DNA of 64,000 nt, from NCBI GenBank assembly GCA_030524525.1, contig JAUNGI010000003.1:58800-122799 (forward strand), read 5' to 3'. Numbering within the stretch: position 1 is the first letter of the stretch; each line of letters opens with the position of its first letter. Positions 1-64,000 of this stretch are shown here, piece after piece. This DNA is from Lachnospiraceae bacterium. GTDB taxonomy: Bacteria > Bacillota > Clostridia > Lachnospirales > Lachnospiraceae. The notes under the pieces are model-generated. The model searched no databases, had not been told where the DNA came from, and saw only the letters and a program-made list of their open reading frames with translations. A program made the translations under genes and the position numbers.

Positions 1-383
1 ACTGCGGCTCCTTTACGGAAACCGATACGGTGCTGCAGGCTGCGGAGCTGGATCTGGATCCGACCGCAACGCCGATGTTTACCGACAACTGGATGCGGCC
101 CGGGAACTGCCCGGACGAGACGCCGTTTACGGTTCGGCTTCGCTGCCGGAGCTGCTTTGTGATTTTCAAGGATTCGGGCGATCTGGAAGCGGGCAAAGCG
201 GAGATCTTTGTGAACGGAAGTTCGGTTCGGGTCTGCGATCCGAAAGAGATCGGCTGGACGCACTGCCATGCCGCGCTCGCGATCCCCGACGGAGAGGCCG
301 CCGATTATGAGATTAAAATTTGTCCAAACGGAGAAGATAAAAAGAAGCGATTTACGATCTTGGGGCTGGCTTATGTCCGCTAA
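1..383 (+). CDS. C-terminal fragment of an unidentified protein
   Basis: The reading frame is open from the left edge of the window and ends at a stop at 381-383, so only the last ~126 residues are visible. The fragment has no membrane segment or signal; it reads like a beta-rich terminal domain (alternating hydrophobic residues, the stretch GWTHCHAALAIPDG, and a final LGLAYVR strand). A GTG at 30 could be a start but lacks a convincing ribosome site, and the frame continues upstream, so it is treated as a partial gene. A C-terminal domain of an SGNH/GDSL-type esterase is possible, but I do not recognise it firmly. The mgtE gene follows after 37 bases with its own strong ribosome site. Confidence 0.55.
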   Translation, partial: CGSFTETDTVLQAAELDLDPTATPMFTDNWMRPGNCPDETPFTVRLRCRSCFVIFKDSGDLEAGKAEIFVNGSSVRVCDPKEIGWTHCHAALAIPDGEAADYEIKICPNGEDKKKRFTILGLAYVR

Positions 384-420
384 GGCATAGCCGGCGAAAA
401 GCGGGAAGGAGGAAGAAGCT

Positions 421-1791
421 ATGGAGAGAAACGGATTCTCTTTTGAGCAGGCGCTGGATTTGCTGCACCAAAAAAAGTACGCGGCGCTTCGTTCCCTTCT
501 TTCCGACGCGGAGCCTGCGGATATCGCGGAGTTTTACGAGCAGGTTTCCGGGAATCAATATGCGATCGTCTTCCGCATCCTGCCCAAGGAGCTGGCGGCG
601 GAGGTATTCGTCGAGCTGGACAGCGACCTGCAGCAGATCCTGATCGAATCGTTCAGCGACAGCGAGCTGAAAGAGGTGCTGGCGGAGCTTTACATGGACG
701 ACACGGTAGACCTGATCGAGGAAATGCCGGCGAACGTGGTAAAGCGGATTCTGGCAAATTCCACCGGAGAGACCCGAAAGACCGTCAACGAGCTTTTGAA
801 ATATCCGGACGACAGCGCCGGCGGCATCATGACCACGGAGATGGTCCGTTTTAAGCAGAACATGACGGTGGAGGAGGCGTTTGAGCTGCTCCGGCGGGTC
901 GCGATCGACAAGGAGACGATCTATACCTGCTATGTGACCGACGTCAATTCGCACCTGATCGGCATTGTGACCGTGCTGACGCTGCTTTTGGCGTCGAAGG
1001 ACGCGCTGATCGGCGACATCATGGAGGAAAACGCGATCTGCGTTTCGACTCTGGACGACAAGGAGTTCGTTGCCGCCCAGATCAGCAAATACGACGTGCT
1101 GGCGCTGCCGGTCGTGGACGCGGAGCACCGGCTCGTGGGCATCGTTACCGTCGATGACGCGATCGACGTCATGCAGGACGAGGCGGAGGAAGACTTTGCC
1201 AAGATGAACGCCATGCTTCCGACCGAGAAGCCCTATCTGAAAACGGCGCCGTTCGAGCTGTGGAAGTCCCGCATTCCGTGGCTGCTGCTTCTGATGGTTT
1301 CCGCGACCTTTACCGGAATGATCATCTCCTCGTTTGAAGAGGCGCTGGCGACGCAGGTGATCCTGACGGCGTTTATTCCCATGCTGATGGATACGGGCGG
1401 CAATTCCGGAGGGCAGGCTTCGGTTACGATCATCCGCGCGATCTCGCTTGGCGAGATCCGTTTCGGAGACTGGTTCCGGATCGTTTGGAAGGAAACGCGC
1501 GTGGCGCTTCTCTGCGGAGGCACGCTGGCGGCGGTCTGCTTTGTCAAGCTGTTTGTTGTGGATAAATGGCTGATGGGGAAGGAGATCACGTTTTTGATCG
1601 CGCTTGTGATCTGTCTGACGCTGTGCGTGACCGTGCTGTGCGCGAAGGTCATCGGCTGCACGCTGCCGCTGTTGGCGAAAAAAATGGGCTTTGACCCTGC
1701 GGTCATGGCGAGCCCGTTTATTACTACTATTGTAGACGCGGTTTCGCTGCTTGTTTATTTTCAGCTTGCAAAATACTTTTTACACTTATAA
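421..1791 (+). CDS. mgtE: Magnesium transporter MgtE
   Basis: A 456-residue protein of normal MgtE length. The first ~130 residues are the acidic superhelical N domain with repeated helical units. Residues ~130-255 are a CBS pair that senses cytoplasmic Mg2+ (MTTEMVRF, then VVDAEHRLVGIVTVDDAIDV). From ~285 on come five hydrophobic helices, including the MLMDTGGNSGGQ pore motif typical of MgtE. It should be a homodimeric Mg2+ channel in the plasma membrane, gated shut when Mg2+ is high. The start has a good site (GGAAGGAGG) about eight bases upstream. No Mg2+ riboswitch fits in the 37 bases before it. The GGDEF gene follows closely, so the two may be co-transcribed. Confidence 0.95.
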   Translation: MERNGFSFEQALDLLHQKKYAALRSLLSDAEPADIAEFYEQVSGNQYAIVFRILPKELAAEVFVELDSDLQQILIESFSDSELKEVLAELYMDDTVDLIEEMPANVVKRILANSTGETRKTVNELLKYPDDSAGGIMTTEMVRFKQNMTVEEAFELLRRVAIDKETIYTCYVTDVNSHLIGIVTVLTLLLASKDALIGDIMEENAICVSTLDDKEFVAAQISKYDVLALPVVDAEHRLVGIVTVDDAIDVMQDEAEEDFAKMNAMLPTEKPYLKTAPFELWKSRIPWLLLLMVSATFTGMIISSFEEALATQVILTAFIPMLMDTGGNSGGQASVTIIRAISLGEIRFGDWFRIVWKETRVALLCGGTLAAVCFVKLFVVDKWLMGKEITFLIALVICLTLCVTVLCAKVIGCTLPLLAKKMGFDPAVMASPFITTIVDAVSLLVYFQLAKYFLHL

Positions 1792-1803
1792 GGAGGCATG
1801 CAG

Positions 1804-2874
1804 ATGGGGGAACGATATCAAAAGCTGCGCAGACAGTTTGTCGTATGTATGCTTTTTCTTGTCGTGGGAATCGCGGTGGTGGAGGTTCTGTTCTTTTTCT
1901 TGGTACACCGTCGGGAAACCTCGTGGACGACATATTCCGAGCTGTATTTTTGGCTGCCGCTGCTCTTTAACGGCGGCGGCTGGATCGCCTTATATTTTGT
2001 TTTGGATTCTCCCAACATATCCGACCGGTGGAAAAATTTTGCGACGATTTTCTATCTCGGCTTTTTGTGTACCACCGTTTCGGCGGTGCATTTCCGTCAG
2101 GTCCCTGCCGTCGTCGGCTGCTATCATGCGCCGGTCATTTGGTCCGCGATCTATGGAGATGAGAAGCTCAGCCGCTGGACCCATGCGATATCGCAGATCG
2201 CGCTGGCGATTCTCTGCGCATTTTATTCTTGGCTGAACGGCGGAATGGGGAACAATGAGATCGGCATTGTGGCGATCATGTTTACGCTTGTCATTTCCCG
2301 GCTGCTTGCCACGATGCTGATGCGCTTCGTCCGAGAAAAGGACGAAATGATCCAGCTGCATGAGCAGGACAACGAATCGCTCGGCAAGCGGCTGATGCGG
2401 GAGCCCATGACCGGGCTTTACAACCATTCGGCGTTTTATTCGCTGCTGGAAAAGAAGATTCGGGAACGGGGCGACGCGCCGCTGTCGCTTGCCATTGTCG
2501 ATATCGACAATTTTAAGTCGGTCAACGATACATATGGGCATGAGAACGGAGACAAGGTGATCCTATATCTGGCGGAGCTTCTGAAAAAGCATTGCGGCGA
2601 GCGGTTTTTTCCGTGTCGATACGGCGGAGAGGAATTTGCCGTGATCTTTCCGGGCTTAAAGGGCAAGGAAGCCCGGGGGGTAATGGAGGAGATCTTGGCG
2701 GAGTTCCGGACAAAGGAGTTCGAGTGGAATTCCGGCTCCGGCATTACGTTCAGCTGCGGAGTTTTTCAGCATAACGAGGTGAATATGACGGCGACGGAGC
2801 TGTTCCAGATTGCCGATCAGATGCTCTATAAAGCAAAGCAGGGCGGGAAAAATTGCTGCGTCAGCGGACTGTAG
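1804..2874 (+). CDS. Membrane diguanylate cyclase (GGDEF)
   Basis: About 356 residues. Five to six hydrophobic segments occupy residues ~15-190 and form a membrane sensor without a recognisable ligand domain. A short amphipathic linker (REKDEMIQLHEQDN) leads into a GGDEF domain with the active-site motif RYGGEEF near residue 273 and the nucleotide-binding DIDNFKSVNDTYGH. The enzyme should convert 2 GTP to c-di-GMP. I chose the ATG at 1804 because the AGGAGG at 1791-1796 is only one base from the ATG at 1798 but about seven from 1804. No EAL domain is present. The signal it senses is unknown. Confidence 0.9.
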   Translation: MGERYQKLRRQFVVCMLFLVVGIAVVEVLFFFLVHRRETSWTTYSELYFWLPLLFNGGGWIALYFVLDSPNISDRWKNFATIFYLGFLCTTVSAVHFRQVPAVVGCYHAPVIWSAIYGDEKLSRWTHAISQIALAILCAFYSWLNGGMGNNEIGIVAIMFTLVISRLLATMLMRFVREKDEMIQLHEQDNESLGKRLMREPMTGLYNHSAFYSLLEKKIRERGDAPLSLAIVDIDNFKSVNDTYGHENGDKVILYLAELLKKHCGERFFPCRYGGEEFAVIFPGLKGKEARGVMEEILAEFRTKEFEWNSGSGITFSCGVFQHNEVNMTATELFQIADQMLYKAKQGGKNCCVSGL

Positions 2875-2917
2875 ACGCATGCGGCTTATGCTGCGGGATG
2901 AAAGGAGAGAAGTTATT

Positions 2918-3487
2918 ATGCGATTGCTTCGAAAAATCAAACTGGATGTGATCTTTATTTCCAGCGTCTATGTGGCGCTTGGCGTATTGATCCTGCTGTG
3001 GCCGGAGCAGACCCAGAGCGTTATGTGCTACCTTCTGGCTCTCTTGCTGCTTGCCGTGGGAATCTGCTTTTCGGTGGATTATCTCCGGAAGGAGGTTCAG
3101 GTGGACGAGCGGAGCTATTCGCTTTCGTTCTCGTTATCTGCGCTGATCGCCGGGATCGTGGCGTTCGTCTATGCGGACGAGATCCTCGAACGCCTGAATT
3201 TTGTCCTGTCGTTTCTTGTGCTGTTCAGCGGCTTTATGAAGCTGCAGAACGCGTGGGACATGAAGAAGCTCAACTATTCGGGAAAGCTCGTGCATCTCGT
3301 TCTCTCGCTGATCTCCATCCTTCTTGGCGGCGTGCTGCTGCTCGGCTGGCTCTCGGAGCTTAACCCGGAGGTTTGGATCGGCGTGGGTCTGATTTACGGC
3401 GGCTTTACCGATCTGATTTCTTCGTTTACGCTTTCCCGTGTGCGAAAGGATGCGGAACGGAGACGGAGGGAAGCGGAAGACAAATAA
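2918..3487 (+). CDS. DUF308/HdeD-like membrane protein
   Basis: A 189-residue protein with about six hydrophobic helices arranged as short hairpins and a charged C-terminal tail (RKDAERRRREAEDK). The length and the small-residue-rich helices match the HdeD/DUF308 family of membrane proteins, whose function in Firmicutes is not established. An upstream in-frame ATG exists, but AAAGGAGAGA at 2901-2910 sits correctly only for the ATG at 2918. It lies 43 bases after the diguanylate cyclase and may share its transcript. Family placement is by pattern, not by a diagnostic motif. Confidence 0.7.
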   Translation: MRLLRKIKLDVIFISSVYVALGVLILLWPEQTQSVMCYLLALLLLAVGICFSVDYLRKEVQVDERSYSLSFSLSALIAGIVAFVYADEILERLNFVLSFLVLFSGFMKLQNAWDMKKLNYSGKLVHLVLSLISILLGGVLLLGWLSELNPEVWIGVGLIYGGFTDLISSFTLSRVRKDAERRRREAEDK

Positions 3488-3539
3488 AGCCGCAGCGCCT
3501 TTGCCCTTTTGGGACTTTGTGAAATTTTAGTGCATAAGC

Positions 3540-3569
3540 TTTACTTTTCTTACGCCTCTGTGATAGAAT
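3540..3569 (+). promoter_or_regulatory. Putative sigma-A promoter of the FKBP-like lipoprotein gene
   Basis: TTTACT at 3540-3545 and TAGAAT at 3564-3569 are separated by 18 bases, about 40 bases before the start codon at 3608. The -10 matches five of six consensus positions. Confidence 0.55.
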
Positions 3570-3607
3570 AAGAGACATGTTTGAAAAACTACGATTGGAG
3601 ATTTATC

Positions 3608-4717
3608 ATGAAGCGAATTGGAATATGGTTCTGTTTTTTGGTATTGGCGCTGGCATTGGTTGGATGCGGCGACAAGGAAGATGATGAGATCAACGTGGCG
3701 ACCCCGTCCCCGACGTCTGCGCCCGATTATTATCATGACTGCGGCGGAACGATCACGCTTGGCGAATACAAGGGACTTTCCTATGACGAGCCGAGCTTGG
3801 AAGTGACCGACGAGGAACTTGAGGAGGAGATCAAGGAGATCCTCAAGGATCAGCCGAATTATGAAAAGGACGACAGCCGGGACGAAACCGAGGTAAAGAG
3901 CGGGGACATCTTGAATATCGACTATCTGGGGAAGGTTGACGGCGAGGCATTTTCGGGCGGCACCGCAGAGGGAGCGACGCTTGAGATCGGTTCCAAGTCG
4001 TTTATCGACGGCTTCGAGGACGCGCTGATCGGGAAAAAGGTCGGAGAGACCTGCGATATTGACGTTACGTTTCCGGACCCCTATAAAAACAACACGGATC
4101 TGTCAGGAAAAGCGGCGGTCTTTACGGTTACGATCAATTATGTCTGCAAGGTGAACGAGGAGCTGACCGACGCCTATGTCTCCGACTATACGAGCGACAA
4201 GTATACGACGGTAGCCGATTTCCGCGCGTATCTGAAGGAAAGTATGGAGCAGGAGAAAGAGGACAACGCGGAAAACGAGAAGCTTCTTCAGCTCATCAAT
4301 CAGGTCATTGACAACTCCACGATCACGGTGGATCAGGAGGATGTGGATTATTACTATGCCGATGCGATCAGCGTTTACGAGTATTACGCCAGCATGTACG
4401 GTCAGTCGGTAGCCGACTTTGTGGTTATGATGGGGGTAGCGGAGGATTACGAGACCTTCCAAGAAAACATGAAGAAGCAGGCAGAGGAGACGGTAAAGCA
4501 GTATATGGTGCTGGAGGCCATTGTCGAAGCCGAGAAGATGGAGCTTTCGGACGAGGAATACAACGAGGCCGTTAAGGAATATATGGACGGCGTCGGCGCG
4601 ACCGATCAGGCGACCTTTGAGTCCACCTACGGTGTGGATTATATCCGGTACTGCATCCTGACCGATAAGGCGTGGGATATTATTATCTCCAATGCGAAAG
4701 CAACGGCGACCAAATAA
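3608..4717 (+). CDS. Trigger-factor/FKBP-like peptidyl-prolyl isomerase lipoprotein
   Basis: A 369-residue exported protein. Residues 1-20 are a lipoprotein signal ending in LVGC with Cys20 as the lipidation site. A short P/T/S-rich spacer is followed by a trigger-factor-like core: an EVTDEELEEEIKEIL helix, then an FKBP-type domain (GDILNIDYLGKVDGEAFSGGTAEG, IGSKSFIDGFEDALIGKKVGE, VTFPDPY) and a long acidic helical C-terminal arm like the trigger-factor chaperone domain. It lacks the ribosome-binding domain, so it is not trigger factor itself. It probably folds secreted proteins at the outer membrane face, in the niche of PrsA. The ATG at 3608 has GGAG just upstream. Confidence 0.85.
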   Translation: MKRIGIWFCFLVLALALVGCGDKEDDEINVATPSPTSAPDYYHDCGGTITLGEYKGLSYDEPSLEVTDEELEEEIKEILKDQPNYEKDDSRDETEVKSGDILNIDYLGKVDGEAFSGGTAEGATLEIGSKSFIDGFEDALIGKKVGETCDIDVTFPDPYKNNTDLSGKAAVFTVTINYVCKVNEELTDAYVSDYTSDKYTTVADFRAYLKESMEQEKEDNAENEKLLQLINQVIDNSTITVDQEDVDYYYADAISVYEYYASMYGQSVADFVVMMGVAEDYETFQENMKKQAEETVKQYMVLEAIVEAEKMELSDEEYNEAVKEYMDGVGATDQATFESTYGVDYIRYCILTDKAWDIIISNAKATATK

Positions 4718-4784
4718 GGAAAGAAACGGCAGAGGGCGAAGCTTTTGCTTTGACACAGCCGGGGAAAAACAGACGCATAGGACG

Positions 4785-4813
4785 GCGGCACAGCGTAAGG
4801 CTGTGCCGCTTTT
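4785..4813 (+). terminator. Intrinsic terminator after the FKBP-like lipoprotein gene
   Basis: Perfect 10-bp stem GCGGCACAGC / GCTGTGCCGC with loop GTAAG, followed by TTTT at 4810-4813. It lies 68 bases after the stop codon. Confidence 0.9.
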
Positions 4814-4857
4814 GACTTTCGGAAGACAGAAATCACAGAGCGGAGCGCTGCTCTGCG

Positions 4858-5736
4858 TCAGCCGGTGCGGATCCGCTTGAGCTTGTACTGCTTCGGCGTG
4901 ATCCCCTTCCAGCGCTTGAATATTTTGATCAGGTGACTGCAATCGGAGAAGCCGGTCTCCTGACTGATGTAGCTGAGGTCAAAGTCCGTGAACAAAAGCA
5001 GCTCCTCCGCCTTGCAGACCCGCACGAATTCGATATATTCCTTGCAGCTTCTTCCGTAGATCTGCTTGAAGTTTTTTGCAAAATAGGAATAGCTCATATT
5101 GCAGCGGGCGGCAAGGTCTTCCACCAAGAGCGGTTCCTGCGAGTGCTCGTCGATATATTCGGTGATCGAGTCGATCGCGCTTGCGTCCGTCGAGCTGGGG
5201 ATGGCTTCCGTTGTGTTCAGCCCCTCCGAACGCCAAATGCGGATCAGTCCCATCAGAAGCGTGCAGAGCGTCGAATGCACGACGATGTCGTAGCCGTAAT
5301 TTTTCTCCTCCAGCTCCGTAATACAGGTGGAAAAGGCGGTGTTCAGCGAAAGCGCCGCCACGCGCTCGGCAGGGAAGAAGACCTTTGCCGTTTCGGTCAT
5401 GCGGGCGCATTCGATCAGCGTCCGGAGCCGGGGCGTAAAGCTGTTGCTTATGTTCAGACGGCTGATGTCAAATTTCAGTACCCCATAGCGGTAGTTTTCC
5501 GGATCGACCGGATAAACGGTATGGATCATTTTGGGGTGAAAGATGGCGAAGCCGCCGGGACGGAGCGTCGCCTTCTGCTGCTCGCATTCAACGATCAGCT
5601 CGCCCGACACTGCATAGATCAGCTCCATATAATAATGCCAGTGCGGGCGGGTCGGATCGTTGATATTGTGACTGTCCACCCAGAACGCCTCATAGGGGGA
5701 GTTCAAAGAGTCGATATATTCAAAAAGCTGTGGCAT
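4858..5736 (-). CDS. AraC-family regulator next to GH130
   Basis: A 292-residue AraC/XylS-type activator. The N-terminal half is a cupin-like sensor (HWHYYMELIYAVSGELIVE, then GGFAIFHPKMIHTVYP). The C-terminal ~100 residues hold two helix-turn-helix motifs, ending in SYISQETGFSDCSHLIKIFKRWKGITPKQYK. The start at 5736 is set by GGAGGG eight bases upstream, not by the ATG further out. It diverges from the GH130 gene and is likely to control it in response to a sugar. A perfect TATAAT (complement of 5783-5788) is its probable -10, with a poor -35. Confidence 0.88.
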   Translation of the reverse strand: MPQLFEYIDSLNSPYEAFWVDSHNINDPTRPHWHYYMELIYAVSGELIVECEQQKATLRPGGFAIFHPKMIHTVYPVDPENYRYGVLKFDISRLNISNSFTPRLRTLIECARMTETAKVFFPAERVAALSLNTAFSTCITELEEKNYGYDIVVHSTLCTLLMGLIRIWRSEGLNTTEAIPSSTDASAIDSITEYIDEHSQEPLLVEDLAARCNMSYSYFAKNFKQIYGRSCKEYIEFVRVCKAEELLLFTDFDLSYISQETGFSDCSHLIKIFKRWKGITPKQYKLKRIRTG

Positions 5737-5831
5737 GCCAAGAGCCCTCCAAAATAGAATCGTACGATTTTTACATGAAGTCATTATATCAAAAAAAACG
5801 CAGGATTGCTATAGTGAATTCAACATAAAAT

Positions 5832-5846
5832 TTTACGAAACGTAAA
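5832..5846. promoter_or_regulatory. Palindrome overlapping the GH130 ribosome site
   Basis: TTTACG-AAA-CGTAAA is a perfect inverted repeat whose right arm runs into the AAAGGAG ribosome site of the GH130 gene, and TTTACGA recurs just after. It could be an operator, or an RNA hairpin that limits translation. The sequence does not decide between these. Confidence 0.35.
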
Positions 5847-5859
5847 GGAGTTTACGAAT

Positions 5860-6837
5860 ATGATTATTGGTGAAAATCTGCCGAATATCCCGTGGGAGGA
5901 TAAGCCGGAGGGATGTACCGATCCGGTTTGGCGCTATTCCAACAACCCGATCATCAAGAGAAACCAGATTCCGAGCGCGAACAGCATTTTCAACAGCGCG
6001 GTCGTAGCAAAGGACGGCGCCTTTGTCGGGATCTTCCGCAGCGACAACAAGGCGATGGAGCAGCATCTGTTCCTTGGCAAGAGCGAGAACGCCATCGACT
6101 GGGATATCGAGCATGAGCCGCTTCCGCTTTACAACGAGAAGGACGAGTGCGTGGGTGTGGCAACGGGCTATGACCCGAGAGTCTGCTGGATCGAGGATCG
6201 CTACTATGTAACGTGGTGCAACCAGTTTGAGGGCTGGCACGGTCCGACCATCGGCGTTGCATATTCCTATGATTTCAAGAAGTTTTATCAGCTTCAGAAC
6301 GCATTCCTTCCGTTCAATCGGAACGGCGTGCTGTTCCCGAAGAAGATCAACGGCAAGTTTATGATGTTCTCCCGTCCGTCCGACAACGGCCATACGCCGT
6401 TCGGCGATATGTTCCTTTCCGAGAGCCCGGATATGGAGCACTGGGGCTATCATCATCATGTTATGAACGCGCAGGGCTGGGCATGGACGAAGGTCGGCGC
6501 AGGCCCGATCCCGATCGAGTTGGACGACGGCTGGCTGCTTCTGTTCCACGGCGTCGGCACGATGTGCAACGGTATGATCTATTCGATCGGCGCCTGCATC
6601 TTGGACAAGGACGAGCCTTGGAAGGTGAAGTATCGCTGCAAGCCGTACATCCTGCATCCGACCGAGATGTACGAGTGCGTCGGCGACGTTGCAAACGTAT
6701 GCTTCCCGTGCGCAACGCTATGCGATGCGGCAACCGGCAGAATCGCGATCTATTACGGCGCGGCGGATACCGTTGTGGCAATGGCGTTCGCACAGGTAGA
6801 CGAGCTGGTTGCTTACATTAAGGAGAACGCGCTGTAA
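5860..6837 (+). CDS. GH130 family glycoside phosphorylase/hydrolase
   Basis: A 325-residue cytoplasmic protein with no signal peptide. Family marks include the N-terminal NNPIIKRNQIPSANSIFNSAVV, the invariant GYDPRVCWIEDRYYVTWC that carries the proton-donor aspartate, HGPTIGVAYSYDFK, and GWLLLFHGV near the C terminus. The fold is a five-bladed propeller. Characterised relatives phosphorolyse beta-mannosides (mannosyl-glucose or mannooligosaccharides); a few are hydrolases. The exact linkage cannot be read here. A single-gene transcript is likely: an AraC gene diverges upstream and a strong terminator lies downstream. Confidence 0.9.
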   Translation: MIIGENLPNIPWEDKPEGCTDPVWRYSNNPIIKRNQIPSANSIFNSAVVAKDGAFVGIFRSDNKAMEQHLFLGKSENAIDWDIEHEPLPLYNEKDECVGVATGYDPRVCWIEDRYYVTWCNQFEGWHGPTIGVAYSYDFKKFYQLQNAFLPFNRNGVLFPKKINGKFMMFSRPSDNGHTPFGDMFLSESPDMEHWGYHHHVMNAQGWAWTKVGAGPIPIELDDGWLLLFHGVGTMCNGMIYSIGACILDKDEPWKVKYRCKPYILHPTEMYECVGDVANVCFPCATLCDAATGRIAIYYGAADTVVAMAFAQVDELVAYIKENAL

Positions 6838-6922
6838 GGCGGACGTTCCCGAATTTGTCAGCTACCCTGCCGCAGTGACCACCCTCCTAATATTCCATTG
6901 CGGCAGATCCGATATACCCCCG

Positions 6923-6958
6923 GAATCCCCAAGGCGAAAGCCTAGGGGATTCTTTTTT
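6923..6958 (+). terminator. Intrinsic terminator of GH130, joined to repeat copy A
   Basis: Stem GAATCCCC-A-AGGC / GCCT-A-GGGGATTC closes on a GAAA tetraloop (6936-6939) and is followed by six T at 6953-6958. The T-tract is also the left end of the following repeat element. Confidence 0.92.
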
Positions 6959-7087
6959 GTTCTATAGGAAACTGCGTTTCCTATAGAACAAAAACGCTCC
7001 GCGGGGATCACACTGCGGCGGAGAGGAAGGTGCCGCTGCGCAGCCCGCCGCAGGCGGAGAATCTCGCAAGCGAGATTCTTTGTTCTT
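6953..7087 (+). repeat. Multi-hairpin repeat, copy A
   Basis: A ~135-bp element. It begins with a perfect 18-base inverted repeat (6954-6971 / 6977-6994) around a CTGCG loop. CTCCGC...GCGGAG, CCGCC-GCA-GGCGG and finally GAATCTCGC-AA-GCGAGATTC follow. Similar elements lie at 32931, 34397 and 58013, with a truncated one next door. Copy A differs from the others in the middle hairpin. Confidence 0.9.
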
Positions 7088-7160
7088 TTATAGGAAATTG
7101 CGTTTCCTATAGAACAAAAACGCTCCGCAGGGATCGCACTGCGGCGGAGAGGAGGATGCT
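7081..7160 (+). repeat. Multi-hairpin repeat, copy B (truncated)
   Basis: It joins copy A head to tail. It keeps the first inverted repeat (with one base change in the loop-side arm) and the CTCCGC...GCGGAG block, then diverges after the GAGAGGAGGA stretch. The distal hairpins are missing or unrecognisable. Confidence 0.85.
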
Positions 7161-7248
7161 GCCGCGGAACGCGGGATACGGAAAAACTTGTAGGGGGAAA
7201 TCTCGCATGGGAAAACTCTTTATCCTTGGGGAATCTTTTTGAAAAAAC

Positions 7249-7277
7249 TTGACGTGCATAGAAAAATATGCTAGTCT
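7249..7277 (+). promoter_or_regulatory. Possible promoter of the small lipoprotein cluster
   Basis: TTGACG at 7249-7254 is followed after 17 bases by TAGTCT, a poor -10. It is the only reasonable candidate upstream of the tandem small-protein genes. Confidence 0.35.
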
Positions 7278-7338
7278 ATAACAAAAGGAGGTAAATTACT
7301 GAGGAGAATTGTTGCGTAGTAAAGGGGGAAGAAAAACG

Positions 7339-7422
7339 ATGAAACGAGCCATGAAATGTCTTGCGCTTCTGCTGATTTCTGCCTTGCAAAAACAGAATAA
7401 AACGCTAAGGAGACTGCAATGA
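7339..7422 (+). CDS. Short leader-like peptide before the lipoprotein array
   Basis: A 27-residue frame, starting MKRAMKCLALLLISAL and ending with a charged tail, preceded by AAAGGGGGA. Its TGA overlaps the ATG of the next gene (ATGA), which would couple translation. It resembles a decapitated signal peptide, so it may be a remnant of another array member. Product unknown. Confidence 0.35.
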   Translation: MKRAMKCLALLLISALQKQNKTLRRLQ

Positions 7423-7823
7423 AAAAAAGACTTTTAATTACCAACCTGCTCCTGCTTTCCCTGCCGGCGCTGTTCCTTTGCGGCGGCTGTTCTAAGGAGC
7501 CGGCCTCTGGCAGCGAAACGCTTTCCCCGGAACCGACCGCCCGACCCACGCTTGGCGTGTTTATGGAGGAGGATATCACGCGGCTGGACAAGGACAATCG
7601 GATCGAATGGAAAGATGTGGCGGAGATCTATTTTGGAACCAAGCAGGAGGATGTGATCCGACGGTTGGGTTTTCCAAATAAGATTGTTGGGTCCGGCTTC
7701 TTCATCGTTCAATATCAATGTATAAATGGCAGCTATGTTATGATCTGGTACGAATGGCGAGAGAATGAGGAGTGGACGGGGTTTGTCGTGGAAGCCATAA
7801 TGATCGATGACGAGCCGTTTTGA
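7419..7823 (+). CDS. Small BamE/BLIP-like lipoprotein, array member 1
   Basis: 134 residues. A lipoprotein signal ends in LCGGC, followed by a P/T-rich spacer, then a ~90-residue domain: WKDVAEIYFGTKQEDVIRRLGFPN, QYQCINGSYVMIWYEW, WTGFVVEAIMIDDEPF. The pattern G-T-x-x-x-x-V-x-x-x-LG-x-P followed by beta strands recalls the SmpA/OmlA (BamE) and beta-lactamase-inhibitor-protein fold. This is inference from pattern; the function is unknown. Its domain DNA is almost identical over a long stretch to that of the next gene, which points to recent duplication or gene conversion. Confidence 0.75.
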   Translation: MKKRLLITNLLLLSLPALFLCGGCSKEPASGSETLSPEPTARPTLGVFMEEDITRLDKDNRIEWKDVAEIYFGTKQEDVIRRLGFPNKIVGSGFFIVQYQCINGSYVMIWYEWRENEEWTGFVVEAIMIDDEPF

Positions 7824-7841
7824 TTTATGGGGGGAGAAGTT

Positions 7842-8246
7842 ATGAAAAGGGAAATTGCGATCATTGGAAGCTTTTGCATTCTTGTGTCGCTCCTTCTTGC
7901 GGGCATTTGTTTTAGGGAGGAGCTGTTTCCCGACGGTACAGACGCTGCGGTACAGCCGACCGCCCGACCCACGCTTGGCGTGTTTACGGAGGAGGATATC
8001 ACGCGGCTGGACAAGGACAATCGGATCGAATGGAAAGATGTGGCGGAGATCTATTTGGGAACCAAGCAGGAGGATGTGATCCGACGGCTGGGCTTTCCCA
8101 ATGAAAACGTTGGTTCCGGTCACTTTATTGATCAATATCAGTGTGTAAATGGCGACTATGTTCTGATCTGGTATCGAAGGCAGGAGAGCGAGGAGTGGAC
8201 GGGGTTTGTCGTGGAATCCATAATGATCGATGACGAGCCGTTTTGA
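7842..8246 (+). CDS. Small BamE/BLIP-like exported protein, array member 2
   Basis: 134 residues from the ATG at 7842, which has GGGGGGAG nine bases upstream; the earlier in-frame ATG overlaps that site. The signal (IIGSFCILVSLLLAGICF) has a cysteine but a non-standard lipobox, so it may be a membrane anchor instead of a lipoprotein. The domain is nearly identical to member 1 (GTKQEDVIRRLGFPN, WTGFVVESIMIDDEPF). The spacer to the next gene repeats the spacer before this one, as expected from unit duplication. Confidence 0.75.
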   Translation: MKREIAIIGSFCILVSLLLAGICFREELFPDGTDAAVQPTARPTLGVFTEEDITRLDKDNRIEWKDVAEIYLGTKQEDVIRRLGFPNENVGSGHFIDQYQCVNGDYVLIWYRRQESEEWTGFVVESIMIDDEPF

Positions 8247-8264
8247 TTTATGGGAGGAGAAGTT

Positions 8265-8681
8265 ATGAAAAAGAAACTTGCGATCATTGGAAGCCTTTGC
8301 ATTTTGGCAGTGCTCCTTGTTGCGGGCATTTGTTTTAGGAAAGAGCTGTTTCCCGACGGTAAAGACGCTGCGGCGCAGCCAACGGCACGACCTACCCGCG
8401 CCGTGTTTACGGAAAACGACGTTATGCGTGTGGATAAAGAGAATCGGGTCGAGCGGGAGGTTGTGGCTCTGATTTCGCCCGGAACGAAACAGGAGGAGGT
8501 CGTCCGCTGGCTGGGCTTTCCCAACGAGGCTAGGATTGCCGATCAATACATTGCCGAGTATTCCTGTACCAACGGCGAATACTTCTGGATCCGTTATGAA
8601 TGGAAAACGGAGGAAGGATGGGAAGGCTATGCGGTGGATTCTATCAGAATAACAAGCAAGCCGTATCCATGGGAGGATTGA
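8265..8681 (+). CDS. Small BamE/BLIP-like exported protein, array member 3
   Basis: 138 residues, start at 8265 with GGGAGGAG upstream. The N terminus matches member 2 (IIGSLCILAVLLVAGICF). The domain is the most diverged in the array: VVALISPGTKQEEVVRWLGFPNEA, EYSCTNGEYFWIRYEW, GWEGYAVDSIRI. The conserved G-T-K-Q-E core and the aromatic YxWIRYEW strand are kept. Function unknown. It is probably part of the same transcript as its neighbours. Confidence 0.75.
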   Translation: MKKKLAIIGSLCILAVLLVAGICFRKELFPDGKDAAAQPTARPTRAVFTENDVMRVDKENRVEREVVALISPGTKQEEVVRWLGFPNEARIADQYIAEYSCTNGEYFWIRYEWKTEEGWEGYAVDSIRITSKPYPWED

Positions 8682-8770
8682 TCCGTGCGTCGGAGGCGGA
8701 GCTGCGGAAGTGGCAGACTCGTTCGGCGTAAATAGAATTCCGATGTTTTTGCCCCGAAATGGAGGTCATA

Positions 8771-9172
8771 ATGAAAAAACTTTTCAATACCCGTCTGTTC
8801 CTGCTTTCCCTGCTGGCGCTGTTCCTTTGCGTCGGCTGCTCCAAGGAGCCAGCCTCCGGCAGCGAAACGCTTTCCCCGGAACCGACCGCTTTTCCTACGC
8901 TTAGTATGTTCACGGAGCAGGGGGTCATGCGGATGGACAAGGATAACCGGATCGAATGGAAAGATGCGGCGGAGATTCCTTTGGGAACCAAACGAGAGGA
9001 TGTGGTTCGACGGCTGGGTCTTCCCAATGAGGATGTTGGCTCCGGTTGTTTAATTGATCAATATCAGTGTGTAAATGGCGACTATGTTCGAATCTGGTAT
9101 GGAAGGCAGGAGAGCGAGGAGTGGACGGGATTTGTCGTGGAATCTATAATGATCGATGACGAGCCGTTTTGA
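8771..9172 (+). CDS. Small BamE/BLIP-like lipoprotein, array member 4
   Basis: 133 residues from the ATG at 8771 with GGAGG at 8761-8765. The signal ends in LCVGC and the SKEPASGSETLSPEPTA spacer is the same as in member 1. The domain (IPLGTKREDVVRRLGLPNEDVG, WTGFVVESIMIDDEPF) is close to members 1 and 2. The alternation of two signal types (members 1, 4 and 5 against 2 and 3) with shared domains suggests recombination between array units. Confidence 0.75.
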   Translation: MKKLFNTRLFLLSLLALFLCVGCSKEPASGSETLSPEPTAFPTLSMFTEQGVMRMDKDNRIEWKDAAEIPLGTKREDVVRRLGLPNEDVGSGCLIDQYQCVNGDYVRIWYGRQESEEWTGFVVESIMIDDEPF

Positions 9173-9209
9173 TCTGCCTCAATGTTTTTGCCCTGAAATG
9201 GAGGTTATA

Positions 9210-9591
9210 ATGAAAAAAATTAATTCCCTGCCTGTTCCTGCTTTCCCTGCCGGTGCTTTCCCTTTGCGTCGGCTGCTCCAAGGAGCCGGCCTCCGGCAGC
9301 GAAACGCTTTCCCCTGCCCCCGACAAATTCACGGCAGGAGATATTTTCCGGGAGGATGAAGCCAATCGGGTCGAATGGGAAAATGCGGAAGAAATTCGGA
9401 TCGGAACCACGCAGGCGGCGGTCATTCGCCTCCTCGGTTTTCCGAATAACGCCGAGGAGAATTGCGCTCAGTATTACACTGCGGACGGCGAATATATCAT
9501 GATCTATTATTGGCAGCGGCAGATCGGGGAATAGAAGGGCAACGTGGTGTCCGAGATGATTCTTGCGAGCCGGCCGTATTTGGTGAAATAA
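9210..9591 (+). pseudogene. Array member 5, frameshifted in a poly-A tract
   Basis: The ATG at 9210 is followed by seven A. Read from there, the frame gives a non-signal sequence and stops at 9357-9359. Removing one A restores MKKLIPCLFLLSLPVLSLCVGC, a normal lipoprotein signal, and continues through SKEPASGSETLS into the BamE-like domain (IGTTQAAVIRLLGFPNNAEE). An in-frame TAG at 9532-9534 then interrupts the last strand, after which the frame stays open to a TAA at 9589. Two lesions suggest decay, although the poly-A tract could also slip. Confidence 0.8.
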
Positions 9592-9720
9592 GAGCCCCAT
9601 TCGTCGCATCGGCGCGACAAAAATGTATGGCACAAGGGAGGAAAATGTGTTATTATATAAAAAATGCTCCGCATTCTGCACGCTTGGATTAAGCGTGCGC
9701 GGAAGCGCATGAGGATATAA
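9592..9720 (+). other. Structured leader-like region before the heme locus
   Basis: AGGGAGG precedes a 15-codon frame (MCYYIKNAPHSARLD, from 9645). Its end overlaps a hairpin with arms GCACGCTT / AAGCGTGC near 9678-9698, nested in ATGC.CCGC...GCGG..GC.CAT pairing. A terminator follows at once. This could be a leader peptide with attenuator or a short RNA; no clear promoter is seen. Confidence 0.3.
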
Positions 9721-9744
9721 AACTCCGTTGCGGCGGAGTTTTTT
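9721..9744 (+). terminator. Intrinsic terminator
   Basis: AACTCCG / CGGAGTT stem with a six-base loop, followed by a run of T to 9744. It isolates the lipoprotein array from the DtxR-like gene. Confidence 0.85.
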
Positions 9745-9755
9745 CAGAATCCATA

Positions 9756-9771
9756 GTTAGCGAAGGCTAAC
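9756..9771. promoter_or_regulatory. Putative metal-repressor operator 1
   Basis: GTTAGC-GAAG-GCTAAC is a perfect 6-4-6 inverted repeat upstream of the DtxR-like gene. A matching site at 10885 lies before the NEAT gene. The half-site recalls the GTTAG/CTAAC halves of DtxR/IdeR boxes, but the spacing differs. Confidence 0.55.
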
Positions 9772-9819
9772 CAAGGACAATAATGCGTAGGATACATTGC
9801 AAAAAGGAGAAGATAAAAC

Positions 9820-10650
9820 ATGCCCAACTCACCGGATATTTTGCGTATGCGGGTGCTGCTTTGCTTTTTGAAAAAAGACGAGAGCTGTACCGTAATGGGA
9901 ATCTCACGTACATTGAAGGAAGCAAAACAGAATGTCAGCCGTGCGATGATCGCCTTAGAAAGGGACGGACTGCTTAACCGGAGCAATCCGAGATGCCCCG
10001 TTTTAACGGAACGCGGTGAACGGCAGGCAAAGCACTATGCCGAGCGGATCGAGATCACATTAAATCATTTGCTGTATGAGGGCGTCGATGTGGAAAACGC
10101 AAGACAGGACGCTTTTTTATGGGCGCTTTACTGCTCTGAGAAGACAATGGAAACCATTCGGGCGACCGAAGAACGCTACCGTGTAAAATATGAATTGCGG
10201 GATCAGGCGCAATTCGGCGGAATGCAGCTTTGCAGACTGCTGAAAAACGGTTCCTATCGTTTTCCTTTTCTCATATACCGGGAGCAGGTGAAGAACGGGA
10301 CGAATATTTCAATGGCAAACGGGGGCTTCGAGCATCCCTGCACGCTGTATGTGGATGACGGTGAAGGCTGGATACAGCTTCGGTCCCGGTCGATTTCGGC
10401 AAAGTCGGCGTCAAGCGGAAGGCTCTTGAGCGGCAGGGCGCAGAGCCTGCAGTATTTTGACAGCGGTCGTTTTATTGACGCGGAGGTAAGCGGCAACGTG
10501 TTCTCCTTTCCCGCGGAAGCGCTGCATTTTGTCAATATGGGAACCGGCGCCGGTCAGATCCTTCACGGAAGCTGTTCCGTGAAAATAGGGTGTTCGGCAG
10601 GGTTGATCCATATGCCCGAATCCACGGCGATCTTTACGATGCTGATATGA
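9820..10650 (+). CDS. DtxR-like metalloregulator with unusual C-terminal domain
   Basis: 276 residues; AAGGAGA lies about ten bases before the ATG. Residues ~1-70 form a winged helix (SCTVMGISRTLKEAKQNVSRAMIALERDGLLNRSN...LTERGERQA). The next helix-rich part (HLLYEGVDVENARQDAFLWALYCSEKTMETI) matches the metal-binding and dimerisation region of DtxR/MntR. The remaining ~150 residues are beta-rich and are not the usual FeoA/SH3 domain; I do not recognise them. Placed between two matching operators and ahead of a heme-uptake locus, it is probably the iron-responsive repressor of that locus and of itself. Confidence 0.72.
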   Translation: MPNSPDILRMRVLLCFLKKDESCTVMGISRTLKEAKQNVSRAMIALERDGLLNRSNPRCPVLTERGERQAKHYAERIEITLNHLLYEGVDVENARQDAFLWALYCSEKTMETIRATEERYRVKYELRDQAQFGGMQLCRLLKNGSYRFPFLIYREQVKNGTNISMANGGFEHPCTLYVDDGEGWIQLRSRSISAKSASSGRLLSGRAQSLQYFDSGRFIDAEVSGNVFSFPAEALHFVNMGTGAGQILHGSCSVKIGCSAGLIHMPESTAIFTMLI

Positions 10651-10821
10651 AAAGCGGATGCTGCGGGTCAGAAGCTTCAAAATAAATCGGGTGTTTGTCA
10701 CGGGACTGCGACTCGTTATCAGGGGCGTAAAATAAGGCGTTTCTCATTATGCCGCCCGCAAAATGCGCTTGATTTGTCCGCACTGTGTGACAAACCCGTT
10801 TGAGCCGAATGAAAAAATTCA

Positions 10822-10830
10822 TGCTATACT
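10822..10830 (+). promoter_or_regulatory. Extended -10 promoter of the heme locus
   Basis: TG-C-TATACT; TATACT matches five of six -10 positions. The best upstream -35 (TTGAGC) is 19 bases away, but an extended -10 can tolerate this. Confidence 0.45.
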
Positions 10831-10850
10831 GTGTACGCCTGTGATATAGG

Positions 10851-10874
10851 TGCTCCGAATAGGAGTATTTTTTT
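10851..10874 (+). terminator. Terminator-like attenuator in the NEAT gene leader
   Basis: TGCTCC / GGAGTA stem with loop GAATA and seven T at 10868-10874, lying between the -10 and the gene. It could attenuate the transcript. The stem is short. Confidence 0.4.
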
Positions 10875-10884
10875 GGACGAGAAG

Positions 10885-10900
10885 GTTAGCTACGACTAAC
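10885..10900. promoter_or_regulatory. Putative metal-repressor operator 2
   Basis: GTTAGC-TACG-ACTAAC, the same architecture as 9756-9771 with one mismatch in the right half. It lies downstream of the -10, 51 bases before the NEAT gene start, where a repressor could act as a roadblock. Confidence 0.55.
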
Positions 10901-10950
10901 AAGCTTGCAGCTCTGACCCAAGAGGTAAAATTGAAAGGAGAATTTATTCT

Positions 10951-12801
10951 ATGACAATGACCAAACAAAAACGGTTCAAGCGCAGCCTGTCGCTGTTTTT
11001 GGCTCTTGCTCTGTGTATGAGCATGGGGAGCATGACGGCGCTTGCGGCAGACCAAAGCAAGGCGGATGCCGTGACGGCAGCCGTTGACGCGGCTCTTGAA
11101 AAGGCTGCTGCGCTATCTTCTGAAGGACAATACATTGTTCCGATCACGTCGCTTGTGAGCTCCGCGCCATTGCAGCCCGTGCAGCTTGCGTTCTCAAAAG
11201 CGTTTGGCGACTGTGTGACGGTGATCGTAAAGGAAGACGGCACAATGACTGCCCGGATCAAAAATCAGCATATGATCGTTGATATGTCTGTATGGGGCAT
11301 GAATAAATACGATGCGAATGTTGCCTCGATTGTGGATGCGGATAAGTCTACCTCGGAAATTGAGAACGCAACCATTCTTTCCACGAAACAAGAGGTGTTT
11401 TCCAATCCTAACGGCGATCTTACGGCCGAGCCGGTGCAGACGGACATTATCGTTCCGGACGAGTTTGAGATCCCCTTAAATCTTGATGAAAAAAACCAGC
11501 AGAAAATATCCATAACGGTAGATTTTATGGATCACTTGCTGGGCGGCGGCAGCCCTTATCCTACAACGGTAACACTTACGCTGGATATGGATGCGGCTCA
11601 GATTGACGTGTCGGAGCTGGAAGCGCTTATTGAGGAGTGCGAAGCGATCACCGGGGAAAATTATACGGAGGAAAGCTTCGCCGCGCTGACAGACGCGATC
11701 GCAAAAGCCCGGGGCGTCGCTGCGGATCCCGAAACAATGGAGAACCTCAACGCAATGATCGCGGAGCTTAAAGAGGCCAGAGCCGGCCTTGAATATAAGG
11801 GAGCGGATTACTCCGCCGTGGACGCCGCCCTTGCGAAGATCCCGGCAGACGGCAGCGTTTATACGGAGGAATCTTGGGCAGCAGTAGAGGCGGCAAGGAA
11901 CGCCGTTGTAAACGGTCTGGATATTACCAAGCAGGAACTGGTCAACGGCTATGCCGAAGCCATTGAAACAGCCGTTTCCAACCTTGTGTTGAAGGATGCG
12001 GATTATTCGCTTGTGGATCAGGCCATTGCTTCGGTTCCCACCGATCTGTCCAAATATACGGAGGAATCCGTGGAGCGGGTCAAGCTTGCGATCGCAGCGG
12101 TTGAACGGGGACTGAAAGCGGATCGACAGGCGGAGGTAAACGCCATGGCAGCCGCAATAGCGCAGGCAGTTGCGGCGCTTGAGGAAAAAGGAACCGATAA
12201 GCCCGCAGACGGAGAGATTGATATCAACAATCTGAGGGACGGCGTATATGAAATCCCGGTTGCCCTCTGGCACGCAACACAGGATAAGGCGTCCATGGCG
12301 GCAGCCTCGTTTGTCGGGACAGCAAGAATTGTTGTTAAGGATGGCGCCATGACCGTATATGTTTACACAAAGCCGATGACCTTTGGGGCAATTACCGCAA
12401 GTCTGCAGGAAATGAAGGTTGAGCAGACGGACGGCACATGGGTCAATGCGGCTGTGGAGACGAAGAGCGGCGACGGAAATCCTACCTGCTTCTCCTTTGC
12501 GCTTGATCGGCTCAGCCAGTATATAAACACCAAAGTGAACCCTTATGTCGAAATGATGGGGAATCAGGATTTGGATGCAAGACTGAAATTTGATCTCGCT
12601 TCCATTAAGCTTGTTTCGGAACAAACGGACGATAAACCGCTTACTCCCCCGTCGGATGCAAACGGCAATGCAGGCGGTGCTGCAAGCCCGGAAACAGGGG
12701 ATACTTCGAAGCTTGTTTTTTGGGTCGTACTGATGCTTTCTTCTGCAAGCGCCGTCGCGTTAGTCTCTGCGAAAAAGCGCAGAGCAGTTTGGGGAAAATA
12801 A
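10951..12801 (+). CDS. Sortase-anchored NEAT/FIVAR heme-binding surface protein
   Basis: 616 residues. A Sec signal (1-33) ends at ALAA. Residues ~56-190 form a NEAT-like domain. Three FIVAR helical repeats follow (~210-415; YTEESFAALTDAI, YTEESWAAVEAAR, YTEESVERVKLAI). A clearer NEAT domain comes next (~425-560) with the heme-pocket pattern LRDGVYEIPVALWHATQDKA, SMAAASF and YVYTKPM. The C terminus has SPETGD at 579-584, a hydrophobic helix and KKRR, i.e. a sortase signal of the (S/N)PxTG type. It should capture heme or hemoproteins at the wall and pass heme to the Shp and IsdE-like proteins. No sortase gene is in the window. Confidence 0.88.
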   Translation: MTMTKQKRFKRSLSLFLALALCMSMGSMTALAADQSKADAVTAAVDAALEKAAALSSEGQYIVPITSLVSSAPLQPVQLAFSKAFGDCVTVIVKEDGTMTARIKNQHMIVDMSVWGMNKYDANVASIVDADKSTSEIENATILSTKQEVFSNPNGDLTAEPVQTDIIVPDEFEIPLNLDEKNQQKISITVDFMDHLLGGGSPYPTTVTLTLDMDAAQIDVSELEALIEECEAITGENYTEESFAALTDAIAKARGVAADPETMENLNAMIAELKEARAGLEYKGADYSAVDAALAKIPADGSVYTEESWAAVEAARNAVVNGLDITKQELVNGYAEAIETAVSNLVLKDADYSLVDQAIASVPTDLSKYTEESVERVKLAIAAVERGLKADRQAEVNAMAAAIAQAVAALEEKGTDKPADGEIDINNLRDGVYEIPVALWHATQDKASMAAASFVGTARIVVKDGAMTVYVYTKPMTFGAITASLQEMKVEQTDGTWVNAAVETKSGDGNPTCFSFALDRLSQYINTKVNPYVEMMGNQDLDARLKFDLASIKLVSEQTDDKPLTPPSDANGNAGGAASPETGDTSKLVFWVVLMLSSASAVALVSAKKRRAVWGK

Positions 12802-12813
12802 CACGCTCGCATG

Positions 12814-12849
12814 GTGACGGCTTCAGCTGATTCCGCTTGAAGCCGTCAC
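12814..12849 (+). terminator. Intercistronic hairpin after the NEAT gene
   Basis: Perfect 12-base arms GTGACGGCTTCA / TGAAGCCGTCAC with a 12-base loop, followed by GATTTT. The T-tract is weak, so it may reduce read-through or protect the 3' end, not terminate fully. Confidence 0.65.
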
Positions 12850-12883
12850 GATTTTGATATGATAAAGGCTTGAGGTGAGATCC

Positions 12884-13639
12884 ATGAAGAAAAAAATCTT
12901 GTCTTTCTTTTGCACGGCAGCACTTATTCTGTCGCTAAGCGCTGCGGCTGCCTTTGCCGACGCATTGGGGGAAGGAGCCTATACGGTCGGAAGGGAAACC
13001 TCTTATGTAAATCCGGATACGGGGGAAACCGAAGACGGAGGAACCAATATTGCGCTTGGCGACAGCATGTGCGCAAGCATTATTGAAGACCATCTGCTGG
13101 TGGAGCAGGCAAACGGAAAAACCTATATTACGATCGGCGTCGGCTTAATGTCGAATATTACAAATGTTCGTGTGCAGGTACAGGATCCGGACGGCGTATA
13201 CCATGACGCCAAGCTCACAAAGACCGGAAGCTGTCAGCGGAACGGAGATACTTGCAATCATTATCGTTTTGAAGTTTTTTCCGCCGACGGGTACATAAGT
13301 CCGATTATTTATGTTGAGCCAATGCAAAGGGATGTGCAGTTCTTTGTTATGCCCGATATCGGTTCGGCACAAGAAGGGACAGGCAATTTTGTCAGTGAGA
13401 TGATACCGAAAGAGCCGGAAAGTTCGGTGACGCCGGCTGCGGAACCATCCCCGGAGCCGACGACAGAGCCCACCCCGGAGCCGACGACCAAGCCGACGGA
13501 AGCGGCTCGGCATGAAACCTCCGAGGCTAAGGAAACCTCCGATCATACGGCGGTATGGCTGATCGGCGGCATTGTTGTTTTGGCGGCAGGCGGCTGCGGC
13601 ATCTGGTACTTCCGTCTTTCCAAAAAGAAACAAAAATGA
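12884..13639 (+). CDS. shp: Shp-like cell-surface heme-binding protein
   Basis: 251 residues; the ATG at 12884 follows GAGGTGAG. A Sec signal ends at AAFADA. The ~150-residue domain has the Shp pattern: YVNPDTGETEDGGTN, LGDSMCASIIEDHLLVE, GKTYITIGVGLMS, TCNHYRFEVF, YISPIIYVEPMQRDVQFFV. In streptococcal Shp the heme iron is held by two methionines in this fold. A proline/threonine-rich spacer (PEPTTEPTPEPTTKP) precedes a transmembrane helix and a KKK tail, so it is membrane-anchored through the wall. It would relay heme from the NEAT protein to the lipoprotein encoded next. Confidence 0.85.
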   Translation: MKKKILSFFCTAALILSLSAAAAFADALGEGAYTVGRETSYVNPDTGETEDGGTNIALGDSMCASIIEDHLLVEQANGKTYITIGVGLMSNITNVRVQVQDPDGVYHDAKLTKTGSCQRNGDTCNHYRFEVFSADGYISPIIYVEPMQRDVQFFVMPDIGSAQEGTGNFVSEMIPKEPESSVTPAAEPSPEPTTEPTPEPTTKPTEAARHETSEAKETSDHTAVWLIGGIVVLAAGGCGIWYFRLSKKKQK

Positions 13640-13652
13640 GGAGGAATACGGA

Positions 13653-14564
13653 ATGAAGCGGAAAAGAACGCTTTCTCTTATCCTTGCCGGAACGCTGCTT
13701 TTTTCCTGTGCCGGATGCGTGCGTCAGCACCCCGAGGATCAAGAGGAGGACAAAAAGGTACTTGCATCGGATTACCGTATTGCGGCTACTTCCGTTGCGA
13801 CCTGCGAAATACTTGACGCTCTGGGCGTTGAAAGCGAGCATGTTGTCGGAATCCCCCATTCGGATACGTATACGGTTCCCGCGATTTATGAGAATGCGAA
13901 AAGTCTTGGTTCGCCAATGGCGCCGGATATGGAGATCCTAAAATCGCTGGAGGTCGATTACGTGCTGACGCCGAATTCGCTTGAAGGAGAGTTAAAACCT
14001 CAATATGACAATATCGGCGTAAAAAGCTATTTCCTTGATTTGAAAAGTGTGGACGGCATGTATGCCTCCATTCGCGAACTGGGGGAGCTGCTGGACAAAA
14101 ACGAGCAGGCGGAGCGGCTGTGCGAGGAATACGAACGGTTCAAGGCGGAGCTTTCGGAGCGGAACGGCAGCGAGGATCCGCCCAAGGTTCTTATCCTTAT
14201 GGGGCTGCCCGGTTCCTATGTGGTTGCAACGGAGAGCAGTTACGTCGGGAGTCTGGTAAAGCTTGCCGGGGCTGAAAACATTTATGGCGATGGCGACGGA
14301 TCGGATTTTTTGTATGTAAATGTCGAGGATATGCTTTCAAGAAACCCGGATATTATTTTCAGAACCTCTCACGCCATGCCGGAACAGGTGAAGGTCATGT
14401 TTGCGGAGGAATTTGAAAACAACGATATATGGAAGCATTTTGACGCCGTAAAAAACGGGAAGGTTTACGATCTGGATCACACAAACTGCGGAATGAGCGC
14501 AACATTCCGATATAAAGAAGCCATCAGCGACATCACCTCTTTTTTATACGGAGAACAGCCCTGA
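13653..14564 (+). CDS. isdE: Heme ABC transporter substrate-binding lipoprotein (IsdE-like)
   Basis: 303 residues; ATG 13653 with AGGAGG upstream. A lipobox (FSCAGC) gives a lipid-anchored protein, followed by a class III (BtuF/FhuD-type) binding fold: RIAATSVATCEILDALGVESEHVVGIPHS, GSPMAPDMEILKSLEVDYVLTPNS and the long linking helix ASIRELGELLDKNEQAERLCEEYE. The SVATCEILDALG stretch is typical of the IsdE group. It delivers heme to the permease encoded next. The gene order Shp-IsdE-FecCD-ATPase supports heme over siderophore as substrate. Confidence 0.85.
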   Translation: MKRKRTLSLILAGTLLFSCAGCVRQHPEDQEEDKKVLASDYRIAATSVATCEILDALGVESEHVVGIPHSDTYTVPAIYENAKSLGSPMAPDMEILKSLEVDYVLTPNSLEGELKPQYDNIGVKSYFLDLKSVDGMYASIRELGELLDKNEQAERLCEEYERFKAELSERNGSEDPPKVLILMGLPGSYVVATESSYVGSLVKLAGAENIYGDGDGSDFLYVNVEDMLSRNPDIIFRTSHAMPEQVKVMFAEEFENNDIWKHFDAVKNGKVYDLDHTNCGMSATFRYKEAISDITSFLYGEQP

Positions 14565-14652
14565 CAGAGAAGTGCCCGCAGCTATGGGGGCTTTTCTCAA
14601 AAATCGTGCGAGTCTTCTACGAATACAAATTTCAAGTCGGGAGGTGTTCTTT

Positions 14653-15645
14653 TTGATCGGTACGCGAAAAAAAATCCTTTCCTTCTGCGTCACGGCAGCA
14701 GGACTTTTCCTTCTCTTCCTTTTTGCCGTCAACACCGGCAGTCTGAAGGTGTCCCCTGCGGAGCTGTGGAGAGGACTGTTTATCCAATATGACCCGAATG
14801 TGGCGACGATCTTCGACCTGCGTTTTCCGCGCATTTTTATCGCCATGCTGGGCGGCGCTGCGACCGCCGTTTCCGGCGTGCTGCTGCAGGCGGTAATGAA
14901 AAATCCCCTTGCCGATCCCGGCATTATCGGCGTCAGCTCGGGGGCAAGCTTTACGGCGGTTCTGGTTACCGCCTTCTTTCCGTCGCTTTTTTTCTTTACG
15001 CCGTTGTTTGCCTTTCTTGGGGGAATGCTGGCGTTTCTGCTGGTATATAGCCTTTCCTATAAAGGCGGTCTGGCGCCGCTTCGCATCATTCTTGTCGGCG
15101 TAGCGGTCAACGCCATGTTTACCGGTCTGATGAGCGCTTTTAACTCCGGCACCGGCAGCAGCTATTCGGGAGCGGCAAGCATTGTCAACGCTAACATCAC
15201 AATGAAAACATGGGACGATTTTCGCACGCTGTTTCTTTATACCGTGATCGGGCTGATCGCAAGCTGGTTTGTGGCAGGGCGCTGCAACCTTCTTGCTCTT
15301 GAGGACAAAACGGCGCGGAGCCTTGGCGTGAATGTTACAGGGAGCCGTATCGTGATCTCCGTGATCGCCGTGCTTCTTGCGGGAATTGCAACGGCAGTCA
15401 TCGGCCCCATTAGCTTTTTGGGGCTGATTGTCCCGCATATTGCGCGGCTGCTTGTAGGTTCCAATCACAGGGTACTGATCCCGTACACCGTCTTGCTGGG
15501 GGCGTTTACGCTGCTGCTGGCGGATACGGTGGGGCGGACGATTGCCGCGCCGTACGAGATCAGCGCGTCGGTGATTATGTCGGTGATCGGCGGTCCGTTC
15601 TTTATTCTTTTGCTTAGGAGGTCAAAACACGGCTATGGACAATAA
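14653..15645 (+). CDS. Heme ABC transporter permease (FecCD family)
   Basis: 330 residues with about ten transmembrane helices. FecCD motifs: LRFPRIFIAMLGGAATAVSGVLLQAVMKNPLADPGIIGVSSGASF, and near the end GPISFLGLIVPHIARLLVG and GGPFFILLLRR. I chose the TTG at 14653 because GGGAGGTG lies about seven bases before it and it gives the usual family length; the longer frame from 14572 adds a non-homologous, non-hydrophobic leader. Its end overlaps the ATPase gene by 11 bases. Confidence 0.9.
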   Translation: MIGTRKKILSFCVTAAGLFLLFLFAVNTGSLKVSPAELWRGLFIQYDPNVATIFDLRFPRIFIAMLGGAATAVSGVLLQAVMKNPLADPGIIGVSSGASFTAVLVTAFFPSLFFFTPLFAFLGGMLAFLLVYSLSYKGGLAPLRIILVGVAVNAMFTGLMSAFNSGTGSSYSGAASIVNANITMKTWDDFRTLFLYTVIGLIASWFVAGRCNLLALEDKTARSLGVNVTGSRIVISVIAVLLAGIATAVIGPISFLGLIVPHIARLLVGSNHRVLIPYTVLLGAFTLLLADTVGRTIAAPYEISASVIMSVIGGPFFILLLRRSKHGYGQ

Positions 15646-16417
15646 TAGCATTACCTATTCGGTGAAGGACCTTTTCTTTTCCTACGGCAGGCATGAGGTG
15701 ATAAAAAATCTTTCCTTCGATCTGCATAAAGGAAAGATCACGACGCTTATCGGCGCAAACGGCTGTGGAAAATCCACGTTATTTCAGCTGATGACAAAGA
15801 ACCTCAAGCCAAACGGCGGTGAAATTCTGCTGGGAGGAAGAAGGCTTGCGGATATCCGCCTCAAGGATCTTGCAAGAGAGGCGGCGATCGTGCATCAGTA
15901 TAACACCGCGCCTGACGATTTGACGGTGGAGAAGCTGATCTCCTATGGAAGAACGCCGTACCATACGCTTGGAATTTCTTCGAATGCGGAAGAGGATGAG
16001 GAAAAAATAAAGTGGGCAATGGAAATCACGCATACCGCAAAGCATAAGGACAAACCTGTGGCGGAATTATCCGGCGGTCAAAAGCAGCGCGTATGGATCG
16101 CCATGGCGCTGGCGCAGGATACCAAAATTTTATTTCTTGACGAACCCACCACCTACCTTGATATCCGCTATCAGCTTCAAATTCTGAAGCTGATCCGGAA
16201 GCTGAATCGTGAATTGGGGCTCACGATCATTATGGTGCTGCATGATATTAACCAGTCTTTCTATTACAGCGATGAGATTATCGCGATGAAGGACGGGCGG
16301 ATCATTGCGCAGGGACAGCCGGAACAGGTGATCACAACGGAGCTTGTCAAAGAGGTTTATGATGTGGCTTTACAGATCCGGTCGGCAAACGGCAGGCCCT
16401 TCATCCTCCCGGTTTAG
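15635..16417 (+). CDS. Heme ABC transporter ATPase
   Basis: 260 residues, a FecE/BtuD-type ATPase: Walker A GANGCGKST, signature ELSGGQKQRVWIAMALAQ, Walker B ILFLDEPT, D-loop YLDI and a switch histidine in VLHDINQ. It overlaps the permease gene, so translation is probably coupled. It powers import of the substrate bound by the IsdE-like protein. Confidence 0.93.
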   Translation: MDNNSITYSVKDLFFSYGRHEVIKNLSFDLHKGKITTLIGANGCGKSTLFQLMTKNLKPNGGEILLGGRRLADIRLKDLAREAAIVHQYNTAPDDLTVEKLISYGRTPYHTLGISSNAEEDEEKIKWAMEITHTAKHKDKPVAELSGGQKQRVWIAMALAQDTKILFLDEPTTYLDIRYQLQILKLIRKLNRELGLTIIMVLHDINQSFYYSDEIIAMKDGRIIAQGQPEQVITTELVKEVYDVALQIRSANGRPFILPV

Positions 16418-16489
16418 GGAAAAAACGAAACGTGCGGTTAGCGCAAAGCGCTTGGGCGTTTAATACAAAAAAGACGGCGGTGAGATCAT

Positions 16490-18229
16490 ATGATGATAAA
16501 TAAAAGGTTGCTTGGCATGGTTCGCGAAAGTAAAAGATATATAGCGGGAAACGTAATTTTGCAGTGGTGCTCCCTTGCAGCGAATATTGCGATGATGACA
16601 ACTGTCACATATCTTTTGCAGGAGCTGTTCCGAAAAAAAGCGAACGGGAAGACCATTGCCGCGACGGCGGTCGTTGTACTTATTTCGGCAGTGGTTCGCG
16701 TTCTCTGCACAACGGGAGCCAGCAGGATGGGATATCTTTCTTCAAAAGCGGTGAAAAAAACGCTTCGGGAGAGGATATACGGCAAGCTGCTGAGGCTGGG
16801 GACCTCGTACAGCGAACAGGTGAAGACTTCCGAGGTGGTACAGGTCGCCGTGGAAGGCGTGGATCAGCTGGAAACGTATTTCGGCGCTTACCTGCCCCAG
16901 TTCTTTTACGCCATGCTGGCGCCGCTCACCCTGTTCGGGTATCTGTGCTTTGTCAATGTCCCGGCAGCGATCGTCCTGCTTGTGTGCGTGCCGCTGATCC
17001 CCGTCGCGATCGCTGCGGTGCAGACTTGGGCGAAGAAGCTTCTGGCAAAATATTGGGGGCAGTATACGGCGCTGGGCGATACTTTCTTGGAGAACTTACA
17101 GGGATTGACCACACTGAAAATTTATCAGGCGGACGGCTTCAAAAACGAGGAGATGAACCGGGAATCCGAGAACTTCCGAAGGATCACCATGAAGGTGCTG
17201 ACGATGCAGCTCAATTCGATCACGATCATGGACCTGATCGCATACGGCGGCGCGGCGTTGGGCGTGATCATGGCGGCGACGCAGTATAAAAGCGGCAATG
17301 TGTCGCTTGCCGGCTGCCTGCTGATCATTCTTCTTGCGGCGGACTTTTTTATTCCTATGCGTCAGTTGGGTTCCTTTTTTCATATTGCCATGAACGGTAT
17401 GGCGGCGAGCGAAAAAATATTCCGCTTACTTGACCTGCCGGAGGCGGAAAGGAAGGTCGAAAAGGTTTCCTCGGATTGCTCGATCGTGTGCGAGGCGCTG
17501 CATTTCCGCTATGACAGGGACAGAGAAATTCTGCATGGAATTACAATGACCTTTCCGAAGAACTCCTTTACCTCCATCGTAGGCGAATCCGGCTGCGGAA
17601 AGTCCACGGTTGCAGCCGTCCTTATGGGGCGGAACAAGGGCTATTCCGGTTCGGTGAGGATCGGCGGCACGGAGCTTTCCGAAATCGAGGAGGCGAGCCT
17701 GATGAAAAGCATTACCTATGTGGGGCATCAAAGCTATCTGTTCAAGGGAACGGTGCGGGACAATCTCTTGATGGGCAGACCGGATGCGGCGGAGAACGAG
17801 ATGTGGGCGGTGCTGGAACGGGTCGATCTTGCGGACTTTTTACGGGCGGAAAAAGGTCTGGATACCCCTCTGGCAGAAAGGGTGGGCAATCTGTCCGGAG
17901 GGCAGCGCCAGCGGCTTGCCCTTGCGAGGGCGCTGCTTCACGACAGCCCCGTTTATCTTTTCGACGAAGCGACCTCCAATATTGACGTAGAGAGCGAAAA
18001 CGATATTATGCGCGAAATACATGCGCTGGCAAAAAGAAAGACGGTCATTCTTATTTCGCATCGTCTGGCGAATGTAACCGCCTCCGACAACATCTATGTC
18101 ATGGAGAAAGGCGCGGTTGCGGAAAGCGGAAAGCATGAAGAACTGCTCCTGCAAAACGGAGTCTATGCGAGTCTGTGGAACGCGCAGCAAAGTCTGGAGA
18201 ATTACGGAAGGAACGGTGAAGACGCATGA
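16490..18229 (+). CDS. CydD-like ABC transporter, half 1
   Basis: 579 residues: an N-terminal six-helix exporter-type membrane domain (~20-300) and a C-terminal ATPase with Walker A GESGCGKST, NLSGGQRQRLALARALL and VYLFDEAT. The arrangement and the four-base overlap with the next gene indicate a heterodimeric exporter of the CydDC type. CydDC moves thiols or heme; in this heme locus a role in heme or porphyrin handling is plausible, but the substrate is not proven. The 72-base gap after the ATPase gene has no terminator, so it may be part of the same operon. Confidence 0.8.
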   Translation: MMINKRLLGMVRESKRYIAGNVILQWCSLAANIAMMTTVTYLLQELFRKKANGKTIAATAVVVLISAVVRVLCTTGASRMGYLSSKAVKKTLRERIYGKLLRLGTSYSEQVKTSEVVQVAVEGVDQLETYFGAYLPQFFYAMLAPLTLFGYLCFVNVPAAIVLLVCVPLIPVAIAAVQTWAKKLLAKYWGQYTALGDTFLENLQGLTTLKIYQADGFKNEEMNRESENFRRITMKVLTMQLNSITIMDLIAYGGAALGVIMAATQYKSGNVSLAGCLLIILLAADFFIPMRQLGSFFHIAMNGMAASEKIFRLLDLPEAERKVEKVSSDCSIVCEALHFRYDRDREILHGITMTFPKNSFTSIVGESGCGKSTVAAVLMGRNKGYSGSVRIGGTELSEIEEASLMKSITYVGHQSYLFKGTVRDNLLMGRPDAAENEMWAVLERVDLADFLRAEKGLDTPLAERVGNLSGGQRQRLALARALLHDSPVYLFDEATSNIDVESENDIMREIHALAKRKTVILISHRLANVTASDNIYVMEKGAVAESGKHEELLLQNGVYASLWNAQQSLENYGRNGEDA

Positions 18230-19884
18230 AAAAGAGAAGTGGAATTACGGTAATGGCAAGGCTGATCGGTCTTGTAAAGCCGCTTGCCGGGTTTATGCTC
18301 CTTGCCATTCTGATGGGACTGATCGGTCATCTGTGCGCGGCCTTTATTACGATTTTCGGCGGCTATGCCGTGCTTGCGCTCCTGCGCTTTGATACGCCGC
18401 TTGGACTGCGTGCGCTGTTTGTTTCCGTGGGCGTATTCGCGCTTGTCCGAGGGATCCTTCGGTATGCGGAACAGGCGTGCAATCACTTTATTGCTTTTAA
18501 GCTGTTGGCATTGATCCGGAATAACGTGTTCGCGGCGCTTCGCCGTCTGTGTCCCGCAAAGCTGGAGGGCAGGGATAGGGGCGATCTGATCGCGGTGATC
18601 ACCTCGGATATTGAGCTTCTTGAGGTGTTTTATGCGCATACCGTTTCGCCGGCGGCGATTGCGCTTCTGTTCACCGTTGCGATGTGTCTGTTTATCGGAG
18701 CCTATCATTGGCTTCTCGGCATTTTGGCGCTGCTTGCATATATGGCGGTGGGACTTCTCGTTCCGAGTATCACCTCAAAACGAAGCGGCGACGACGGCAT
18801 GAAATTTCGCATGAAATCGGGCGACCTGAGCAGCTTTGTGCTCGAAAGTCTGCGGGGACTTTCCGAGACCCTGCAGTACGGGCAGGGCGAACATCGCCTC
18901 GCCGAAATGAACGCAAGGAGCGATGCATTGGCAAAGGACGAGGAGCGCATGAAGCGCACGGCGGGCAGAAATATTGCGGTGACGAATACCGTGATCCTGT
19001 TTTTTGATTTCGCCATGTTACTGGTGTCGGCAATGCTGTTTCGGAACGGAGCCGTGGATTTTTCGGGCGTGCTGATCCCCACCATTGCGCTGATGAGTTC
19101 CTTCGGGCCGTGCGTGGCGCTTGCAAATCTCGGAAGTACCTTGCAGAATACCTTTGCGGCAGGCAATCGCGTGCTGGATATTCTGGAGGAGACGCCGACG
19201 GTGGGGGAAGTAACGGGGAAACCGGAAGTCGTTTTCGACGGCGCGCGCACGGAGCATGTGACGTTTTCTTACGGTGACGACACGGTCCTCGACGATGTCT
19301 CTCTGCAAATTCCGAAGGGGTCCGTGATCGGCATTGCCGGACGGAGCGGCAGCGGGAAGTCCACGCTTTTGAAGCTGCTGATGCGATTTTGGGACGTGCA
19401 GCGAGGCGGCGTGAAAATATCCGGTACCGATATTTCCGATATCAACACGGAAAACTTACGTGATATGGAGAGTCTTGTGACGCAGGAGACGCATCTGTTC
19501 CACGACAGCATTAGAAACAATCTGCGGATCGCAAGGCTTGCCGCAACGGATTCGGAAATTGAAGAAGCCTGCAAAAAGGCTTCGGTACACGATTTCATTA
19601 TGAGCCTGCCGCAGGGGTATGATACGCCGGTGGGTGAGCTTGGCGACACGCTTTCCGGCGGAGAACGCCAGCGGCTTGGCCTTGCGAGGGCTTTTTTGCA
19701 TGACGCGCCGTTTCTGCTGCTGGATGAACCAACGAGCAACCTTGACAGCCTGAACGAGGCGGTAATTCTCAAGGCTCTTCGGGAGGAGCGGAAGGGCAAA
19801 ACGGTCGTGCTGGTTTCGCATCGGAGGTCAACGATGCGGATCGTGGATCGGATTTACTCTGTGGAACACGGGAGGATGAGCTGA
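18226..19884 (+). CDS. CydC-like ABC transporter, half 2
   Basis: 552 residues with the same exporter layout: membrane helices to ~310, then ATPase with Walker A GRSGSGKST, TLSGGERQRLGLARAFL and FLLLDEPTSNLDS. It starts inside the stop of the preceding half-transporter (ATGA), as expected for obligate partners. Both halves keep full catalytic motifs. It is followed by a YgbA-like gene that overlaps its stop. Confidence 0.8.
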   Translation: MKKRSGITVMARLIGLVKPLAGFMLLAILMGLIGHLCAAFITIFGGYAVLALLRFDTPLGLRALFVSVGVFALVRGILRYAEQACNHFIAFKLLALIRNNVFAALRRLCPAKLEGRDRGDLIAVITSDIELLEVFYAHTVSPAAIALLFTVAMCLFIGAYHWLLGILALLAYMAVGLLVPSITSKRSGDDGMKFRMKSGDLSSFVLESLRGLSETLQYGQGEHRLAEMNARSDALAKDEERMKRTAGRNIAVTNTVILFFDFAMLLVSAMLFRNGAVDFSGVLIPTIALMSSFGPCVALANLGSTLQNTFAAGNRVLDILEETPTVGEVTGKPEVVFDGARTEHVTFSYGDDTVLDDVSLQIPKGSVIGIAGRSGSGKSTLLKLLMRFWDVQRGGVKISGTDISDINTENLRDMESLVTQETHLFHDSIRNNLRIARLAATDSEIEEACKKASVHDFIMSLPQGYDTPVGELGDTLSGGERQRLGLARAFLHDAPFLLLDEPTSNLDSLNEAVILKALREERKGKTVVLVSHRRSTMRIVDRIYSVEHGRMS

Positions 19885-20228
19885 TGTCAAAAAATATCAA
19901 GGACAAGCGGGAGCGGGAAAAAGCAATGGTTTCGCAGATGATCGCATTGTATTGCAAAAAACGTCACGGCGTCAAAGGCGGGCTTTGTCCGGAATGCGAC
20001 ATGCTGAACGCCTATGCAAGGCAGCGCAGCGAAAAATGCCCGTTTATGGAGACAAAGACCTTTTGTTCCAATTGCAGGGTCCATTGTTATAAGCCGGAAA
20101 TGCGTGCGAAGATCCGAGAGGTCATGCGTTTCTCCGGCCCGCGGATGCTTTTCCGTCATCCTGTGGCGGCGATCCGGCATGTGGTGGAAACCAAAAGAGA
20201 GAAGCGACGATTGGAGAGAGAAGCATGA
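19884..20228 (+). CDS. YgbA-like (nitrous oxide-stimulated promoter family) protein
   Basis: 114 residues, basic and cysteine-rich: LCPECDMLNAY, KCPFMETKTFCSNCRVHCYKPEMR, then GPRMLFRHPVAAIRH. The spaced cysteines suggest a bound metal or cluster. The pattern fits the YgbA_NO family, named for an NO-responsive gene in enterobacteria; its biochemical role is not settled. The ATG overlaps the preceding TGA and the next gene starts in its own stop, so it is translationally embedded in the heme locus. Confidence 0.7.
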   Translation: MSKNIKDKREREKAMVSQMIALYCKKRHGVKGGLCPECDMLNAYARQRSEKCPFMETKTFCSNCRVHCYKPEMRAKIREVMRFSGPRMLFRHPVAAIRHVVETKREKRRLEREA

Positions 20229-20611
20229 GGCTGAAAAAGTTCTTTTGGATTGTGCTCGGCTGCCTCGGAGTAGGGCTTGGCGCAATTGGTGCGGTGCTGC
20301 CGCTTTTGCCCGCGTTTCCGTTTTTGCTTTTGGCGGCGTTCAGCTTTGCGAAAAGCTCCGAAAGACTGCATACATGGTTCATCAATACAAAACTTTATAA
20401 AAAGAATTTGGAGAGCTATGTGCAGGGCAGAGGAATGACATGGACAACAAAGCTCCGCATTATGATCACGGTCACGCTCCTGATGGCGTTTGGATTTACC
20501 ATGATGATGCTGAAAAAACTTTATATTCCCTGTATCATTCTTGGATGCGTTTGGGTATTTCATATGCTGTATTTTGCTTTCGCCGTAAAAACGATGGAAG
20601 AAGAAAAATGA
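20225..20611 (+). CDS. DUF454 (YbaN-like) membrane protein
   Basis: 128 residues with four hydrophobic helices. The N terminus KKFFWIVLGCLGVGLGAIGAVLPLLPAFPFLLLAAFSFAKSSERLHTWF is the hallmark of DUF454. A relative is linked to heme-uptake genes in Vibrio, which fits this location, but its role is unknown. It is the last gene before a strong terminator and so probably the end of the heme operon. Confidence 0.85.
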   Translation: MRLKKFFWIVLGCLGVGLGAIGAVLPLLPAFPFLLLAAFSFAKSSERLHTWFINTKLYKKNLESYVQGRGMTWTTKLRIMITVTLLMAFGFTMMMLKKLYIPCIILGCVWVFHMLYFAFAVKTMEEEK

Positions 20612-20617
20612 GAAAAC

Positions 20618-20646
20618 AACAGCCGGGAGCGCTCCCGGCTGTTTTC
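20618..20646 (+). terminator. Intrinsic terminator ending the heme locus
   Basis: Perfect 13-base arms AACAGCCGGGAGC / GCTCCCGGCTGTT followed by TTCC, seven bases after the DUF454 stop. Confidence 0.88.
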
Positions 20647-20718
20647 CTGTTCGCAAGAGACCGGAGATGCAGAATGCCTGCTCACTCCGTTTCCTAACAA
20701 AACTTAAGGTAAATGTTA

Positions 20719-20747
20719 TTGACACTCCTGCGGCGCTTTGTTATAAT
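20719..20747 (+). promoter_or_regulatory. Consensus sigma-A promoter
   Basis: TTGACA at 20719-20724 and TATAAT at 20742-20747, spaced by exactly 17 bases, about 90 bases before the next gene. All twelve positions match, so strong unregulated expression is expected. Confidence 0.85.
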
Positions 20748-20836
20748 ACAACACACAACGCAGTTATTTGCGCCGGAGCGTCGCAAATAATTTTAGGCGG
20801 AAAACTATCGTTTGACGCTTCAGAATGGAGACCAGT

Positions 20837-22477
20837 ATGGAAAAAAAGAGGATACTCAGAATCCTGCTCTCGTTGGGAATTACGGCGGTCGTCGGCTTTG
20901 TGACCTTTTATATCGCTTTGCCTCCGCTCAATTTTCATGCCGTGGGATTTTATTTCTACATGATTTTTCTGTGTTTGCTATACAGCGGAGCGTATTTCGT
21001 GCTTTCCATAAGCGCATGGAAGGATCGGAGATATCGGCAGCCCGCAGGAGGACGATCCTATGGGGCGACGGCGGGGCTGCTTCTGGCGGCGCTGCTGTTC
21101 GCGATTTTATGCGTCGGCGGACTGTTCTCCGCGCAGCTGTTCCATGCCAAGCGCTACGCTTCCGTGGCGACGATCGAAACGGCGGCTTTTGAGGAGGATA
21201 TGCCGGAGCTTACGAGCGTAACGAATATTGCGCTGATGGACACGGATTCGGCAAGGATCATCGGCAACCGGACGCTGGGGGCGCTTTCGGAGCTGGTGTC
21301 GCAGTATCGGATCAACGAGACCTATACGCAGATCAACTATCAGAATCGTCCGCAGAAGGTGGCGAATCTGGAATACGACGACTTTTTTAAGTGGTTCAAC
21401 AATCACGGCGAGGGCGTGCCGGGCTATGTTATGGTCGATCCGGTCAACAACAGCGCCGCATACAAGAAGCTTGAAAAGCCTCTGCGCTATGTCGAGAGCG
21501 GTTATTTCGGAGACAATCTGATGCGGAAGCTTCGATTCAGCTATCCGACCAAGATCTTTGACACCTGCTATTTCGAGATTGACGAAGAAGGGAATCCGTA
21601 CTATATTGTATCTTGTCTGAGTCCGAAGATCGCGCTGTTCGGAGCGATGGACGTCAGCGAGGTCATTATTTTCGATCCGTGCGACGGCTCCTCCGAGCTC
21701 TATCCGGTGGGGGAGGTTCCCTCGTGGGTGGATATCGTCTATGACGGCGAGCTGGCAATGGAGAAGTACAACTGGTACGGAACGCTTTCGGGCGGTTTCT
21801 GGAACAGCGTGATCGGCAACAAGAACTGCAAGGAGACGACCGACGACTACGGTTATATCGTGCTTGGCGACGACGTCTGGTATTTCACGGGCGTTACGAG
21901 CGTGACCTCGGACGAGAGCAACATCGGCTTTATCATTACCAACGCGCGAACCGGCGAATACAAGTTCTATCCGGTGGTGGGCGCCGAGGAATATTCCGCG
22001 ATGGGCGCCGCCGAGGGCGAGGTACAGGAGAAGGGCTATGTGGCTTCGTTCCCGTCCCTCATCAACGTCGGCGGACAGGCGACCTATATTATGGTTCTGA
22101 AGGATACCGGCGGGCTGGTAAAGCTGTACGCGCTCGTGAACGTGGAAAATTACGGCATTGTGGCGACCGGTGAAACACAGACCGAGGCCATTGCGGCATA
22201 TAAGAAGCTGCTTCGGACAAATCAGGTGGATCTGAACGGCAGCGATGAGGTGACCAAGGAGATCACGGTCGAAGAGGTTCGTGTCATTGCGGTGGAGGAT
22301 TTAACGACGGTCTATATTACCGATACGGACGGCAATGTATATAAGGGATATCTGAAGTCGGACGAGAGCCTGATCCTGATCCGTTCGGGCGATCGGCTTC
22401 GCGTGTCCTATGCGCCGACGGAGATCGACCGGCTGTATTTTTTGGAAAGCTGGGAATTTGCGGCGCAGAGCGAATAA
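20837..22477 (+). CDS. Large membrane-anchored extracellular protein, unknown function
   Basis: 546 residues. Three hydrophobic helices (~10-30, ~38-58, ~82-105) precede ~430 mostly soluble residues rich in beta strands, with tracts such as YVMVDPVNNSAAYKK, RLRFSYPTKIFD-like turns, GDDVWYFTGVTSVTSDESNIGF and RTGEYKFYPVVGAEEYSAM. Homologues of this general layout occur in Clostridia, but I cannot name a family. GGAG at 20827-20830 selects the ATG at 20837. The consensus promoter upstream suggests an abundant, housekeeping-type product. Confidence 0.65.
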   Translation: MEKKRILRILLSLGITAVVGFVTFYIALPPLNFHAVGFYFYMIFLCLLYSGAYFVLSISAWKDRRYRQPAGGRSYGATAGLLLAALLFAILCVGGLFSAQLFHAKRYASVATIETAAFEEDMPELTSVTNIALMDTDSARIIGNRTLGALSELVSQYRINETYTQINYQNRPQKVANLEYDDFFKWFNNHGEGVPGYVMVDPVNNSAAYKKLEKPLRYVESGYFGDNLMRKLRFSYPTKIFDTCYFEIDEEGNPYYIVSCLSPKIALFGAMDVSEVIIFDPCDGSSELYPVGEVPSWVDIVYDGELAMEKYNWYGTLSGGFWNSVIGNKNCKETTDDYGYIVLGDDVWYFTGVTSVTSDESNIGFIITNARTGEYKFYPVVGAEEYSAMGAAEGEVQEKGYVASFPSLINVGGQATYIMVLKDTGGLVKLYALVNVENYGIVATGETQTEAIAAYKKLLRTNQVDLNGSDEVTKEITVEEVRVIAVEDLTTVYITDTDGNVYKGYLKSDESLILIRSGDRLRVSYAPTEIDRLYFLESWEFAAQSE

Positions 22478-22546
22478 AAGAAACGGAAGCGGTCCTCCCG
22501 CGGTCAGAAAACGGGACGGCGGGAGCGGACTGCGGGGAGGCAGCGG

Positions 22547-24148
22547 ATGGAAGGATTTCGGGTTGCTGCGGTTTTCAGCAGCAATATGGTGTTGCAGAGA
22601 GAAAAGAAGCTTCGGATCTTCGGGGAAGGCAGCGACGGCGGGAGCGTCAGCGTTTCCCTGACCTTGGGAGATACGGAGCTTGCACATGAGGTATGTGATA
22701 TTACAGAGGGGAGATGGCTCGCAGAGCTGCCTCCCCAAAAGGCGTGTAACGGGGCGGTGCTGACGGTTCGCTGCGGCGCGTTTGAGAAGGTCCTGACGAA
22801 CGTGGCGATCGGCGAGGTGTGGCTGTGCGGCGGACAGTCCAATATGGAGATGGAGCTGCAGAACATTCAGGACGGACGGAGGTTCCTCAGCGAGGATCAG
22901 GAGCCGAACGTGCGCTTTTATTATACGCAGAAAAAGGGCTTTTTGAACGAGGATTTTTACGAGACGGAGCGGCAGATGTGCTGGAAGGAATTCAGCGAGC
23001 AGGACGCCGCCTGCTGGTCGGGCGTCGGCTATCTGTTCGGGAAGGAGCTTGCGGCGAAGCTCGGCGTGACCGTGGGACTGATCGGCTGCAACTGGGGCGG
23101 CACGAGCGCTTCGACATGGACGAGCCGGGAAAGTCTGCTGGCGGATCGGGACGCGTCCGTTTACTGGACGGAGTATGAGGAAAACAATGCGGGCAAGTCG
23201 CTTGCGGAGCAGATCGCCGAATACGAAGCCTATGAGGAAGAATATCAGGTGTGGCTGAAAAAGCAGGAGGAATGCTACCGCGAAGACCCGAAGATGGATT
23301 GGGGAACGCTGCAGGAGCGGATCGGAGTCTGCCGGTGGCCGGGGCCGGTCAACGCACGGAACCCGTTCCGTCCGGGAGGACTGTATGAGTGCATGCTGCT
23401 GCGCATCGCGCCCTACTCGCTGCGCGGCGTGCTGTTTTATCAGGGCGAGTCGGACGACCATCGCCCGCGGCTGTATTATGCACTGTTTACTCGGATGATC
23501 GCGCAGTGGAGAAAGGATTTTCGTGAGCAGACGCTGCCGTTTTTGTTTGTGCAGCTTCCGATGCACCGCTATGCCGCCGATCCGGACTACAAGCACTGGT
23601 GCCTGATCCGCGAGGCGCAGATGGACTGCTTTGCAACGGTCAAGGGAACCGGCATTGCGGTGGCGATCGACTGCGGGGAGTTCAACGAGATCCATCCCAA
23701 GGACAAACGTCCGGTGGCGCATCGACTGTATTTACAGGCGATGTGGCAGGTCTACGGACTGGCGGACGCGGCGGAGGCAATGGGGCCCGTGTACCGGGAT
23801 TTCATTGTCCGGGGACGGGAGATGGAGCTTTGCTTCGAGTATGCCGAGAACGGCTTCACGGTTCGCGGGGAGGAGCCGGTCGGCTTTGAAATCGCCGGAG
23901 CCGACAAGCGGTTTGTTCCGGCAAAGGCGCGGATCGACGGTTCGCGCGTGTTCGTTTCTTCGGAGGCGGTGCAAAAGCCGCGCTATGCGCGCTATTTGTG
24001 GACAAACTACGGAGAGGTGAATTTGTACGGGGCAAACGGGCTTCCCGCGGCGCCGTTCCGGACCTGCCGGGACGACGAAACGCAGACCGCAGAGATCAAG
24101 ACGGAAATTCACCAGATTATGGAGGTCGGGGGGACTCTGCCCTCGTAA
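22547..24148 (+). CDS. Sialate O-acetylesterase-family carbohydrate esterase
   Basis: 533 residues, no signal peptide, so cytoplasmic. SGNH-type motifs: WLCGGQSNMEMEL with the nucleophile serine, GLIGCNWGGTSASTW, LFYQGESDD, and a C-terminal KDKRPVAHRLYLQ region carrying the catalytic histidine. The N-terminal part (FSSNMVLQREKKLRIFGEG) is the usual beta domain of this family. Relatives remove acetyl groups from sialic acids or xylooligosaccharides. Next to intracellular GH8 and a secreted GH10, deacetylation of imported xylooligosaccharides is the more likely role. Confidence 0.85.
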   Translation: MEGFRVAAVFSSNMVLQREKKLRIFGEGSDGGSVSVSLTLGDTELAHEVCDITEGRWLAELPPQKACNGAVLTVRCGAFEKVLTNVAIGEVWLCGGQSNMEMELQNIQDGRRFLSEDQEPNVRFYYTQKKGFLNEDFYETERQMCWKEFSEQDAACWSGVGYLFGKELAAKLGVTVGLIGCNWGGTSASTWTSRESLLADRDASVYWTEYEENNAGKSLAEQIAEYEAYEEEYQVWLKKQEECYREDPKMDWGTLQERIGVCRWPGPVNARNPFRPGGLYECMLLRIAPYSLRGVLFYQGESDDHRPRLYYALFTRMIAQWRKDFREQTLPFLFVQLPMHRYAADPDYKHWCLIREAQMDCFATVKGTGIAVAIDCGEFNEIHPKDKRPVAHRLYLQAMWQVYGLADAAEAMGPVYRDFIVRGREMELCFEYAENGFTVRGEEPVGFEIAGADKRFVPAKARIDGSRVFVSSEAVQKPRYARYLWTNYGEVNLYGANGLPAAPFRTCRDDETQTAEIKTEIHQIMEVGGTLPS

Positions 24149-24154
24149 GGGACT

Positions 24155-26179
24155 ATGCGTCGAAAACGTAAGAAGGTTGTTCATCCGCTGCTGCAGCAGC
24201 TTATCCTGCCCTTGTCCTTTGTATGGCTGGAGCTGGCGTTTCATATCGGTATTTTTCGCGGCTTGGGAAAGGAAGGGATCTTTCCGACCCTGTTTGCGCT
24301 TGGCGTCGGCTTTTTGCTTTCCTTTGCGGCGGGCTTTTTGAAGGAACGCGGCATCCGGATCTTTACATGGACGGTTCTGTCCGTCGTGACGCTGCTGTTT
24401 GTGGTGCAGACGGTGTATTACACGATTTTTAAGACCTTTTTGACGATCGGCATGTTTCTCGGAAATGCCGGAGACGCAACGCAGTTCTGGCGCGAGGGGC
24501 TTTCCGGCGTCTGGAAGGCGATCCCCGTCGTACTGCTTCTCTTGGCGCCGCTGGGGGCGTTTGGCTTTCTGCAATGGAAGGGGTACCGGGCGAAGCGCCT
24601 TCGCCTTTCCGTTCAGTGGGCGACCCTGACGATGGCGCTTTTGACCTACTCGCTGGCGATGGTGCTGATCTCCACGGAGTCGGGACGGAGGCTGGGACTG
24701 CCGGAGCTGTACGGAGAGGGATGGCAGATCGACCGCGGCGTAAAGCAGTTCGGCGTGCTGGTGGGCTTCGCGGAGGACGTGAAGGAAAATCTGACCTACG
24801 AGGAGGACGTGCCGGAGGACGTGGACTATGTGGGACTGCCGTCGGTCGTCGTGCAGAAGCCCACCGATACGCCGCCGGAGGCGACGCGGGAACCGGAAGC
24901 GACGCCCACGCCCACCCCGACGCCGATCGACACCTCGCCCAACGAGCTGCCGATCGATTTTGCCGGACTGGCGCAGAAGGAATCCGACGAGAATATCAAA
25001 AAGATCCACGAATATATGAGTCAGGCGCTTCCGACCAACAAAAACGAGTATACCGGCATGTTTGAGGGGTATAACCTGATCATGCTGACCTGCGAGGCGT
25101 TTTCGCCTTGGGCGGTGGACGAGGAGCTGACGCCGACGCTTTACAAGCTCGTCCATGAGGGCTTTTATTTTAAGAACTTCTATACGCCCATCTGGATCAC
25201 GAGCACGAGCGACGGGGAATACGCGGCGTGTACCGGGCTGCTCCCGGATCTGAAAAAAAACAACAGCTTCAAGCGCTCGGCGGACATATCCATGCCGCTT
25301 GGCTTCGGCAATCAGTTCCGGCGCTTGGGCTATACGGCGCGCGCGTACCACAACAATAGCTATACCTATTACGGCAGGAACAAGTCGCATCCGAATCTCG
25401 GCTACGACTTTGTCGGCGTGGGCAACGGGCTGGAGATCACAAAGCGCTGGCCCGCGTCCGACTTGGAAATGATGCAGGTCACGGTGCCGGAATACATTCA
25501 CGACGAGAAGTTCCACGCCTATTATATGACGGTCAGCGGTCATCTGGAATATTCGTTTACCGGAAATTCGATGGCGAAGAAAAATCAGGAGCTGGTAAAG
25601 GATCTGCCGTATTCGGAGGCGTGCAAGGCGTATATCGCCTGCAATATCGAGCTGGACCGGGCGATGGAGTATCTGCTTTCGGAGCTGGAGAAGGAGGGAA
25701 TCCTTGACCGGACGGTCATCGTTATGTCGGCGGATCACTATCCGTACGGGCTGACCGTCGAGCAGATCGAGGAGATCCAAGGCGGCGACGTGGAGGAAAC
25801 CTTTGAGCTGTACCGCAATCATCTGGTCATCTGGAGCGGCTCCATGAAGGAACCGGTGGTGGTGGAGAAGTACGGATGCAGCGTCGATATCGCGCCGACC
25901 CTGTGCAATCTGTTCGGCATCGAATACGATTCGCGGCTGTATATGGGCAGCGATATTCTTTCGGACGCCGCTTCGCTGATCATTTTTAAGGACGGGAGCT
26001 TTATTACCGACTACTGCAAATACAATGCCGGAAACGGCAAGATCACGATGCTGGCGGATGTGGCGCTGCCGGACGATTATATTTCCGTTGTAAAGGGGAT
26101 CGTTTCGAGCCGCCTCAGCATCTCCCGCGCGATCCTGAATCACGATTACTACTCGTACATCGAAAAGTATCTTCCGTAG
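24155..26179 (+). CDS. LTA synthase-family membrane sulfatase-fold protein
   Basis: 674 residues. Five hydrophobic helices lie in the first ~190 residues, followed by a P/T-rich linker near 245-265 and an extracellular sulfatase-fold domain. Catalytic features of the LtaS group are visible: LTCEAFSPW (metal-binding Glu), TSTSDGEYAACTGLLPD (nucleophile Thr region), YYMTVSGHLEYSF and SADHYPYG (metal ligands). It probably transfers glycerol phosphate or a related phospho-group to a surface glycan or lipid. It lies between two carbohydrate genes with seven-base spacing to the esterase, so co-transcription is likely. The T-P-T-P linker resembles those of other secreted proteins here. Confidence 0.85.
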   Translation: MRRKRKKVVHPLLQQLILPLSFVWLELAFHIGIFRGLGKEGIFPTLFALGVGFLLSFAAGFLKERGIRIFTWTVLSVVTLLFVVQTVYYTIFKTFLTIGMFLGNAGDATQFWREGLSGVWKAIPVVLLLLAPLGAFGFLQWKGYRAKRLRLSVQWATLTMALLTYSLAMVLISTESGRRLGLPELYGEGWQIDRGVKQFGVLVGFAEDVKENLTYEEDVPEDVDYVGLPSVVVQKPTDTPPEATREPEATPTPTPTPIDTSPNELPIDFAGLAQKESDENIKKIHEYMSQALPTNKNEYTGMFEGYNLIMLTCEAFSPWAVDEELTPTLYKLVHEGFYFKNFYTPIWITSTSDGEYAACTGLLPDLKKNNSFKRSADISMPLGFGNQFRRLGYTARAYHNNSYTYYGRNKSHPNLGYDFVGVGNGLEITKRWPASDLEMMQVTVPEYIHDEKFHAYYMTVSGHLEYSFTGNSMAKKNQELVKDLPYSEACKAYIACNIELDRAMEYLLSELEKEGILDRTVIVMSADHYPYGLTVEQIEEIQGGDVEETFELYRNHLVIWSGSMKEPVVVEKYGCSVDIAPTLCNLFGIEYDSRLYMGSDILSDAASLIIFKDGSFITDYCKYNAGNGKITMLADVALPDDYISVVKGIVSSRLSISRAILNHDYYSYIEKYLP

Positions 26180-26249
26180 AAGAAAAAGGATTGATTCCCG
26201 ATGGGAATTTGTTTACAATGGAGAAAAGGAATACGGTTGGGAGGAAGTT

Positions 26250-27386
26250 ATGAACGCTTATCAAACGGGAAATTACCGCAATTATTTTTTGGAGCTGGGG
26301 CTTTCGGAGCAGGAGATCCGGGAGCGGGTCGAAAGCACGTTCCAAACGCTGTTTTTTGGCGCGGAGGACGAGCGCATTTATCATGAGGTCGGCGACGATA
26401 TGGGCTATGTGACCGACACCGGCAACAACGACGTCCGGACCGAGGGCATGTCGTATGCGATGATGATGTGCGTGCAGCTTGACAAGAAGGAGATCTTCGA
26501 CCGTCTCTGGAAATGGACGCGGACGTATATGTATCTGGACGAAAGCTGGTACAATCACGGCTATTACTGCTGGTCGTGCGGACTGGACGGAACGAAGAAT
26601 TCCGAGGGACCCGCGCCGGACGGCGAGGAATATTTCGCGATGGCGCTGCTTTTCGCCTCGCACCGCTGGGGAGACGGCGAGGGGATCTTTGCCTACTCCA
26701 AGCACGCGAAGGATCTGCTGCGGGAAATGGTACATAAGGAGGACGACGGCAAGGGCGAGGCGATGTTCGACCCGTCCAACAAGCTGATCCGCTTTATTAC
26801 CTGCGTGAACTTCTCCGATCCGTCGTACCATCTGCCGCATTTCTACGAGCTGTACGCGAAATGGTGCTACGAAGAGGATCGGGCGTTTTTTGAGGACGCC
26901 GCAAAGCGGAGCCGAGAATATCTGCATCTTGCCTGCCACCCGGAGACCGGTCTGTGCGCGGAATACGCCAATTATGACGGAACTCCCGTGCGCATGGAGG
27001 GGGACTGGGGCGAGCACTGGCATTATTACAGCGACGCTTACCGGACGATCGCCAACATCGGTTTGGACTGGGAGTGGTTCGGCGCCGATCCGTGGCAGCA
27101 GGAGATCGCGGCAAAGCATCAGAAGTTTTTCTGCGAGACCGTGGCGGACCGGCCGGATCGGGTATATCGGATCGACGGAACCGTGGAGGACGAGAAGGCG
27201 CTGCATCCGGTTGCGATGATCGCAACGAACGCGCAGGCCTCGCTTGCTTCCAACGGTCCTTGGGCAAAGGCGTGCGTGCAGAAGTTCTGGGATACCCCGA
27301 TGCGGAAGGGCGACCGCCGCTATTACGATAACTGCCTCTACATGTTTGCGATGCTGGCGCTTTCGGGACAGTATCGGATCTGGTAG
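26250..27386 (+). CDS. GH8 reducing-end xylose-releasing exo-oligoxylanase
   Basis: 378 residues, cytoplasmic. Family GH8 motifs match the Rex group: TGNNDVRTEGMSYAMMM (general-acid Glu), ESWYNHGYYCWSCGLDG, GPAPDGEEYFAMALLFASHRWG (Asp) and HWHYYSDAYRTIANI (catalytic Asp). The enzyme removes xylose from the reducing end of xylooligosaccharides (EC 3.2.1.156 type). GGGAGG lies seven bases before the ATG. With the upstream esterase and the nearby GH10 xylanase it completes xylan use inside the cell. Confidence 0.92.
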   Translation: MNAYQTGNYRNYFLELGLSEQEIRERVESTFQTLFFGAEDERIYHEVGDDMGYVTDTGNNDVRTEGMSYAMMMCVQLDKKEIFDRLWKWTRTYMYLDESWYNHGYYCWSCGLDGTKNSEGPAPDGEEYFAMALLFASHRWGDGEGIFAYSKHAKDLLREMVHKEDDGKGEAMFDPSNKLIRFITCVNFSDPSYHLPHFYELYAKWCYEEDRAFFEDAAKRSREYLHLACHPETGLCAEYANYDGTPVRMEGDWGEHWHYYSDAYRTIANIGLDWEWFGADPWQQEIAAKHQKFFCETVADRPDRVYRIDGTVEDEKALHPVAMIATNAQASLASNGPWAKACVQKFWDTPMRKGDRRYYDNCLYMFAMLALSGQYRIW

Positions 27387-27387
27387 T

Positions 27388-28113
27388 TTATTTCCGACGA
27401 ATGCGGTTCCTTTGCGGGCGCAGCGTCATTTCGGTAACGACGACGTCGCGGCGCAGACCAAGGATATACATAAGCGCGTCCGCCGTTTCTTCGGGCAGCA
27501 GGCGCGCGTCTTCCTCGGAGGCCGTTGTAAAATCCGCATTGCGGTACAGATTGGACTCGGTGAGATCCGGCTGAAGGGTGACGACCCGGACGCCGGATTT
27601 TCTGCATTCTTCAAACAGGCTCTGCCCGAAGCTCGTCAGTCCCGCCTTGGTCGCGCCGTACGCGCAGCCGTAGGTGTTGTTTTGGGAGCGGGCTGTCACG
27701 GAGCTGACGTTTACGATCGTCCCGCGCCGTTCCTTGAGGCTTCGCAGCAGAAGCTGCGTCAGCACGAGAGGGGCTTCCAGATTGACCGCCACCATCTCGT
27801 GGATCTTTCGGGGCGACAGCTCCTCGTGGGGGCCGTAGTATGCCGCTCCCGCGCAGTTGACAAGCAGGGATATGCGGTGCGCGAGCGGAAGCTCCCGGAG
27901 CCGTTCGGGCAGCTCGGCGGTTTTGCAGAGGTCCATCTCCAGAGGATGGAACGCCGCGTCGCGGATGGGGCAGGCGGAAAAATCCCTGCCGATGCCGTAG
28001 ACTGTGTAGCCTGCGGCAAGCAGCCGTCTGCAAATGGCGAGTCCGATGCCGCTGGAGGCGCCGGTCACAAGGGCAAGCTCGTTATTGGGTGCTTGGGTTT
28101 CGGTTGGGTTCAT
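27388..28113 (-). CDS. Short-chain dehydrogenase/reductase
   Basis: 241 residues. N-terminal NAD(P) motif TGASSGIGLAICRRL, NCAG motif (LLVNCAGAAYYG), catalytic Ser in NVSSV and the Tyr-x-x-x-Lys motif in YGCAYGATKAG. Classic SDR length. Substrate cannot be read. It converges on the GH8 gene with almost no gap and may be co-transcribed with the SPL gene upstream on this strand (15-base gap). Confidence 0.88.
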   Translation of the reverse strand: MNPTETQAPNNELALVTGASSGIGLAICRRLLAAGYTVYGIGRDFSACPIRDAAFHPLEMDLCKTAELPERLRELPLAHRISLLVNCAGAAYYGPHEELSPRKIHEMVAVNLEAPLVLTQLLLRSLKERRGTIVNVSSVTARSQNNTYGCAYGATKAGLTSFGQSLFEECRKSGVRVVTLQPDLTESNLYRNADFTTASEEDARLLPEETADALMYILGLRRDVVVTEMTLRPQRNRIRRK

Positions 28114-28128
28114 GGGAGACCTCCGTTA

Positions 28129-29157
28129 TCATGGATTTTCGGGGCTTTCCCAGAGGAACAGCTTTTCCTCCGGAAGATATCGCTTTAGTTCTTCTTTGGC
28201 AAAGCCGAGCAGCTCCGCCGTCTTTTCCGCTCCGTAATGGTAGACGCCCCCGCTCAGCTCGTAGGGATAGCAGGCAACGTCGCAGGGCCGGTTTTTGCGC
28301 ATGGCTTTCAGGTAGTCCCTGCCGATGCGGAAAACGCCAAGGCTGACGTCGGTGATCCCTTGCGGCGGAAGCGTCGCAAAGGTTTCCCGGAACAGCTCCC
28401 GGTAATGCGTCCGGAAATCCGGGATCCGCAGCAGCGGATCAAAGCAGAGCCGTATTTTCCGTCCCTCGGAAAGCGCCTTTGCAGCCGTCCGGAGCCGCGC
28501 CGAAAGCGGCGGCGTGCGGTGCTCGTAGCGCTGGACGACCGTCTGCGGCGACAGCGTAAACGCCCAGATGATGTTTGGCAGGACGGGCAGCGCGGACAGG
28601 ACGCCGGAGGCGGCAGCCTTGGTGCGGACTTCCAGCAGCAGCGTCGGATGCTCGGCGGCAAAGGCGCACCAGTCGGCGAGAAAGCCGGTCAGAGCCTCGA
28701 TCGCCAGCAGATCGGTGTCGTAGCTGACGCTGACATACATGGGATGCGCCGCAAGCATCCGTTCGATCTCGGCAAACGTATCCTCCAGATTGACGAAGAT
28801 CACCAGATGGGAAGAAGGGTACATCCCCTGCAAATAACAGTATTCACAGTCAAAGACGCAGTTCATAACGTTGGACGTATAGTAAAAATGCTCGTTTCCA
28901 AAGCTCTGGCAGACCGCGGCGCCCGGATGGATGGCGGGCTGCTTGGAGCGAGCCAGCAGCAGCGCCTGCGAATTCCGCTGTACGGCGGGGCGCTGGCGGG
29001 GGCGGGAAAAAATCTCCTTGTAATCTCTGCACTCAATGACGACCGCGTCCGGAAATCGCGCCAGCAGACGTTTGGCGCGCGGGTGATCCTTGGCGGCGCT
29101 TTCCACATAAATGTGGGAAAACGGCTTATTGTAAGCAGGCTTCGCGGAATCGTTCAA
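28129..29157 (-). CDS. splB: Spore photoproduct lyase-like radical SAM protein
   Basis: 342 residues. The radical-SAM motif CVFDCEYCYLQ (C-x3-C-x2-C spacing) follows NEHFYYTSNVMNC, and SYDTDLLAIE, RTKAAA and FTLSPQTVVQRYEHRTPPL are typical of SplB. The enzyme splits the thymine dimer (spore photoproduct) during germination, so the host probably forms spores. The start appears to be a TTG; AAGGAGG is 13 bases upstream, a long spacing. It overlaps the upstream nucleosidase gene by 32 bases, an arrangement often seen for splB. Confidence 0.85.
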   Translation of the reverse strand: MNDSAKPAYNKPFSHIYVESAAKDHPRAKRLLARFPDAVVIECRDYKEIFSRPRQRPAVQRNSQALLLARSKQPAIHPGAAVCQSFGNEHFYYTSNVMNCVFDCEYCYLQGMYPSSHLVIFVNLEDTFAEIERMLAAHPMYVSVSYDTDLLAIEALTGFLADWCAFAAEHPTLLLEVRTKAAASGVLSALPVLPNIIWAFTLSPQTVVQRYEHRTPPLSARLRTAAKALSEGRKIRLCFDPLLRIPDFRTHYRELFRETFATLPPQGITDVSLGVFRIGRDYLKAMRKNRPCDVACYPYELSGGVYHYGAEKTAELLGFAKEELKRYLPEEKLFLWESPENP

Positions 29158-29986
29158 GATAAAGCTTCCCCTCCTTTCGGGAAAGTGGGCGCCCGCCGTC
29201 TGCGGAGCGAAGCCCGTGCCCTTCGATAAAATCCTGCAGCATGGCGATGGCGTAGCCCCGTTCCAGCTCGTAGTAGGTGATCAGGCGGCGGATCTCAAGC
29301 CGCATGCTTTCCGACGCGCAGAGCAGACGGCAGAATTCTTCGATGCGCGCTTCCTCCTCCGGTCCGTAGACGGCGCCCCGCTGCCGGTTGGCGGCAAAGC
29401 GAAGCAGCGTATCCCGGATGGCGGGAAGCGCCTCCTGCCCTTCGGAGAGCAGCGCCGTGGGCGAAAGCTCCGAGACCGCGCCGTAGTCGGAGACGGTCTT
29501 GAAAAAGAACATGCGCTCGGTCGAAAAAAACGGCAGCGCGGCCTGAAACAGGGCTGCCGCCTCCATGTCGTAAAGCATTCCGGCGGAACCGCCCGCTTCG
29601 CGCTGCGGGATCGCCTGCGTCGTCAGACTGCGTTCGGGGAACGAATGCACATAGAGCATGTCCGGATAAAAGCTGCGGTCGGAGGCGGCCTCCAGCAGCC
29701 GATGGATCAGAACGGTTTGTCCGATGGGTACGGAGCCGTCCGGACAGCCGCAGGTGCCGATGTTGGAAAAGAGATCGTCCTCTTTGGGGGCAAGCTTTGC
29801 AAGCACGCGGCTGAGCGCGGCGGCGGACGGCACGGGGCCGGTGCCGGTAACGATCAGAAACGTCGGTTCGGGCTCCGCTTCCGAAAAGAAGACTTGGTCC
29901 TTGGTAAATTCGGGGAGCCGCTTTGCGGACAGGGTACGAATCCACGGAGCCGCCTCCCAATAGAGTGCAAAAGCAAGAAAAAGCAT
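29126..29986 (-). CDS. Nucleoside phosphorylase-like protein paired with splB
   Basis: 286 residues from an ATG preceded by GGGAGG. The first ~190 residues follow the MTA/SAH nucleosidase-nucleoside phosphorylase fold: FLIVTGTGPVPSAAALS, SNIGTCGCPDGSVPIGQ and the nucleoside-site MLYDMEAAALFQAA (M-E-x-x-A). The remainder is helical. Similar genes commonly precede splB in Clostridia; their substrate is not established. Divergent from the GH10 gene. Confidence 0.75.
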   Translation of the reverse strand: MLFLAFALYWEAAPWIRTLSAKRLPEFTKDQVFFSEAEPEPTFLIVTGTGPVPSAAALSRVLAKLAPKEDDLFSNIGTCGCPDGSVPIGQTVLIHRLLEAASDRSFYPDMLYVHSFPERSLTTQAIPQREAGGSAGMLYDMEAAALFQAALPFFSTERMFFFKTVSDYGAVSELSPTALLSEGQEALPAIRDTLLRFAANRQRGAVYGPEEEARIEEFCRLLCASESMRLEIRRLITYYELERGYAIAMLQDFIEGHGLRSADGGRPLSRKEGKLYLERFREACLQ

Positions 29987-30101
29987 AAAAACCTCCCGAA
30001 AATGAATGGGAAAACACAAAAGAAAGCTAAAATTTGATATTGCAGTCCGGCCGCTTTTATCATAACATAGGAGAAGATTTTAGAAAAGAGATTCTTTTTT
30101 G

Positions 30102-30113
30102 AACCGCGGTTCC
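30102..30113. promoter_or_regulatory. Perfect palindrome upstream of the GH10 gene
   Basis: GAACCGCGGTTC, 12 bp, self-complementary, about 24 bases before the xylanase start in the divergent intergenic region. Possible operator; no regulator can be assigned. Confidence 0.35.
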
Positions 30114-30136
30114 AAACCGCAGAAACGGAGAAACGA

Positions 30137-31912
30137 ATGAACGTGAAAAAAAGAGGAAGGATCGTCAGCTGGCTTTTGCTTCTGGCGATGTCCGTTATGC
30201 TCATGGCTTGCAGTCAGGAGGACAATGAGGAAGTGAAACCGACCGACCAGCCTACCGGGGAAGCACAGGCGTCCGCTGCGCCGGAAGCGACGCCCACCTC
30301 GACGGTAGTGACAAATCCGGAAATTACGGAAGACGATTTACATAAGCTCTCCTACGATTCCCTGCAGGAGGCTTATGCCGATTATTTTATGATCGGCACC
30401 ATTTATACGAACGACATTACCCGCGGCGCAGATTATGAGCTTGTGACGAAAAACTTCAATCAGCTTACGCCGGAGAATATTCTGAAGCCGGATGCAACGC
30501 AGCCGACGGAAGGAAATTTCACGCTTAACGCGGCAAAGCTCATGATGACCTATGCGGAAACGGAAAACATGACCGTGCACGGACACGTTCTGGCATGGCA
30601 CCAGCAGTCCGGCAACTGGCTGGGACAGACGAGCGACCGCGACGTGGCGATCAATCAGCTGAAAAACCATATCAACGGCGTTGCAGGGGAATTCGCCGGC
30701 GAGATCTATTCGTGGGACGTGGTCAACGAGGCGATCCGGGACGGCGCTAAGTTGCCGGCGGACGGCGATTGGACGAAATGTCTGCGGGAGACGCAGTGGA
30801 CGAAGTCCATCGGAACCGATTACATCGCGCTTGCTTTTCAGTTTGCGCACGAGGCGGCTCCGGACGCGCTGTTATATTACAACGATTACAACTTAGACGA
30901 TCCAAACAAGGCGGAGATCGTCGCCGCCATGGTGACCGATCTGCGCGCGCAGGGCGTTCCGGTGGACGGAATCGGTATGCAGGGGCACTACAATACCAAC
31001 ACATACATCGGAAACGTGGCAGGTAGCCTGGAGATGTTCTCCAAGATCGACGGGATCCGGATCAGCTTTTCCGAGCTGGATCTGGGCGTCAGCGGCGTGA
31101 CGAGCGGAAAGCTGACCGAGGAGCAGGAGCTGCAGCAGGCGATCGCCTACGCAAAGCTGTTTTTGGTATTCAAGGATTATGCGGATATCATCGAGCGCGT
31201 TACGTTCTGGGGCTATAAGGACAATACAAGCTGGAGAAGCGAGAGCGCCCCGCTGCTGTGGGATTCCATGCTCCAGCCGAAGGAGGCGTATTATGCGGTC
31301 ATGAATCCGGAGGCGTACGCCAAGCTGGAAGCTGCCGGCGAAACGGTCGAGACCAAGCAGGCAAAGGCGGTCTACGGAACGCCCGAAGTCAACGGCGTGG
31401 TGGACGACTGCTGGAGCGCAGCACCCAAGTATGACATCGCCAACGCGCTTTTCGCATGGCAGGGCGCGACCGGAACCGTACAGATGATGTGGGATGAACA
31501 GTATCTCTATGTGCTGTTCGACGTGGACGATACCGTGCTGAACAAGAATGCGGAAAACAAGTACGATCAGGATTCGGTCGAATTCTTCTTGGATCAGAAC
31601 AACTGCAAAAAGACCTATTACGACAGCGGCTGCGGTCAGTACCGGTGCAACTATGCCAGCGAGGTTTCGTTTGGTTCCGTGCCGAACAACGACGGCTTTG
31701 ATGCGGAGGCGTTTTACAAGAAGGGCGGCTACATTGTGGAGATGCGCATTCCGCTGCTCCAAGGCGGCGAAAAGGGCATGGTTATGGGCTTTGACGCGCA
31801 GATCAACGACGCCAACGCACAGGGCGTACGGCAGAGCGTCATGAAGTTCAACGCCACGACCGATTATGCGTACAACAATCCGTCGATGTGGGCGGAGGTT
31901 ACCTTGGAGTAA
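30137..31912 (+). CDS. Secreted GH10 xylanase lipoprotein with CBM9-like domain
   Basis: 591 residues. Lipobox LMAC after a hydrophobic signal, then a ~60-residue P/T/A-rich spacer. The GH10 domain spans ~75-395: NQLTPENILKPD, HGHVLAWHQQS, acid/base Glu in SWDVVNEAI (~200), YYNDYNLDD and nucleophile Glu in SFSELDLG (~314). From ~410 to the end a CBM9-type domain is seen (EVNGVVDDCWSAAPKYDI, MMWDEQYLYVLFDVDD, DSVEFFLDQNN), which in relatives binds reducing ends of sugars. As a cell-anchored endoxylanase it feeds the intracellular GH8 and esterase. Confidence 0.95.
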   Translation: MNVKKRGRIVSWLLLLAMSVMLMACSQEDNEEVKPTDQPTGEAQASAAPEATPTSTVVTNPEITEDDLHKLSYDSLQEAYADYFMIGTIYTNDITRGADYELVTKNFNQLTPENILKPDATQPTEGNFTLNAAKLMMTYAETENMTVHGHVLAWHQQSGNWLGQTSDRDVAINQLKNHINGVAGEFAGEIYSWDVVNEAIRDGAKLPADGDWTKCLRETQWTKSIGTDYIALAFQFAHEAAPDALLYYNDYNLDDPNKAEIVAAMVTDLRAQGVPVDGIGMQGHYNTNTYIGNVAGSLEMFSKIDGIRISFSELDLGVSGVTSGKLTEEQELQQAIAYAKLFLVFKDYADIIERVTFWGYKDNTSWRSESAPLLWDSMLQPKEAYYAVMNPEAYAKLEAAGETVETKQAKAVYGTPEVNGVVDDCWSAAPKYDIANALFAWQGATGTVQMMWDEQYLYVLFDVDDTVLNKNAENKYDQDSVEFFLDQNNCKKTYYDSGCGQYRCNYASEVSFGSVPNNDGFDAEAFYKKGGYIVEMRIPLLQGGEKGMVMGFDAQINDANAQGVRQSVMKFNATTDYAYNNPSMWAEVTLE

Positions 31913-31975
31913 AATCCTCTGCCGCTGGCAAATGTTACAAAAACATTTCCAAAATGTTAAAGTTTTGTGTAAAAA

Positions 31976-32004
31976 TTGACAAATCGGTGCAAATGGAATA
32001 GAAT
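31976..32004 (+). promoter_or_regulatory. Strong promoter upstream of relA/SAS gene
   Basis: TTGACA (31976-31981), 17-base spacer, TAGAAT (31999-32004). Predicted start near 32011, about 97 bases before the coding start. Confidence 0.8.
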
Positions 32005-32010
32005 AATACC

Positions 32011-32072
32011 GACCCTTTCAAACGGAAGGGTGGGGAATCTGAGAGGAAGCGGTTCGCCGTTTCCTCTTTTGA
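32011..32072 (+). ncRNA. Short terminated leader RNA or sRNA before the alarmone synthetase
   Basis: The RNA expected from the promoter first forms ACCCTT...AAGGGT, then a purine-rich GTGGGGAATCTG segment, then an 11-bp stem AGAGGAAGCGG / CCGTTTCCTCT with a TTCG tetraloop and TTTTG. This is a canonical intrinsic terminator placed before the coding sequence, so either a ~60-nt sRNA or an attenuator is made. I do not recognise a known riboswitch. Confidence 0.55.
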
Positions 32073-32107
32073 TTTTCAAGAAGAACAATACGAAAGCTGG
32101 GAGATGA

Positions 32108-32833
32108 ATGGAGAATCAACATCATTGGGAAGTGGAGGAATTCGGAGAGGTGCAGCAGAAGTCGATGCGGCTTTTTTTGGCGGAGAATCATTCTCCGGAG
32201 CAGCTGCTGGAATTTACGAAGCGGTTCGCGGAACTGATGACGCTTTATGAGTGTGCGATCAAGGAGGTCACGACCAAGCTGGAGGTGCTGACGATGGAGT
32301 TCCGCTCGACGCGGAGCCGGAACCCGATCAATAACATCCAGAGTCGTATCAAATCTCCGGAAAGCATTATGGGGAAGATGAAAAAGAAGGGGCTTCCCTA
32401 TAATTTGGAAATGATGACGGCGGAGCTCAACGATATTGCCGGCGTGCGGGTCGTTTGTCCGTTTATTGACGATATTTATGCAGTCGCGGATATGCTGATA
32501 CAGCAGGACGATATCGTGCTGCTGCAGCGCAAGGATTATATTGCGGAGCCGAAGCCCAACGGTTACCGGAGCCTGCATCTGGTCATCGAGATCCCGATCT
32601 TTCTTTCAAACCGAAAGCTGCCGATGAAGGTGGAGGTGCAGATCCGGACGATCGCCATGAATTTTTGGGCGAGTCTGGAGCATCAGATTCACTACAAAAA
32701 GCAGCTGGAAAATTCGCAGGAGCTGGGAGAGGAAATGCGTCAGTGCGCGGAGATCATTCACGATACAGATGTGCGGATGCAGATGATCCAGCGGAAGATG
32801 CATCTTGTGTCGGAAGAGGGCGAAAAGAAATAG
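32108..32833 (+). CDS. Small alarmone synthetase (RelA/SpoT synthetase domain)
   Basis: 241 residues, only the (p)ppGpp synthetase domain with no hydrolase or regulatory parts. Motifs: RIKSPESIMGKMKKKGLP, DIAGVRVVCPFIDDIY, EPKPNGYRSLHLVIEI, KVEVQIRTIAMNFWASLEHQIHYK. This is the RelQ/RelP (YjbM/YwaC) type, which transfers pyrophosphate from ATP to GDP or GTP. It is preceded by a terminated leader (32011-32072), which suggests regulation by read-through, and followed by a strong terminator. Confidence 0.92.
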   Translation: MENQHHWEVEEFGEVQQKSMRLFLAENHSPEQLLEFTKRFAELMTLYECAIKEVTTKLEVLTMEFRSTRSRNPINNIQSRIKSPESIMGKMKKKGLPYNLEMMTAELNDIAGVRVVCPFIDDIYAVADMLIQQDDIVLLQRKDYIAEPKPNGYRSLHLVIEIPIFLSNRKLPMKVEVQIRTIAMNFWASLEHQIHYKKQLENSQELGEEMRQCAEIIHDTDVRMQMIQRKMHLVSEEGEKK

Positions 32834-32843
32834 TCATGCAAAT

Positions 32844-32877
32844 GCCGTGCGGGCCGCAGAGCCCCACGGCGTTTTTT
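32844..32877 (+). terminator. Intrinsic terminator of the alarmone synthetase gene
   Basis: GCCGTG / CACGGC stem with an inner GGG...CCC pairing, followed by six T at 32872-32877. Confidence 0.88.
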
Positions 32878-32930
32878 GTTGCAAGCGTTCCGGGAATCGT
32901 CTTTTGCGCGCCTGCCGGATTCAGGAGTTT

Positions 32931-33066
32931 TTTGATTCTATAGGAAACTGCGTTTCCTATAGAATAAAAAAACGCTCCGCAGGGATCGCACTGCGGCGGA
33001 GAGGAACTGTGTCGCTAGAGCGACCCGCCGCAGGCGGAGAATCTCGCAAGCGAGAATCTTTGTTCT
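32931..33066 (+). repeat. Multi-hairpin repeat, copy C
   Basis: Full-length copy. In the first hairpin the outer pair G-C of copies A and E is A-T here (ATTCTATAGG...CCTATAGAAT), a compensatory change. The GTCGCT-AG-AGCGAC hairpin is present; the last hairpin carries a mismatch (GAATCTCGC / GCGAGAATC). Confidence 0.92.
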
Positions 33067-33109
33067 CGAATTCCGGGTTTTGTCATTAAAAATCGAAAAA
33101 AGAGAACCG

Positions 33110-33173
33110 GAAGAAATAAGAACAAAATGTGCCAATTTCTTCACTTGCTTAATGACGCGAAATAGGATAAAAT
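33110..33173 (+). promoter_or_regulatory. Palindrome-promoter module 1 (lipoprotein gene)
   Basis: A degenerate 33-base palindrome (33110-33142, GAAGAAAT...ATTTCTTC) lies two bases before TTGCTT (33145-33150), then 17 bases to TAAAAT (33168-33173). Same length and layout as the two modules at 34235 and 34789, with the right half best conserved. Confidence 0.6.
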
Positions 33174-33349
33174 CATATTAGAATACTAATGTTACGCTGA
33201 TGCGCAGTTTTATGAAGGCAGGTTGTTTGCCGGCGTCAATGTGACTGCCGACCGTTGGTAGTACGAATGCGTCTATCTGGGGCATATCCGTACCATACGT
33301 TCAATACAGTATCCGGAGGAAAAGTAGGAAGATAAAAGGAGGGGATAAA

Positions 33350-34180
33350 ATGCGTACAAAATTCTGGATTGTTCTTTTTGTGCTTCTTGGCTGTCTGACA
33401 GCCTGCGGAGAAAAGAAGGAGCCCGCAGCAGCAGGGAGCGGAGCGGTGCCTACAACAGGGGAAAACATCGCGGCGGAAACGCCGTCACCGACGGAAACGC
33501 CTTCTGCCGATCCGAGCGGAGATGCGTTGACTCCGTCTCTGACGCCCCTGCCTCCGGGAACTCTGCCGGAGGTCGATTCCTTGCCTAAGGCGGACGATTC
33601 TTCGGTGGGAAGCAAATGTACGCTGCGTCTGCTGGCGACAGAACGTCAGAGCTTTGCTTACTACTATGACGCCAAGAGCGGTCGCGAACGGCTTGTGACC
33701 GTACCGGTACCGCCGGATGAGGAGTATATTTTTCAGGGAGAATCCTATGTTCTTCCGCCGAAAGCTGCGCCTATAACGGTGTATGAGACGGCGCTTGGCG
33801 GAATAGACGGTCTTCGGGCGGCGCTGAACGGCGAGATCGAGGCAACGGTGCTGGCGGTTGTCAATATTTCTTATCAGGAGATCGATGCGGCTCATTGTGC
33901 AATTGCCTTTCAGGAGGAGCCGACCGATGCTTTGCAGTCGGTGGAACTGAACTTCGGGGAAACGGCTTCGGAAGGACTGGGACGCTTTTTCGGGGCAAAC
34001 AGCCCGGAGCCGTATTCGAAAAACGAGGCGCTTTGGCAGCTTCTTCCCGACGGACAATATGTTATGCTTTGGGAGGCTGTAAAGGAGGAGGACGATACCC
34101 GGAATCCGAATATGGATGAGATCTTTCGGAGGATATACGAACGCTTCGGACTTACCGAGCTGATTTTTGGGGCAAACTAG
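33350..34180 (+). CDS. Lipoprotein of unknown function
   Basis: 276 residues. Signal peptide ending in LTAC, then a ~60-residue P/T/S/A-rich linker, then a ~180-residue mixed domain (SKCTLRLLATERQSFAYYYDAKSGRERLVTVPVPPDEEYIFQGESYVLPP, AHCAIAFQEEPTDALQSVELNFGETASEGLGRFF). I do not recognise the domain. AAAGGAGGGG precedes the ATG. It is read from palindrome-promoter module 1 after a long untranslated leader, and two sRNA genes with matching promoters follow it. Confidence 0.7.
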   Translation: MRTKFWIVLFVLLGCLTACGEKKEPAAAGSGAVPTTGENIAAETPSPTETPSADPSGDALTPSLTPLPPGTLPEVDSLPKADDSSVGSKCTLRLLATERQSFAYYYDAKSGRERLVTVPVPPDEEYIFQGESYVLPPKAAPITVYETALGGIDGLRAALNGEIEATVLAVVNISYQEIDAAHCAIAFQEEPTDALQSVELNFGETASEGLGRFFGANSPEPYSKNEALWQLLPDGQYVMLWEAVKEEDDTRNPNMDEIFRRIYERFGLTELIFGAN

Positions 34181-34234
34181 CGCAGGAGCCGTTTTTGCAA
34201 TGCGCCTTCCCGAAAGTGGACGAAGCAAGAGACG

Positions 34235-34298
34235 GAAGAAGTTTGCACATTTTGTGCAAACTTCTTCTCTTGCCATCGGGTGAGAAATAGGGTATACT
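34235..34298 (+). promoter_or_regulatory. Palindrome-promoter module 2 (sRNA 1)
   Basis: Perfect 15-base arms GAAGAAGTTTGCACA / TGTGCAAACTTCTTC around TTT (34235-34267), two bases before TTGCCA (34270-34275), 17 bases, TATACT (34293-34298). The palindrome could be an operator, or terminate the upstream lipoprotein transcript. Confidence 0.75.
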
Positions 34299-34302
34299 AT
34301 TG

Positions 34303-34402
34303 TTGCGGATGGGAAATGCCGCAAATGAACAAAGCTGGTCATGGGAACTGAAACATAAAGAGATCCTCTCTGTTCGGGAATGAACGGAGGGGATTTCTTT
34401 TT
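34303..34402 (+). ncRNA. Predicted small RNA 1
   Basis: About 100 nt. A 5' hairpin TTGCGG / CCGCAA displays ATGGGAAATG in its loop. The block AGCTGGTCATGGGAACTGA follows, then a 14-bp terminator stem (34362-34375 / 34382-34395, two or three G-U pairs) with a T-rich tail. Module 2 supplies a promoter at the right distance. No open frame with a ribosome site. The second RNA at 34861 shares the block and layout. Not a family I can name. Confidence 0.72.
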
Positions 34403-34532
34403 GTTCTATGGGAAACGCAGTTTCCCATAGAACAAAAAAGCTCCGCTGAAGATCGCACTGCGGCGGAGAGGAACCGTGTCGCTGGAGCGACCCGCCGCAG
34501 GCGGAGAATCTCGCAAGCGAGATTCTTTGTTC
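34397..34532 (+). repeat. Multi-hairpin repeat, copy D
   Basis: Full-length copy beginning in the T-tract of the sRNA 1 terminator. Its first hairpin reads TTCTATGGGAAA / TTTCCCATAGAA: the inner A-T pair of the other copies is G-C here, with both sides changed. The last hairpin is perfect. Confidence 0.92.
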
Positions 34533-34788
34533 CCGGTGTGTTAAAATATATGGAAAACTTTGTGAGCGCCGCGCGGGACGGGGGAGAATGTGAGAGAAGC
34601 CGGGGAGAAGCGTGCGCCGGGCTATGTGACGCGGCGGACAGGGCGTCGCCCACGGGGCGTTAAAATGCTTGACGAAACTTCTGCGGACATACGAGCGTTC
34701 CGGAAGGATTGTGCCGTTTGGAAACGAAAAAATACGGAAGCGGCTTGTGAAACTTGGCTTTAAGAGAAGGATCGAAAAAAGGGACAAA

Positions 34789-34854
34789 GGGAAGAAGTTT
34801 GCACATTTTGTGCAAACTTCTTCCCTTGCCATCGGGCACAAGATGGGGTATAAT
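34789..34854 (+). promoter_or_regulatory. Palindrome-promoter module 3 (sRNA 2)
   Basis: Perfect 17-base arms (34789-34805 / 34809-34825), the same core as module 2 extended by GG/CC, directly abutting TTGCCA (34826-34831); 17 bases, then TATAAT (34849-34854). Confidence 0.78.
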
Positions 34855-34860
34855 CTGATT

Positions 34861-35027
34861 ATAGAAATTGAGACGTGCCTTAGAGCTTGAGTGAAAGCGA
34901 AGGAAAGAGGCGCGCATACATATGGATGGCGGCGGATATGGGACGCCGCAAACTAACAGAGCTGGTCATGGGAACTGACTAGATAAAGAAATCACCTCTG
35001 TCCAGAAATGGGCAGGGGTGATTTCGT
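34861..35027 (+). ncRNA. Predicted small RNA 2
   Basis: About 165 nt, longer at the 5' end than sRNA 1. It contains the hairpin GCGGCG / CGCCGC with loop GATATGGGA, the same 19-base block AGCTGGTCATGGGAACTGA (here closable by CTGGTC / GACTAG), and a 15-bp terminator stem (34989-35003 / 35010-35024). The T-tract is weak (TTTCGTTGTT). Confidence 0.7.
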
Positions 35028-35035
35028 TGTTGGGA

Positions 35036-35097
35036 AAAGGCGAGTAAGAGCGGCTTCGAACCCGTCTCGCAGAAGGAAAAAAGAAGCCGCACGTATT
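35036..35097. repeat. Left fragment of the tRNA-linked 158-bp repeat
   Basis: 62 bases match the second half of the tandem units at 37914-38386 (AAAGGCGAGTAAGAGCGGCT, CGAACCCGTCTCGCAGAA, GAAGCCGCACGTATT). It stops at the unit junction, where the A+T-rich island begins. Confidence 0.88.
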
Positions 35098-35201
35098 AGG
35101 GGGATAGCAATGTAGAAGTTTTTTTGAAATATTGTTAAACAGACAGATACAGCGGACTATGGAGCTGCCGGTATCCAACAATTGGACATCGGCAGCTTAT
35201 T

Positions 35202-36092
35202 TTAATTTTTTCTGTAGGCGCTCGGAGTAACCCCGAAAAGTTCTTTGAAACTGCGGCAGAAGTACCCGACATTTTCAAAGCCTGTATTACTTGCAATTGA
35301 GTAAATACTGCTGTCCGTGGAGGCAAGAAGCTTTGCGGCACGTTTCAGTCTGAAGTTTATCAAATAGCTTACGGGTGAAATGTGCAGATATTTTTTGAAT
35401 ATATTCAGCGCGCTACTTTTGCTGATAGATACGGTTTGCGCTATGTCGGCAAGAGTTATATGCTCCGAATAATTTTTATGTATATACTGCATCATTATTT
35501 GGAGCTGTGCCTGCGTGTGGGCAGAAGCTTTTGCCGCGGGAAGGCTTTCCGATATATTTGCGTTTCCGTATACGTTTCCCCATATTTTAAGCAAAAGCTC
35601 AACTGTTTTTATTTCACGAATATTTGCCGTTTCCTGAACGTCGAATACTGACAGCAGGTTTTTCAGAACGTCTTTCTGCCACGGGATTTCAGGTGAAAAT
35701 ATCAAGCACTCGATCGACGAATCAAGCAGGGGCTGTACATACTTGCTATATATGAGACTGTCCTCTGCGGCAAGCAGATGCGGCGAAAAAACAATATTGG
35801 GAATAATAACGCTTTCGGACGATTCAAAGCGGTGAATGACCTGCGAATTTATAAATATGCCCGTCCCCTCGGTCAGAATATGTTTGCTGCTTCCCACAAG
35901 AAATTCGGCAGTACCCTTTTCAATAAATACAAATTCCACCTCGGAATGCCAGTGCCAGTCAATGCAGTGAAAATCAAACAGCCATATATCCTCCTTATAG
36001 TATTTGAACGGATATTCTTCGCTGCCGTGACAAACCGTTTCCCTCAAAGTCTCGTCGGTTTTTATCCTGCTGTAGTTATTATCCGCACTCAT
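35202..36092 (-). CDS. AraC-family regulator of the island
   Basis: 296 residues. N-terminal cupin (DWHWHSEVEFVFIEKGTAEFLVG, TGIFINSQVIHRFESS) and a C-terminal double helix-turn-helix (ITLADIAQTVSISKSSALNIFKKYLHISPVSYLINFRLKRAAKLLASTDSSIYSIASNTGFENVGYFCRSFKELFGVTPSAYRK, given here as contiguous family pattern in its domain). It diverges from the MFS gene, whose promoter has a perfect -10 but a poor -35, as expected for activator control. Its composition is A+T-rich relative to the core genome around it. Confidence 0.9.
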   Translation of the reverse strand: MSADNNYSRIKTDETLRETVCHGSEEYPFKYYKEDIWLFDFHCIDWHWHSEVEFVFIEKGTAEFLVGSSKHILTEGTGIFINSQVIHRFESSESVIIPNIVFSPHLLAAEDSLIYSKYVQPLLDSSIECLIFSPEIPWQKDVLKNLLSVFDVQETANIREIKTVELLLKIWGNVYGNANISESLPAAKASAHTQAQLQIMMQYIHKNYSEHITLADIAQTVSISKSSALNIFKKYLHISPVSYLINFRLKRAAKLLASTDSSIYSIASNTGFENVGYFCRSFKELFGVTPSAYRKN

Positions 36093-36171
36093 TGCTGTGT
36101 CTCCCTTTTACGATATTATGTAATAGAATTGCGAAATAGTGTCTTGTTTTTCTACCGTGTCTGCGATATGA

Positions 36172-36177
36172 TATAAT
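36172..36177 (+). promoter_or_regulatory. -10 element of the MFS gene
   Basis: TATAAT, 34 bases before the start codon. At 17-base spacing the -35 is TTTCTA, only half matching, which fits activation by the divergent AraC protein. Confidence 0.5.
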
Positions 36178-36210
36178 TATATTGTAACAATAGATTGGAG
36201 AAGAGTCAAT

Positions 36211-37398
36211 ATGGCAAAAAAATATAAAAGAACTTTGGTGGCTTGCTATCTGGGCTTTATAACGCAGGCAATAGCGGCAAATTTTGCGCCGCTGCTGTTT
36301 CTTAAATTTCACGATGATTACGGTATACCTCTTGGAAAAATCGCGCTCATTTCCTCCGTGTTCTTCATAACGCAGCTTATTACCGATGTTTTATGCGCTA
36401 AATTTGCGGACAGGATAGGATACCGTCAATGCGCTGTGGCTGCCGAAATATGTTCTGCCGCGGGACTTGTAGGGCTTGCATTTTTGCCCGAGCTTTTTCC
36501 CGCCCCATTTGTAGGGATAATAGCAAGCGTTGTAGTCTACGCTGTGGGCAGCGGACTTATAGAGGTGCTGGGCAGTCCTATTGTGGAGGCGTGTCCCTTT
36601 GAAAACAAGGACGCCGTTATGAGCCTGCTGCACTCGTTTTACTGCTGGGGCTCGGTGGGAGTAATACTTATATCAACGCTTTTTTTTGCGGTATTCGGAA
36701 TAGAAAGCTGGAAATGGCTTGCCTGTGTTTGGGCGGTGATACCGCTTTGCAACGTGTTTAATTTTGCGGTCTGTCCGATTGAAAGACTTACGGACGACGG
36801 CGAGGGAATGAAAATAAGCGGTCTGTTGCGCGTACCGTTATTTTGGTTGGCTATCATACTGATGATATGCGCAGGGGCTTCGGAGCTGGCTATGGCGCAG
36901 TGGGCTTCTGCGTACTCCGAAGCGGCTCTCGGGTTGTCAAAGGCCGCGGGTGACCTTGCGGGTCCCTGTATGTTTGCGGTAACAATGGGCATAAGCAGGG
37001 CAATTTACGGAAAGTACGGCGGTAAACTGAACCTGACGAAATTTATGCTTGGCTCGGGCTGCCTTTGTCTGATGTGCTACATAGCCGCTTCGTTGTCGGA
37101 CTCGTCTGCGATAGGCTTGGCAGGCTGCATTGTCTGCGGCTTTTCCGTTGGAATTATGTGGCCGGGTACAATAAGCATATGTTCGGAAGGTATTCCTGCT
37201 GGCGGTACGGCTATGTTTGCTTTGTTGGCTATGGCGGGCGATCTTGGAGGGGCTTTCGGTCCGGGCTTGGTAGGTAGTACAGCGCAGAACGCAAACGATA
37301 ATTTGCAGAGAGGTATGCTGGTTGGCTGTGTGTTCCCATTGGTACTGATAATATCTCTTATTGTTTTGAAATGGATCAGGAAGGATGAAAATATATAA
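36211..37398 (+). CDS. Major facilitator superfamily transporter
   Basis: 395 residues with about twelve transmembrane helices and the loop 2-3 motif CAKFADRIGYRQC. Family features such as LGSPIVEACPFENKDAVMSLLHSFYCWGS and a central charged loop (ERLTDDGEGMK) place it with fucose permease-like (FucP/NagP-like) sugar transporters. Substrate unknown. It is in the A+T-rich island and is probably controlled by the divergent AraC protein. Confidence 0.85.
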   Translation: MAKKYKRTLVACYLGFITQAIAANFAPLLFLKFHDDYGIPLGKIALISSVFFITQLITDVLCAKFADRIGYRQCAVAAEICSAAGLVGLAFLPELFPAPFVGIIASVVVYAVGSGLIEVLGSPIVEACPFENKDAVMSLLHSFYCWGSVGVILISTLFFAVFGIESWKWLACVWAVIPLCNVFNFAVCPIERLTDDGEGMKISGLLRVPLFWLAIILMICAGASELAMAQWASAYSEAALGLSKAAGDLAGPCMFAVTMGISRAIYGKYGGKLNLTKFMLGSGCLCLMCYIAASLSDSSAIGLAGCIVCGFSVGIMWPGTISICSEGIPAGGTAMFALLAMAGDLGGAFGPGLVGSTAQNANDNLQRGMLVGCVFPLVLIISLIVLKWIRKDENI

Positions 37399-37473
37399 TA
37401 ATTTTATTTGCTACAGTGAATATGGATGATGTAAGAGAGTGCAGAGGGAACGGCTGCCTCTCGGAGAGCGCCT

Positions 37474-37514
37474 GTACTTATGATATTGACCTAAATAGGC
37501 AATATCATAAGTAC
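37474..37514. repeat. Long inverted repeat after the MFS gene
   Basis: Perfect 15-base arms GTACTTATGATATTG / CAATATCATAAGTAC with an inner CCT-AAAT-AGG stem. No T-tract follows, so it is not a standard terminator; it could be a mobile-element end or a protein site. Confidence 0.7.
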
Positions 37515-37630
37515 TATGGCGTTACTTAGGGCAAAGCTCAAGTAAGTCGTGCGGCTTCGCCGATAAGCTAAAGCGTTCTTTCAAAGGTTCGCATGCCATA
37601 CAAACTGTATGTATACTTTCACTTGGTAGG

Positions 37631-37855
37631 GTGCACATGCCTTTACCGTTTTATATTGTCTCAAAGCATACCGAAATTAAAAAAATCGCTTCCGGAGTTA
37701 CGCGAGAACCGATTGAACGAATTATAGTTCATGCTTTAGACAAGCCAAGCGGGCACTGGGTACAGCAAATTGACATTTGCTATCGGTTCAATATAGCGGT
37801 TTCTATGGTGATTGCCGACCGCAGGGATTGTGACAAAAACAGAAAGGCTGTGTAG
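37631..37855 (+). pseudogene. C-terminal remnant of a large serine recombinase
   Basis: 74 codons with TREPIERIIVHALDKPSGHW-VQQIDICYRF and a basic end (ADRRDCDKNRKAV). This matches the pattern of the DUF4368-type C terminus of Tn4451/TndX-like recombinases (I-V-H-x-x-DK-S-G...QQIDI-Y-F). Catalytic and zinc-ribbon parts are missing. No ribosome site fits a start. It supports a mobile origin for the island. Confidence 0.55.
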
Positions 37856-37913
37856 TGATACGCAACCTTTTCAAAAAAATCAAAGATACTTCCATACTGA
37901 TATCAGCCTTTAT

Positions 37914-38071
37914 GTGCGGCTTCCTTAAAAAATAAAAGCACGAGACGGAGTTCGCCCGTCAAGCGAAGCCCCTTTTTCGCTTGACGTATCGACATTACCG
38001 AGCCGAAAGGCGAGCAAGAGCGGCTTCGACCCCGTCTCGCAGAAAGGAAAAGAGAGAAGCCGCACGTATTT
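37914..38071. repeat. Tandem repeat unit 1 (158 bp) beside tRNA-Gly
   Basis: Begins GTGCGGCTTCCTT, contains the tRNA-Gly 3' end GCACGAGACGGAGTTCG, an inner hairpin TCAAGCGAAG...TTCGCTTGA, GCC-GAAA-GGC, and ends CGAGCAAGAGCGG...GAAGCCGCACGTATTT. Nested inverted repeats run through the unit. Confidence 0.93.
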
Positions 38072-38229
38072 GTGCGGCTTCCTTAAAAATAAAAAGCACG
38101 AGACGGGATTCGCCCGTCCAAGCGAAGCACCTTTTCCGCTTGGACATAGCGACACCGAGCCGAAAGGCGAGTAAGAGCGGCTTCGAACCCGTCTCGCAGA
38201 AGGGAAAAGCAAGAAGCCGCACGTTTTTT
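38072..38229. repeat. Tandem repeat unit 2 (158 bp)
   Basis: Same order as unit 1. Its tRNA-like segment GCACGAGACGGGATTCG is identical to the last 17 bases of tRNA-Gly. The inner hairpin has CCAAGCG / CGCTTGG, i.e. both arms changed relative to unit 1. Confidence 0.93.
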
Positions 38230-38386
38230 GTGCGGCTTCCTTAAAATTAAAAGCACGAGACGGAATTCGCCCGTCAAGCGAAGAATCTTTTTCGCTTGAC
38301 GTATCGACATTACCGAGCCGAAAGGCGAGTAAGAGCGGCTTCGAACCCGTCTCGCAGAAAGGAAAAGAGAGAAGCCGCACGTATTT
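38230..38386. repeat. Tandem repeat unit 3 (157 bp)
   Basis: Same order; directly abuts the GTGCGGCTTCTTT downstream of tRNA-Gly. The junction forms the hairpin GAAGCCGCAC-GTATTT-GTGCGGCTTC, which on the minus strand would be the tRNA terminator. Confidence 0.93.
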
Positions 38387-38410
38387 GTGCGGCTTCTTTA
38401 AAAAAATAAA

Positions 38411-38482
38411 AGCACGAGACGGGATTCGAACCCGCGACCCTCGCCTTGGCAAGGCGATACTCCACCACTGAGCCACTCGTGC
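38411..38482 (-). tRNA. tRNA-Gly (anticodon GCC)
   Basis: 72 bases on the minus strand, from GCACGAGTGGCTCAGTGG to CGGGTTCGAATCCCG and CTCGTGC plus discriminator T. Acceptor GCACGAG / CTCGTGC; anticodon stem TCGCC / GGCGA with loop TTGCCAA gives GCC. CCA is not encoded. A T-rich stretch and the GAAGCCGCAC hairpin follow downstream. Confidence 0.96.
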
Positions 38483-38630
38483 ATGCTTTGTTATGAAATT
38501 TTCTTTGCGTCAGACGCAAGACATAATATACACGATGAAAACCGGTTTGTCAACAGGAAAATTCAAAAAAATTTTTTTTTTCTGCCGGAAAATCCCTCTG
38601 AAATTTCTTGCTTTTTTGTCGAAATGTGGA

Positions 38631-38659
38631 TTGCAAGAACAGGGCTCGTGTGGTAAACT
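38631..38659 (+). promoter_or_regulatory. Probable promoter of the malate-fumarate-Hdr operon
   Basis: TTGCAA (38631-38636), 17 bases, TAAACT (38654-38659). Four of six positions match in each box. Confidence 0.5.
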
Positions 38660-38688
38660 ACTGGTGTTAGGGCTGCGACCGGAAAAGT

Positions 38689-38706
38689 TTGTTAAAAAAT
38701 AGTCAA
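38689..38706. promoter_or_regulatory. Rex-like redox operator candidate
   Basis: TTGTTAAAAAATAGTCAA compared with the Rex consensus TTGTTAA-N4-TTAACAA: left half perfect, right half 4 of 7. It lies 30 bases after the -10, where an NADH-sensing repressor could block transcription of a redox operon. Confidence 0.45.
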
Positions 38707-38721
38707 ACTTGCTCGTCAGGG

Positions 38722-38802
38722 TCACGGCTGCTGCCCGAGATGCCACAAAGGACGGAAAAGCGGTTTCGGAATCGTTGGCTCCGTTTTCGGGGCAGCGAGA
38801 AG
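38722..38802 (+). other. Structured 5' leader of the malate dehydrogenase gene
   Basis: A long-range stem GCTGCCCGA / TCGGGGCAGC encloses an ACGGA...TCCGT stem in the ~170-base leader. No known riboswitch is recognised. Confidence 0.4.
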
Positions 38803-38838
38803 AATGAACCCCAAAATAAAAGTAAGAGAGGTAACGGT

Positions 38839-39783
38839 ATGAAAGTCACAGTTATTGGTGCAGGCAGCGTGGGAGCTACCATTGCCTACACATTGGCGAC
38901 CAGCGGTACGGCGTCGGACATTTTGCTCATTGACATTAACAAAGAGAAGGCAATGGGCGAGGCCATGGACATTATTCAGGGAGCGCCGTTTATTGCGCCC
39001 ATGACCATTGAAGCCGGTGATTATCCGGATGCGGTAGGCTCCGACGTGGTCATTATCACATCGGGAATTCCCAGAAAGGCAGGCCAGAGCCGCCTTGAGC
39101 TGGCGCAGACGAACGTAAACGTCATGAAGGACATCGCCAGCAAAATTACACCCTATGCAAAGGATGCCGTTTATATTATCGTAAGCAACCCGGTCGATGT
39201 TATGACCTATGTGTTCCACAAGGTTTCCGGAATTCCGGAAAACAAGATCATCGGCTCCGGCACGATTTTGGATACCAGCCGTCTTCGCGCAAAGCTGGCG
39301 GAGATCTACGACGTGAGCCAGACCAACGTACACGCGTATGTTTTCGGTGAGCATGGAGATTCCTCCTTTGCAACCTGGTCGATCGCAAACGTTTCCAACG
39401 TACCGATCGAGCAGTGTAAGGAGAGATTTAAGTTCCAGGACGGCAGACCGTTCCCTGAGCTGAATAAGCCGGAAATCGAAGATTTTGTCAGAAAGTCCGG
39501 CGGAATTATTATTTCGAGAAAGGGCGCGACGTTCTACGCCATCGCGATCTCCGTAAACTATATCGTACAGTGCCTGAGCAAGGCGGTGGATTCCACGATG
39601 ACGGTTTCGACGATGATGCATGGCGCGTACGGAATTAACGACGTATGTCTCAGCACGCTGGCGATCGTCGGCAAGAACGGAGTAGTAGGTCATATCGAGC
39701 TGCCGCTTTCCGATGAGGAAATTGAAAAGCTTCATAAGAGCGCGGACAATCTGAGAAACGTAATCAACAGTCTGGAGTTATAA
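38839..39783 (+). CDS. mdh: LDH-type malate dehydrogenase
   Basis: 314 residues, LDH/MDH superfamily: NAD motif GAGSVGATIAYTL, ILLIDINKEKAMGEAMD, catalytic His in EHGDSS, and KGATFYAIA. The substrate loop reads SGIPRKAGQSR; Arg79 sits where lactate dehydrogenases have Gln102, and arginine there is known to favour oxaloacetate/malate. Together with fumarase next door and fumarate reductase downstream this supports malate dehydrogenase over lactate dehydrogenase, although the overall sequence is LDH-like. The ATG at 38839 follows GAGAGG. Confidence 0.8.
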   Translation: MKVTVIGAGSVGATIAYTLATSGTASDILLIDINKEKAMGEAMDIIQGAPFIAPMTIEAGDYPDAVGSDVVIITSGIPRKAGQSRLELAQTNVNVMKDIASKITPYAKDAVYIIVSNPVDVMTYVFHKVSGIPENKIIGSGTILDTSRLRAKLAEIYDVSQTNVHAYVFGEHGDSSFATWSIANVSNVPIEQCKERFKFQDGRPFPELNKPEIEDFVRKSGGIIISRKGATFYAIAISVNYIVQCLSKAVDSTMTVSTMMHGAYGINDVCLSTLAIVGKNGVVGHIELPLSDEEIEKLHKSADNLRNVINSLEL

Positions 39784-39789
39784 TTTGAT

Positions 39790-39833
39790 TCTGAGTGCAG
39801 TGCTTCCCGATTTGCGGAGAAGCGCTGCATTTG
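39790..39833 (+). terminator. Partial terminator between mdh and fumarase genes
   Basis: TGCAGTGCTTC / GAAGCGCTGCA stem (one G-T pair) followed by TTTGATT. Probably leaky, since the following genes lack another promoter. Confidence 0.5.
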
Positions 39834-39855
39834 ATTGATAGAAAGGATGGAATTT

Positions 39856-41232
39856 ATGGAGTATCGGATCGAACACGATTCCATGGGCGAAGTGAAGGTT
39901 CCGGCCGATAAATATTGGGCCGCGCAGACCGAACGAAGCCATGAGAATTTCCTGATCGGCGTGGGGATCGAGACCATGCCGCGGGAGATCACCCATGCCT
40001 TCGGCGTCCTGAAAAAGGCGGCTGCGATCGCCAACCACGCGCTGAAGCCCGAAAAGATGACGGCGGAAAAGCTTGCCGCAATTTCTCAGGCGTGCGACGA
40101 GGTCATGAGCGGAAGTCTGAACGAGCATTTCCCTCTTGTTGTATGGCAGACCGGCAGCGGTACGCAGTCCAACATGAACGCAAACGAGGTCATTGCCAAC
40201 CGCGGCAACGAGATCGCCGGCGCAAAGCTGCTGCATCCGAACGACGACATCAATATGTCGCAGTCCTCGAACGACACGTTTCCCACGGCAATGCATATCG
40301 CGGCGGTTCTGGGGATCGAGGACAAGCTGTTTCCGGCGCTCAATCTGCTGATCGGAACGCTTAAGCGTCTGGAGGAAGAAAACGAAGGAATCGTCAAGAG
40401 CGGGCGTACGCACCTGCAGGATGCGACGCCGATCAAATTTTCACAGGAGATCAGCGGCTGGAGAACGAGTCTGGAGCGCGACAAGCAGATGCTTTCGCTT
40501 TCTCTTCCGGTTCTGAAGGAGCTGGCACTGGGCGGTACGGCGGTCGGGACCGGTCTGAATGCGCCGAAGGGCTTTGACGCAAAGGTTGCCGAGGCGGTTT
40601 CGGAAATTACCGGAAAGACGTTTGTCACGGCGCCGAATAAGTTCCACGCATTGACCTCGAAGGACGAGCTGGTGTTTGCGCACGGGGCGCTGAAGGGACT
40701 GGCGGCGGATCTTATGAAGATCGCCAACGATATCCGCTGGCTGGCAAGCGGCCCGAGAGACGGTCTGGGAGAGATCTTTATTCCGGAGAACGAGCCGGGC
40801 TCCTCGATCATGCCGGGCAAGGTGAATCCGACCCAGTGCGAGGCGGTTACGATGGTTGCCGTGCAGGTAATGGGCAACGACGTGGCGGTGGGTATGGCGG
40901 CAAGTCAGGGCAATTTCGAGCTGAACGTTTTCATGCCGGTATGTATTTATAATTTCCTGCAGTCGGTTCGTCTGCTTTCCGAAGCCATGGTTTCCTTCAA
41001 CAACAACTGTGTTGTTGGTATTCGCGCAAACAAGGAGAAGATGGAGCATAACCTGCACAATTCTCTGATGCTTGTAACGGCGCTGAATCCGTACATCGGC
41101 TACGAAAATGCAGCCAAGACCGCTAAGAAGGCATTTAAGGACAACATCTCCCTGAAGCAGGCATGCGTGGAGCTGGGCTTCCTGACGGAGGAGCGGTTCG
41201 ACGAGGTGTTCCATCCGGAGCAGATGGTGTAA
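39856..41232 (+). CDS. fumC: Class II fumarase
   Basis: 458 residues from the ATG at 39856. Motifs: TGSGTQSNMNANEVIANR, HPNDDINMSQSSNDTFPTAMH, KSGRTHLQDATPI and the superfamily signature GSSIMPGKVNPTQCEA. This is the iron-free, oxygen-stable tetrameric type that interconverts fumarate and malate. In this context it runs from malate to fumarate to supply the fumarate reductase. An upstream in-frame TTG is less likely because it has no ribosome site. Confidence 0.95.
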   Translation: MEYRIEHDSMGEVKVPADKYWAAQTERSHENFLIGVGIETMPREITHAFGVLKKAAAIANHALKPEKMTAEKLAAISQACDEVMSGSLNEHFPLVVWQTGSGTQSNMNANEVIANRGNEIAGAKLLHPNDDINMSQSSNDTFPTAMHIAAVLGIEDKLFPALNLLIGTLKRLEEENEGIVKSGRTHLQDATPIKFSQEISGWRTSLERDKQMLSLSLPVLKELALGGTAVGTGLNAPKGFDAKVAEAVSEITGKTFVTAPNKFHALTSKDELVFAHGALKGLAADLMKIANDIRWLASGPRDGLGEIFIPENEPGSSIMPGKVNPTQCEAVTMVAVQVMGNDVAVGMAASQGNFELNVFMPVCIYNFLQSVRLLSEAMVSFNNNCVVGIRANKEKMEHNLHNSLMLVTALNPYIGYENAAKTAKKAFKDNISLKQACVELGFLTEERFDEVFHPEQMV

Positions 41233-41328
41233 CGGTTACCTGTTGTTTACCGGCGGCTTTGATAAATATGCGTATCAGGGCCGCTGATTTAAGAGAGCGT
41301 ATCGCATGCGCAGATAGGAAAAAGAGTT

Positions 41329-42111
41329 ATGGTTTATAGTTATTTCCCCGGATGTACGTTGAAAAACAAAGCGTCTGACCTTGATATGTATGCAAGAAAA
41401 TCTGCTGAAGTTCTCGGAATCACAATGGAAGAAATCGAAGAATGGCAGTGCTGCGGCGGCGTATACCCGCTGGGCGCCAACGAGACGGCTCCGAAGCTGG
41501 CTTCCGTTCGCGCGCTCGTGGCGGCAAGGGAAAAGGGACAGGATCTGCTGACCCTGTGCTCCGCCTGTCATCATGTGCTGAAGCGTGTCAACAATGACAT
41601 GGCCGAGAATGAGAATATTCGCACAAAAGCAAACAATTACATGCAGCTGGAAACTCCCTACAGCGGAGAAACGAAGGTCGTACATTATTTGGAAATGCTT
41701 CGCGACGTGGTCGGCTTCGATCAGTTAAAGGCAAAGGTGGTCAATCCGCTGAAGGGCAAAAAGATCGGGGCATATTACGGCTGCCTGCTGCTCCGCCCGT
41801 CGAAGGTGCTGGGAATGGACAATCCGGAAAATCCCACGATCATTGAGGATTTCATCAAAGCGATCGGCGCGGTTCCGGTGATCTATCCTTACCGCAACGA
41901 ATGCTGCGGCGGCTATATGACGATGGAGAACAAGGAGCTGGCAAAGAAAAAGAGCAACACGGTTCTGGAGAGCGCAAAGGAAAACGGCGCGGAATGTGTG
42001 ATCACCGCCTGTCCCCTCTGTATGTACAACCTGAAGGTCAACGGAGGCGTGGACGACTTGCCGGTTTATTATTTCACCGAGCTGTTGGCAGAAGCGCTTG
42101 GCGTGAAATAG
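41329..42111 (+). CDS. hdrB: HdrB-like heterodisulfide reductase subunit
   Basis: 260 residues with two CCG domains: CTLKNKA..., EWQCCGGVYPLG, LCSACHHV and then YYGCLLL, NECCGGYMTME, ACPLCMYNL. In characterised HdrB these cysteines hold two noncubane [4Fe-4S] clusters that reduce a disulfide. No methanogen thiols are expected here, so the natural acceptor is open. Gene order HdrB-HdrC-HdrA and the Flx genes after it indicate a multisubunit electron-transfer complex. Confidence 0.92.
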   Translation: MVYSYFPGCTLKNKASDLDMYARKSAEVLGITMEEIEEWQCCGGVYPLGANETAPKLASVRALVAAREKGQDLLTLCSACHHVLKRVNNDMAENENIRTKANNYMQLETPYSGETKVVHYLEMLRDVVGFDQLKAKVVNPLKGKKIGAYYGCLLLRPSKVLGMDNPENPTIIEDFIKAIGAVPVIYPYRNECCGGYMTMENKELAKKKSNTVLESAKENGAECVITACPLCMYNLKVNGGVDDLPVYYFTELLAEALGVK

Positions 42112-42123
42112 AGGAGGTAGAGT

Positions 42124-42516
42124 ATGGAAAACAACGAAAAGGAATTAGCACAGCTCATACAGGAAATCAGCGGACTGAATCCGAAAAAATGTATGAAATG
42201 CGGCAAATGTTCCGGCGCCTGTCCCGCATTTCACGAAATGGAATATCATCCGCATCAGTTTGTCGATATGGTGGATCGCGGAGACGTCAATAAGCTTCTG
42301 GCGTCGAAGTCCATTTGGATGTGTCTCTCCTGCTTTGCCTGCGTGGAACGATGTCCCCGTGACGTAAAGCCGGCAAACTTTATCGAGGCTGCCAGACTGG
42401 CACTGATCCGTCAGCAGGGCTGCAACCATCTGAAGGACGAGGCGGTTCCCGCCCTTCTGGATGACGAGCTGCCCCAGCAGGCGATCGTCAGCGCATACCG
42501 TAAGTATAAGAAGTAA
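42124..42516 (+). CDS. hdrC: HdrC-like 4Fe-4S subunit
   Basis: 130 residues with two ferredoxin-type motifs: CMKCGKCSGACP and CLSCFACVERCPRDVKP. It bridges electrons between HdrA and HdrB. The gene begins 12 bases after hdrB with GAGGAGG, and hdrA follows after 15 bases. Confidence 0.93.
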   Translation: MENNEKELAQLIQEISGLNPKKCMKCGKCSGACPAFHEMEYHPHQFVDMVDRGDVNKLLASKSIWMCLSCFACVERCPRDVKPANFIEAARLALIRQQGCNHLKDEAVPALLDDELPQQAIVSAYRKYKK

Positions 42517-42531
42517 GAGAGGAGAAAAGAC

Positions 42532-44520
42532 ATGCAAAGAATTGGTGTATTTGTATGCTGGTGCGGAAGCAACATTGCTGCCACGGTGGATGTGCAGCAG
42601 GTTTCCGACGCGCTGGCGAAAGAGCCGGGTGTCGTCTATTCTACCAATTATCAGTATATGTGTTCCCAGTCCGGACAGCAGATGATTCAGGATGCGATCA
42701 AGGAACATCACCTGACCGGTATCGTCATCTGCTCCTGTTCGCCGCGGATGCACGAGACGACCTTCCGGAAGACGGCGGCTGCCGCCGGGATCAATTCCTA
42801 CATGGTGGAAATTGCAAACATCCGCGAGCAGTGTTCGTGGATCCACAAAAACAAAGAAGAAGCTACCGAAAAGGCGATCATTCTGGGACGTGCGGCGATC
42901 GCAAAGGTACATCTGAACGCACCGCTGACCGCAGGAGAAAGTCCGGTCGTTAAGCGCGCACTCGTGATCGGCGGCGGTATCGCCGGAATTCAGACGGCGC
43001 TCGACATTGCCGACGCGGGCTTTGAGGTCGATATCGTGGAGAAGAAGCCGACGATCGGCGGTAAGATGGCGCAGATCGACAAGACGTTCCCGACGCTCGA
43101 CTGTGCGGCCTGCATCCTGACCCCGAAGATGGTGGATGTGGCGCAGAACGAGAAGATCCACATTTATTCCTACAGCGAGGTCGAGTCGGTCAAGGGCTTT
43201 GTCGGCAACTTTACCGCAACGATCAAGAAAAAGGCGAGATACGTTAAAGAGGATATTTGTACGGGCTGCGGTCTGTGTACCGAGAAATGCCCGATGAAGA
43301 AGGTGCCGAACGAGTTCAACCAGATGCTGGATAACCGGACGGCGATCTACATCCCGTTCGCTCAGGCGGTTCCGAAGGTGGCGACGATCGACCCGAACGC
43401 CTGCATGATGCTGAAGAACGGCAAGTGCGGCGTCTGCTCGAAGGTTTGTACCGCAGGGGCGATCGACTACACGCAGAAGGACGAGTTCATCGAACAGCAG
43501 TACGGCGCGATCGTCGTTGCGACGGGCTTCAATACGATCAAGCTTGACAACTTCGACGAGTTCGCATACTCCCAGAGTCCGGACGTTGTAACGAGCTTGG
43601 AGTTCGAGCGTCTGATGAATGCTGCCGGCCCCACCGGCGGAACGCTGCTGCGTCCTTCGGATCATACGCATCCGCATACGCTCGTATTCGTACAGTGCGT
43701 GGGCTCCCGGGACGTTTCCGGCTGCGGAAAGCCTTACTGCTCAAAGATCTGCTGTATGTATACGGCAAAGCACGCGATGCTCTGCCGCGAGAAATACCCG
43801 GATACCGAGGTTTATGTATTTTACATCGACGTTCGTACGCCCGGCAAGAACTTTGACGAATTCTATCGCCGTGCGGTAGAGGAATACGGCGTGCATTATA
43901 TCAAGGGTATGGTCGGCAAGGTGGCGCCGAAGAACGGCAAGCTGATGGTGCAGGCTTCCGATCTGCTGGCAAACGATCAGCTTATGATCGAAGCGGACAT
44001 GGTCGTTCTGGCGACCGCGATCGAGCCGGACGAGTCGGCAAGAAGCATCGCCACGATGCTGACCGCCAGCATGGATACGAACGACTTCTTCACCGAAGCG
44101 CATCCGAAGCTGCGTCCGGTAGAGAGCCCCACGGCAGGTATTTTCCTTTCCGGCGTCTGTCAGGGACCGAAGGATATTCCGGAAACGGTATCTCAGGCAA
44201 GCGCGGCGGCGTCCAAGGTCATCGGACTGCTGGTAAAGGATAAGCTGACCTGCAACCCGTGCGTTGCCGAATCCAACGAAATGATGTGCAACGGCTGCTC
44301 CGCATGCGAAAAGGTTTGTCCTTACGGAGCGATCACTTACAGCGATAAAGAATTCCGGACGCCGTACCGTACGACGATCATGCGCCGCGTGGCATCCGTC
44401 AACCCGGCGGTTTGTCAGGGCTGCGGTGCTTGTACCGTGGCTTGTCCTTCCGGCGCAATGGATCTGAAGGGATTCTCGACGAGACAGATTATGGCGGAGG
44501 TAGATGCGATATGCAAGTAG
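42532..44520 (+). CDS. hdrA: HdrA-like flavin subunit (electron bifurcation site)
   Basis: 662 residues, normal HdrA size. N-terminal GVFVCWCGSNIA, then a thioredoxin reductase-like FAD domain (ALVIGGGIAGIQTALDIADAGFEVDIVEKKPTIGGKMAQ, then FPTLDCAACILTP). Inserted and C-terminal ferredoxin motifs: CTGCGLCTEKCPMKK, CSKVC, CNGCSACEKVCPYGA, CQGCGACTVACPSGA. In characterised complexes the HdrA FAD splits electron pairs between ferredoxin and a high-potential acceptor. It overlaps the flxD gene, so subunits are translationally coupled. Confidence 0.95.
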   Translation: MQRIGVFVCWCGSNIAATVDVQQVSDALAKEPGVVYSTNYQYMCSQSGQQMIQDAIKEHHLTGIVICSCSPRMHETTFRKTAAAAGINSYMVEIANIREQCSWIHKNKEEATEKAIILGRAAIAKVHLNAPLTAGESPVVKRALVIGGGIAGIQTALDIADAGFEVDIVEKKPTIGGKMAQIDKTFPTLDCAACILTPKMVDVAQNEKIHIYSYSEVESVKGFVGNFTATIKKKARYVKEDICTGCGLCTEKCPMKKVPNEFNQMLDNRTAIYIPFAQAVPKVATIDPNACMMLKNGKCGVCSKVCTAGAIDYTQKDEFIEQQYGAIVVATGFNTIKLDNFDEFAYSQSPDVVTSLEFERLMNAAGPTGGTLLRPSDHTHPHTLVFVQCVGSRDVSGCGKPYCSKICCMYTAKHAMLCREKYPDTEVYVFYIDVRTPGKNFDEFYRRAVEEYGVHYIKGMVGKVAPKNGKLMVQASDLLANDQLMIEADMVVLATAIEPDESARSIATMLTASMDTNDFFTEAHPKLRPVESPTAGIFLSGVCQGPKDIPETVSQASAAASKVIGLLVKDKLTCNPCVAESNEMMCNGCSACEKVCPYGAITYSDKEFRTPYRTTIMRRVASVNPAVCQGCGACTVACPSGAMDLKGFSTRQIMAEVDAICK

Positions 44521-44957
44521 ACGAGACGAAAGAATTTAAGCCGACGATTGTTGCCTTCTGTTGCAACTGGTGTTCCTATGCCGGCGCCGACCTTTCGGGT
44601 ACCAACCGGCTGAATTATCCTGCAAACGTAAAGATCATCCGCGTACCCTGCTCCTGCCGGGTCAACCCGATGTTCATTCTTCGGGCGTTCCAGCGCGGCG
44701 CGGACGGCGTGATCATGTGCGGCTGCCATCCGGGAGACTGCCATTACACGTCCGGAAATTACTACGCAAGAAGAAGAATGACCCTGCTGTTCAGTATGCT
44801 GGACTTCCTCGGGATCGAGAAGGAGCGTACAAGAGTAGAGTGGGTTTCCGCTGCGGAGGGTGCGAAGTTTGCCGCGACGATGAACGATTTCGTGGCAACG
44901 ATCACCAAGCTGGGCGAGAACCGCAGATTGGAGGATATAAGATGCAAGAAGCAATGA
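44511..44957 (+). CDS. flxD: MvhD/FlxD-type 2Fe-2S subunit
   Basis: 148 residues. Conserved cysteines FCCNWCSYAGADL, VPCSCRVNP and MCGCHPGDCHY match the MvhD delta subunit, which passes electrons to HdrA through a [2Fe-2S] cluster. ATG 44511 lies inside the end of hdrA with GGAGG at 44496-44500. No [NiFe] hydrogenase genes follow, so electrons come from another module, the FlxA-type protein. Confidence 0.92.
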   Translation: MQVDETKEFKPTIVAFCCNWCSYAGADLSGTNRLNYPANVKIIRVPCSCRVNPMFILRAFQRGADGVIMCGCHPGDCHYTSGNYYARRRMTLLFSMLDFLGIEKERTRVEWVSAAEGAKFAATMNDFVATITKLGENRRLEDIRCKKQ

Positions 44958-45910
44958 TAAAACGTGCAAAAGAATTGCTTGCGGACGGAACCGTAAACCG
45001 GGTCATGGGCTGGCAGGCAGGCGAGTTTGCCTACGATATCACGCCTACGGTTTTTTCCTCCGCAGACGAGCTTGACAAGTCGTTTGTATATAATGACTTT
45101 TGCAGCGCAAACGTGTCCAAATATATGATCAACGAGAGCCGGAAGGACGGCAAGATCCTCTGCTTCCTGAAGCCCTGCGACTCCTACAGCTTCAATCAGC
45201 TTCTGGCGGAGCATCGGATCTGGCGGGATCATGTATATATCATCGGCATCCCGAGCTACGGCAAGGTGGATGTGAATAAGGTTCGCGCAAAGGGCGTGAC
45301 CGGTATCACCGGCATCCGCACCGAGGGTGCAAACGTGGTTGTGGAGACGATCTACGGCCCGGAGACGATGGTAAAAATGGACGTGATGGAAGACCGCTGC
45401 CTTTGCTGCAAGAGTAAGAAGCATATGGTTTACGACGAGCTGATCGGCGAAGAAGGCGACGTAATGGAAAGCAGCCGCTTTGATATGGTGGAGAAGCTGG
45501 AAAACATGACGCCCGAAGAACGGTACGAGTTCTGGAGAGGCGAGCTTTCCAAGTGTATCCGCTGCAACGCCTGCCGAAACGTATGTCCGGCATGCACATG
45601 CGAAAACTGTGTTTTCGATAACCCGAACTCCGGGATCGCCAACAAGGCGCCGTCCTCGGATTTTGAAGAAAACATGTTCCATATTATCCGCGCGTTCCAT
45701 GTGGCGGGCCGCTGTACCGACTGCGGCGAATGTTCCAGAGTATGTCCGCAGAACATTCCGCTGCACCTGCTGAACCGCAAGTTCATCAAGGATATCAACG
45801 AGCTGTACGGCACCTATCAGGCGGGCGAGGACGTGAACGCCAGAGGGCCGCTGACGAACTATACCGTAGATGACTGCGAGCCGAGCATCGTTCATCACAG
45901 AAGGGGGTAG
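44942..45910 (+). CDS. Flx-type 4Fe-4S electron-transfer subunit
   Basis: 322 residues from ATG 44942, overlapping flxD. The N-terminal ~200 residues resemble hydrogenase/dehydrogenase beta-type proteins (FCSANVSKYMINES, FLKPCDSYSFNQLL, RCLCCKSKKHMVYDE). The C-terminal part has two ferredoxin motifs, CIRCNACRNVCPACTCENC and CTDCGECSRVCPQNIP. It fits one of the two Fe-S subunits (FlxB/FlxC) of the flavin oxidoreductase module described in Desulfovibrio; which one is uncertain. Confidence 0.82.
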   Translation: MQEAMIKRAKELLADGTVNRVMGWQAGEFAYDITPTVFSSADELDKSFVYNDFCSANVSKYMINESRKDGKILCFLKPCDSYSFNQLLAEHRIWRDHVYIIGIPSYGKVDVNKVRAKGVTGITGIRTEGANVVVETIYGPETMVKMDVMEDRCLCCKSKKHMVYDELIGEEGDVMESSRFDMVEKLENMTPEERYEFWRGELSKCIRCNACRNVCPACTCENCVFDNPNSGIANKAPSSDFEENMFHIIRAFHVAGRCTDCGECSRVCPQNIPLHLLNRKFIKDINELYGTYQAGEDVNARGPLTNYTVDDCEPSIVHHRRG

Positions 45911-45916
45911 AGAAAT

Positions 45917-46942
45917 ATGTTAAAGGTTTCCGTAGATAAGATAAACGATCTTTTCCGGGCCATTGCGGCTACCCAGAAGCTGTTCCTTCCGGTGGACACC
46001 AATGCCGGAGCCCAGTACCGGGAATGGAGCGAGGGCGTGACGATGAGTCAGGCGCTGAACACCAACCGCAGTGCAAAGGATTTCTTCTTCCCGCAGACAG
46101 AGAATCTGGCTGAGTTCAAGGTGGAAGGAAAGAAAATTGAAGTAAAGCCTCAGGTAAACGAATACGAGGACTTCGTCGTTTTTGGCGTTCGCGCCTGCGA
46201 CGCGGCAAGCTTTGCCATTCTTGACCGCGTATTCCTGAGCGAGCCGGTCGATACGTTCTACGAGCATCGGAGAACGCACGGCACGATCGTTACGCTTGCC
46301 TGCAACCGTCCCGCAGAAACCTGCTTCTGCACGACCTTCGGCATTGATCCGGCGGTTCCGGGCGGAGACGTGAGCGCATGGCAGATGGGCGACGTCTTAT
46401 ATCTGGAGGCGCAGAACGAGAAGGGACAGAAGCTTCTTGACGCGGTGAACGCCGAGCTTTCCGAGGCGCCTGCCGATGCGGCGGAGCCGGTAAAGGCAGC
46501 CATCCGGGTGATGATGGAGAAGCTTCCGCTTGCCAACCTGAGCCTGAAGGGGATCGAAGACCAGAAGATGCTCGATCTGTTCTATTCGGACAAATGGAAG
46601 GGGCTTTCCGAGAGCTGCCTTGGCTGCGGAACGTGTACGTTCGTATGTCCGACGTGCCAGTGCTACGATGTGCGCGATTTCGACACAGGAAACGGCATTC
46701 AGAGATTCCGCTGCTGGGACTCCTGCATGTACTCCGACTTTACGAGAATGGCGCACGGCAATATCCGGAATTCGCAGATGGAGCGTTTCCGTCAGCGGTT
46801 CATGCATAAGCTGGTTTACTTCCCGGAGAACAACGAAGGCATTTATTCCTGTGTGGGCTGCGGCCGCTGCCTTGCGAAGTGCCCGATCCACATGAATATC
46901 GTAAAAGTGATCAAGACGATGGGAGGGACTGAAAATGAGTGA
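45917..46942 (+). CDS. Flx/AsrA-type 4Fe-4S subunit
   Basis: 341 residues. FGVRACDAASFAILDRVF and CNRPAETCFCTTFG are shared with anaerobic sulfite reductase subunit A and formate/hydrogenase Fe-S proteins. Ferredoxin motifs CLGCGTCTFVCPTCQC and CVGCGRCLAKCPIH are in the C-terminal third. It is probably the partner of the FlxA-type flavoprotein encoded next, with which it overlaps by eight bases. No sulfite reductase catalytic subunit (AsrC) is present. Confidence 0.85.
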   Translation: MLKVSVDKINDLFRAIAATQKLFLPVDTNAGAQYREWSEGVTMSQALNTNRSAKDFFFPQTENLAEFKVEGKKIEVKPQVNEYEDFVVFGVRACDAASFAILDRVFLSEPVDTFYEHRRTHGTIVTLACNRPAETCFCTTFGIDPAVPGGDVSAWQMGDVLYLEAQNEKGQKLLDAVNAELSEAPADAAEPVKAAIRVMMEKLPLANLSLKGIEDQKMLDLFYSDKWKGLSESCLGCGTCTFVCPTCQCYDVRDFDTGNGIQRFRCWDSCMYSDFTRMAHGNIRNSQMERFRQRFMHKLVYFPENNEGIYSCVGCGRCLAKCPIHMNIVKVIKTMGGTENE

Positions 46943-47768
46943 ACGATTTGACCCGTTGATCCCAATGGTAGGTATTGTAACGGATATCCGCGTGGACACT
47001 CCCGACGTTAAGACGTTCCGCGTGGAAGCGCCGGAGGGGGGCAAGGTATTTGAGCATATCCCCGGACAGTGCGCGATGCTTTCCGTTCCCGGCGTCGGCG
47101 AAGGTATGTTCTCCATTACCTCGTCTCCGACCCAGAAGGACTACATGGAATTCAGCATTAAAAAATGCGGCTGCGTGACCTCTTGGCTGCACAGCATGGA
47201 GGTCGGTCAGATGATTACCATCCGCGGGCCTTACGGCAACGGCTTCCCGGTCGATACGGATTTCCGGGGAAAGGACATGGTATTCATTGCCGGCGGTATC
47301 GGACTTGCGCCGCTGCACTCCGTGATCAACTACGTGCGGGATAAGCGCGATCAGTACGGAACCATCGACGTGGTTTACGGCTCCCGAAGCGCCGACGACT
47401 TGGTGGATTTCCCGGAGATCCAGAACGTTTGGTGCAAGGAAGAGGGCATGAACGTGCATCTGACGATCGACCGTGAGCAGGAAGGCTGGGACGGTCATGT
47501 GGGCTTCGTTCCCAACTATGTAAAGGAGCTGGGCTTCGACTCGAGCAAGACCTTTATCATCTGCGGACCGCCGATCATGATCAAGTTCACGCTGGCAGGT
47601 CTCGTTGAGATGGGCATTGCCAAGGAGCAGGTTTATACGACCATGGAGCTGAAAATGAAGTGCGGCATCGGCAAGTGCGGCCGCTGCAATATTGGTGACA
47701 AGTATGTGTGCAAGGATGGTCCGGTGTTCCGTTGCGACCAGATTGACGAAATGACGAATGAATACTAG
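46935..47768 (+). CDS. flxA: FlxA/AsrB-type FAD-NAD(P)H-binding subunit
   Basis: 277 residues, ferredoxin reductase-like. FAD region (HIPGQCAMLSVPGVGEGMFSITSSP), NAD(P) region (FIAGGIGLAPLHSVINYV, FIICGPPIMIKFTL) and a C-terminal PyrK-like [2Fe-2S] motif CGIGKCGRCNIG...C. It should be the NAD(P)H entry point of the Hdr-Flx complex. NADH or NADPH preference cannot be judged by eye. Confidence 0.9.
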   Translation: MSERFDPLIPMVGIVTDIRVDTPDVKTFRVEAPEGGKVFEHIPGQCAMLSVPGVGEGMFSITSSPTQKDYMEFSIKKCGCVTSWLHSMEVGQMITIRGPYGNGFPVDTDFRGKDMVFIAGGIGLAPLHSVINYVRDKRDQYGTIDVVYGSRSADDLVDFPEIQNVWCKEEGMNVHLTIDREQEGWDGHVGFVPNYVKELGFDSSKTFIICGPPIMIKFTLAGLVEMGIAKEQVYTTMELKMKCGIGKCGRCNIGDKYVCKDGPVFRCDQIDEMTNEY

Positions 47769-47780
47769 GAGGTAAACATC

Positions 47781-48455
47781 GTGAGTGATATGTGCAACAT
47801 TTTCCTCTTTGGGAAAAAATATGAGGTTCCTTCCAATCTGACGATTATGAAGGCGATGGAGTATGCAGGATATCAGCTGGTTCGCGGCTGCGGATGCAGA
47901 AACGGTTTCTGCGGAGCCTGCGCAACGATCTACCGGATCGCCGGCGACCGTGAGCTGAAGGCATGTCTGGCTTGCCAGACGAAGGTAGAAGAAGGGATGT
48001 ACATTGCGACCCTTCCGTTCTTCCCGCTGGTAAAGCCGGTCTATGACATTGAAAAGGTGTCCCCGACGCAGGCGATCATGATGCAGCTTTTCCCGGAGAT
48101 CTACTCCTGCATCGGCTGCAACGCATGTACAAAGAGCTGTACGCAGAGCCTGAACGTAATGCAGTACATCGCATACGCGCAGCGCGGAGATTTCGAAAAG
48201 TGTGCCGAGGAGTCGTTTGACTGCGTTATGTGCGGCGTATGTTCCTCCCGCTGTCCTGCCGGTATCAGCCATCCGCAGGTCGCAATGCTGGCGCGCCGCT
48301 TGAACGGCAAGTACCTTGCTCCCAAGTGCGAGCATCTGAACAACCGGGTTGCCGAGATCAACGAGGGAACCTTTGACAAGCTGATTGAGGATCTGATGGG
48401 CAAGCCTATTGCAGAGATCAAGGAGCTTTACAATAACAGAGAAATCGAAAAGTAG
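47781..48455 (+). CDS. frdB: Fumarate reductase iron-sulfur subunit
   Basis: 224 residues, GTG start after AGGAGG. The N-terminal domain has a plant-type 2Fe-2S site (RGCGCRNGFCGAC...CLAC), followed by CIGCNACTKSC and CVMCGVCSSRCPAG for further clusters. This is the SdhB/FrdB layout, though the spacing and N terminus are unusual and the protein lacks the HdrB-like tail of methanogen thiol:fumarate reductase. It is followed after 12 bases by the flavoprotein gene. No membrane-anchor genes are nearby, so the enzyme is probably soluble. Confidence 0.85.
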   Translation: MSDMCNIFLFGKKYEVPSNLTIMKAMEYAGYQLVRGCGCRNGFCGACATIYRIAGDRELKACLACQTKVEEGMYIATLPFFPLVKPVYDIEKVSPTQAIMMQLFPEIYSCIGCNACTKSCTQSLNVMQYIAYAQRGDFEKCAEESFDCVMCGVCSSRCPAGISHPQVAMLARRLNGKYLAPKCEHLNNRVAEINEGTFDKLIEDLMGKPIAEIKELYNNREIEK

Positions 48456-48467
48456 GAGGTGCTTACC

Positions 48468-50063
48468 ATGTATACTGAGGAAATGCTTGAGTTAATGAAG
48501 GTGGTGGAAGCCAAGAGAGCGGCGAATGCGGCTCTTGAGCCGACCCGTATGACGGCAGACGAGAAAGAGGCACTTCTGGCACAGTACCATCCGGATCACA
48601 AGGCGGAGGAGTTCAAGGAGCTGCTGATCGGCCCGAACAAGGGCGGAAAGGTTCCCAACGAGCTGGCGGATATGCTGCAGGCAAACAGCCGGATCCGTGA
48701 AATGAACATCGACCTGTCCAATCCGGACTATGAGACCGACGTTTTGATTATCGGCGCGGGCGGCGCGGGAACCTCCGCGGCGATCGAGGCGGATAAAAAC
48801 GGCGCGAGAGTTATGATCGTAACGAAGCTTCGTATGGGCGACGCCAATACGATGATGGCGGAGGGCGGAATTCAGGCTGCCGACAAGGAGAACGATTCTC
48901 CGGCGATCCACTATGTGGATGCTTTCGGCGGCGGACATTTCGCGGCGAAGCCCGAGCTTGTTGCCAAGCTTGTAACGAAGGCTCCGGAGGCGATCCAGTG
49001 GCTGTCCGAGCTGGGCGTTGAGTTTGACAAGACCGAAGACGGCACGATGGTAACGACCCATGGCGGCGGAACGAGCCGCAAGAGAATGCACGCCTGCAAG
49101 GACTACTCCGGAGCGGAGATCATGAGAACGCTTCGCGACGAGGTTCTGAACCGTCAGATCCCGGTTGTGGATTTTACCGCAGCCATTGAGATCATCAAGG
49201 ACGATAAGGGCGCTGCTGCCGGTGCGGTTCTGATGAATATGGAGACGAAGGAAATTCTCGTTGCCAAGGCAAAGACCGTAATTATCGCCACGGGCGGAGC
49301 CGGACGCGTACATTATCAGGGCTTCCCGACCTCCAACCACTACGGCGCGACCGCGGACGGTCTGGTGCTGGCTTATCGTGCGGGCGCAAAGCTCCGCGAC
49401 GTGGATACGCTCCAGTATCATCCCACCGGCGCGGCTTTTCCGGAGCAGATCTTCGGCGCCCTCGTTACCGAGAAGGTTCGTTCCCTCGGCGCTAAGCTTG
49501 TGAACATAGACGGCGAAGTATTTATGAACCCGCTGGAGACCCGCGACGTGACGGCGTCCTCCATCATTCGCGAATGCTCCACCAGAGGCAAGGGCATTCC
49601 GACGCCGGAGGGCGTTGGTATCTGGCTTGACACGCCGATGATCGAGCTGAAAAACGGCGAAGGTACGATCATGAAGCGGATCCCGGCAATGTACCGTATG
49701 TTCGCAAAATACGGCATCGACATCCGCAAGCAGCCGATCCTCGTTTATCCGACGCTGCATTATCAGAACGGCGGCGTAGAGGTGACGACCGACAGTATGA
49801 CCAATATCGAGAACCTCTATGTGGCGGGCGAGGCAGCCGGCGGCGTACACGGACGGAACCGTCTGATGGGCAACTCTCTGCTGGACGTGATCGTATTCGG
49901 ACGGAATGCCGGTCAGTTCGCAAGTGAGAAGTCCAAGAGCGTAACGGTGGGCAGTCTGACCCTTTCCCATGTGGCGGATTTCGCAAAGGAAATGGCGGAC
50001 GCAGGCATTGAAACCGAACAGGTTTCTCCGATGCTGCTGCCGAACTACGCGCGGAAAAACTAA
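48468..50063 (+). CDS. frdA: Fumarate reductase flavoprotein subunit
   Basis: 531 residues from ATG 48468 (GGAGGT upstream). FAD motif VLIIGAGGAGTSAAIEADKNGA, then THGGGTSRKRMHACKDYSGAEIM, QYHPTGAAF and the active-site stretches LHYQNGGVEVTTD and VHGRNRLMGNSLLD expected of SdhA/FrdA. An N-terminal ~80-residue helical extension precedes the FAD domain and could dock to partners. It reduces fumarate to succinate. Its position as the last catalytic gene after HdrABC-Flx suggests that complex is its electron source. Confidence 0.9.
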   Translation: MYTEEMLELMKVVEAKRAANAALEPTRMTADEKEALLAQYHPDHKAEEFKELLIGPNKGGKVPNELADMLQANSRIREMNIDLSNPDYETDVLIIGAGGAGTSAAIEADKNGARVMIVTKLRMGDANTMMAEGGIQAADKENDSPAIHYVDAFGGGHFAAKPELVAKLVTKAPEAIQWLSELGVEFDKTEDGTMVTTHGGGTSRKRMHACKDYSGAEIMRTLRDEVLNRQIPVVDFTAAIEIIKDDKGAAAGAVLMNMETKEILVAKAKTVIIATGGAGRVHYQGFPTSNHYGATADGLVLAYRAGAKLRDVDTLQYHPTGAAFPEQIFGALVTEKVRSLGAKLVNIDGEVFMNPLETRDVTASSIIRECSTRGKGIPTPEGVGIWLDTPMIELKNGEGTIMKRIPAMYRMFAKYGIDIRKQPILVYPTLHYQNGGVEVTTDSMTNIENLYVAGEAAGGVHGRNRLMGNSLLDVIVFGRNAGQFASEKSKSVTVGSLTLSHVADFAKEMADAGIETEQVSPMLLPNYARKN

Positions 50064-50079
50064 AGTAAAAAATTACAAA

Positions 50080-50108
50080 AGGAACCTGTCTTTTTAGGGC
50101 AGGTTCCT
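50080..50108 (+). terminator. Hairpin after frdA
   Basis: AGGAACCTG / CAGGTTCCT stem, weak T content after it. It probably reduces but does not stop transcription into the exporter gene. Confidence 0.55.
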
Positions 50109-50135
50109 GTATTGTGAGCAGGAAAGGGAAATTCC

Positions 50136-51338
50136 ATGGAATATTTGGGTGATATCGTAACCTCTTGGTTAGGTAACGGAATTTTTTATGTGTTTATAAT
50201 CCTTGCGCTGGGATACTTGATCGGGGGAATCAAGATCAAGGGCATTTCCTTAGGAGACGCTGGGGTTCTGGTCGTTGCCCTGATCTTCGGTATTGTTTCT
50301 TATGAACTGGGGGGACAGTTCTCGATCGGAGACAAGAGCATTGATCTCTACAACGACGACGCGTTCAAAGCTACGTTTAAGCTGGTTTCCAATCTGGGTA
50401 CGGCGATGTTCGTGACCTCGGTGGGCCTGATCGCGGGACCGAAGTTTTTCCGAAGCTTCAACAAAAAGATGCTGGCTTATATCGTGATGGGAATTGCGGT
50501 TATCGGCTCGGCGTCCGTCGTGACTCTTGTGGCAATCAAGGCGTTCGGCATCGACGCGTCCACCGCAGTCGGTCTTTTGACCGGCGCGCTGACTTCCACA
50601 CCGGGCTTTTCGGCTGCAAAGGAGGTGGCGAGCGTCAACGAGGAGGCGGTCACTGCGGGCTACGCAATCGCATACCTGTTCGGCGTTTTGGGCGTCGTTT
50701 TGTTTGTACAGATCCTTCCGAAGCTTCTGAAGGTCAACATTGAAGAAGAAAGGAAGAACTTTATTGCCGCCAGCACGGTCGAGGCGGCAAAAAGCAAAAA
50801 GAATTACGTCTCCGTTGACGGTATGGGGCTTTTCCCCTTTACGCTTGCGGTGGCGTTCGGTTATATGATCGGCTGCATCAAGATTCCGGGCATCAACTTC
50901 TCCTTCGGAGCTTCCGGCGGAACGCTGATCGCCGGTCTGATCCTTGGACATTTCGGACACATCGGACCGCTGAACTGCCAGATCAAGAAGGACACGCTGA
51001 ACTTCATGCGCGAGATCGGTCTTGTGCTGTTTTTGGTCGGCGCGGGAGTTCCGGGCGGCTACAGCTTCATCAGCCATATCACGCTGAAATACTTTATCGT
51101 GGGCATTCTGATGACGCTGATCCCGATGATCATCGGGTATCTGGTCGCCAGATACATATTCAAGCTTTCGATCTTCAACAACCTCGGCTCGATCACCGGC
51201 GGCATGACCAGCACGCCCGCGCTCGGCGCGCTGATCAGCGTTGCGGGAACGGACGATGTGGCAAGCGCTTATGCGGCGACCTATCCCATGGCGCTGATCC
51301 TGATCGTGCTTGCGGCAAAGGTACTGGTGCTGCTGTAG
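50136..51338 (+). CDS. AspT/SucE-family transporter lacking TrkA-C domains
   Basis: 400 residues with two related halves of about five helices each. Each half has the family pattern (GLLTGALTSTPGFSAAKEV and GSITGGMTSTPALGALIS). Relatives in the aspartate:alanine exchanger family normally carry one or two TrkA-C domains between the halves; here only a ~40-residue loop (NIEEERKNFIAASTVEAAKSKK region) is present. SucE of Corynebacterium, a succinate exporter, belongs to this family. Its place directly after frdA makes succinate or dicarboxylate efflux the best guess. Confidence 0.75.
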   Translation: MEYLGDIVTSWLGNGIFYVFIILALGYLIGGIKIKGISLGDAGVLVVALIFGIVSYELGGQFSIGDKSIDLYNDDAFKATFKLVSNLGTAMFVTSVGLIAGPKFFRSFNKKMLAYIVMGIAVIGSASVVTLVAIKAFGIDASTAVGLLTGALTSTPGFSAAKEVASVNEEAVTAGYAIAYLFGVLGVVLFVQILPKLLKVNIEEERKNFIAASTVEAAKSKKNYVSVDGMGLFPFTLAVAFGYMIGCIKIPGINFSFGASGGTLIAGLILGHFGHIGPLNCQIKKDTLNFMREIGLVLFLVGAGVPGGYSFISHITLKYFIVGILMTLIPMIIGYLVARYIFKLSIFNNLGSITGGMTSTPALGALISVAGTDDVASAYAATYPMALILIVLAAKVLVLL

Positions 51339-51456
51339 GCAGTGCAGAAGAAAATAAGCCTTCGCGGGATGCTAGGCGAAGGAGCAGCAGAGTGAGATTC
51401 TAGCGTCTCTTTCCCCTCGATCTTCTCAATAAATGTGGCGGAATAAGGGAAACGTG

Positions 51457-51508
51457 CAAAAAGCGTCGCCGATAAGTCTCAAAACGGCTTATCCCGCGAC
51501 GCTTTTCA
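51457..51508. terminator. Bidirectional terminator between convergent genes
   Basis: Long stem AAAAGCGTCG...CGATAAG / CTTATC...CGACGCTTTT with A and T tracts on both sides, between the exporter gene and the ACT gene. Confidence 0.88.
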
Positions 51509-51521
51509 GTTCTCAAACTTT

Positions 51522-51959
51522 TTACAAAGCGCTGATTTCTTCCTTGCTCACAACCGCGACTCCGGCCTTCTGCAATGCCGCCGCGCCGGTTTCCCGGTCG
51601 TTCAGCCGGAGGATCAGCAGAGCGTCCCTGCCGGCGCTGTAATGGAAGGAGTAGAGGTATTCGATGGAGATCCCGGCGTCGTCGAGGATCGACAGCACCT
51701 TATCCAGTCCGCCGGGCTCGTTGGTCACGCGGACACAAAGCACCTTGTTTTTCCGGGCGGAGTAGCCTGCGCTCTGCAAAAGCGCCAGACAGCCGTCGAT
51801 GTTTTCCTCGCGGACGATCAGACGGGCAATGCCGAAACCGGAGGTATCGGCGATGGTCAGCGCCAGAAGGTCGATATGGTTGCTGCTGAGGAGTTTGGTC
51901 AGGCGGCTCAGAGTGCCCTTTCCGTTTTCCAAATAAACGGAGATTTGTGAAATATACAT
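51522..51959 (-). CDS. Tandem ACT-domain protein
   Basis: 145 residues with two ACT repeats: ISVYLENGKGTLSRLTKLLSSNHIDLLALTI and VRVTNEPGGLDKVLSILDDAGISIEYLYSF. Such proteins bind amino acids and are commonly encoded next to PaaK-type CoA ligases and indolepyruvate oxidoreductases. It follows paaK on the same strand after 76 bases, which contain a GCGGGG / CCCCGC hairpin. It is probably a regulator sensing aromatic or branched amino acids. Confidence 0.85.
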   Translation of the reverse strand: MYISQISVYLENGKGTLSRLTKLLSSNHIDLLALTIADTSGFGIARLIVREENIDGCLALLQSAGYSARKNKVLCVRVTNEPGGLDKVLSILDDAGISIEYLYSFHYSAGRDALLILRLNDRETGAAALQKAGVAVVSKEEISAL

Positions 51960-52035
51960 AAGCTTCTCTCTTTCTGCGGGGGACGTACGACCCCGCGGTT
52001 GCTGTAGGGCAGCCCCATTAAGGGCGGCAGACCGA

Positions 52036-53355
52036 TCAGTGGAGATTTCGGTTGTCGATAATGCGCTTTGCCTTGCCTTCGGAACGGGGCAAGGACTTCG
52101 GCGGAACGAGCTGAACCTTTGCGCTGATGCCGACGACCGACTTGATCCGCTCGGCGATCCGGCAGCGCAGCTCCTCGATCTCGCTGATCTTATCGCTGAA
52201 CATTTCCTCGGTCATTTCCACCTGAACCTCCAGCTTGTCGGTGGAGTTTACGCGGTCAACGATCAGCATATAGAACGGAGCGACGCCCTCCAAGTCCACA
52301 AGACAGGCTTCGATCTGGCTCGGAAATACGTTGACGCCGCGAATGACGAGCATATCGTCGGTGCGGCCGGTGATGCGGCTCATGCGGATGGTCGTCCGCC
52401 CGCAGGCGCAGGGCTCGTCCGTCAGCGTGCAGATATCGTGGGTTCGGTAGCGAAGCATCGGCATGCCCGTTTTCGTCAACGTCGTGAAAACCAGCTCGCC
52501 GGGGGTACCATAGGGCAGCGGTTCTTCGGTCACCGGGTCGATGATCTCCGCCAGCACATGATCCTCGTTGACGTGCATTCCGTGTTTCTCCAGACATTCA
52601 AAGGCAACGCCGGGGCCGCCGATCTCCGTAAGCCCGTAGATATCGCAGGCGTCGATGTCCAGCAGGGACTCCAGCTTCTGCCGCATCTCCTCGGTCCACG
52701 GTTCCGCGCCAAAGCAGCCGGATTTCAATTTCAGCTTATCCTTCAAGCCCATATCGTTGATGGTCTCGCCCAGATAGGTCGCGTAGGAAGGCGTGCAGCA
52801 AAGCATTGTGGCGCCAAGCTCGGTCATCATCATGATCTGCCGCTGCGTATTGCCCGAAGACATCGGGATCACCATGGCGCCGACCCGATCCGCCCCCTGA
52901 TGCGCGCCGAGTCCGCCGGTAAACAGACCGTAGCCGTAGCAGACCTGAACGATGTCGTCCTGTCCGCCGCCGGCAGCGGTGATCGCCCGGGCGACCATTT
53001 CCGTCCATACCTCAACGTCGTTTTGCGTATAGCCCGAGACGATGGGTTTTCCGGTTGTGCCGGAGGAGCCTTGAATCCGCACGATATCCTTTTTGTCGGC
53101 GGCCAGCAGCCCAAACGGGAATTCGTCCCGCAGATCGGTCTTTTCCATAAACGGAAGCTTGCGCAGGTCGTCCACGGTTTGAATGTCCTCGGGCTTCACG
53201 CCCTTGGCGTCCATTCGCGCGCGGTAGAGCGGAACGTTTTCGTATTCGAGCCTTACGGTTTCCCGCAGACGTTCGTTTTGAAGCTTCCGGCGTTCCGACC
53301 GCTCCATGCATTCCGCAATGGGGTTGTAAATTTTATGTACCTTGGGTTGTTTCAT
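52036..53355 (-). CDS. paaK: Phenylacetate-CoA ligase family enzyme
   Basis: 439 residues from the ATG at 53355, which has GGAGGG upstream; longer frames lack a ribosome site. AMP-binding motif IQGSSGTTGKPIVSGYT, VCYGYGLFTGGLGAHQG, CDIYGLTEIGGPGVA, and the C-terminal RITGRTDDMLVIRGVNVFPSQIE. It activates aryl acetates with CoA and ATP. In anaerobes, pairing with an ACT protein points to aromatic amino acid fermentation, run either way. No indolepyruvate oxidoreductase gene is in the window. Confidence 0.92.
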   Translation of the reverse strand: MKQPKVHKIYNPIAECMERSERRKLQNERLRETVRLEYENVPLYRARMDAKGVKPEDIQTVDDLRKLPFMEKTDLRDEFPFGLLAADKKDIVRIQGSSGTTGKPIVSGYTQNDVEVWTEMVARAITAAGGGQDDIVQVCYGYGLFTGGLGAHQGADRVGAMVIPMSSGNTQRQIMMMTELGATMLCCTPSYATYLGETINDMGLKDKLKLKSGCFGAEPWTEEMRQKLESLLDIDACDIYGLTEIGGPGVAFECLEKHGMHVNEDHVLAEIIDPVTEEPLPYGTPGELVFTTLTKTGMPMLRYRTHDICTLTDEPCACGRTTIRMSRITGRTDDMLVIRGVNVFPSQIEACLVDLEGVAPFYMLIVDRVNSTDKLEVQVEMTEEMFSDKISEIEELRCRIAERIKSVVGISAKVQLVPPKSLPRSEGKAKRIIDNRNLH

Positions 53356-53478
53356 CTTTCCCTCCAGAACGGAGCAGATTTTTTTGCGGAGCGGTCTGCG
53401 CTCCGTTGCAAAACACTCCATATTTTTCATAATATAGGATGGAGAGGGGCTTGTCAAACATCTTTTGAAATTCCCGTC

Positions 53479-53507
53479 TTGACAGCGGCGGCGATCTTTG
53501 TTATGGT
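53479..53507 (+). promoter_or_regulatory. Promoter of the riboswitch-controlled antiporter gene
   Basis: TTGACA (53479-53484), 17 bases, TATGGT (53502-53507). Confidence 0.75.
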
Positions 53508-53617
53508 GGAATCGGTATGAGGGAGTAGTTCGCATCGAACGATGTCGTACCGTTCGTCAGCTCGCCGTTTTCGGCCGGACGGTACCTGAAATAAGAACGA
53601 GACTTTTATCGCATGGA
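53508..53617 (+). ncRNA. yybP-ykoY-like manganese riboswitch
   Basis: The leader holds GAGGGAGTAG at its 5' side, an internal CGTACCG...CGGTACC arm with GCTCGCCG...CGG inside, and GAACGAGAC near the 3' end. These correspond to the GGGAGUAG and GCAAGACC hallmarks of the yybP-ykoY Mn2+ aptamer, with CGGTATGAG / CTTTTATCG as a plausible P1. The 3' strand is reused by the terminator that follows, the classic on-switch arrangement. The gene downstream is a cation antiporter, as expected. The internal consensus is not perfect by eye. Confidence 0.65.
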
Positions 53618-53643
53618 TTTGCATGTGATAGAAGTCTCGTTTT
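53596..53643 (+). terminator. Riboswitch-controlled terminator
   Basis: AACGAGACTT (53596-53605) pairs with AAGTCTCGTT (53632-53641), with further TATC/GATA and CAT/ATG pairs inside, then TTTT. It overlaps the aptamer's 3' strand. Confidence 0.82.
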
Positions 53644-53688
53644 CCATGCAAATCAAATATCTGCAACAGACGAAGGAGGAGTAACATT

Positions 53689-54675
53689 ATGTTGACACCC
53701 TGCATCTTTTTGGTATTTGGCTTTGTATGTCTGATCTTTGGTGCGGACTGGTTTGTGGAAGGAGCCGTGGGGATCGCAAAAAAGCTGCGCATCCCGCAGC
53801 TCGTGATCGGACTGACGATCGTGGCGATGGGCACGAGCGCGCCGGAGGCGGCGGTCAGCATCAGCGCGGCGCTGAAGGGCAACGCCGCCATAACGATCGG
53901 CAACGTGGTGGGCAGCAACCTTTTGAACGTGGGGATCATTTTGGGGATCGCGGCGCTGATCCGGGAGCTGCATGTGGCAAAAACAACGGTTCGCTATGAG
54001 CTTCCGTTTCTGTTTGGCGTTACCGGGCTGCTGCTTGGCTTGGGAGCCAGCGGCGGACACGTTACCTTGGGCGAGGGCTTGTTGCTGTGGGCGGTCTTTC
54101 TGGCTTATCTGTGCTATTTGTTTCTGCTCGCGGCAAGACAAAAGGACAAGCCCGACGAAGGTGCGTCGGAGGGCGGCGAGCCCGCTTCGGAAAACGAGTC
54201 GAAGAAGACTCTGCGCGAACGGATCACGGAGCAGATCCGGAAGCATCCGCTGCTGGGGACGGTGATCGGGCTTGCCGTCGTGATCTGGGGCAGCGATCTG
54301 ACCGTGGACGGGGCAACGGAGCTGGCGCGCATGCTCGGTATTTCCGAGCGGATCATCGGGCTGACGATCGTGGCGCTCGGAACCTCTCTGCCGGAGCTGG
54401 TCACTTCGATCGCGGCGTCCCGCAAGGGCAACAGCGACATTGCGGTCGGGAACATTGTGGGCAGCAATATCTTTAACATTCTGTTTGTTGTCGGCACCAC
54501 TTCGCTGATCGTTCCGGTCAGCTTTGCCCGCAGCTTTTTGTGGGACACGGCAGCGGCGGCAGGAAGCACGGTTCTGCTGTGGAGCATGGTTTGCAGGAAG
54601 CGGACGCTGACGCGCGCGGCGGGAGCGGTTCTGCTGCTGACGTATTTGTCATATGCGGTATTTCTGATGGTTTAG
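53689..54675 (+). CDS. CaCA-family cation antiporter (YrbG-like)
   Basis: 328 residues, ten helices in two inverted halves, each with an alpha repeat: GTSAPEAAVSISAALKGN-AAITIGNVVGSNLLN and GTSLPELVTSIAASRKGN-SDIAVGNIVGSNIFN. An acidic loop (DKPDEGASEGGEPASENESKK region) joins the halves. The family exchanges Ca2+ for Na+ or H+; control by a Mn2+-type riboswitch suggests manganese export here. AAGGAGGAG precedes the ATG. Confidence 0.9.
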   Translation: MLTPCIFLVFGFVCLIFGADWFVEGAVGIAKKLRIPQLVIGLTIVAMGTSAPEAAVSISAALKGNAAITIGNVVGSNLLNVGIILGIAALIRELHVAKTTVRYELPFLFGVTGLLLGLGASGGHVTLGEGLLLWAVFLAYLCYLFLLAARQKDKPDEGASEGGEPASENESKKTLRERITEQIRKHPLLGTVIGLAVVIWGSDLTVDGATELARMLGISERIIGLTIVALGTSLPELVTSIAASRKGNSDIAVGNIVGSNIFNILFVVGTTSLIVPVSFARSFLWDTAAAAGSTVLLWSMVCRKRTLTRAAGAVLLLTYLSYAVFLMV

Positions 54676-54724
54676 GGCATTCGTCCGAGACGGAGGGAAG
54701 CATCCGCGGCAGGCAGGAGGGAGC

Positions 54725-56017
54725 ATGTCGGAAATTCATTTGCGGTCGCCTAGGGGCTGGATCAACGACCCGAACGGCTTTATTTATTATCAGGGAAAGT
54801 ACCATCTGTTTTATCAGCATTTCCCTTACGCGCCCCGCTGGGGACGAATGCATTGGGGACATGCGGTCAGCGAGGATCTGACGGACTGGAAGCATCTTGA
54901 GATGGCGCTTTTCCCGTCCAAGCCTGCGGACTGCGACGGCTGCTTTTCGGGAAGCGCCGTGGAAAAGGACGGAAGGCTTTGGCTTTTCTATACGGGAGTG
55001 CGCTACGAGTCGCCGGACCCGGAAAATACGAACTGCTGTCTGAACGGCGAATTCGTCTCCTCGCAGCTGTCCCTTTGCTCGGAGGACGGCGAGACGTTCG
55101 ACAATTTCGGCGGCAAGCGCACGGTGATCCCGCCGATCGAAGATCCCGCAATCGGCGATCTGCGCAATACGCGCGACCCGAAGGTGTGGAAGGAAAGCGA
55201 CGGCCGCTATTACATGGTTTTGGGAAGCACGGCGGGGGAGAAGGGACGGCTGCTGTTTTATCGAAGCGACGATCTGGAACGCTGGGAATATGCGAATTCC
55301 GTGTCCGCCGAAAACTACGGCTGGATGTGGGAATGCCCCGACTATTTCCGGGCGGGAGACGCCGGCGTGCTGCTCTTTTCCCCGATGGGAACCGAGTACG
55401 GCAATCAGGCGGTCTGCACGTTCGCGGAGTTTTCCGTGGGGGACGCCTCCATGCGCATGGGGAAACGGTTCCGGTTTTTGGATTACGGGATGGATCTGTA
55501 TGCGCCGCAGAGTACCGTAGACGCCGAGGGCAGGCGCGTCGTGATCGCATGGCTGCGGATGCCGGAAGCGCCGGACGGAAGGCGGATCGGAATGTTCTGC
55601 ATTCCCCGCGTCTGCGAGGCGGAAAACGGGCACATTTATTTCCGGCCGCATCCGAATATCCGGGGAAAGCTTTCGCGGGAAATCGCCGCGCCGAATCCTG
55701 CGGAGCAGGTCTTCCGGCTTTGCACGAGCTTGGAGGAAAACGAAGAGCTCTGCGTCGGCGGTTATGTGATCGGCAGGAAGAACGGAAGGATCTTTGCCGA
55801 CCGGAGCGCCGTCGTCAACGGGCATACCGAGGTTTTGGGGCGCAGCGAAACGCCTCCGCTGCACGACGGCTTTGCCGTGGAAGCGTACGTTGACCGCAAT
55901 ATCGTCGAGGTCTTTGTGAACGACGGAGAATACGTCATTACCCACGCGGTATACGGATTGACCGAGGAAGTGCGAGCGGAGCTCCGCGCGGGCATCCATT
56001 ATTTTGCGGCTCAGTAA
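54725..56017 (+). CDS. GH32 beta-fructosidase (sucrose/fructan hydrolase)
   Basis: 430 residues, cytoplasmic. Nucleophile Asp in RGWINDPNGFIYYQGKYHLFYQ, transition-state Asp in NTRDPKVW, acid/base Glu in MWECPDYF, plus CFSGSAVEKDG. The C terminus has the short beta-sandwich (HDGFAVEAYVDRNIVEVFVNDGE). It hydrolyses sucrose, sucrose-6-phosphate or short fructans. No transporter for these sugars is adjacent. It is followed by an esterase gene after 15 bases. Confidence 0.93.
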   Translation: MSEIHLRSPRGWINDPNGFIYYQGKYHLFYQHFPYAPRWGRMHWGHAVSEDLTDWKHLEMALFPSKPADCDGCFSGSAVEKDGRLWLFYTGVRYESPDPENTNCCLNGEFVSSQLSLCSEDGETFDNFGGKRTVIPPIEDPAIGDLRNTRDPKVWKESDGRYYMVLGSTAGEKGRLLFYRSDDLERWEYANSVSAENYGWMWECPDYFRAGDAGVLLFSPMGTEYGNQAVCTFAEFSVGDASMRMGKRFRFLDYGMDLYAPQSTVDAEGRRVVIAWLRMPEAPDGRRIGMFCIPRVCEAENGHIYFRPHPNIRGKLSREIAAPNPAEQVFRLCTSLEENEELCVGGYVIGRKNGRIFADRSAVVNGHTEVLGRSETPPLHDGFAVEAYVDRNIVEVFVNDGEYVITHAVYGLTEEVRAELRAGIHYFAAQ

Positions 56018-56032
56018 AGGAGGAGAAGAGGC

Positions 56033-56836
56033 ATGGCAAACGTAACGATCGAATTATTTTCCGGCGCACTGTGCAGAAGGGTGACCTTTCGTATGTATCT
56101 GCCGAACGACATCCAGCCGGACGAAGCGGCGGCAAGATCGCCGTATGCAAAACGACCGATGAAAACGCTGTTTCTGCTTCACGGCTACACCGGCAGCGCG
56201 GAAAGCTGGGGCATGGAGGAGCTGGCGAAGCAATATCGCGTGGCGCTCGTAATGCCAAACGGGGAAAACGGCTTCTGGCTGGACGGCGCTTCCACGGGAC
56301 ACCGCTATGCGACCTTTGTGGGCGCGGAGCTGGTGGACTATCTCCGCAGCACCTTCGGACTGGCAAAATCGGCGGAGGATACGGCGATCTGCGGGCTTTC
56401 CATGGGCGGCTTCGGCGCGCTGCACACCGCCTTCGCTTACCCCAACCGCTTTGGAAAGGTGGGCGCGATGTCCTCCGCTCTGATCGTGCATGAGATCGCC
56501 GGCATGCGGGAGGGCGAGGAAAACGGAATTGCGAACTATGCGTATTACCGGGAGTGCTTCGGCGACTTGGAAACCGTAGAGGAAAGCGACAGCAATCCCG
56601 AGGTGCTTGTGCGCCGACTCAAGGAGCAGGGCGGGCGGATTCCGGAGATCTATCTGTGCTGCGGAACCGAGGACTTCCTTCTGGAAAATAACCGCGCCTT
56701 CCATCGCTTTTTGGAGTCGATTTCGGTGGAACACCGATATACGGAGAGCAAGGGCACGCACGATTGGGGCTTCTGGGGAGAATATTCCGGGAAGATCTTA
56801 CGGTGGATGTTTGGTTCCGGGGAGCCGGAGACATGA
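56033..56836 (+). CDS. Alpha/beta-hydrolase esterase (esterase D/tributyrin type)
   Basis: 267 residues with no signal. LFLLHGYTGSAESWG (oxyanion loop), nucleophile elbow CGLSMGGFGALHTAFAYP, acid CCGTEDFLLENNRAF and the terminal histidine in KGTHDWGFW. The size fits the EstA/S-formylglutathione hydrolase-like group, which also includes acetyl and feruloyl esterases acting on plant sugars. Position after GH32 suggests removal of acyl groups from oligosaccharides. Confidence 0.85.
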   Translation: MANVTIELFSGALCRRVTFRMYLPNDIQPDEAAARSPYAKRPMKTLFLLHGYTGSAESWGMEELAKQYRVALVMPNGENGFWLDGASTGHRYATFVGAELVDYLRSTFGLAKSAEDTAICGLSMGGFGALHTAFAYPNRFGKVGAMSSALIVHEIAGMREGEENGIANYAYYRECFGDLETVEESDSNPEVLVRRLKEQGGRIPEIYLCCGTEDFLLENNRAFHRFLESISVEHRYTESKGTHDWGFWGEYSGKILRWMFGSGEPET

Positions 56837-57387
56837 GACGCCGCAGGGACGGGGACGCGCTTGCCGATCCGGAACGCCGAAAGCGCCGCTCGGTCCTCTG
56901 GTTTGCGCTGATGCTTGTATGGATGGCGGTGATCTTTTGCTTTTCGGCGCAGCCGGGCGACGAATCGTCGGTATCCTCGAATTGGCTGGCGGATCGGCTT
57001 GTGGGAATGCTCGGCTTCTGGTACGACGGACTGCCCGGGGCGGAGCGGCAGCTCTGGTACGCCCGCTTTACGCTTCTCATCCGAAAGACGGCGCATATGT
57101 GCGAATACGCGGTCTTGGCGATTCCGGCGTTTTGGTGGCTGCGGGACCGTTTTTCTCTTTCGGAGCGGAACACCGCGCTGTTGGCGTTTCTGCTTTGCGG
57201 CGTCTATGCGGCGAGCGACGAGTTCCATCAGACCTTCGTTCCGGGGCGCTCGGGAAAGCCTTTGGACGTCCTGATCGACGCTTTGGGCGCGGCGCTTGCG
57301 ATTTTGCCGCTCTGTTTTTGTATGCAAAAAAAGCGGCGGCGTACCGCGCTCTATGCGAAAACTCACAATGAGGAACGGGATTTGTGA
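56833..57387 (+). CDS. VanZ-like membrane protein
   Basis: 184 residues with about four helices. VanZ family motifs: VIFCFSAQPGDESS, RKTAHMCEYAVLAIPAFWWL and ASDEFHQTFVPGRSGKPLDVLIDALG. The ATG at 56833 overlaps the esterase stop (ATGA). Members give low-level teicoplanin resistance in enterococci, but most, like this one, sit outside vancomycin clusters with an unknown envelope role. Confidence 0.88.
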   Translation: MRRRRDGDALADPERRKRRSVLWFALMLVWMAVIFCFSAQPGDESSVSSNWLADRLVGMLGFWYDGLPGAERQLWYARFTLLIRKTAHMCEYAVLAIPAFWWLRDRFSLSERNTALLAFLLCGVYAASDEFHQTFVPGRSGKPLDVLIDALGAALAILPLCFCMQKKRRRTALYAKTHNEERDL

Positions 57388-57468
57388 GTTTATTTTGGAG
57401 AATCTGAACACAAGAAACTCATGCGGAGAGACGGATTACCGGCAAAACGGAGAAAAAAAAATCAACTC

Positions 57469-57497
57469 TTGCGAAAAAAACAGTTTTTCTGTAATAT
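57469..57497 (+). promoter_or_regulatory. Putative promoter of the DUF6465-like gene
   Basis: TTGCGA (57469-57474), 17 bases, TAATAT (57492-57497), about 65 bases before the start. Confidence 0.45.
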
Positions 57498-57561
57498 CCA
57501 ACTGTAGGATGTGAATTGTGAGTTCTACTTGTTTCGTTTGAAAAAGAGGGAGGAAATATCC

Positions 57562-57945
57562 ATGGCAAAGAAAGTAACCGATATTGCAGAATTAAAGACA
57601 GAGGCGGCAGAGGCTGCAAAGGTCGCTGCAAAGAAGACGGCAAAGACGGCGGAAAAGGTCGCTGCAAAGGCGGAGAAAACCGTAGAAAAGGCAGTGGAGA
57701 AGACCGAGAACGCAGTAAAGAAGACCGCTGCAAAGTGTGCGAAGAAGGCGGACGCAAAGGTAACGTATGTGGTACAGTTCGCAGGCAGCGAGTACACGGC
57801 GGAGAGCGTTCTTGCGGCTGCAAAGGCAGATTATGAGGCTGCAAACAAGGACGAGATCAAGGACATTACGCTGTATATCAAGCCGGAGGACAAGGCGGCT
57901 TACTACGTTGTAAACGGCAAGGTCTCCGGAAAGGTTTCTCTTTAA
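57562..57945 (+). CDS. Ala/Lys-rich protein of DUF6465 type
   Basis: 127 residues from the ATG at 57562 (GAGGGAGG upstream). Residues ~10-75 are a highly charged, low-complexity helix of Ala/Lys/Glu repeats (AAKKTAKTAEKVAAKAEKTV), like histone H1 tails or phasin linkers. The last ~50 residues form a compact domain: KVTYVVQFAGSEYTAESVLAAAKADYEA...DITLYIKPEDKAAYYVVNGKVSGKV. This matches the pattern of the small Clostridia family DUF6465; function unknown. DNA or polymer binding by the basic helix is an inference. A private promoter and terminator suggest a single-gene transcript. Confidence 0.75.
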   Translation: MAKKVTDIAELKTEAAEAAKVAAKKTAKTAEKVAAKAEKTVEKAVEKTENAVKKTAAKCAKKADAKVTYVVQFAGSEYTAESVLAAAKADYEAANKDEIKDITLYIKPEDKAAYYVVNGKVSGKVSL

Positions 57946-57989
57946 TTTTGTTGGGGCTTGACCCAAAACCCAAAAGGTAGGATAATGAA

Positions 57990-58019
57990 GGCAGAGTGAA
58001 CGCACTCTGCCTGTTTTTT
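57990..58019 (+). terminator. Intrinsic terminator, joined to repeat copy E
   Basis: GGCAGAGTG / CACTCTGCC stem with loop AACG, then TGTTTTTTG; the T-tract is the left edge of repeat copy E. Confidence 0.9.
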
Positions 58020-58150
58020 GTTCTATAGGAAACTGCGTTTCCTATAGAACAAAAAACGCTCCGCGGGGATCGCACTGCGGCGGAGAGGAACCGTGTCGCT
58101 GGAGCGACCCGCCGCAGGCGGAGAATCTCGCAAGCGAGCTTCTTTGTTTT
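58013..58150 (+). repeat. Multi-hairpin repeat, copy E
   Basis: Full-length copy: first hairpin with CTGCG loop, CTCCGC...GCGGAG, GTCGCT-GG-AGCGAC, CCGCC-GCA-GGCGG, GAATCTCGC-AA-GCGAGCTTC (one mismatch). It ends 17 bases before the glycosyltransferase start, so it forms part of that gene's upstream region. Confidence 0.92.
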
Positions 58151-58167
58151 TTATATAGGGGGATGTT

Positions 58168-59127
58168 ATGGCGACGATTGACGTGGTGATTCCGGTTTAC
58201 CGACCGGACGAAAAACTGGATCGGCTGATCCGAAAGCTTTATTGTCAGACCGTGCTTCCGCACGCGGTGATTCTGATGGTGACCGTGACCGGCGGCGAAA
58301 AGGAGCTTCCCCAAATTTCCGGACGCGCGGCTGCCGCGGCGCGGGGAACGAAGGGAGAGGGACGCGTTTCGCTGGTGCTGCGGGGGCTTGGGAAGGAAGA
58401 ATTTTCCCACGGACGGACCCGAAATCAGGGAATCGCCCTGTCCGAGGCGGATTACGTCGTCTGTATGACGCAGGACGCCGTTCCCAAGGATCGGTTCCTG
58501 CTGGAACGGCTGCTTTCGGCGTTCTCCCGTTATCCGCGGGTAAGCTCCGCCTATGCGAGACAGACCGCGGGCGCGCAGGCTCCGGAGCTGGTGCGCATGA
58601 CGCAGAGCTTTAACTATCCGGCGGAGGAGCAGGTAAAAAATCGCTGCACCTACGGGAAGCTGGGCATCAAAAACATTTTCTGCTCCGACGTGTGCTGCAT
58701 GTACGATCGTTCGGTCTTCGTTTCGCTGGGGGGATTTGTCGATCGCGTGATCTTTAATGAGGACATGCTTTATGCGCGGAAGGCGATCGACGCCGGATAT
58801 CAGGTGGTTTACGCGGCGGGCGCGGCGGTCGAGCATTGGCACGACTACACGCTTTCGCAGCAGTTTCGGAGAAACTTTGACCTTGCCGTGTCCCAGAAGG
58901 AGCATCCGGAGGCGTTTGCGGACCTTTCTTCCGAGGCGGAGGGGGTAAGGATGGTGAAGCGCGTGCTGGGGATCCTGTACCGGAAGGGCAGATGGGGACA
59001 GATGCTTCGCTATGTGCTGCTTTCCGGCGCAAAATATCTGGGCTACCGGGCGGGGCTTTGCTACCGTCGGCTTCCGCTTTGGCTTGTCAAGCGGTGCAGC
59101 ATGACGCCGGGATATTTCAAAGAGTAG
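58168..59127 (+). CDS. Family 2 glycosyltransferase (rhamnosyltransferase-like)
   Basis: 319 residues. GT-A fold: TIDVVIPVYRPDEKLDRLIRKLYCQT, FSHGRTRNQGIALSEADYVVCMTQDAVP (DxD-like position), FCSDVCCMYDRSVFVSLGGF, VIFNEDMLYARKAIDAGYQVVYAAGAAVEHWH. This is the RfbF/WbbL-like group that adds sugars to surface polysaccharide. No other polysaccharide genes are next to it. Confidence 0.85.
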   Translation: MATIDVVIPVYRPDEKLDRLIRKLYCQTVLPHAVILMVTVTGGEKELPQISGRAAAAARGTKGEGRVSLVLRGLGKEEFSHGRTRNQGIALSEADYVVCMTQDAVPKDRFLLERLLSAFSRYPRVSSAYARQTAGAQAPELVRMTQSFNYPAEEQVKNRCTYGKLGIKNIFCSDVCCMYDRSVFVSLGGFVDRVIFNEDMLYARKAIDAGYQVVYAAGAAVEHWHDYTLSQQFRRNFDLAVSQKEHPEAFADLSSEAEGVRMVKRVLGILYRKGRWGQMLRYVLLSGAKYLGYRAGLCYRRLPLWLVKRCSMTPGYFKE

Positions 59128-59140
59128 GAGCCGTCCCGGG

Positions 59141-60229
59141 TCATTCGCCAAGCTCCGTAACGGCGATCCGATCGGCAAAGCCGTCGGAGAACACGAGCGT
59201 TCCGTCCTCCATGACCCAGAGCGCGTCGGTGTCCGGAAGGTTGGAGATCATGGTTTTTCCTTGTTCTACAGAGAGAGAATAGCACGCCTTTGCCGCGGTC
59301 TGTGCAAGCACCGGGGAGGAGGAGAAAACAAAAACGGAGGAAAAGCCCTGCCTGCTCGGGTAGCCGGTATGCAGATCGAACATGGGATGATAAACGCCGT
59401 CCTCCGTCTCCTGATACTGCTCGTAGCAATGGGCTCCGGCAATCGCCAGATTCCGCACGGTCACGGAAGCGACCTCGCGCACGGCTTCTCCGTCGGGAAC
59501 GCTCAGCGTAACGGTATAGGGCGATCGCTCGTCGTCCGCCACGAGGTAATAGCTCAGATTTCCGAAGGAGAGGATGCCGGCTTGAACGCCGGCATTTTCC
59601 AGCGTTCTCAGGGCTTGCAGGGCAGCGTAACCGTCAAAATAGTCGGCGGTATTGAGCTGCATCCCTTCGATTTCCAAGGTCAGCTCGCTCCCGGTCAGCG
59701 AGAGCTGCTGATAGTTGATGCAGGACAGCGCGGCGGAGACGGCTTCTTCGGTGGGGAGCAGGAGCATCTCGCCGGAAAAATCCCAGAGCGTGCGCAGAGG
59801 CTCGCTGGTAAGATCAAAGGCGCCCTCGGTCAGCTCGCTGCATCGGATGCCCTCGGCGATCATGTCCGCCTGCGTCTCGCTCAGAGAGAAGACGGTCTCG
59901 CCCGAATTGTTAAAGGCAAAGAGCTCGCTCGTTTCGTCGGAGGAATCCAGCTCGCGGCTCAGTTCCGCGTAATCCGAAAAGATCCGGCTTGCCGTCTCCT
60001 CGGAGATCTGCTCCGAAACGGTGATGGACAGACCGGTTCCGTTGTAAAAGCTACTGAAAAAGGTCCCGTCCGTACCCGGCGAGGGCAGGGGCTCGTCCGA
60101 AACGGAGGCGGAAGGGACGGGGGCGGGCGTCAGCAGCGGTTCCTCCGATACGCGCGTGCAGCCATGCACCGGAAAAATCCAAAGGAATAAAATAAAAAAC
60201 AGAGAAATTGCAGACGTCCGTCGCTTCAT
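59141..60229 (-). CDS. apbE: ApbE-like FAD:protein FMN transferase lipoprotein
   Basis: 362 residues. Lipobox VHGC near residue 24 and a P/S-rich spacer, then an ApbE fold: LTEGAFDLTSEPLRTLWDFS, YFDGYAALQALRTLENAGVQAGILSFGNLSYYLV, VRNLAIAGAHCYEQY, HPMFDLHTGYPSRQGFSSVFV and LAQTAAKACYSLSVEQG in place of the usual A-D-A-L-S/T-T-A metal site. ApbE attaches FMN to threonines of exported proteins such as RnfG or FMN-binding reductases; no such target is in the window. The altered metal motif makes activity less certain. Confidence 0.78.
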   Translation of the reverse strand: MKRRTSAISLFFILFLWIFPVHGCTRVSEEPLLTPAPVPSASVSDEPLPSPGTDGTFFSSFYNGTGLSITVSEQISEETASRIFSDYAELSRELDSSDETSELFAFNNSGETVFSLSETQADMIAEGIRCSELTEGAFDLTSEPLRTLWDFSGEMLLLPTEEAVSAALSCINYQQLSLTGSELTLEIEGMQLNTADYFDGYAALQALRTLENAGVQAGILSFGNLSYYLVADDERSPYTVTLSVPDGEAVREVASVTVRNLAIAGAHCYEQYQETEDGVYHPMFDLHTGYPSRQGFSSVFVFSSSPVLAQTAAKACYSLSVEQGKTMISNLPDTDALWVMEDGTLVFSDGFADRIAVTELGE

Positions 60230-60327
60230 AAGATCCTCCTTGTCGCTGCCGGGAGCTTTTTAAGAGTAGTGTAGCACAATTCGGGCGGTTTGCATACGGA
60301 AAAAGGGTAAGAAAGCGGAGAAAAGGT

Positions 60328-61329
60328 ATGAAAATTTTGGATATGCATTGCGATACGCTGGAGCGTCTTTGGAAGTCCGAACGGGAGGGAAGGCCGATCT
60401 CGATGGAATCCAACGCGCTGCAGCTGGATTTCCGCCGGATGAAAGCGTCCGGCTGCGCCGTGCAGAATTTTGCGGTCTGGGTGGACTGCGGCAAGTACGA
60501 AAAGCCGATGGAAGCGTACCGGGCGATGGCGGACGTATTTCGCCGTCATATGAGCGACTGCCGCCGTCTTGCCGCGCCCGTAAGGAGCGTGCGGGAGATC
60601 CGCGCCGTACATAAGGCGGGCAGGATCGCCGGGATGCTGACCGTGGAAGACGGGGGCATTTTGGAGGGCGATCTGGAGCGTCTTTCGGAGCTTGCGGAGG
60701 ACGGCGTCCGGATGATGACGCTGACATGGAATTACAATAATGAGCTGGGGACCGCGGCGGTCAAGGCGGCGGAGGGCGACGCGGGGCTGACGCCGCTGGG
60801 AAAAGCCTGCGTGGAGCGGATGGAGGAGCTTTCGATCATTGTGGACGTTGCGCACCTGTCCGATCAGGGCATACGCGACGTTTTGGAGGTCGCGAAGAAG
60901 CCGTTCGCGGCAAGCCACTCCAACGCGCGCGCGCTTTGCCCGATGGCAAGGAACCTGCCGGATGAGCTGCTTCGGAGGCTGGGGGAGCGGGGCTGCGTCG
61001 TGGGGCTGAATTTCTTTGTTCCGTTTCTGGTGCGTCCGCTGCCGTGGATGACGCGGAAGCGGCTGCCTGCGGAAAAGTGCTTTACAAAGGAGCAGATCAT
61101 GGAAGCCGTTGTGCGGCACGCGAAGCATCTTGTGAACGTGTGCGGGAGCGAGGGAGTCGGTATCGGCTCCGACTTTGACGGGATCGACCCGAATCCGGCG
61201 CTGCCGGGCTGCGAAGCCTTTCCGGAGCTTTACGACGCGCTTCGCCGCGGCGGGGTCGCGCCGAGCCAGATCGACCGGATCTTCTACGGCAATGCCATGC
61301 GGTTGTACGAGGAGCTTCTGCCCGTCTGA
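60328..61329 (+). CDS. Membrane dipeptidase (peptidase M19 family)
   Basis: 333 residues, no signal. Zinc-site motifs of renal dipeptidase-like enzymes: MKILDMHCDTLERLW, EDGGILEGDLERLSELAEDGVRMMTLTWNYNNELG, IIVDVAHLSDQGIRDVL, FAASHSNARALCPMARNL and GIGSDFDGIDPNPALPG. It cleaves dipeptides in the cytoplasm. It stands alone between divergent apbE and convergent GGDEF genes. Confidence 0.92.
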   Translation: MKILDMHCDTLERLWKSEREGRPISMESNALQLDFRRMKASGCAVQNFAVWVDCGKYEKPMEAYRAMADVFRRHMSDCRRLAAPVRSVREIRAVHKAGRIAGMLTVEDGGILEGDLERLSELAEDGVRMMTLTWNYNNELGTAAVKAAEGDAGLTPLGKACVERMEELSIIVDVAHLSDQGIRDVLEVAKKPFAASHSNARALCPMARNLPDELLRRLGERGCVVGLNFFVPFLVRPLPWMTRKRLPAEKCFTKEQIMEAVVRHAKHLVNVCGSEGVGIGSDFDGIDPNPALPGCEAFPELYDALRRGGVAPSQIDRIFYGNAMRLYEELLPV

Positions 61330-61333
61330 GGCG

Positions 61334-63208
61334 TTAGGCTTCCCGCCTGTGCGGTTTCGCCGTCTTATCCGAATACATCTTGGCGTCGGCGGTTTTATAC
61401 GCCCGGTCAAAGGTAAAGGCGTCCCTGCTCTCGACGCAGACGCCGAGGCTTACGGAAACCGGATAGGCCTTGCCTGACGTCCGGTTGATCTGCGCAAGAC
61501 AGTCGGTGACGGCGCGTTTGATCTCCTGTTCGTCAAACGTATCGCCGGCGGCGCAGAGCACGAGCTCGTCCCCGCCGAAGCGGGCGCACAGCTTGGGCTC
61601 GATCGGTACGCTCTGAAGCGCGCGGGAAGCCGAACGGATGGCAAAATCGCCCTCCTCGTGCCCATAGTGATCGTTGATATATTTCAGACCGTCCAAGTCT
61701 GCCGCGACGATCAGAATATTGCGGCAGTTCGTTCCTTCGGTCAGCTTTGCCAATTCCATAAAAAAGCTTTTACGGTTCAGCAGGCCGGTCAGGTAGTCGA
61801 GCCGGTAAATTTCTTCGATATGCCGGGTCATATACCGCTGATGGTTTAAGCTCCGAAAGCCGTTGACGGCATTGTTCAAAGCGGTGACATACTGAGGGAT
61901 CTTGCAGTAATTTTCATAGTCCAAGGAAAAATAAAAGCACAAATAGCCGCACGGATGGTTCATAAAGTTCAGCGCGGAAAAAACAAACGGATAGGTTCTG
62001 TCCAAAAGAAGCTCCGCGTCGGGGATGATGTTTCGTCGGGCAAAGGCTTCGGGACGCTCAAAACGGACGTTGGCTTTGAACAGCAGAGCCATGGTTTCGT
62101 CAAAGGCGCCGCCGACCCGAGGGCTTTCGGGATCGATCGAAAAATCGAGTACGTCGTTGTTCACAAAAATACAAACGTCGTAAAAATTAAAATCGCCGAG
62201 GCGTTCGGAAAATTCCTTGGGGGACTTGGCGGCAGGCAGACTTGCGTTGACCTCGTAAAGCTTGCGCTCGTCGTCCTGATAGCGGTGGAACCGATCCTTG
62301 ATCCGCTGGATCGTGTCTCCGCGGCTGCTGCCCGGCACCGTCCGGCGACAGCCGCAGGAGTCTGCCGTACGCATCGTGTAGCGGATCTCGTTGACGCGAT
62401 CAACGGCTGCTCCGCTCAGAAGCTTTGCCGCCGCCGCGATAATGCTTTTGCCGGCTTCCGGACAGTCGCATTCTGCGGTCGTGATCGCGGGAACCGTCCA
62501 GCCCGCTTCTTCGGTGCCGTCAAAGCCGGTGACAAGAATATCCTTTGCCGGGACGATGCCGTGGCGTCTGAGGACGGCGGAGGCAATGACCGCCATATTG
62601 TCGTTTGCGCATACAAGCCCCTTCGGCAGCCGGTCCTCCCGGATCAGCCTTTCCACCGCCGCAACGGTGGGGTCCTTCCAGTAATCGCCGTAGCTGATCC
62701 GGTCGTCGGTCACGGGGATCCCCTTTTCCGTCAAAACGCTCCGGAACACCTCCAGCCGCTCCTCCGAACAGGCTTCCCCCTTGATCCCGCCAAGAAAGTG
62801 CAGATCGGTGATTTTGTGGTCGTCCGTAAGATGCCGGACGATCTGCTCGAAGCCGTGCTTGTAGTTGAAAACAAAGCTGACCGTATCTTCGTAAGCCCTT
62901 CCGACGGAGATGACCGGAGTGCGGTTTGCCTTTGCCTTTTCACGGATGCTTTTTACGACGGTTTTGACCTGAAACGTTTCGTCGAAAATGATGACAAGAT
63001 CCGTAACGTCGTAGTCGATCAGCTCGAAAACCGACAGCTCGCCTTCCTCGTTGGCGGTGCGCCAGTAAAGGTCGGAGCATGTCTGGTAAAGGAAGAGCCG
63101 GAAATCCCGTTCTACCGCCGCGGCATTCAGCGATTCGATAAATTGGTAATTCCGCTCATCGTTTAACTTTGAAATACATACGGAAATGATCTTGTGTCCC
63201 CCAAGCAT
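61334..63208 (-). CDS. LacI-type periplasmic-binding sensor fused to GGDEF
   Basis: 624 residues from the ATG at 63208 (AAAGGAG upstream); longer frames have no ribosome site. Residues ~1-270 follow the LacI/RbsB sugar-binding fold (KIISVCISKLNDERNYQFIESLNAAAVERDFRLFLYQT region, GLVCANDNMAVIASAVLRRHGIVPAKDILVTGFDG), without helix-turn-helix, signal or membrane helices. A middle ~180-residue region includes a cysteine-containing turn (RTADSCGCRRTV). The C-terminal GGDEF domain has RFGGDEL near residue 545. A cytoplasmic cyclase that reads a small ligand directly is an uncommon architecture. Confidence 0.85.
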   Translation of the reverse strand: MLGGHKIISVCISKLNDERNYQFIESLNAAAVERDFRLFLYQTCSDLYWRTANEEGELSVFELIDYDVTDLVIIFDETFQVKTVVKSIREKAKANRTPVISVGRAYEDTVSFVFNYKHGFEQIVRHLTDDHKITDLHFLGGIKGEACSEERLEVFRSVLTEKGIPVTDDRISYGDYWKDPTVAAVERLIREDRLPKGLVCANDNMAVIASAVLRRHGIVPAKDILVTGFDGTEEAGWTVPAITTAECDCPEAGKSIIAAAAKLLSGAAVDRVNEIRYTMRTADSCGCRRTVPGSSRGDTIQRIKDRFHRYQDDERKLYEVNASLPAAKSPKEFSERLGDFNFYDVCIFVNNDVLDFSIDPESPRVGGAFDETMALLFKANVRFERPEAFARRNIIPDAELLLDRTYPFVFSALNFMNHPCGYLCFYFSLDYENYCKIPQYVTALNNAVNGFRSLNHQRYMTRHIEEIYRLDYLTGLLNRKSFFMELAKLTEGTNCRNILIVAADLDGLKYINDHYGHEEGDFAIRSASRALQSVPIEPKLCARFGGDELVLCAAGDTFDEQEIKRAVTDCLAQINRTSGKAYPVSVSLGVCVESRDAFTFDRAYKTADAKMYSDKTAKPHRREA

Positions 63209-63305
63209 GAAACGATCTCCTTTCAGGATATAAGCAAAATTATGACACATTTTACAGGGAAAAGCAAGGTGCTCCGGCTCGGGGGAAGGGGGATTTTGGC
63301 GCAGG

Positions 63306-63334
63306 TTGACAGAAGCCGGAGTTTTTGCTATGAT
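63306..63334 (+). promoter_or_regulatory. Promoter of the SH3-like protein gene
   Basis: TTGACA (63306-63311), 17 bases, TATGAT (63329-63334), 50 bases before the start codon. Confidence 0.8.
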
Positions 63335-63384
63335 TATGTAACAATTTTGTAACATTTTGTCCGCTGCTAAAGAACGAGGATGGT

Positions 63385-64000
63385 ATGGATCAAAAGAAAG
63401 CAAGGCTTCTGACGGGAATCGTTTCCGCGATCGGGCTGCTGGCGTGGCTCCTGATCGTCGTTCAGATCGCCGCATACATAAAAAGAGGAGATTCGCGCGG
63501 GGCGGTGGCGGATGCCACCGGCATAACGGGCGGGGGGAGCCCCTCCGTTTCTGCCGCCGCACAGGAGCCGACTGCGGAGCCGCTGCCTTCGCCTACCGAA
63601 ATGGTGGACGAGCGCGATCTGTTTTATTCCGACGAGGACGGTTGGGTCACGGTAACGGCGGAGGAGCTGCGCATCCGCTCCGAGGCCAATTTGGACTGCG
63701 CGGTCTATGAAATGGTCACGAAGGGAACCGAATTCGTTTGGATGGAGGCTCTGACGACCGACGAATGGGTCGCCATTTGGTACACCGACGGTTCCGTCGC
63801 CTATGTCGCGGCGGAATATGTCGAGGTTGAGAGAAACGAATTTCGGCGCAAGCCCGTGGTGCTGGGCGGATTTTTATCGGATATTTTACGGGACGGAACG
63901 GAAACGGAGGACGGAAACGAGCCGTCTCCGGGGGCGGTCACGCTGGCGATCACGCCGAAGCCGACGGCGACCAATACGCCGACTCCCACGCCGTCCCCGA
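63385..64000 (+). CDS. SH3-like domain exported protein (N-terminal part)
   Basis: The frame opens at ATG 63385 and has no stop before the window ends, so only ~205 residues are visible. One hydrophobic helix (~8-29) anchors it. A disordered S/P/T stretch follows, then a bacterial SH3 domain (DGWVTVTAEELRIRSEANLDCAVYEMVTKGTEFVWMEALTTDEWVAIWYTDGSVAYVAAEYVEV as the domain span) and another P/T-rich linker ending in TPTPTPSP. SH3b domains bind peptidoglycan. A catalytic domain may lie beyond the edge. Confidence 0.8.
   Translation, partial: MDQKKARLLTGIVSAIGLLAWLLIVVQIAAYIKRGDSRGAVADATGITGGGSPSVSAAAQEPTAEPLPSPTEMVDERDLFYSDEDGWVTVTAEELRIRSEANLDCAVYEMVTKGTEFVWMEALTTDEWVAIWYTDGSVAYVAAEYVEVERNEFRRKPVVLGGFLSDILRDGTETEDGNEPSPGAVTLAITPKPTATNTPTPTPSP

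Follow-up and report, generated by a model that had tools for sequence, protein, structure and literature searches.

A Lachnospiraceae gene cluster that joins Hdr-Flx proteins to a soluble fumarate reductase and may encode an electron-bifurcating NADH:fumarate/ferredoxin reductase

Gene content of the locus

Within the window (the whole stretch of 64,000 nucleotides that was analysed, from contig JAUNGI010000003.1 of the Lachnospiraceae bacterium assembly GCA_030524525.1), positions 38839–51338 carry 12 genes, all on the + strand (mdh, fumC, hdrBCA, flxDCBA, frdBA and a gene for an AspT-like carrier), in which all seven gene types of Flx-Hdr (FlxABCD-HdrABC) are present and clustered:

mdh, 38839–39783, +: predicted NAD-dependent malate dehydrogenase of the LDH/MDH family (Pfam Ldh_1_N/C)
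fumC, 39835–41232, +: class II fumarase (Pfam Lyase_1, FumaraseC_C); start codon uncertain
hdrB, 41329–42111, +: two CCG domains (PF02754 twice); PDB matches 8rvv_B and 5odc_B
hdrC, 42124–42516, +: 2x4Fe-4S electron relay (Fer4_8)
hdrA, 42532–44520, +: FAD subunit and proposed bifurcation site (678 bits to 5odc_A)
flxD (MvhD-like), 44511–44957, +: PF02662, 188 bits; 5odc_D, 174 bits
flxC-like, 44942–45910, +: 4Fe-4S protein (Fer4_8 at residues 202–273)
flxB, 45917–46942, +: HydB/AsrA-like 4Fe-4S protein (Fer4_22; NF040829, 180 bits, under cut-off)
flxA, 46935–47768, +: FAD/NAD(P)H oxidoreductase, predicted electron entry (NAD_binding_1, FAD_binding_6, DHODB_Fe-S_bind)
frdB, 47781–48455, +: 2Fe-2S plus two 4Fe-4S (Pfam Fer2 and Fer4 models)
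frdA, 48459–50063, +: fumarate reductase flavoprotein (NCBIfam TfrA/SdhA/NadB matches); start may be 48468
AspT-type carrier, 50136–51338, +: candidate succinate exporter (TIGR01625, two stretches)

All 12 genes lie at or within a few bases of the coordinates in the initial annotation, and the tight spacing and overlaps that it had reported for the hdr-flx-frd part were borne out: hdrA/flxD, flxD/flxC and flxB/flxA overlap, and the gaps are 12 bp (hdrB-hdrC), 15 bp (hdrC-hdrA), 6 bp (flxC-flxB), 12 bp (flxA-frdB), 3 bp (frdB-frdA) and 72 bp (frdA-aspT). The ATG start codons of flxD and flxC lie at 44511 and 44942, respectively; fumC may start at TTG 39835 or at ATG 39847 or 39856, and frdA at GTG 48459 or ATG 48468. 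A promoter and terminator scan of the locus gave counts equal to the shuffle level and says nothing on transcription. As previously noted, neither a hydrogenase gene nor a Frd membrane anchor of the FrdC/FrdD/SdhC type was recognised among the 12 operon genes; one [FeFe] hydrogenase is encoded elsewhere in the genome, outside the operon. The mdh product scored over two L-LDH cut-offs and barely over one malate dehydrogenase cut-off, and carries an Arg at the LDH-102 position, as do 46 of 46 homologues with more than 45% identity; we take this residue to point to malate, which is therefore the likely substrate. The carrier is short and lacks the middle of the AspT model, and the top PDB match of flxA was 9nez_C, a sulfhydrogenase gamma subunit.

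Residue conservation was assessed on matches covering at least 90% of each gene. HdrA aligns collinearly with 5odc_A from end to end (residues 3–659), and Lys413 and 19 of the 20 Cys positions checked were invariant in 86 rows, while Cys398 varied; which of these cysteines bind clusters is our assumption. Ten Cys of hdrB, each kept in 86–87 of 87 rows, are assigned to two putative non-cubane cluster sites, the type of cluster that cleaves the disulfide in methanogen HdrB. All eight Cys of hdrC were found in 84 of 84 rows and the 12 Cys checked in frdB each in 114–115 of 115, whereas flxA Cys267 and flxD Cys18, Cys50 and Cys71 were not invariant. Homologues of HdrA, HdrB and FlxD are present in solved HdrABC complexes.

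The FrdA catalytic set (H321, T337, E338, R362, H434, R468), with correspondence read off an alignment with 1nek and presumed His/Thr-Glu/Arg/His/Arg roles, was invariant in 120 of 120 rows. At the position of the covalent-FAD His, a criterion for quinol:fumarate reductases, FrdA has Asn130; 119 of 120 rows share this Asn and the remaining one has His. All 25 NCBIfam matches listed for frdA were under cut-off, including TfrA (344.8 of 718 bits), TIGR01812 (SdhA/FrdA, 290 of 567) and the 8-methylmenaquinol:fumarate reductase flavoprotein (234 of 1100). The best-scoring NCBIfam model for hdrB was the SdhE subunit of the last enzyme (NF042965, labelled an anchor subunit), at 152 bits under a 500-bit cut-off, followed by the HdrB model (146 of 345 bits). 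The TfrB model NF004898 was matched under its cut-off of 385 bits by both frdB (36.6 bits, first part of the model) and hdrB (38.1 bits, second part); TfrB of methanogens is a single chain, and a model that spans both proteins hints at a contact between HdrB and FrdB. FrdA is also extended at its N terminus by about 75 residues, a part that is confidently folded in the predicted structure (pLDDT 84); fold matches were found, and at least a fifth of the PDB rows span residues 74–526 only.

Conservation and partners of the cluster

Synteny of hdrBCA-flx-frdBA across genomes, a check proposed with the initial annotation, held in the following two sets. The first set comprised named loci, which are the best 80 of at least 578 confirmed relatives and therefore describe close homologues. 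Among these, all 61 loci with enough flank had the whole nine-gene hdr-flx-frd core in the same order, and 19 of 19 truncated loci were consistent with it; the 61 include Ruminococcus flavefaciens FD-1, whose species is a cellulose degrader and long known succinate producer. Where there was room in these best 80, the flxC-like gene was in place in 61/61, fumC immediately 5' of hdrB in 56/57 (L140 has no fumC), mdh upstream in 35/55 and the AspT-type carrier downstream in 51/65. In the second set, 391 genomes of the same class, FrdA and HdrA were each found in 54 genomes and together in 52 (four genomes had one only), against about 7.5 expected (54x54/391), which excludes chance linkage of the two. 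They shared a contig in 46 genomes, with a spacing of 3.9–4.2 kb in 45. The class sample and the phylum sample described below were drawn evenly and are not prevalence estimates.

With HdrA as the seed in 60 relatives, nine genomes were retrieved, eight with frdBA in place; the locus is cut by a contig end in L156, the best piece of the flxB match covers only 29% in L157, frdA is cut at the contig end in L163, and fumC was not found in L160–L163. A chance neighbourhood or assembly artefact was rejected, as the same-genus genome G353 (HdrA 98%) carries the whole operon and a window gene about 37 kb from the operon has relatives of 72–89% in 20 of 21 genomes of the genus. HdrA was detected in 4 of these 21, which suggests a patchy distribution of the operon that arose through transfer or loss. 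A mirror-tree of 62 loci plus the window added nothing specific, since the FumC-HdrA distance correlation (0.80) was as high as that of FrdA-HdrA (0.79). The hdr-flx-frd arrangement was found in many related gut bacteria.

In the phylum sample, 15 of 32 frdAB loci had no hdr gene found nearby (three of them, L049, L050 and L053, have less than 3 kb upstream), suggesting that FrdAB is not Hdr-dependent in general, and the full Hdr-Flx set lay beside frdBA in one locus only. FrdAB of the same family also adjoins hdr genes in other layouts, including three loci with hdrC-hdrB-frdB-frdA in which no hdrA was found, and in L033 the genes next to a related frdBA were read as encoding a 2-oxoacid:ferredoxin oxidoreductase and SucC. 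The 56 rows of the FrdA tree came from the window, every one of the 32 phylum loci, 16 of the 80 named loci and 7 of the 9 HdrA-seeded relatives; alignment A3 contained 32 rows. We consider it an evenly balanced proposition that FrdAB serves as a soluble module for the terminal, fumarate-reducing step, binding FAD non-covalently and bearing a folded N-terminal extension, and that evolution has connected it to different electron sources. These would be complete Hdr-Flx (in what look like two separate assemblies), Hdr joined by one more HdrA-like protein, HdrBC by itself, and Fe-S/FMN/haem modules of the membrane. The Hdr-Flx version would then be a common quinone-free succinate route in gut Clostridia, with HdrB passing electrons to FrdB directly, with no thiol.

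Proposed electron path and alternative readings

Building on the observed genes, synteny, conserved residues and genome content, we think it probable that the locus encodes a soluble, quinone-independent NADH:fumarate/ferredoxin bifurcating reductase, in which HdrBC would deliver electrons to FrdB, together with its feeding enzymes. The most economical reading is that NADH drives fumarate reduction independently of quinone and that ferredoxin is the second acceptor. Mdh would convert oxaloacetate to malate, FumC malate to fumarate and FrdAB fumarate to succinate. By analogy with homologues, NADH would be the donor, delivering electron pairs to FlxA and on through FlxB/C/D to the HdrA flavin, which would split each pair and send the low-potential electrons to ferredoxin. 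The high-potential electrons would pass from the flavin via HdrC, HdrB, FrdB and FrdA to fumarate; gene context points to the HdrB-to-FrdB wire, to a stable complex and to succinate as the cargo exported by the AspT-type carrier. The net reaction would be 2 NADH + fumarate + ferredoxin(ox) -> 2 NAD+ + succinate + ferredoxin(red). From E0' values in published sources, including excerpts of PMC12773636, we calculated about -68 kJ for NADH -> fumarate and +15 to +35 kJ for NADH -> ferredoxin, and thus a net of about -33 to -53 kJ for the coupled reaction. Rnf was not found in the genome, suggesting that reduced ferredoxin would mainly serve the [FeFe] hydrogenase and biosynthesis. Of the quinone-synthesis markers searched for in the genome, MenD gave no match over cut-off and MqnA was not found; DsrC and a second FrdA-like protein were likewise not found there, with one FrdA-type protein at E <= 1e-20.

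Since NADH -> fumarate is exergonic without coupling, the same Flx-Hdr-Frd complex might reduce fumarate with no bifurcation, HdrA being a mere conduit, and the single phylum locus with a full Hdr-Flx set beside frdBA fits this reading. We regard it as unlikely, given the full-length collinearity of HdrA with 5odc_A, its invariant Lys413 and the invariance of 19 of its 20 checked cysteines; a nine-subunit route would also be costly where the reaction needs no coupling. Quite improbable, too, is a shared operon for separate complexes, in which Hdr-Flx would reduce a soluble disulfide and FrdAB would have another donor. Retention of both non-cubane cluster sites in HdrB and the phylum loci in which no hdr gene was found near FrdAB favour such a separation, but DsrC was not found, and the near-constant hdrA-frdA spacing, the hdrCB-frdBA layout and the fact that both proteins match TfrB argue for a direct connection.

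Enzymes of these types can be reversible, and the neighbours of frdBA in L033 would suit operation in reverse, with succinate oxidised, reduced ferredoxin consumed and NADH produced. Loss of the covalent FAD bond in E. coli FrdA spares fumarate reduction and not succinate oxidation. The Asn at this position and the neighbouring reductive C4 route and carrier make reverse operation very improbable. That HdrB is SdhE-like, with FrdAB-HdrBC fed by quinol (for example from other gut bacteria) and Flx-HdrA a side branch, is scarcely credible: the SdhE score just above that of the HdrB model, which weighs against the bifurcating reading, and the three hdrCB-frdBA loci in which no hdrA was found speak for it, but this score is far under cut-off, the genome gave neither MenD over cut-off nor MqnA, and the full NADH-side set is kept in window-type loci.

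Relation to known systems

The same seven Flx-Hdr gene types as in the window occur in Desulfovibrio vulgaris, where FlxABCD-HdrABC is reportedly an NADH dehydrogenase/heterodisulfide reductase (Ramos 2015). Its high-potential electrons presumably go to a thiol/disulfide protein. The window differs in encoding FrdAB beside Flx-Hdr, in a genome in which DsrC was not found. As in the methanogen thiol:fumarate reductase TfrAB, an HdrB-type part is linked to a soluble Frd; in contrast to TfrAB, the window encodes HdrB as a polypeptide of its own and also has HdrA and Flx, and the scores are far under the Tfr cut-offs.

The initial annotation had proposed NAD(P)H-driven coupling of fumarate and ferredoxin reduction without a quinone, in a complex of a composition not yet described. 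The coupling gained from the single conserved hdr-flx-frd unit and from the quinone-marker results; the claim to an undescribed composition did not survive, since excerpts of PMC7282089 describe the same operon type together with the ferredoxin idea. The 'succinate operon' of Pseudoclostridium thermosuccinogenes described there consists of a fumarase (RS03365), a Flx-Hdr complex (RS03360-30, seven genes if numbered in fives), a fumarate reductase (RS03325-20, two genes) and a hypothetical protein that might transport succinate (RS03315). In these excerpts not every subunit of the operon was significantly up-regulated, and the authors, citing a 2019 preprint, assume a link between the reductase and the reduction of ferredoxin. 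As far as locus tags allow the comparison, this operon matches that of the window in gene types, counts and order of its blocks (fumarase, Flx-Hdr, two Frd, transporter), except that mdh, present in the window, is unlisted in the excerpts; its Frd is probably homologous to the window Frd family. PMC7282089 was the sole match of a PubMed Central phrase search for a novel fumarate reductase and electron bifurcation. The present analysis adds the breadth in gut bacteria, a possible second assembly and the varied partners of FrdAB.

If the bifurcating reading is correct, fumarate is a further high-potential acceptor in flavin-based bifurcation, alongside crotonyl-CoA and heterodisulfides, and succinate formation from NADH in gut bacteria without a quinone route is explained, with half the electrons staying at the ferredoxin level for H2 or biosynthesis. 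Excerpts of PMC7174568 couple fumarate reduction in rumen and gut fermentation to electron transport-linked phosphorylation; on the bifurcating reading, models of these fermentations would need different energy and hydrogen balances. For vent symbionts, a complex of the tfrAB, korABCD and flxABCD-hdrABC products has been suggested (PMC6315080, in part); like the window, these clusters, as described, have Frd-type genes interspersed with flx-hdr genes, though in the vent symbionts the context is the reverse TCA cycle. By our reading of its genes, the content of L033 resembles these vent symbiont clusters.

Operon, host genome and proposed electron flow

The operon comprises twelve genes, assigned by family matches and arranged in the following order:

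38839–51338, + strand: mdh, fumC, hdrB, hdrC, hdrA, flxD, a flxC-like gene, flxB, flxA, frdB, frdA and a gene encoding an AspT-type carrier

From hdrB to frdA, neighbouring genes either overlap or lie no more than 15 bp apart. The carrier (50136–51338, 400 residues) matched the duplicated AspT domain in two stretches, and the middle of the 562-position AspT model has no counterpart in it. The host genome (2.65 Mb in 62 contigs, with the window on contig C48) is 97.3% complete, and at a completeness of about 97% a single absence is not proof. In this genome one FrdA-type protein was detected at E ≤ 1e-20, CCG domains occurred in hdrB only, neither menD (a single hit, 76.5 of 244 bits) nor rnfC gave a hit over the cut-off, and an MqnA-type protein, the RnfD/NqrB family and DsrC were not found. 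The genome encodes one [FeFe] hydrogenase, which is adjoined by a gene read as NuoF-like, an arrangement also known from NADH/ferredoxin-linked HydABC enzymes.

The operon is best explained as coding for a soluble, quinone-independent NADH:fumarate/ferredoxin bifurcating reductase. Electrons from NADH would enter at FlxA and be divided by HdrA between ferredoxin and an HdrC-HdrB branch, which would pass them through FrdB and FrdA to fumarate. The proposed HdrB–FrdB link is based on the hdrCB-frdBA layout, on the NCBIfam model of TfrB (a subunit of the methanogen thiol:fumarate reductase), which matches both proteins below its cut-off, and on the absence of DsrC. With the standard potentials given in PMC5861303 and PMC12773636, the net energy change of the bifurcated reaction was calculated as −33 to −53 kJ for each fumarate reduced.

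Conservation of the nine-gene unit

Named genomes were scanned with an FrdA alignment, and the best 80 of 578 relatives were kept; most of these came from bins that carry the label Clostridia, Oscillospiraceae or Ruminococcus, and many were of animal gut origin. Among these best 80, the order hdrB-hdrC-hdrA-flxD-flxC-flxB-flxA-frdB-frdA was complete in all loci with sufficient upstream sequence (61 of 61), and the 19 remaining loci, which end at contig ends, were consistent with it. Within the same 80 loci, fumC lay upstream of the core in 56 of 57, mdh upstream in 35 of 55 and the carrier gene downstream in 51 of 65. The named loci with the operon included that of Ruminococcus flavefaciens FD-1 (L103). 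Among these loci the operon was also present in two spirochaete bins (L093 and L132, contigs binned as Treponema and Spirochaetaceae) and on one contig labelled Bacteroidaceae (L122), which reflects either lateral transfer or mis-binning.

In a ranking-independent sample of 391 genomes of the same class (FrdA threshold E ≤ 1e-120), FrdA was found in 54 genomes, HdrA in 54 and both in 52, on one contig in 46 of these 52 and on separate contigs in 6. The gap between hdrA and frdA was 3.94–4.19 kb in 45 of the 46 same-contig genomes, the sole exception being G662, with frdA on the opposite side of hdrA. Four genomes were discordant (G427, G471, G754 and G435), among them G427, which is without FrdA and whose HdrA is more distant (49%). 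As to conservation of the unit, this sample gives the same result as the named-locus scan. HdrA was found in 4 of 21 other genomes of the genus.

Other partners of FrdAB

For the phylum sample, 32 loci were fetched with their flanks and the contexts were called automatically. frdB was adjacent to frdA in 30 loci; L050 stops at the contig end, and the frdB search of fetched locus L059 gave no match beside frdA. The complete hdrCBA-flxDCBA-frdBA set was present in one locus (L061), and nine had hdrA and flxD upstream without flxB and flxA, one of them (L045) counted on a partial hdrA-like match only. L033, also among these nine, encodes a 1092-residue protein, read as HdrA-like, between hdrA and flxD (7931–11209, − strand), and genes read as 2-oxoacid:ferredoxin oxidoreductase and SucC-like downstream of frdA. 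Three loci (L037, L046 and L055) showed the order hdrC-hdrB-frdB-frdA, with all ten cluster cysteines of HdrB kept and no hdrA or flx match within the fetched stretch, and in four others frdBA preceded hdrBCA-flxD. Upstream genes in L037 were read as a TRAP-type transporter. No hdr gene was found in 15 of the 32 loci, 3 of which had less than 3 kb upstream. The frdBA neighbours in L034 (6766–10203) and L043 (6380–8361) were read as membrane Fe-S and FMN-binding proteins, in L034 additionally as multihaem proteins, and may represent a membrane-fed version of the same FrdAB. The genome with L043 (G091) also carries a divergent second FrdA (L059, 3986–5623, − strand), with nearby genes read as a TRAP-type transporter.

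On a quick FrdA tree, two changes were needed for the complete Hdr-Flx layout, one for a 24-row gut clade and one for L061, in which the hdrC/hdrB order is reversed relative to that clade. Hdr-Flx-FrdBA may therefore have been assembled twice, separately, a reading that stays tentative because L061 sits on a long branch of this tree. L093 and L132 fall within the Clostridia clade (L122 is absent from the tree).

Prior proposals and other parts of the window

PMC7282089 already describes, for Pseudoclostridium thermosuccinogenes, a 'succinate operon' that brings together fumarase, Flx-Hdr, fumarate reductase and perhaps a succinate transporter, and its authors assume that the reductase is coupled to the reduction of ferredoxin. 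For vent symbionts, PMC6315080 suggests that related components form a complex. The window system is thus another example, now widespread, of an already proposed kind. A search of PubMed Central papers showed no report that places the system in gut Clostridia or R. flavefaciens, and none that describes the varied FrdAB contexts.

Elsewhere in the window, a NEAT-domain protein, a FecCD permease and a CydD-like ABC gene (406 of 435 bits) are encoded at 10951–18229 and may form a cluster for haem/iron uptake; the two quinone markers tested were not found in this genome. Upstream of the operon, at 37913–38482, a ~158-bp repeat comes three times after a tRNA-Gly (gcc) gene of the − strand, and every repeat copy contains hairpins and a short duplicate of the 3' end of the tRNA. 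Among the fetched loci, this region was matched by L155 and L157 only, in the tRNA part alone; a ~62-bp piece of it recurs in the window at 35036–35097.
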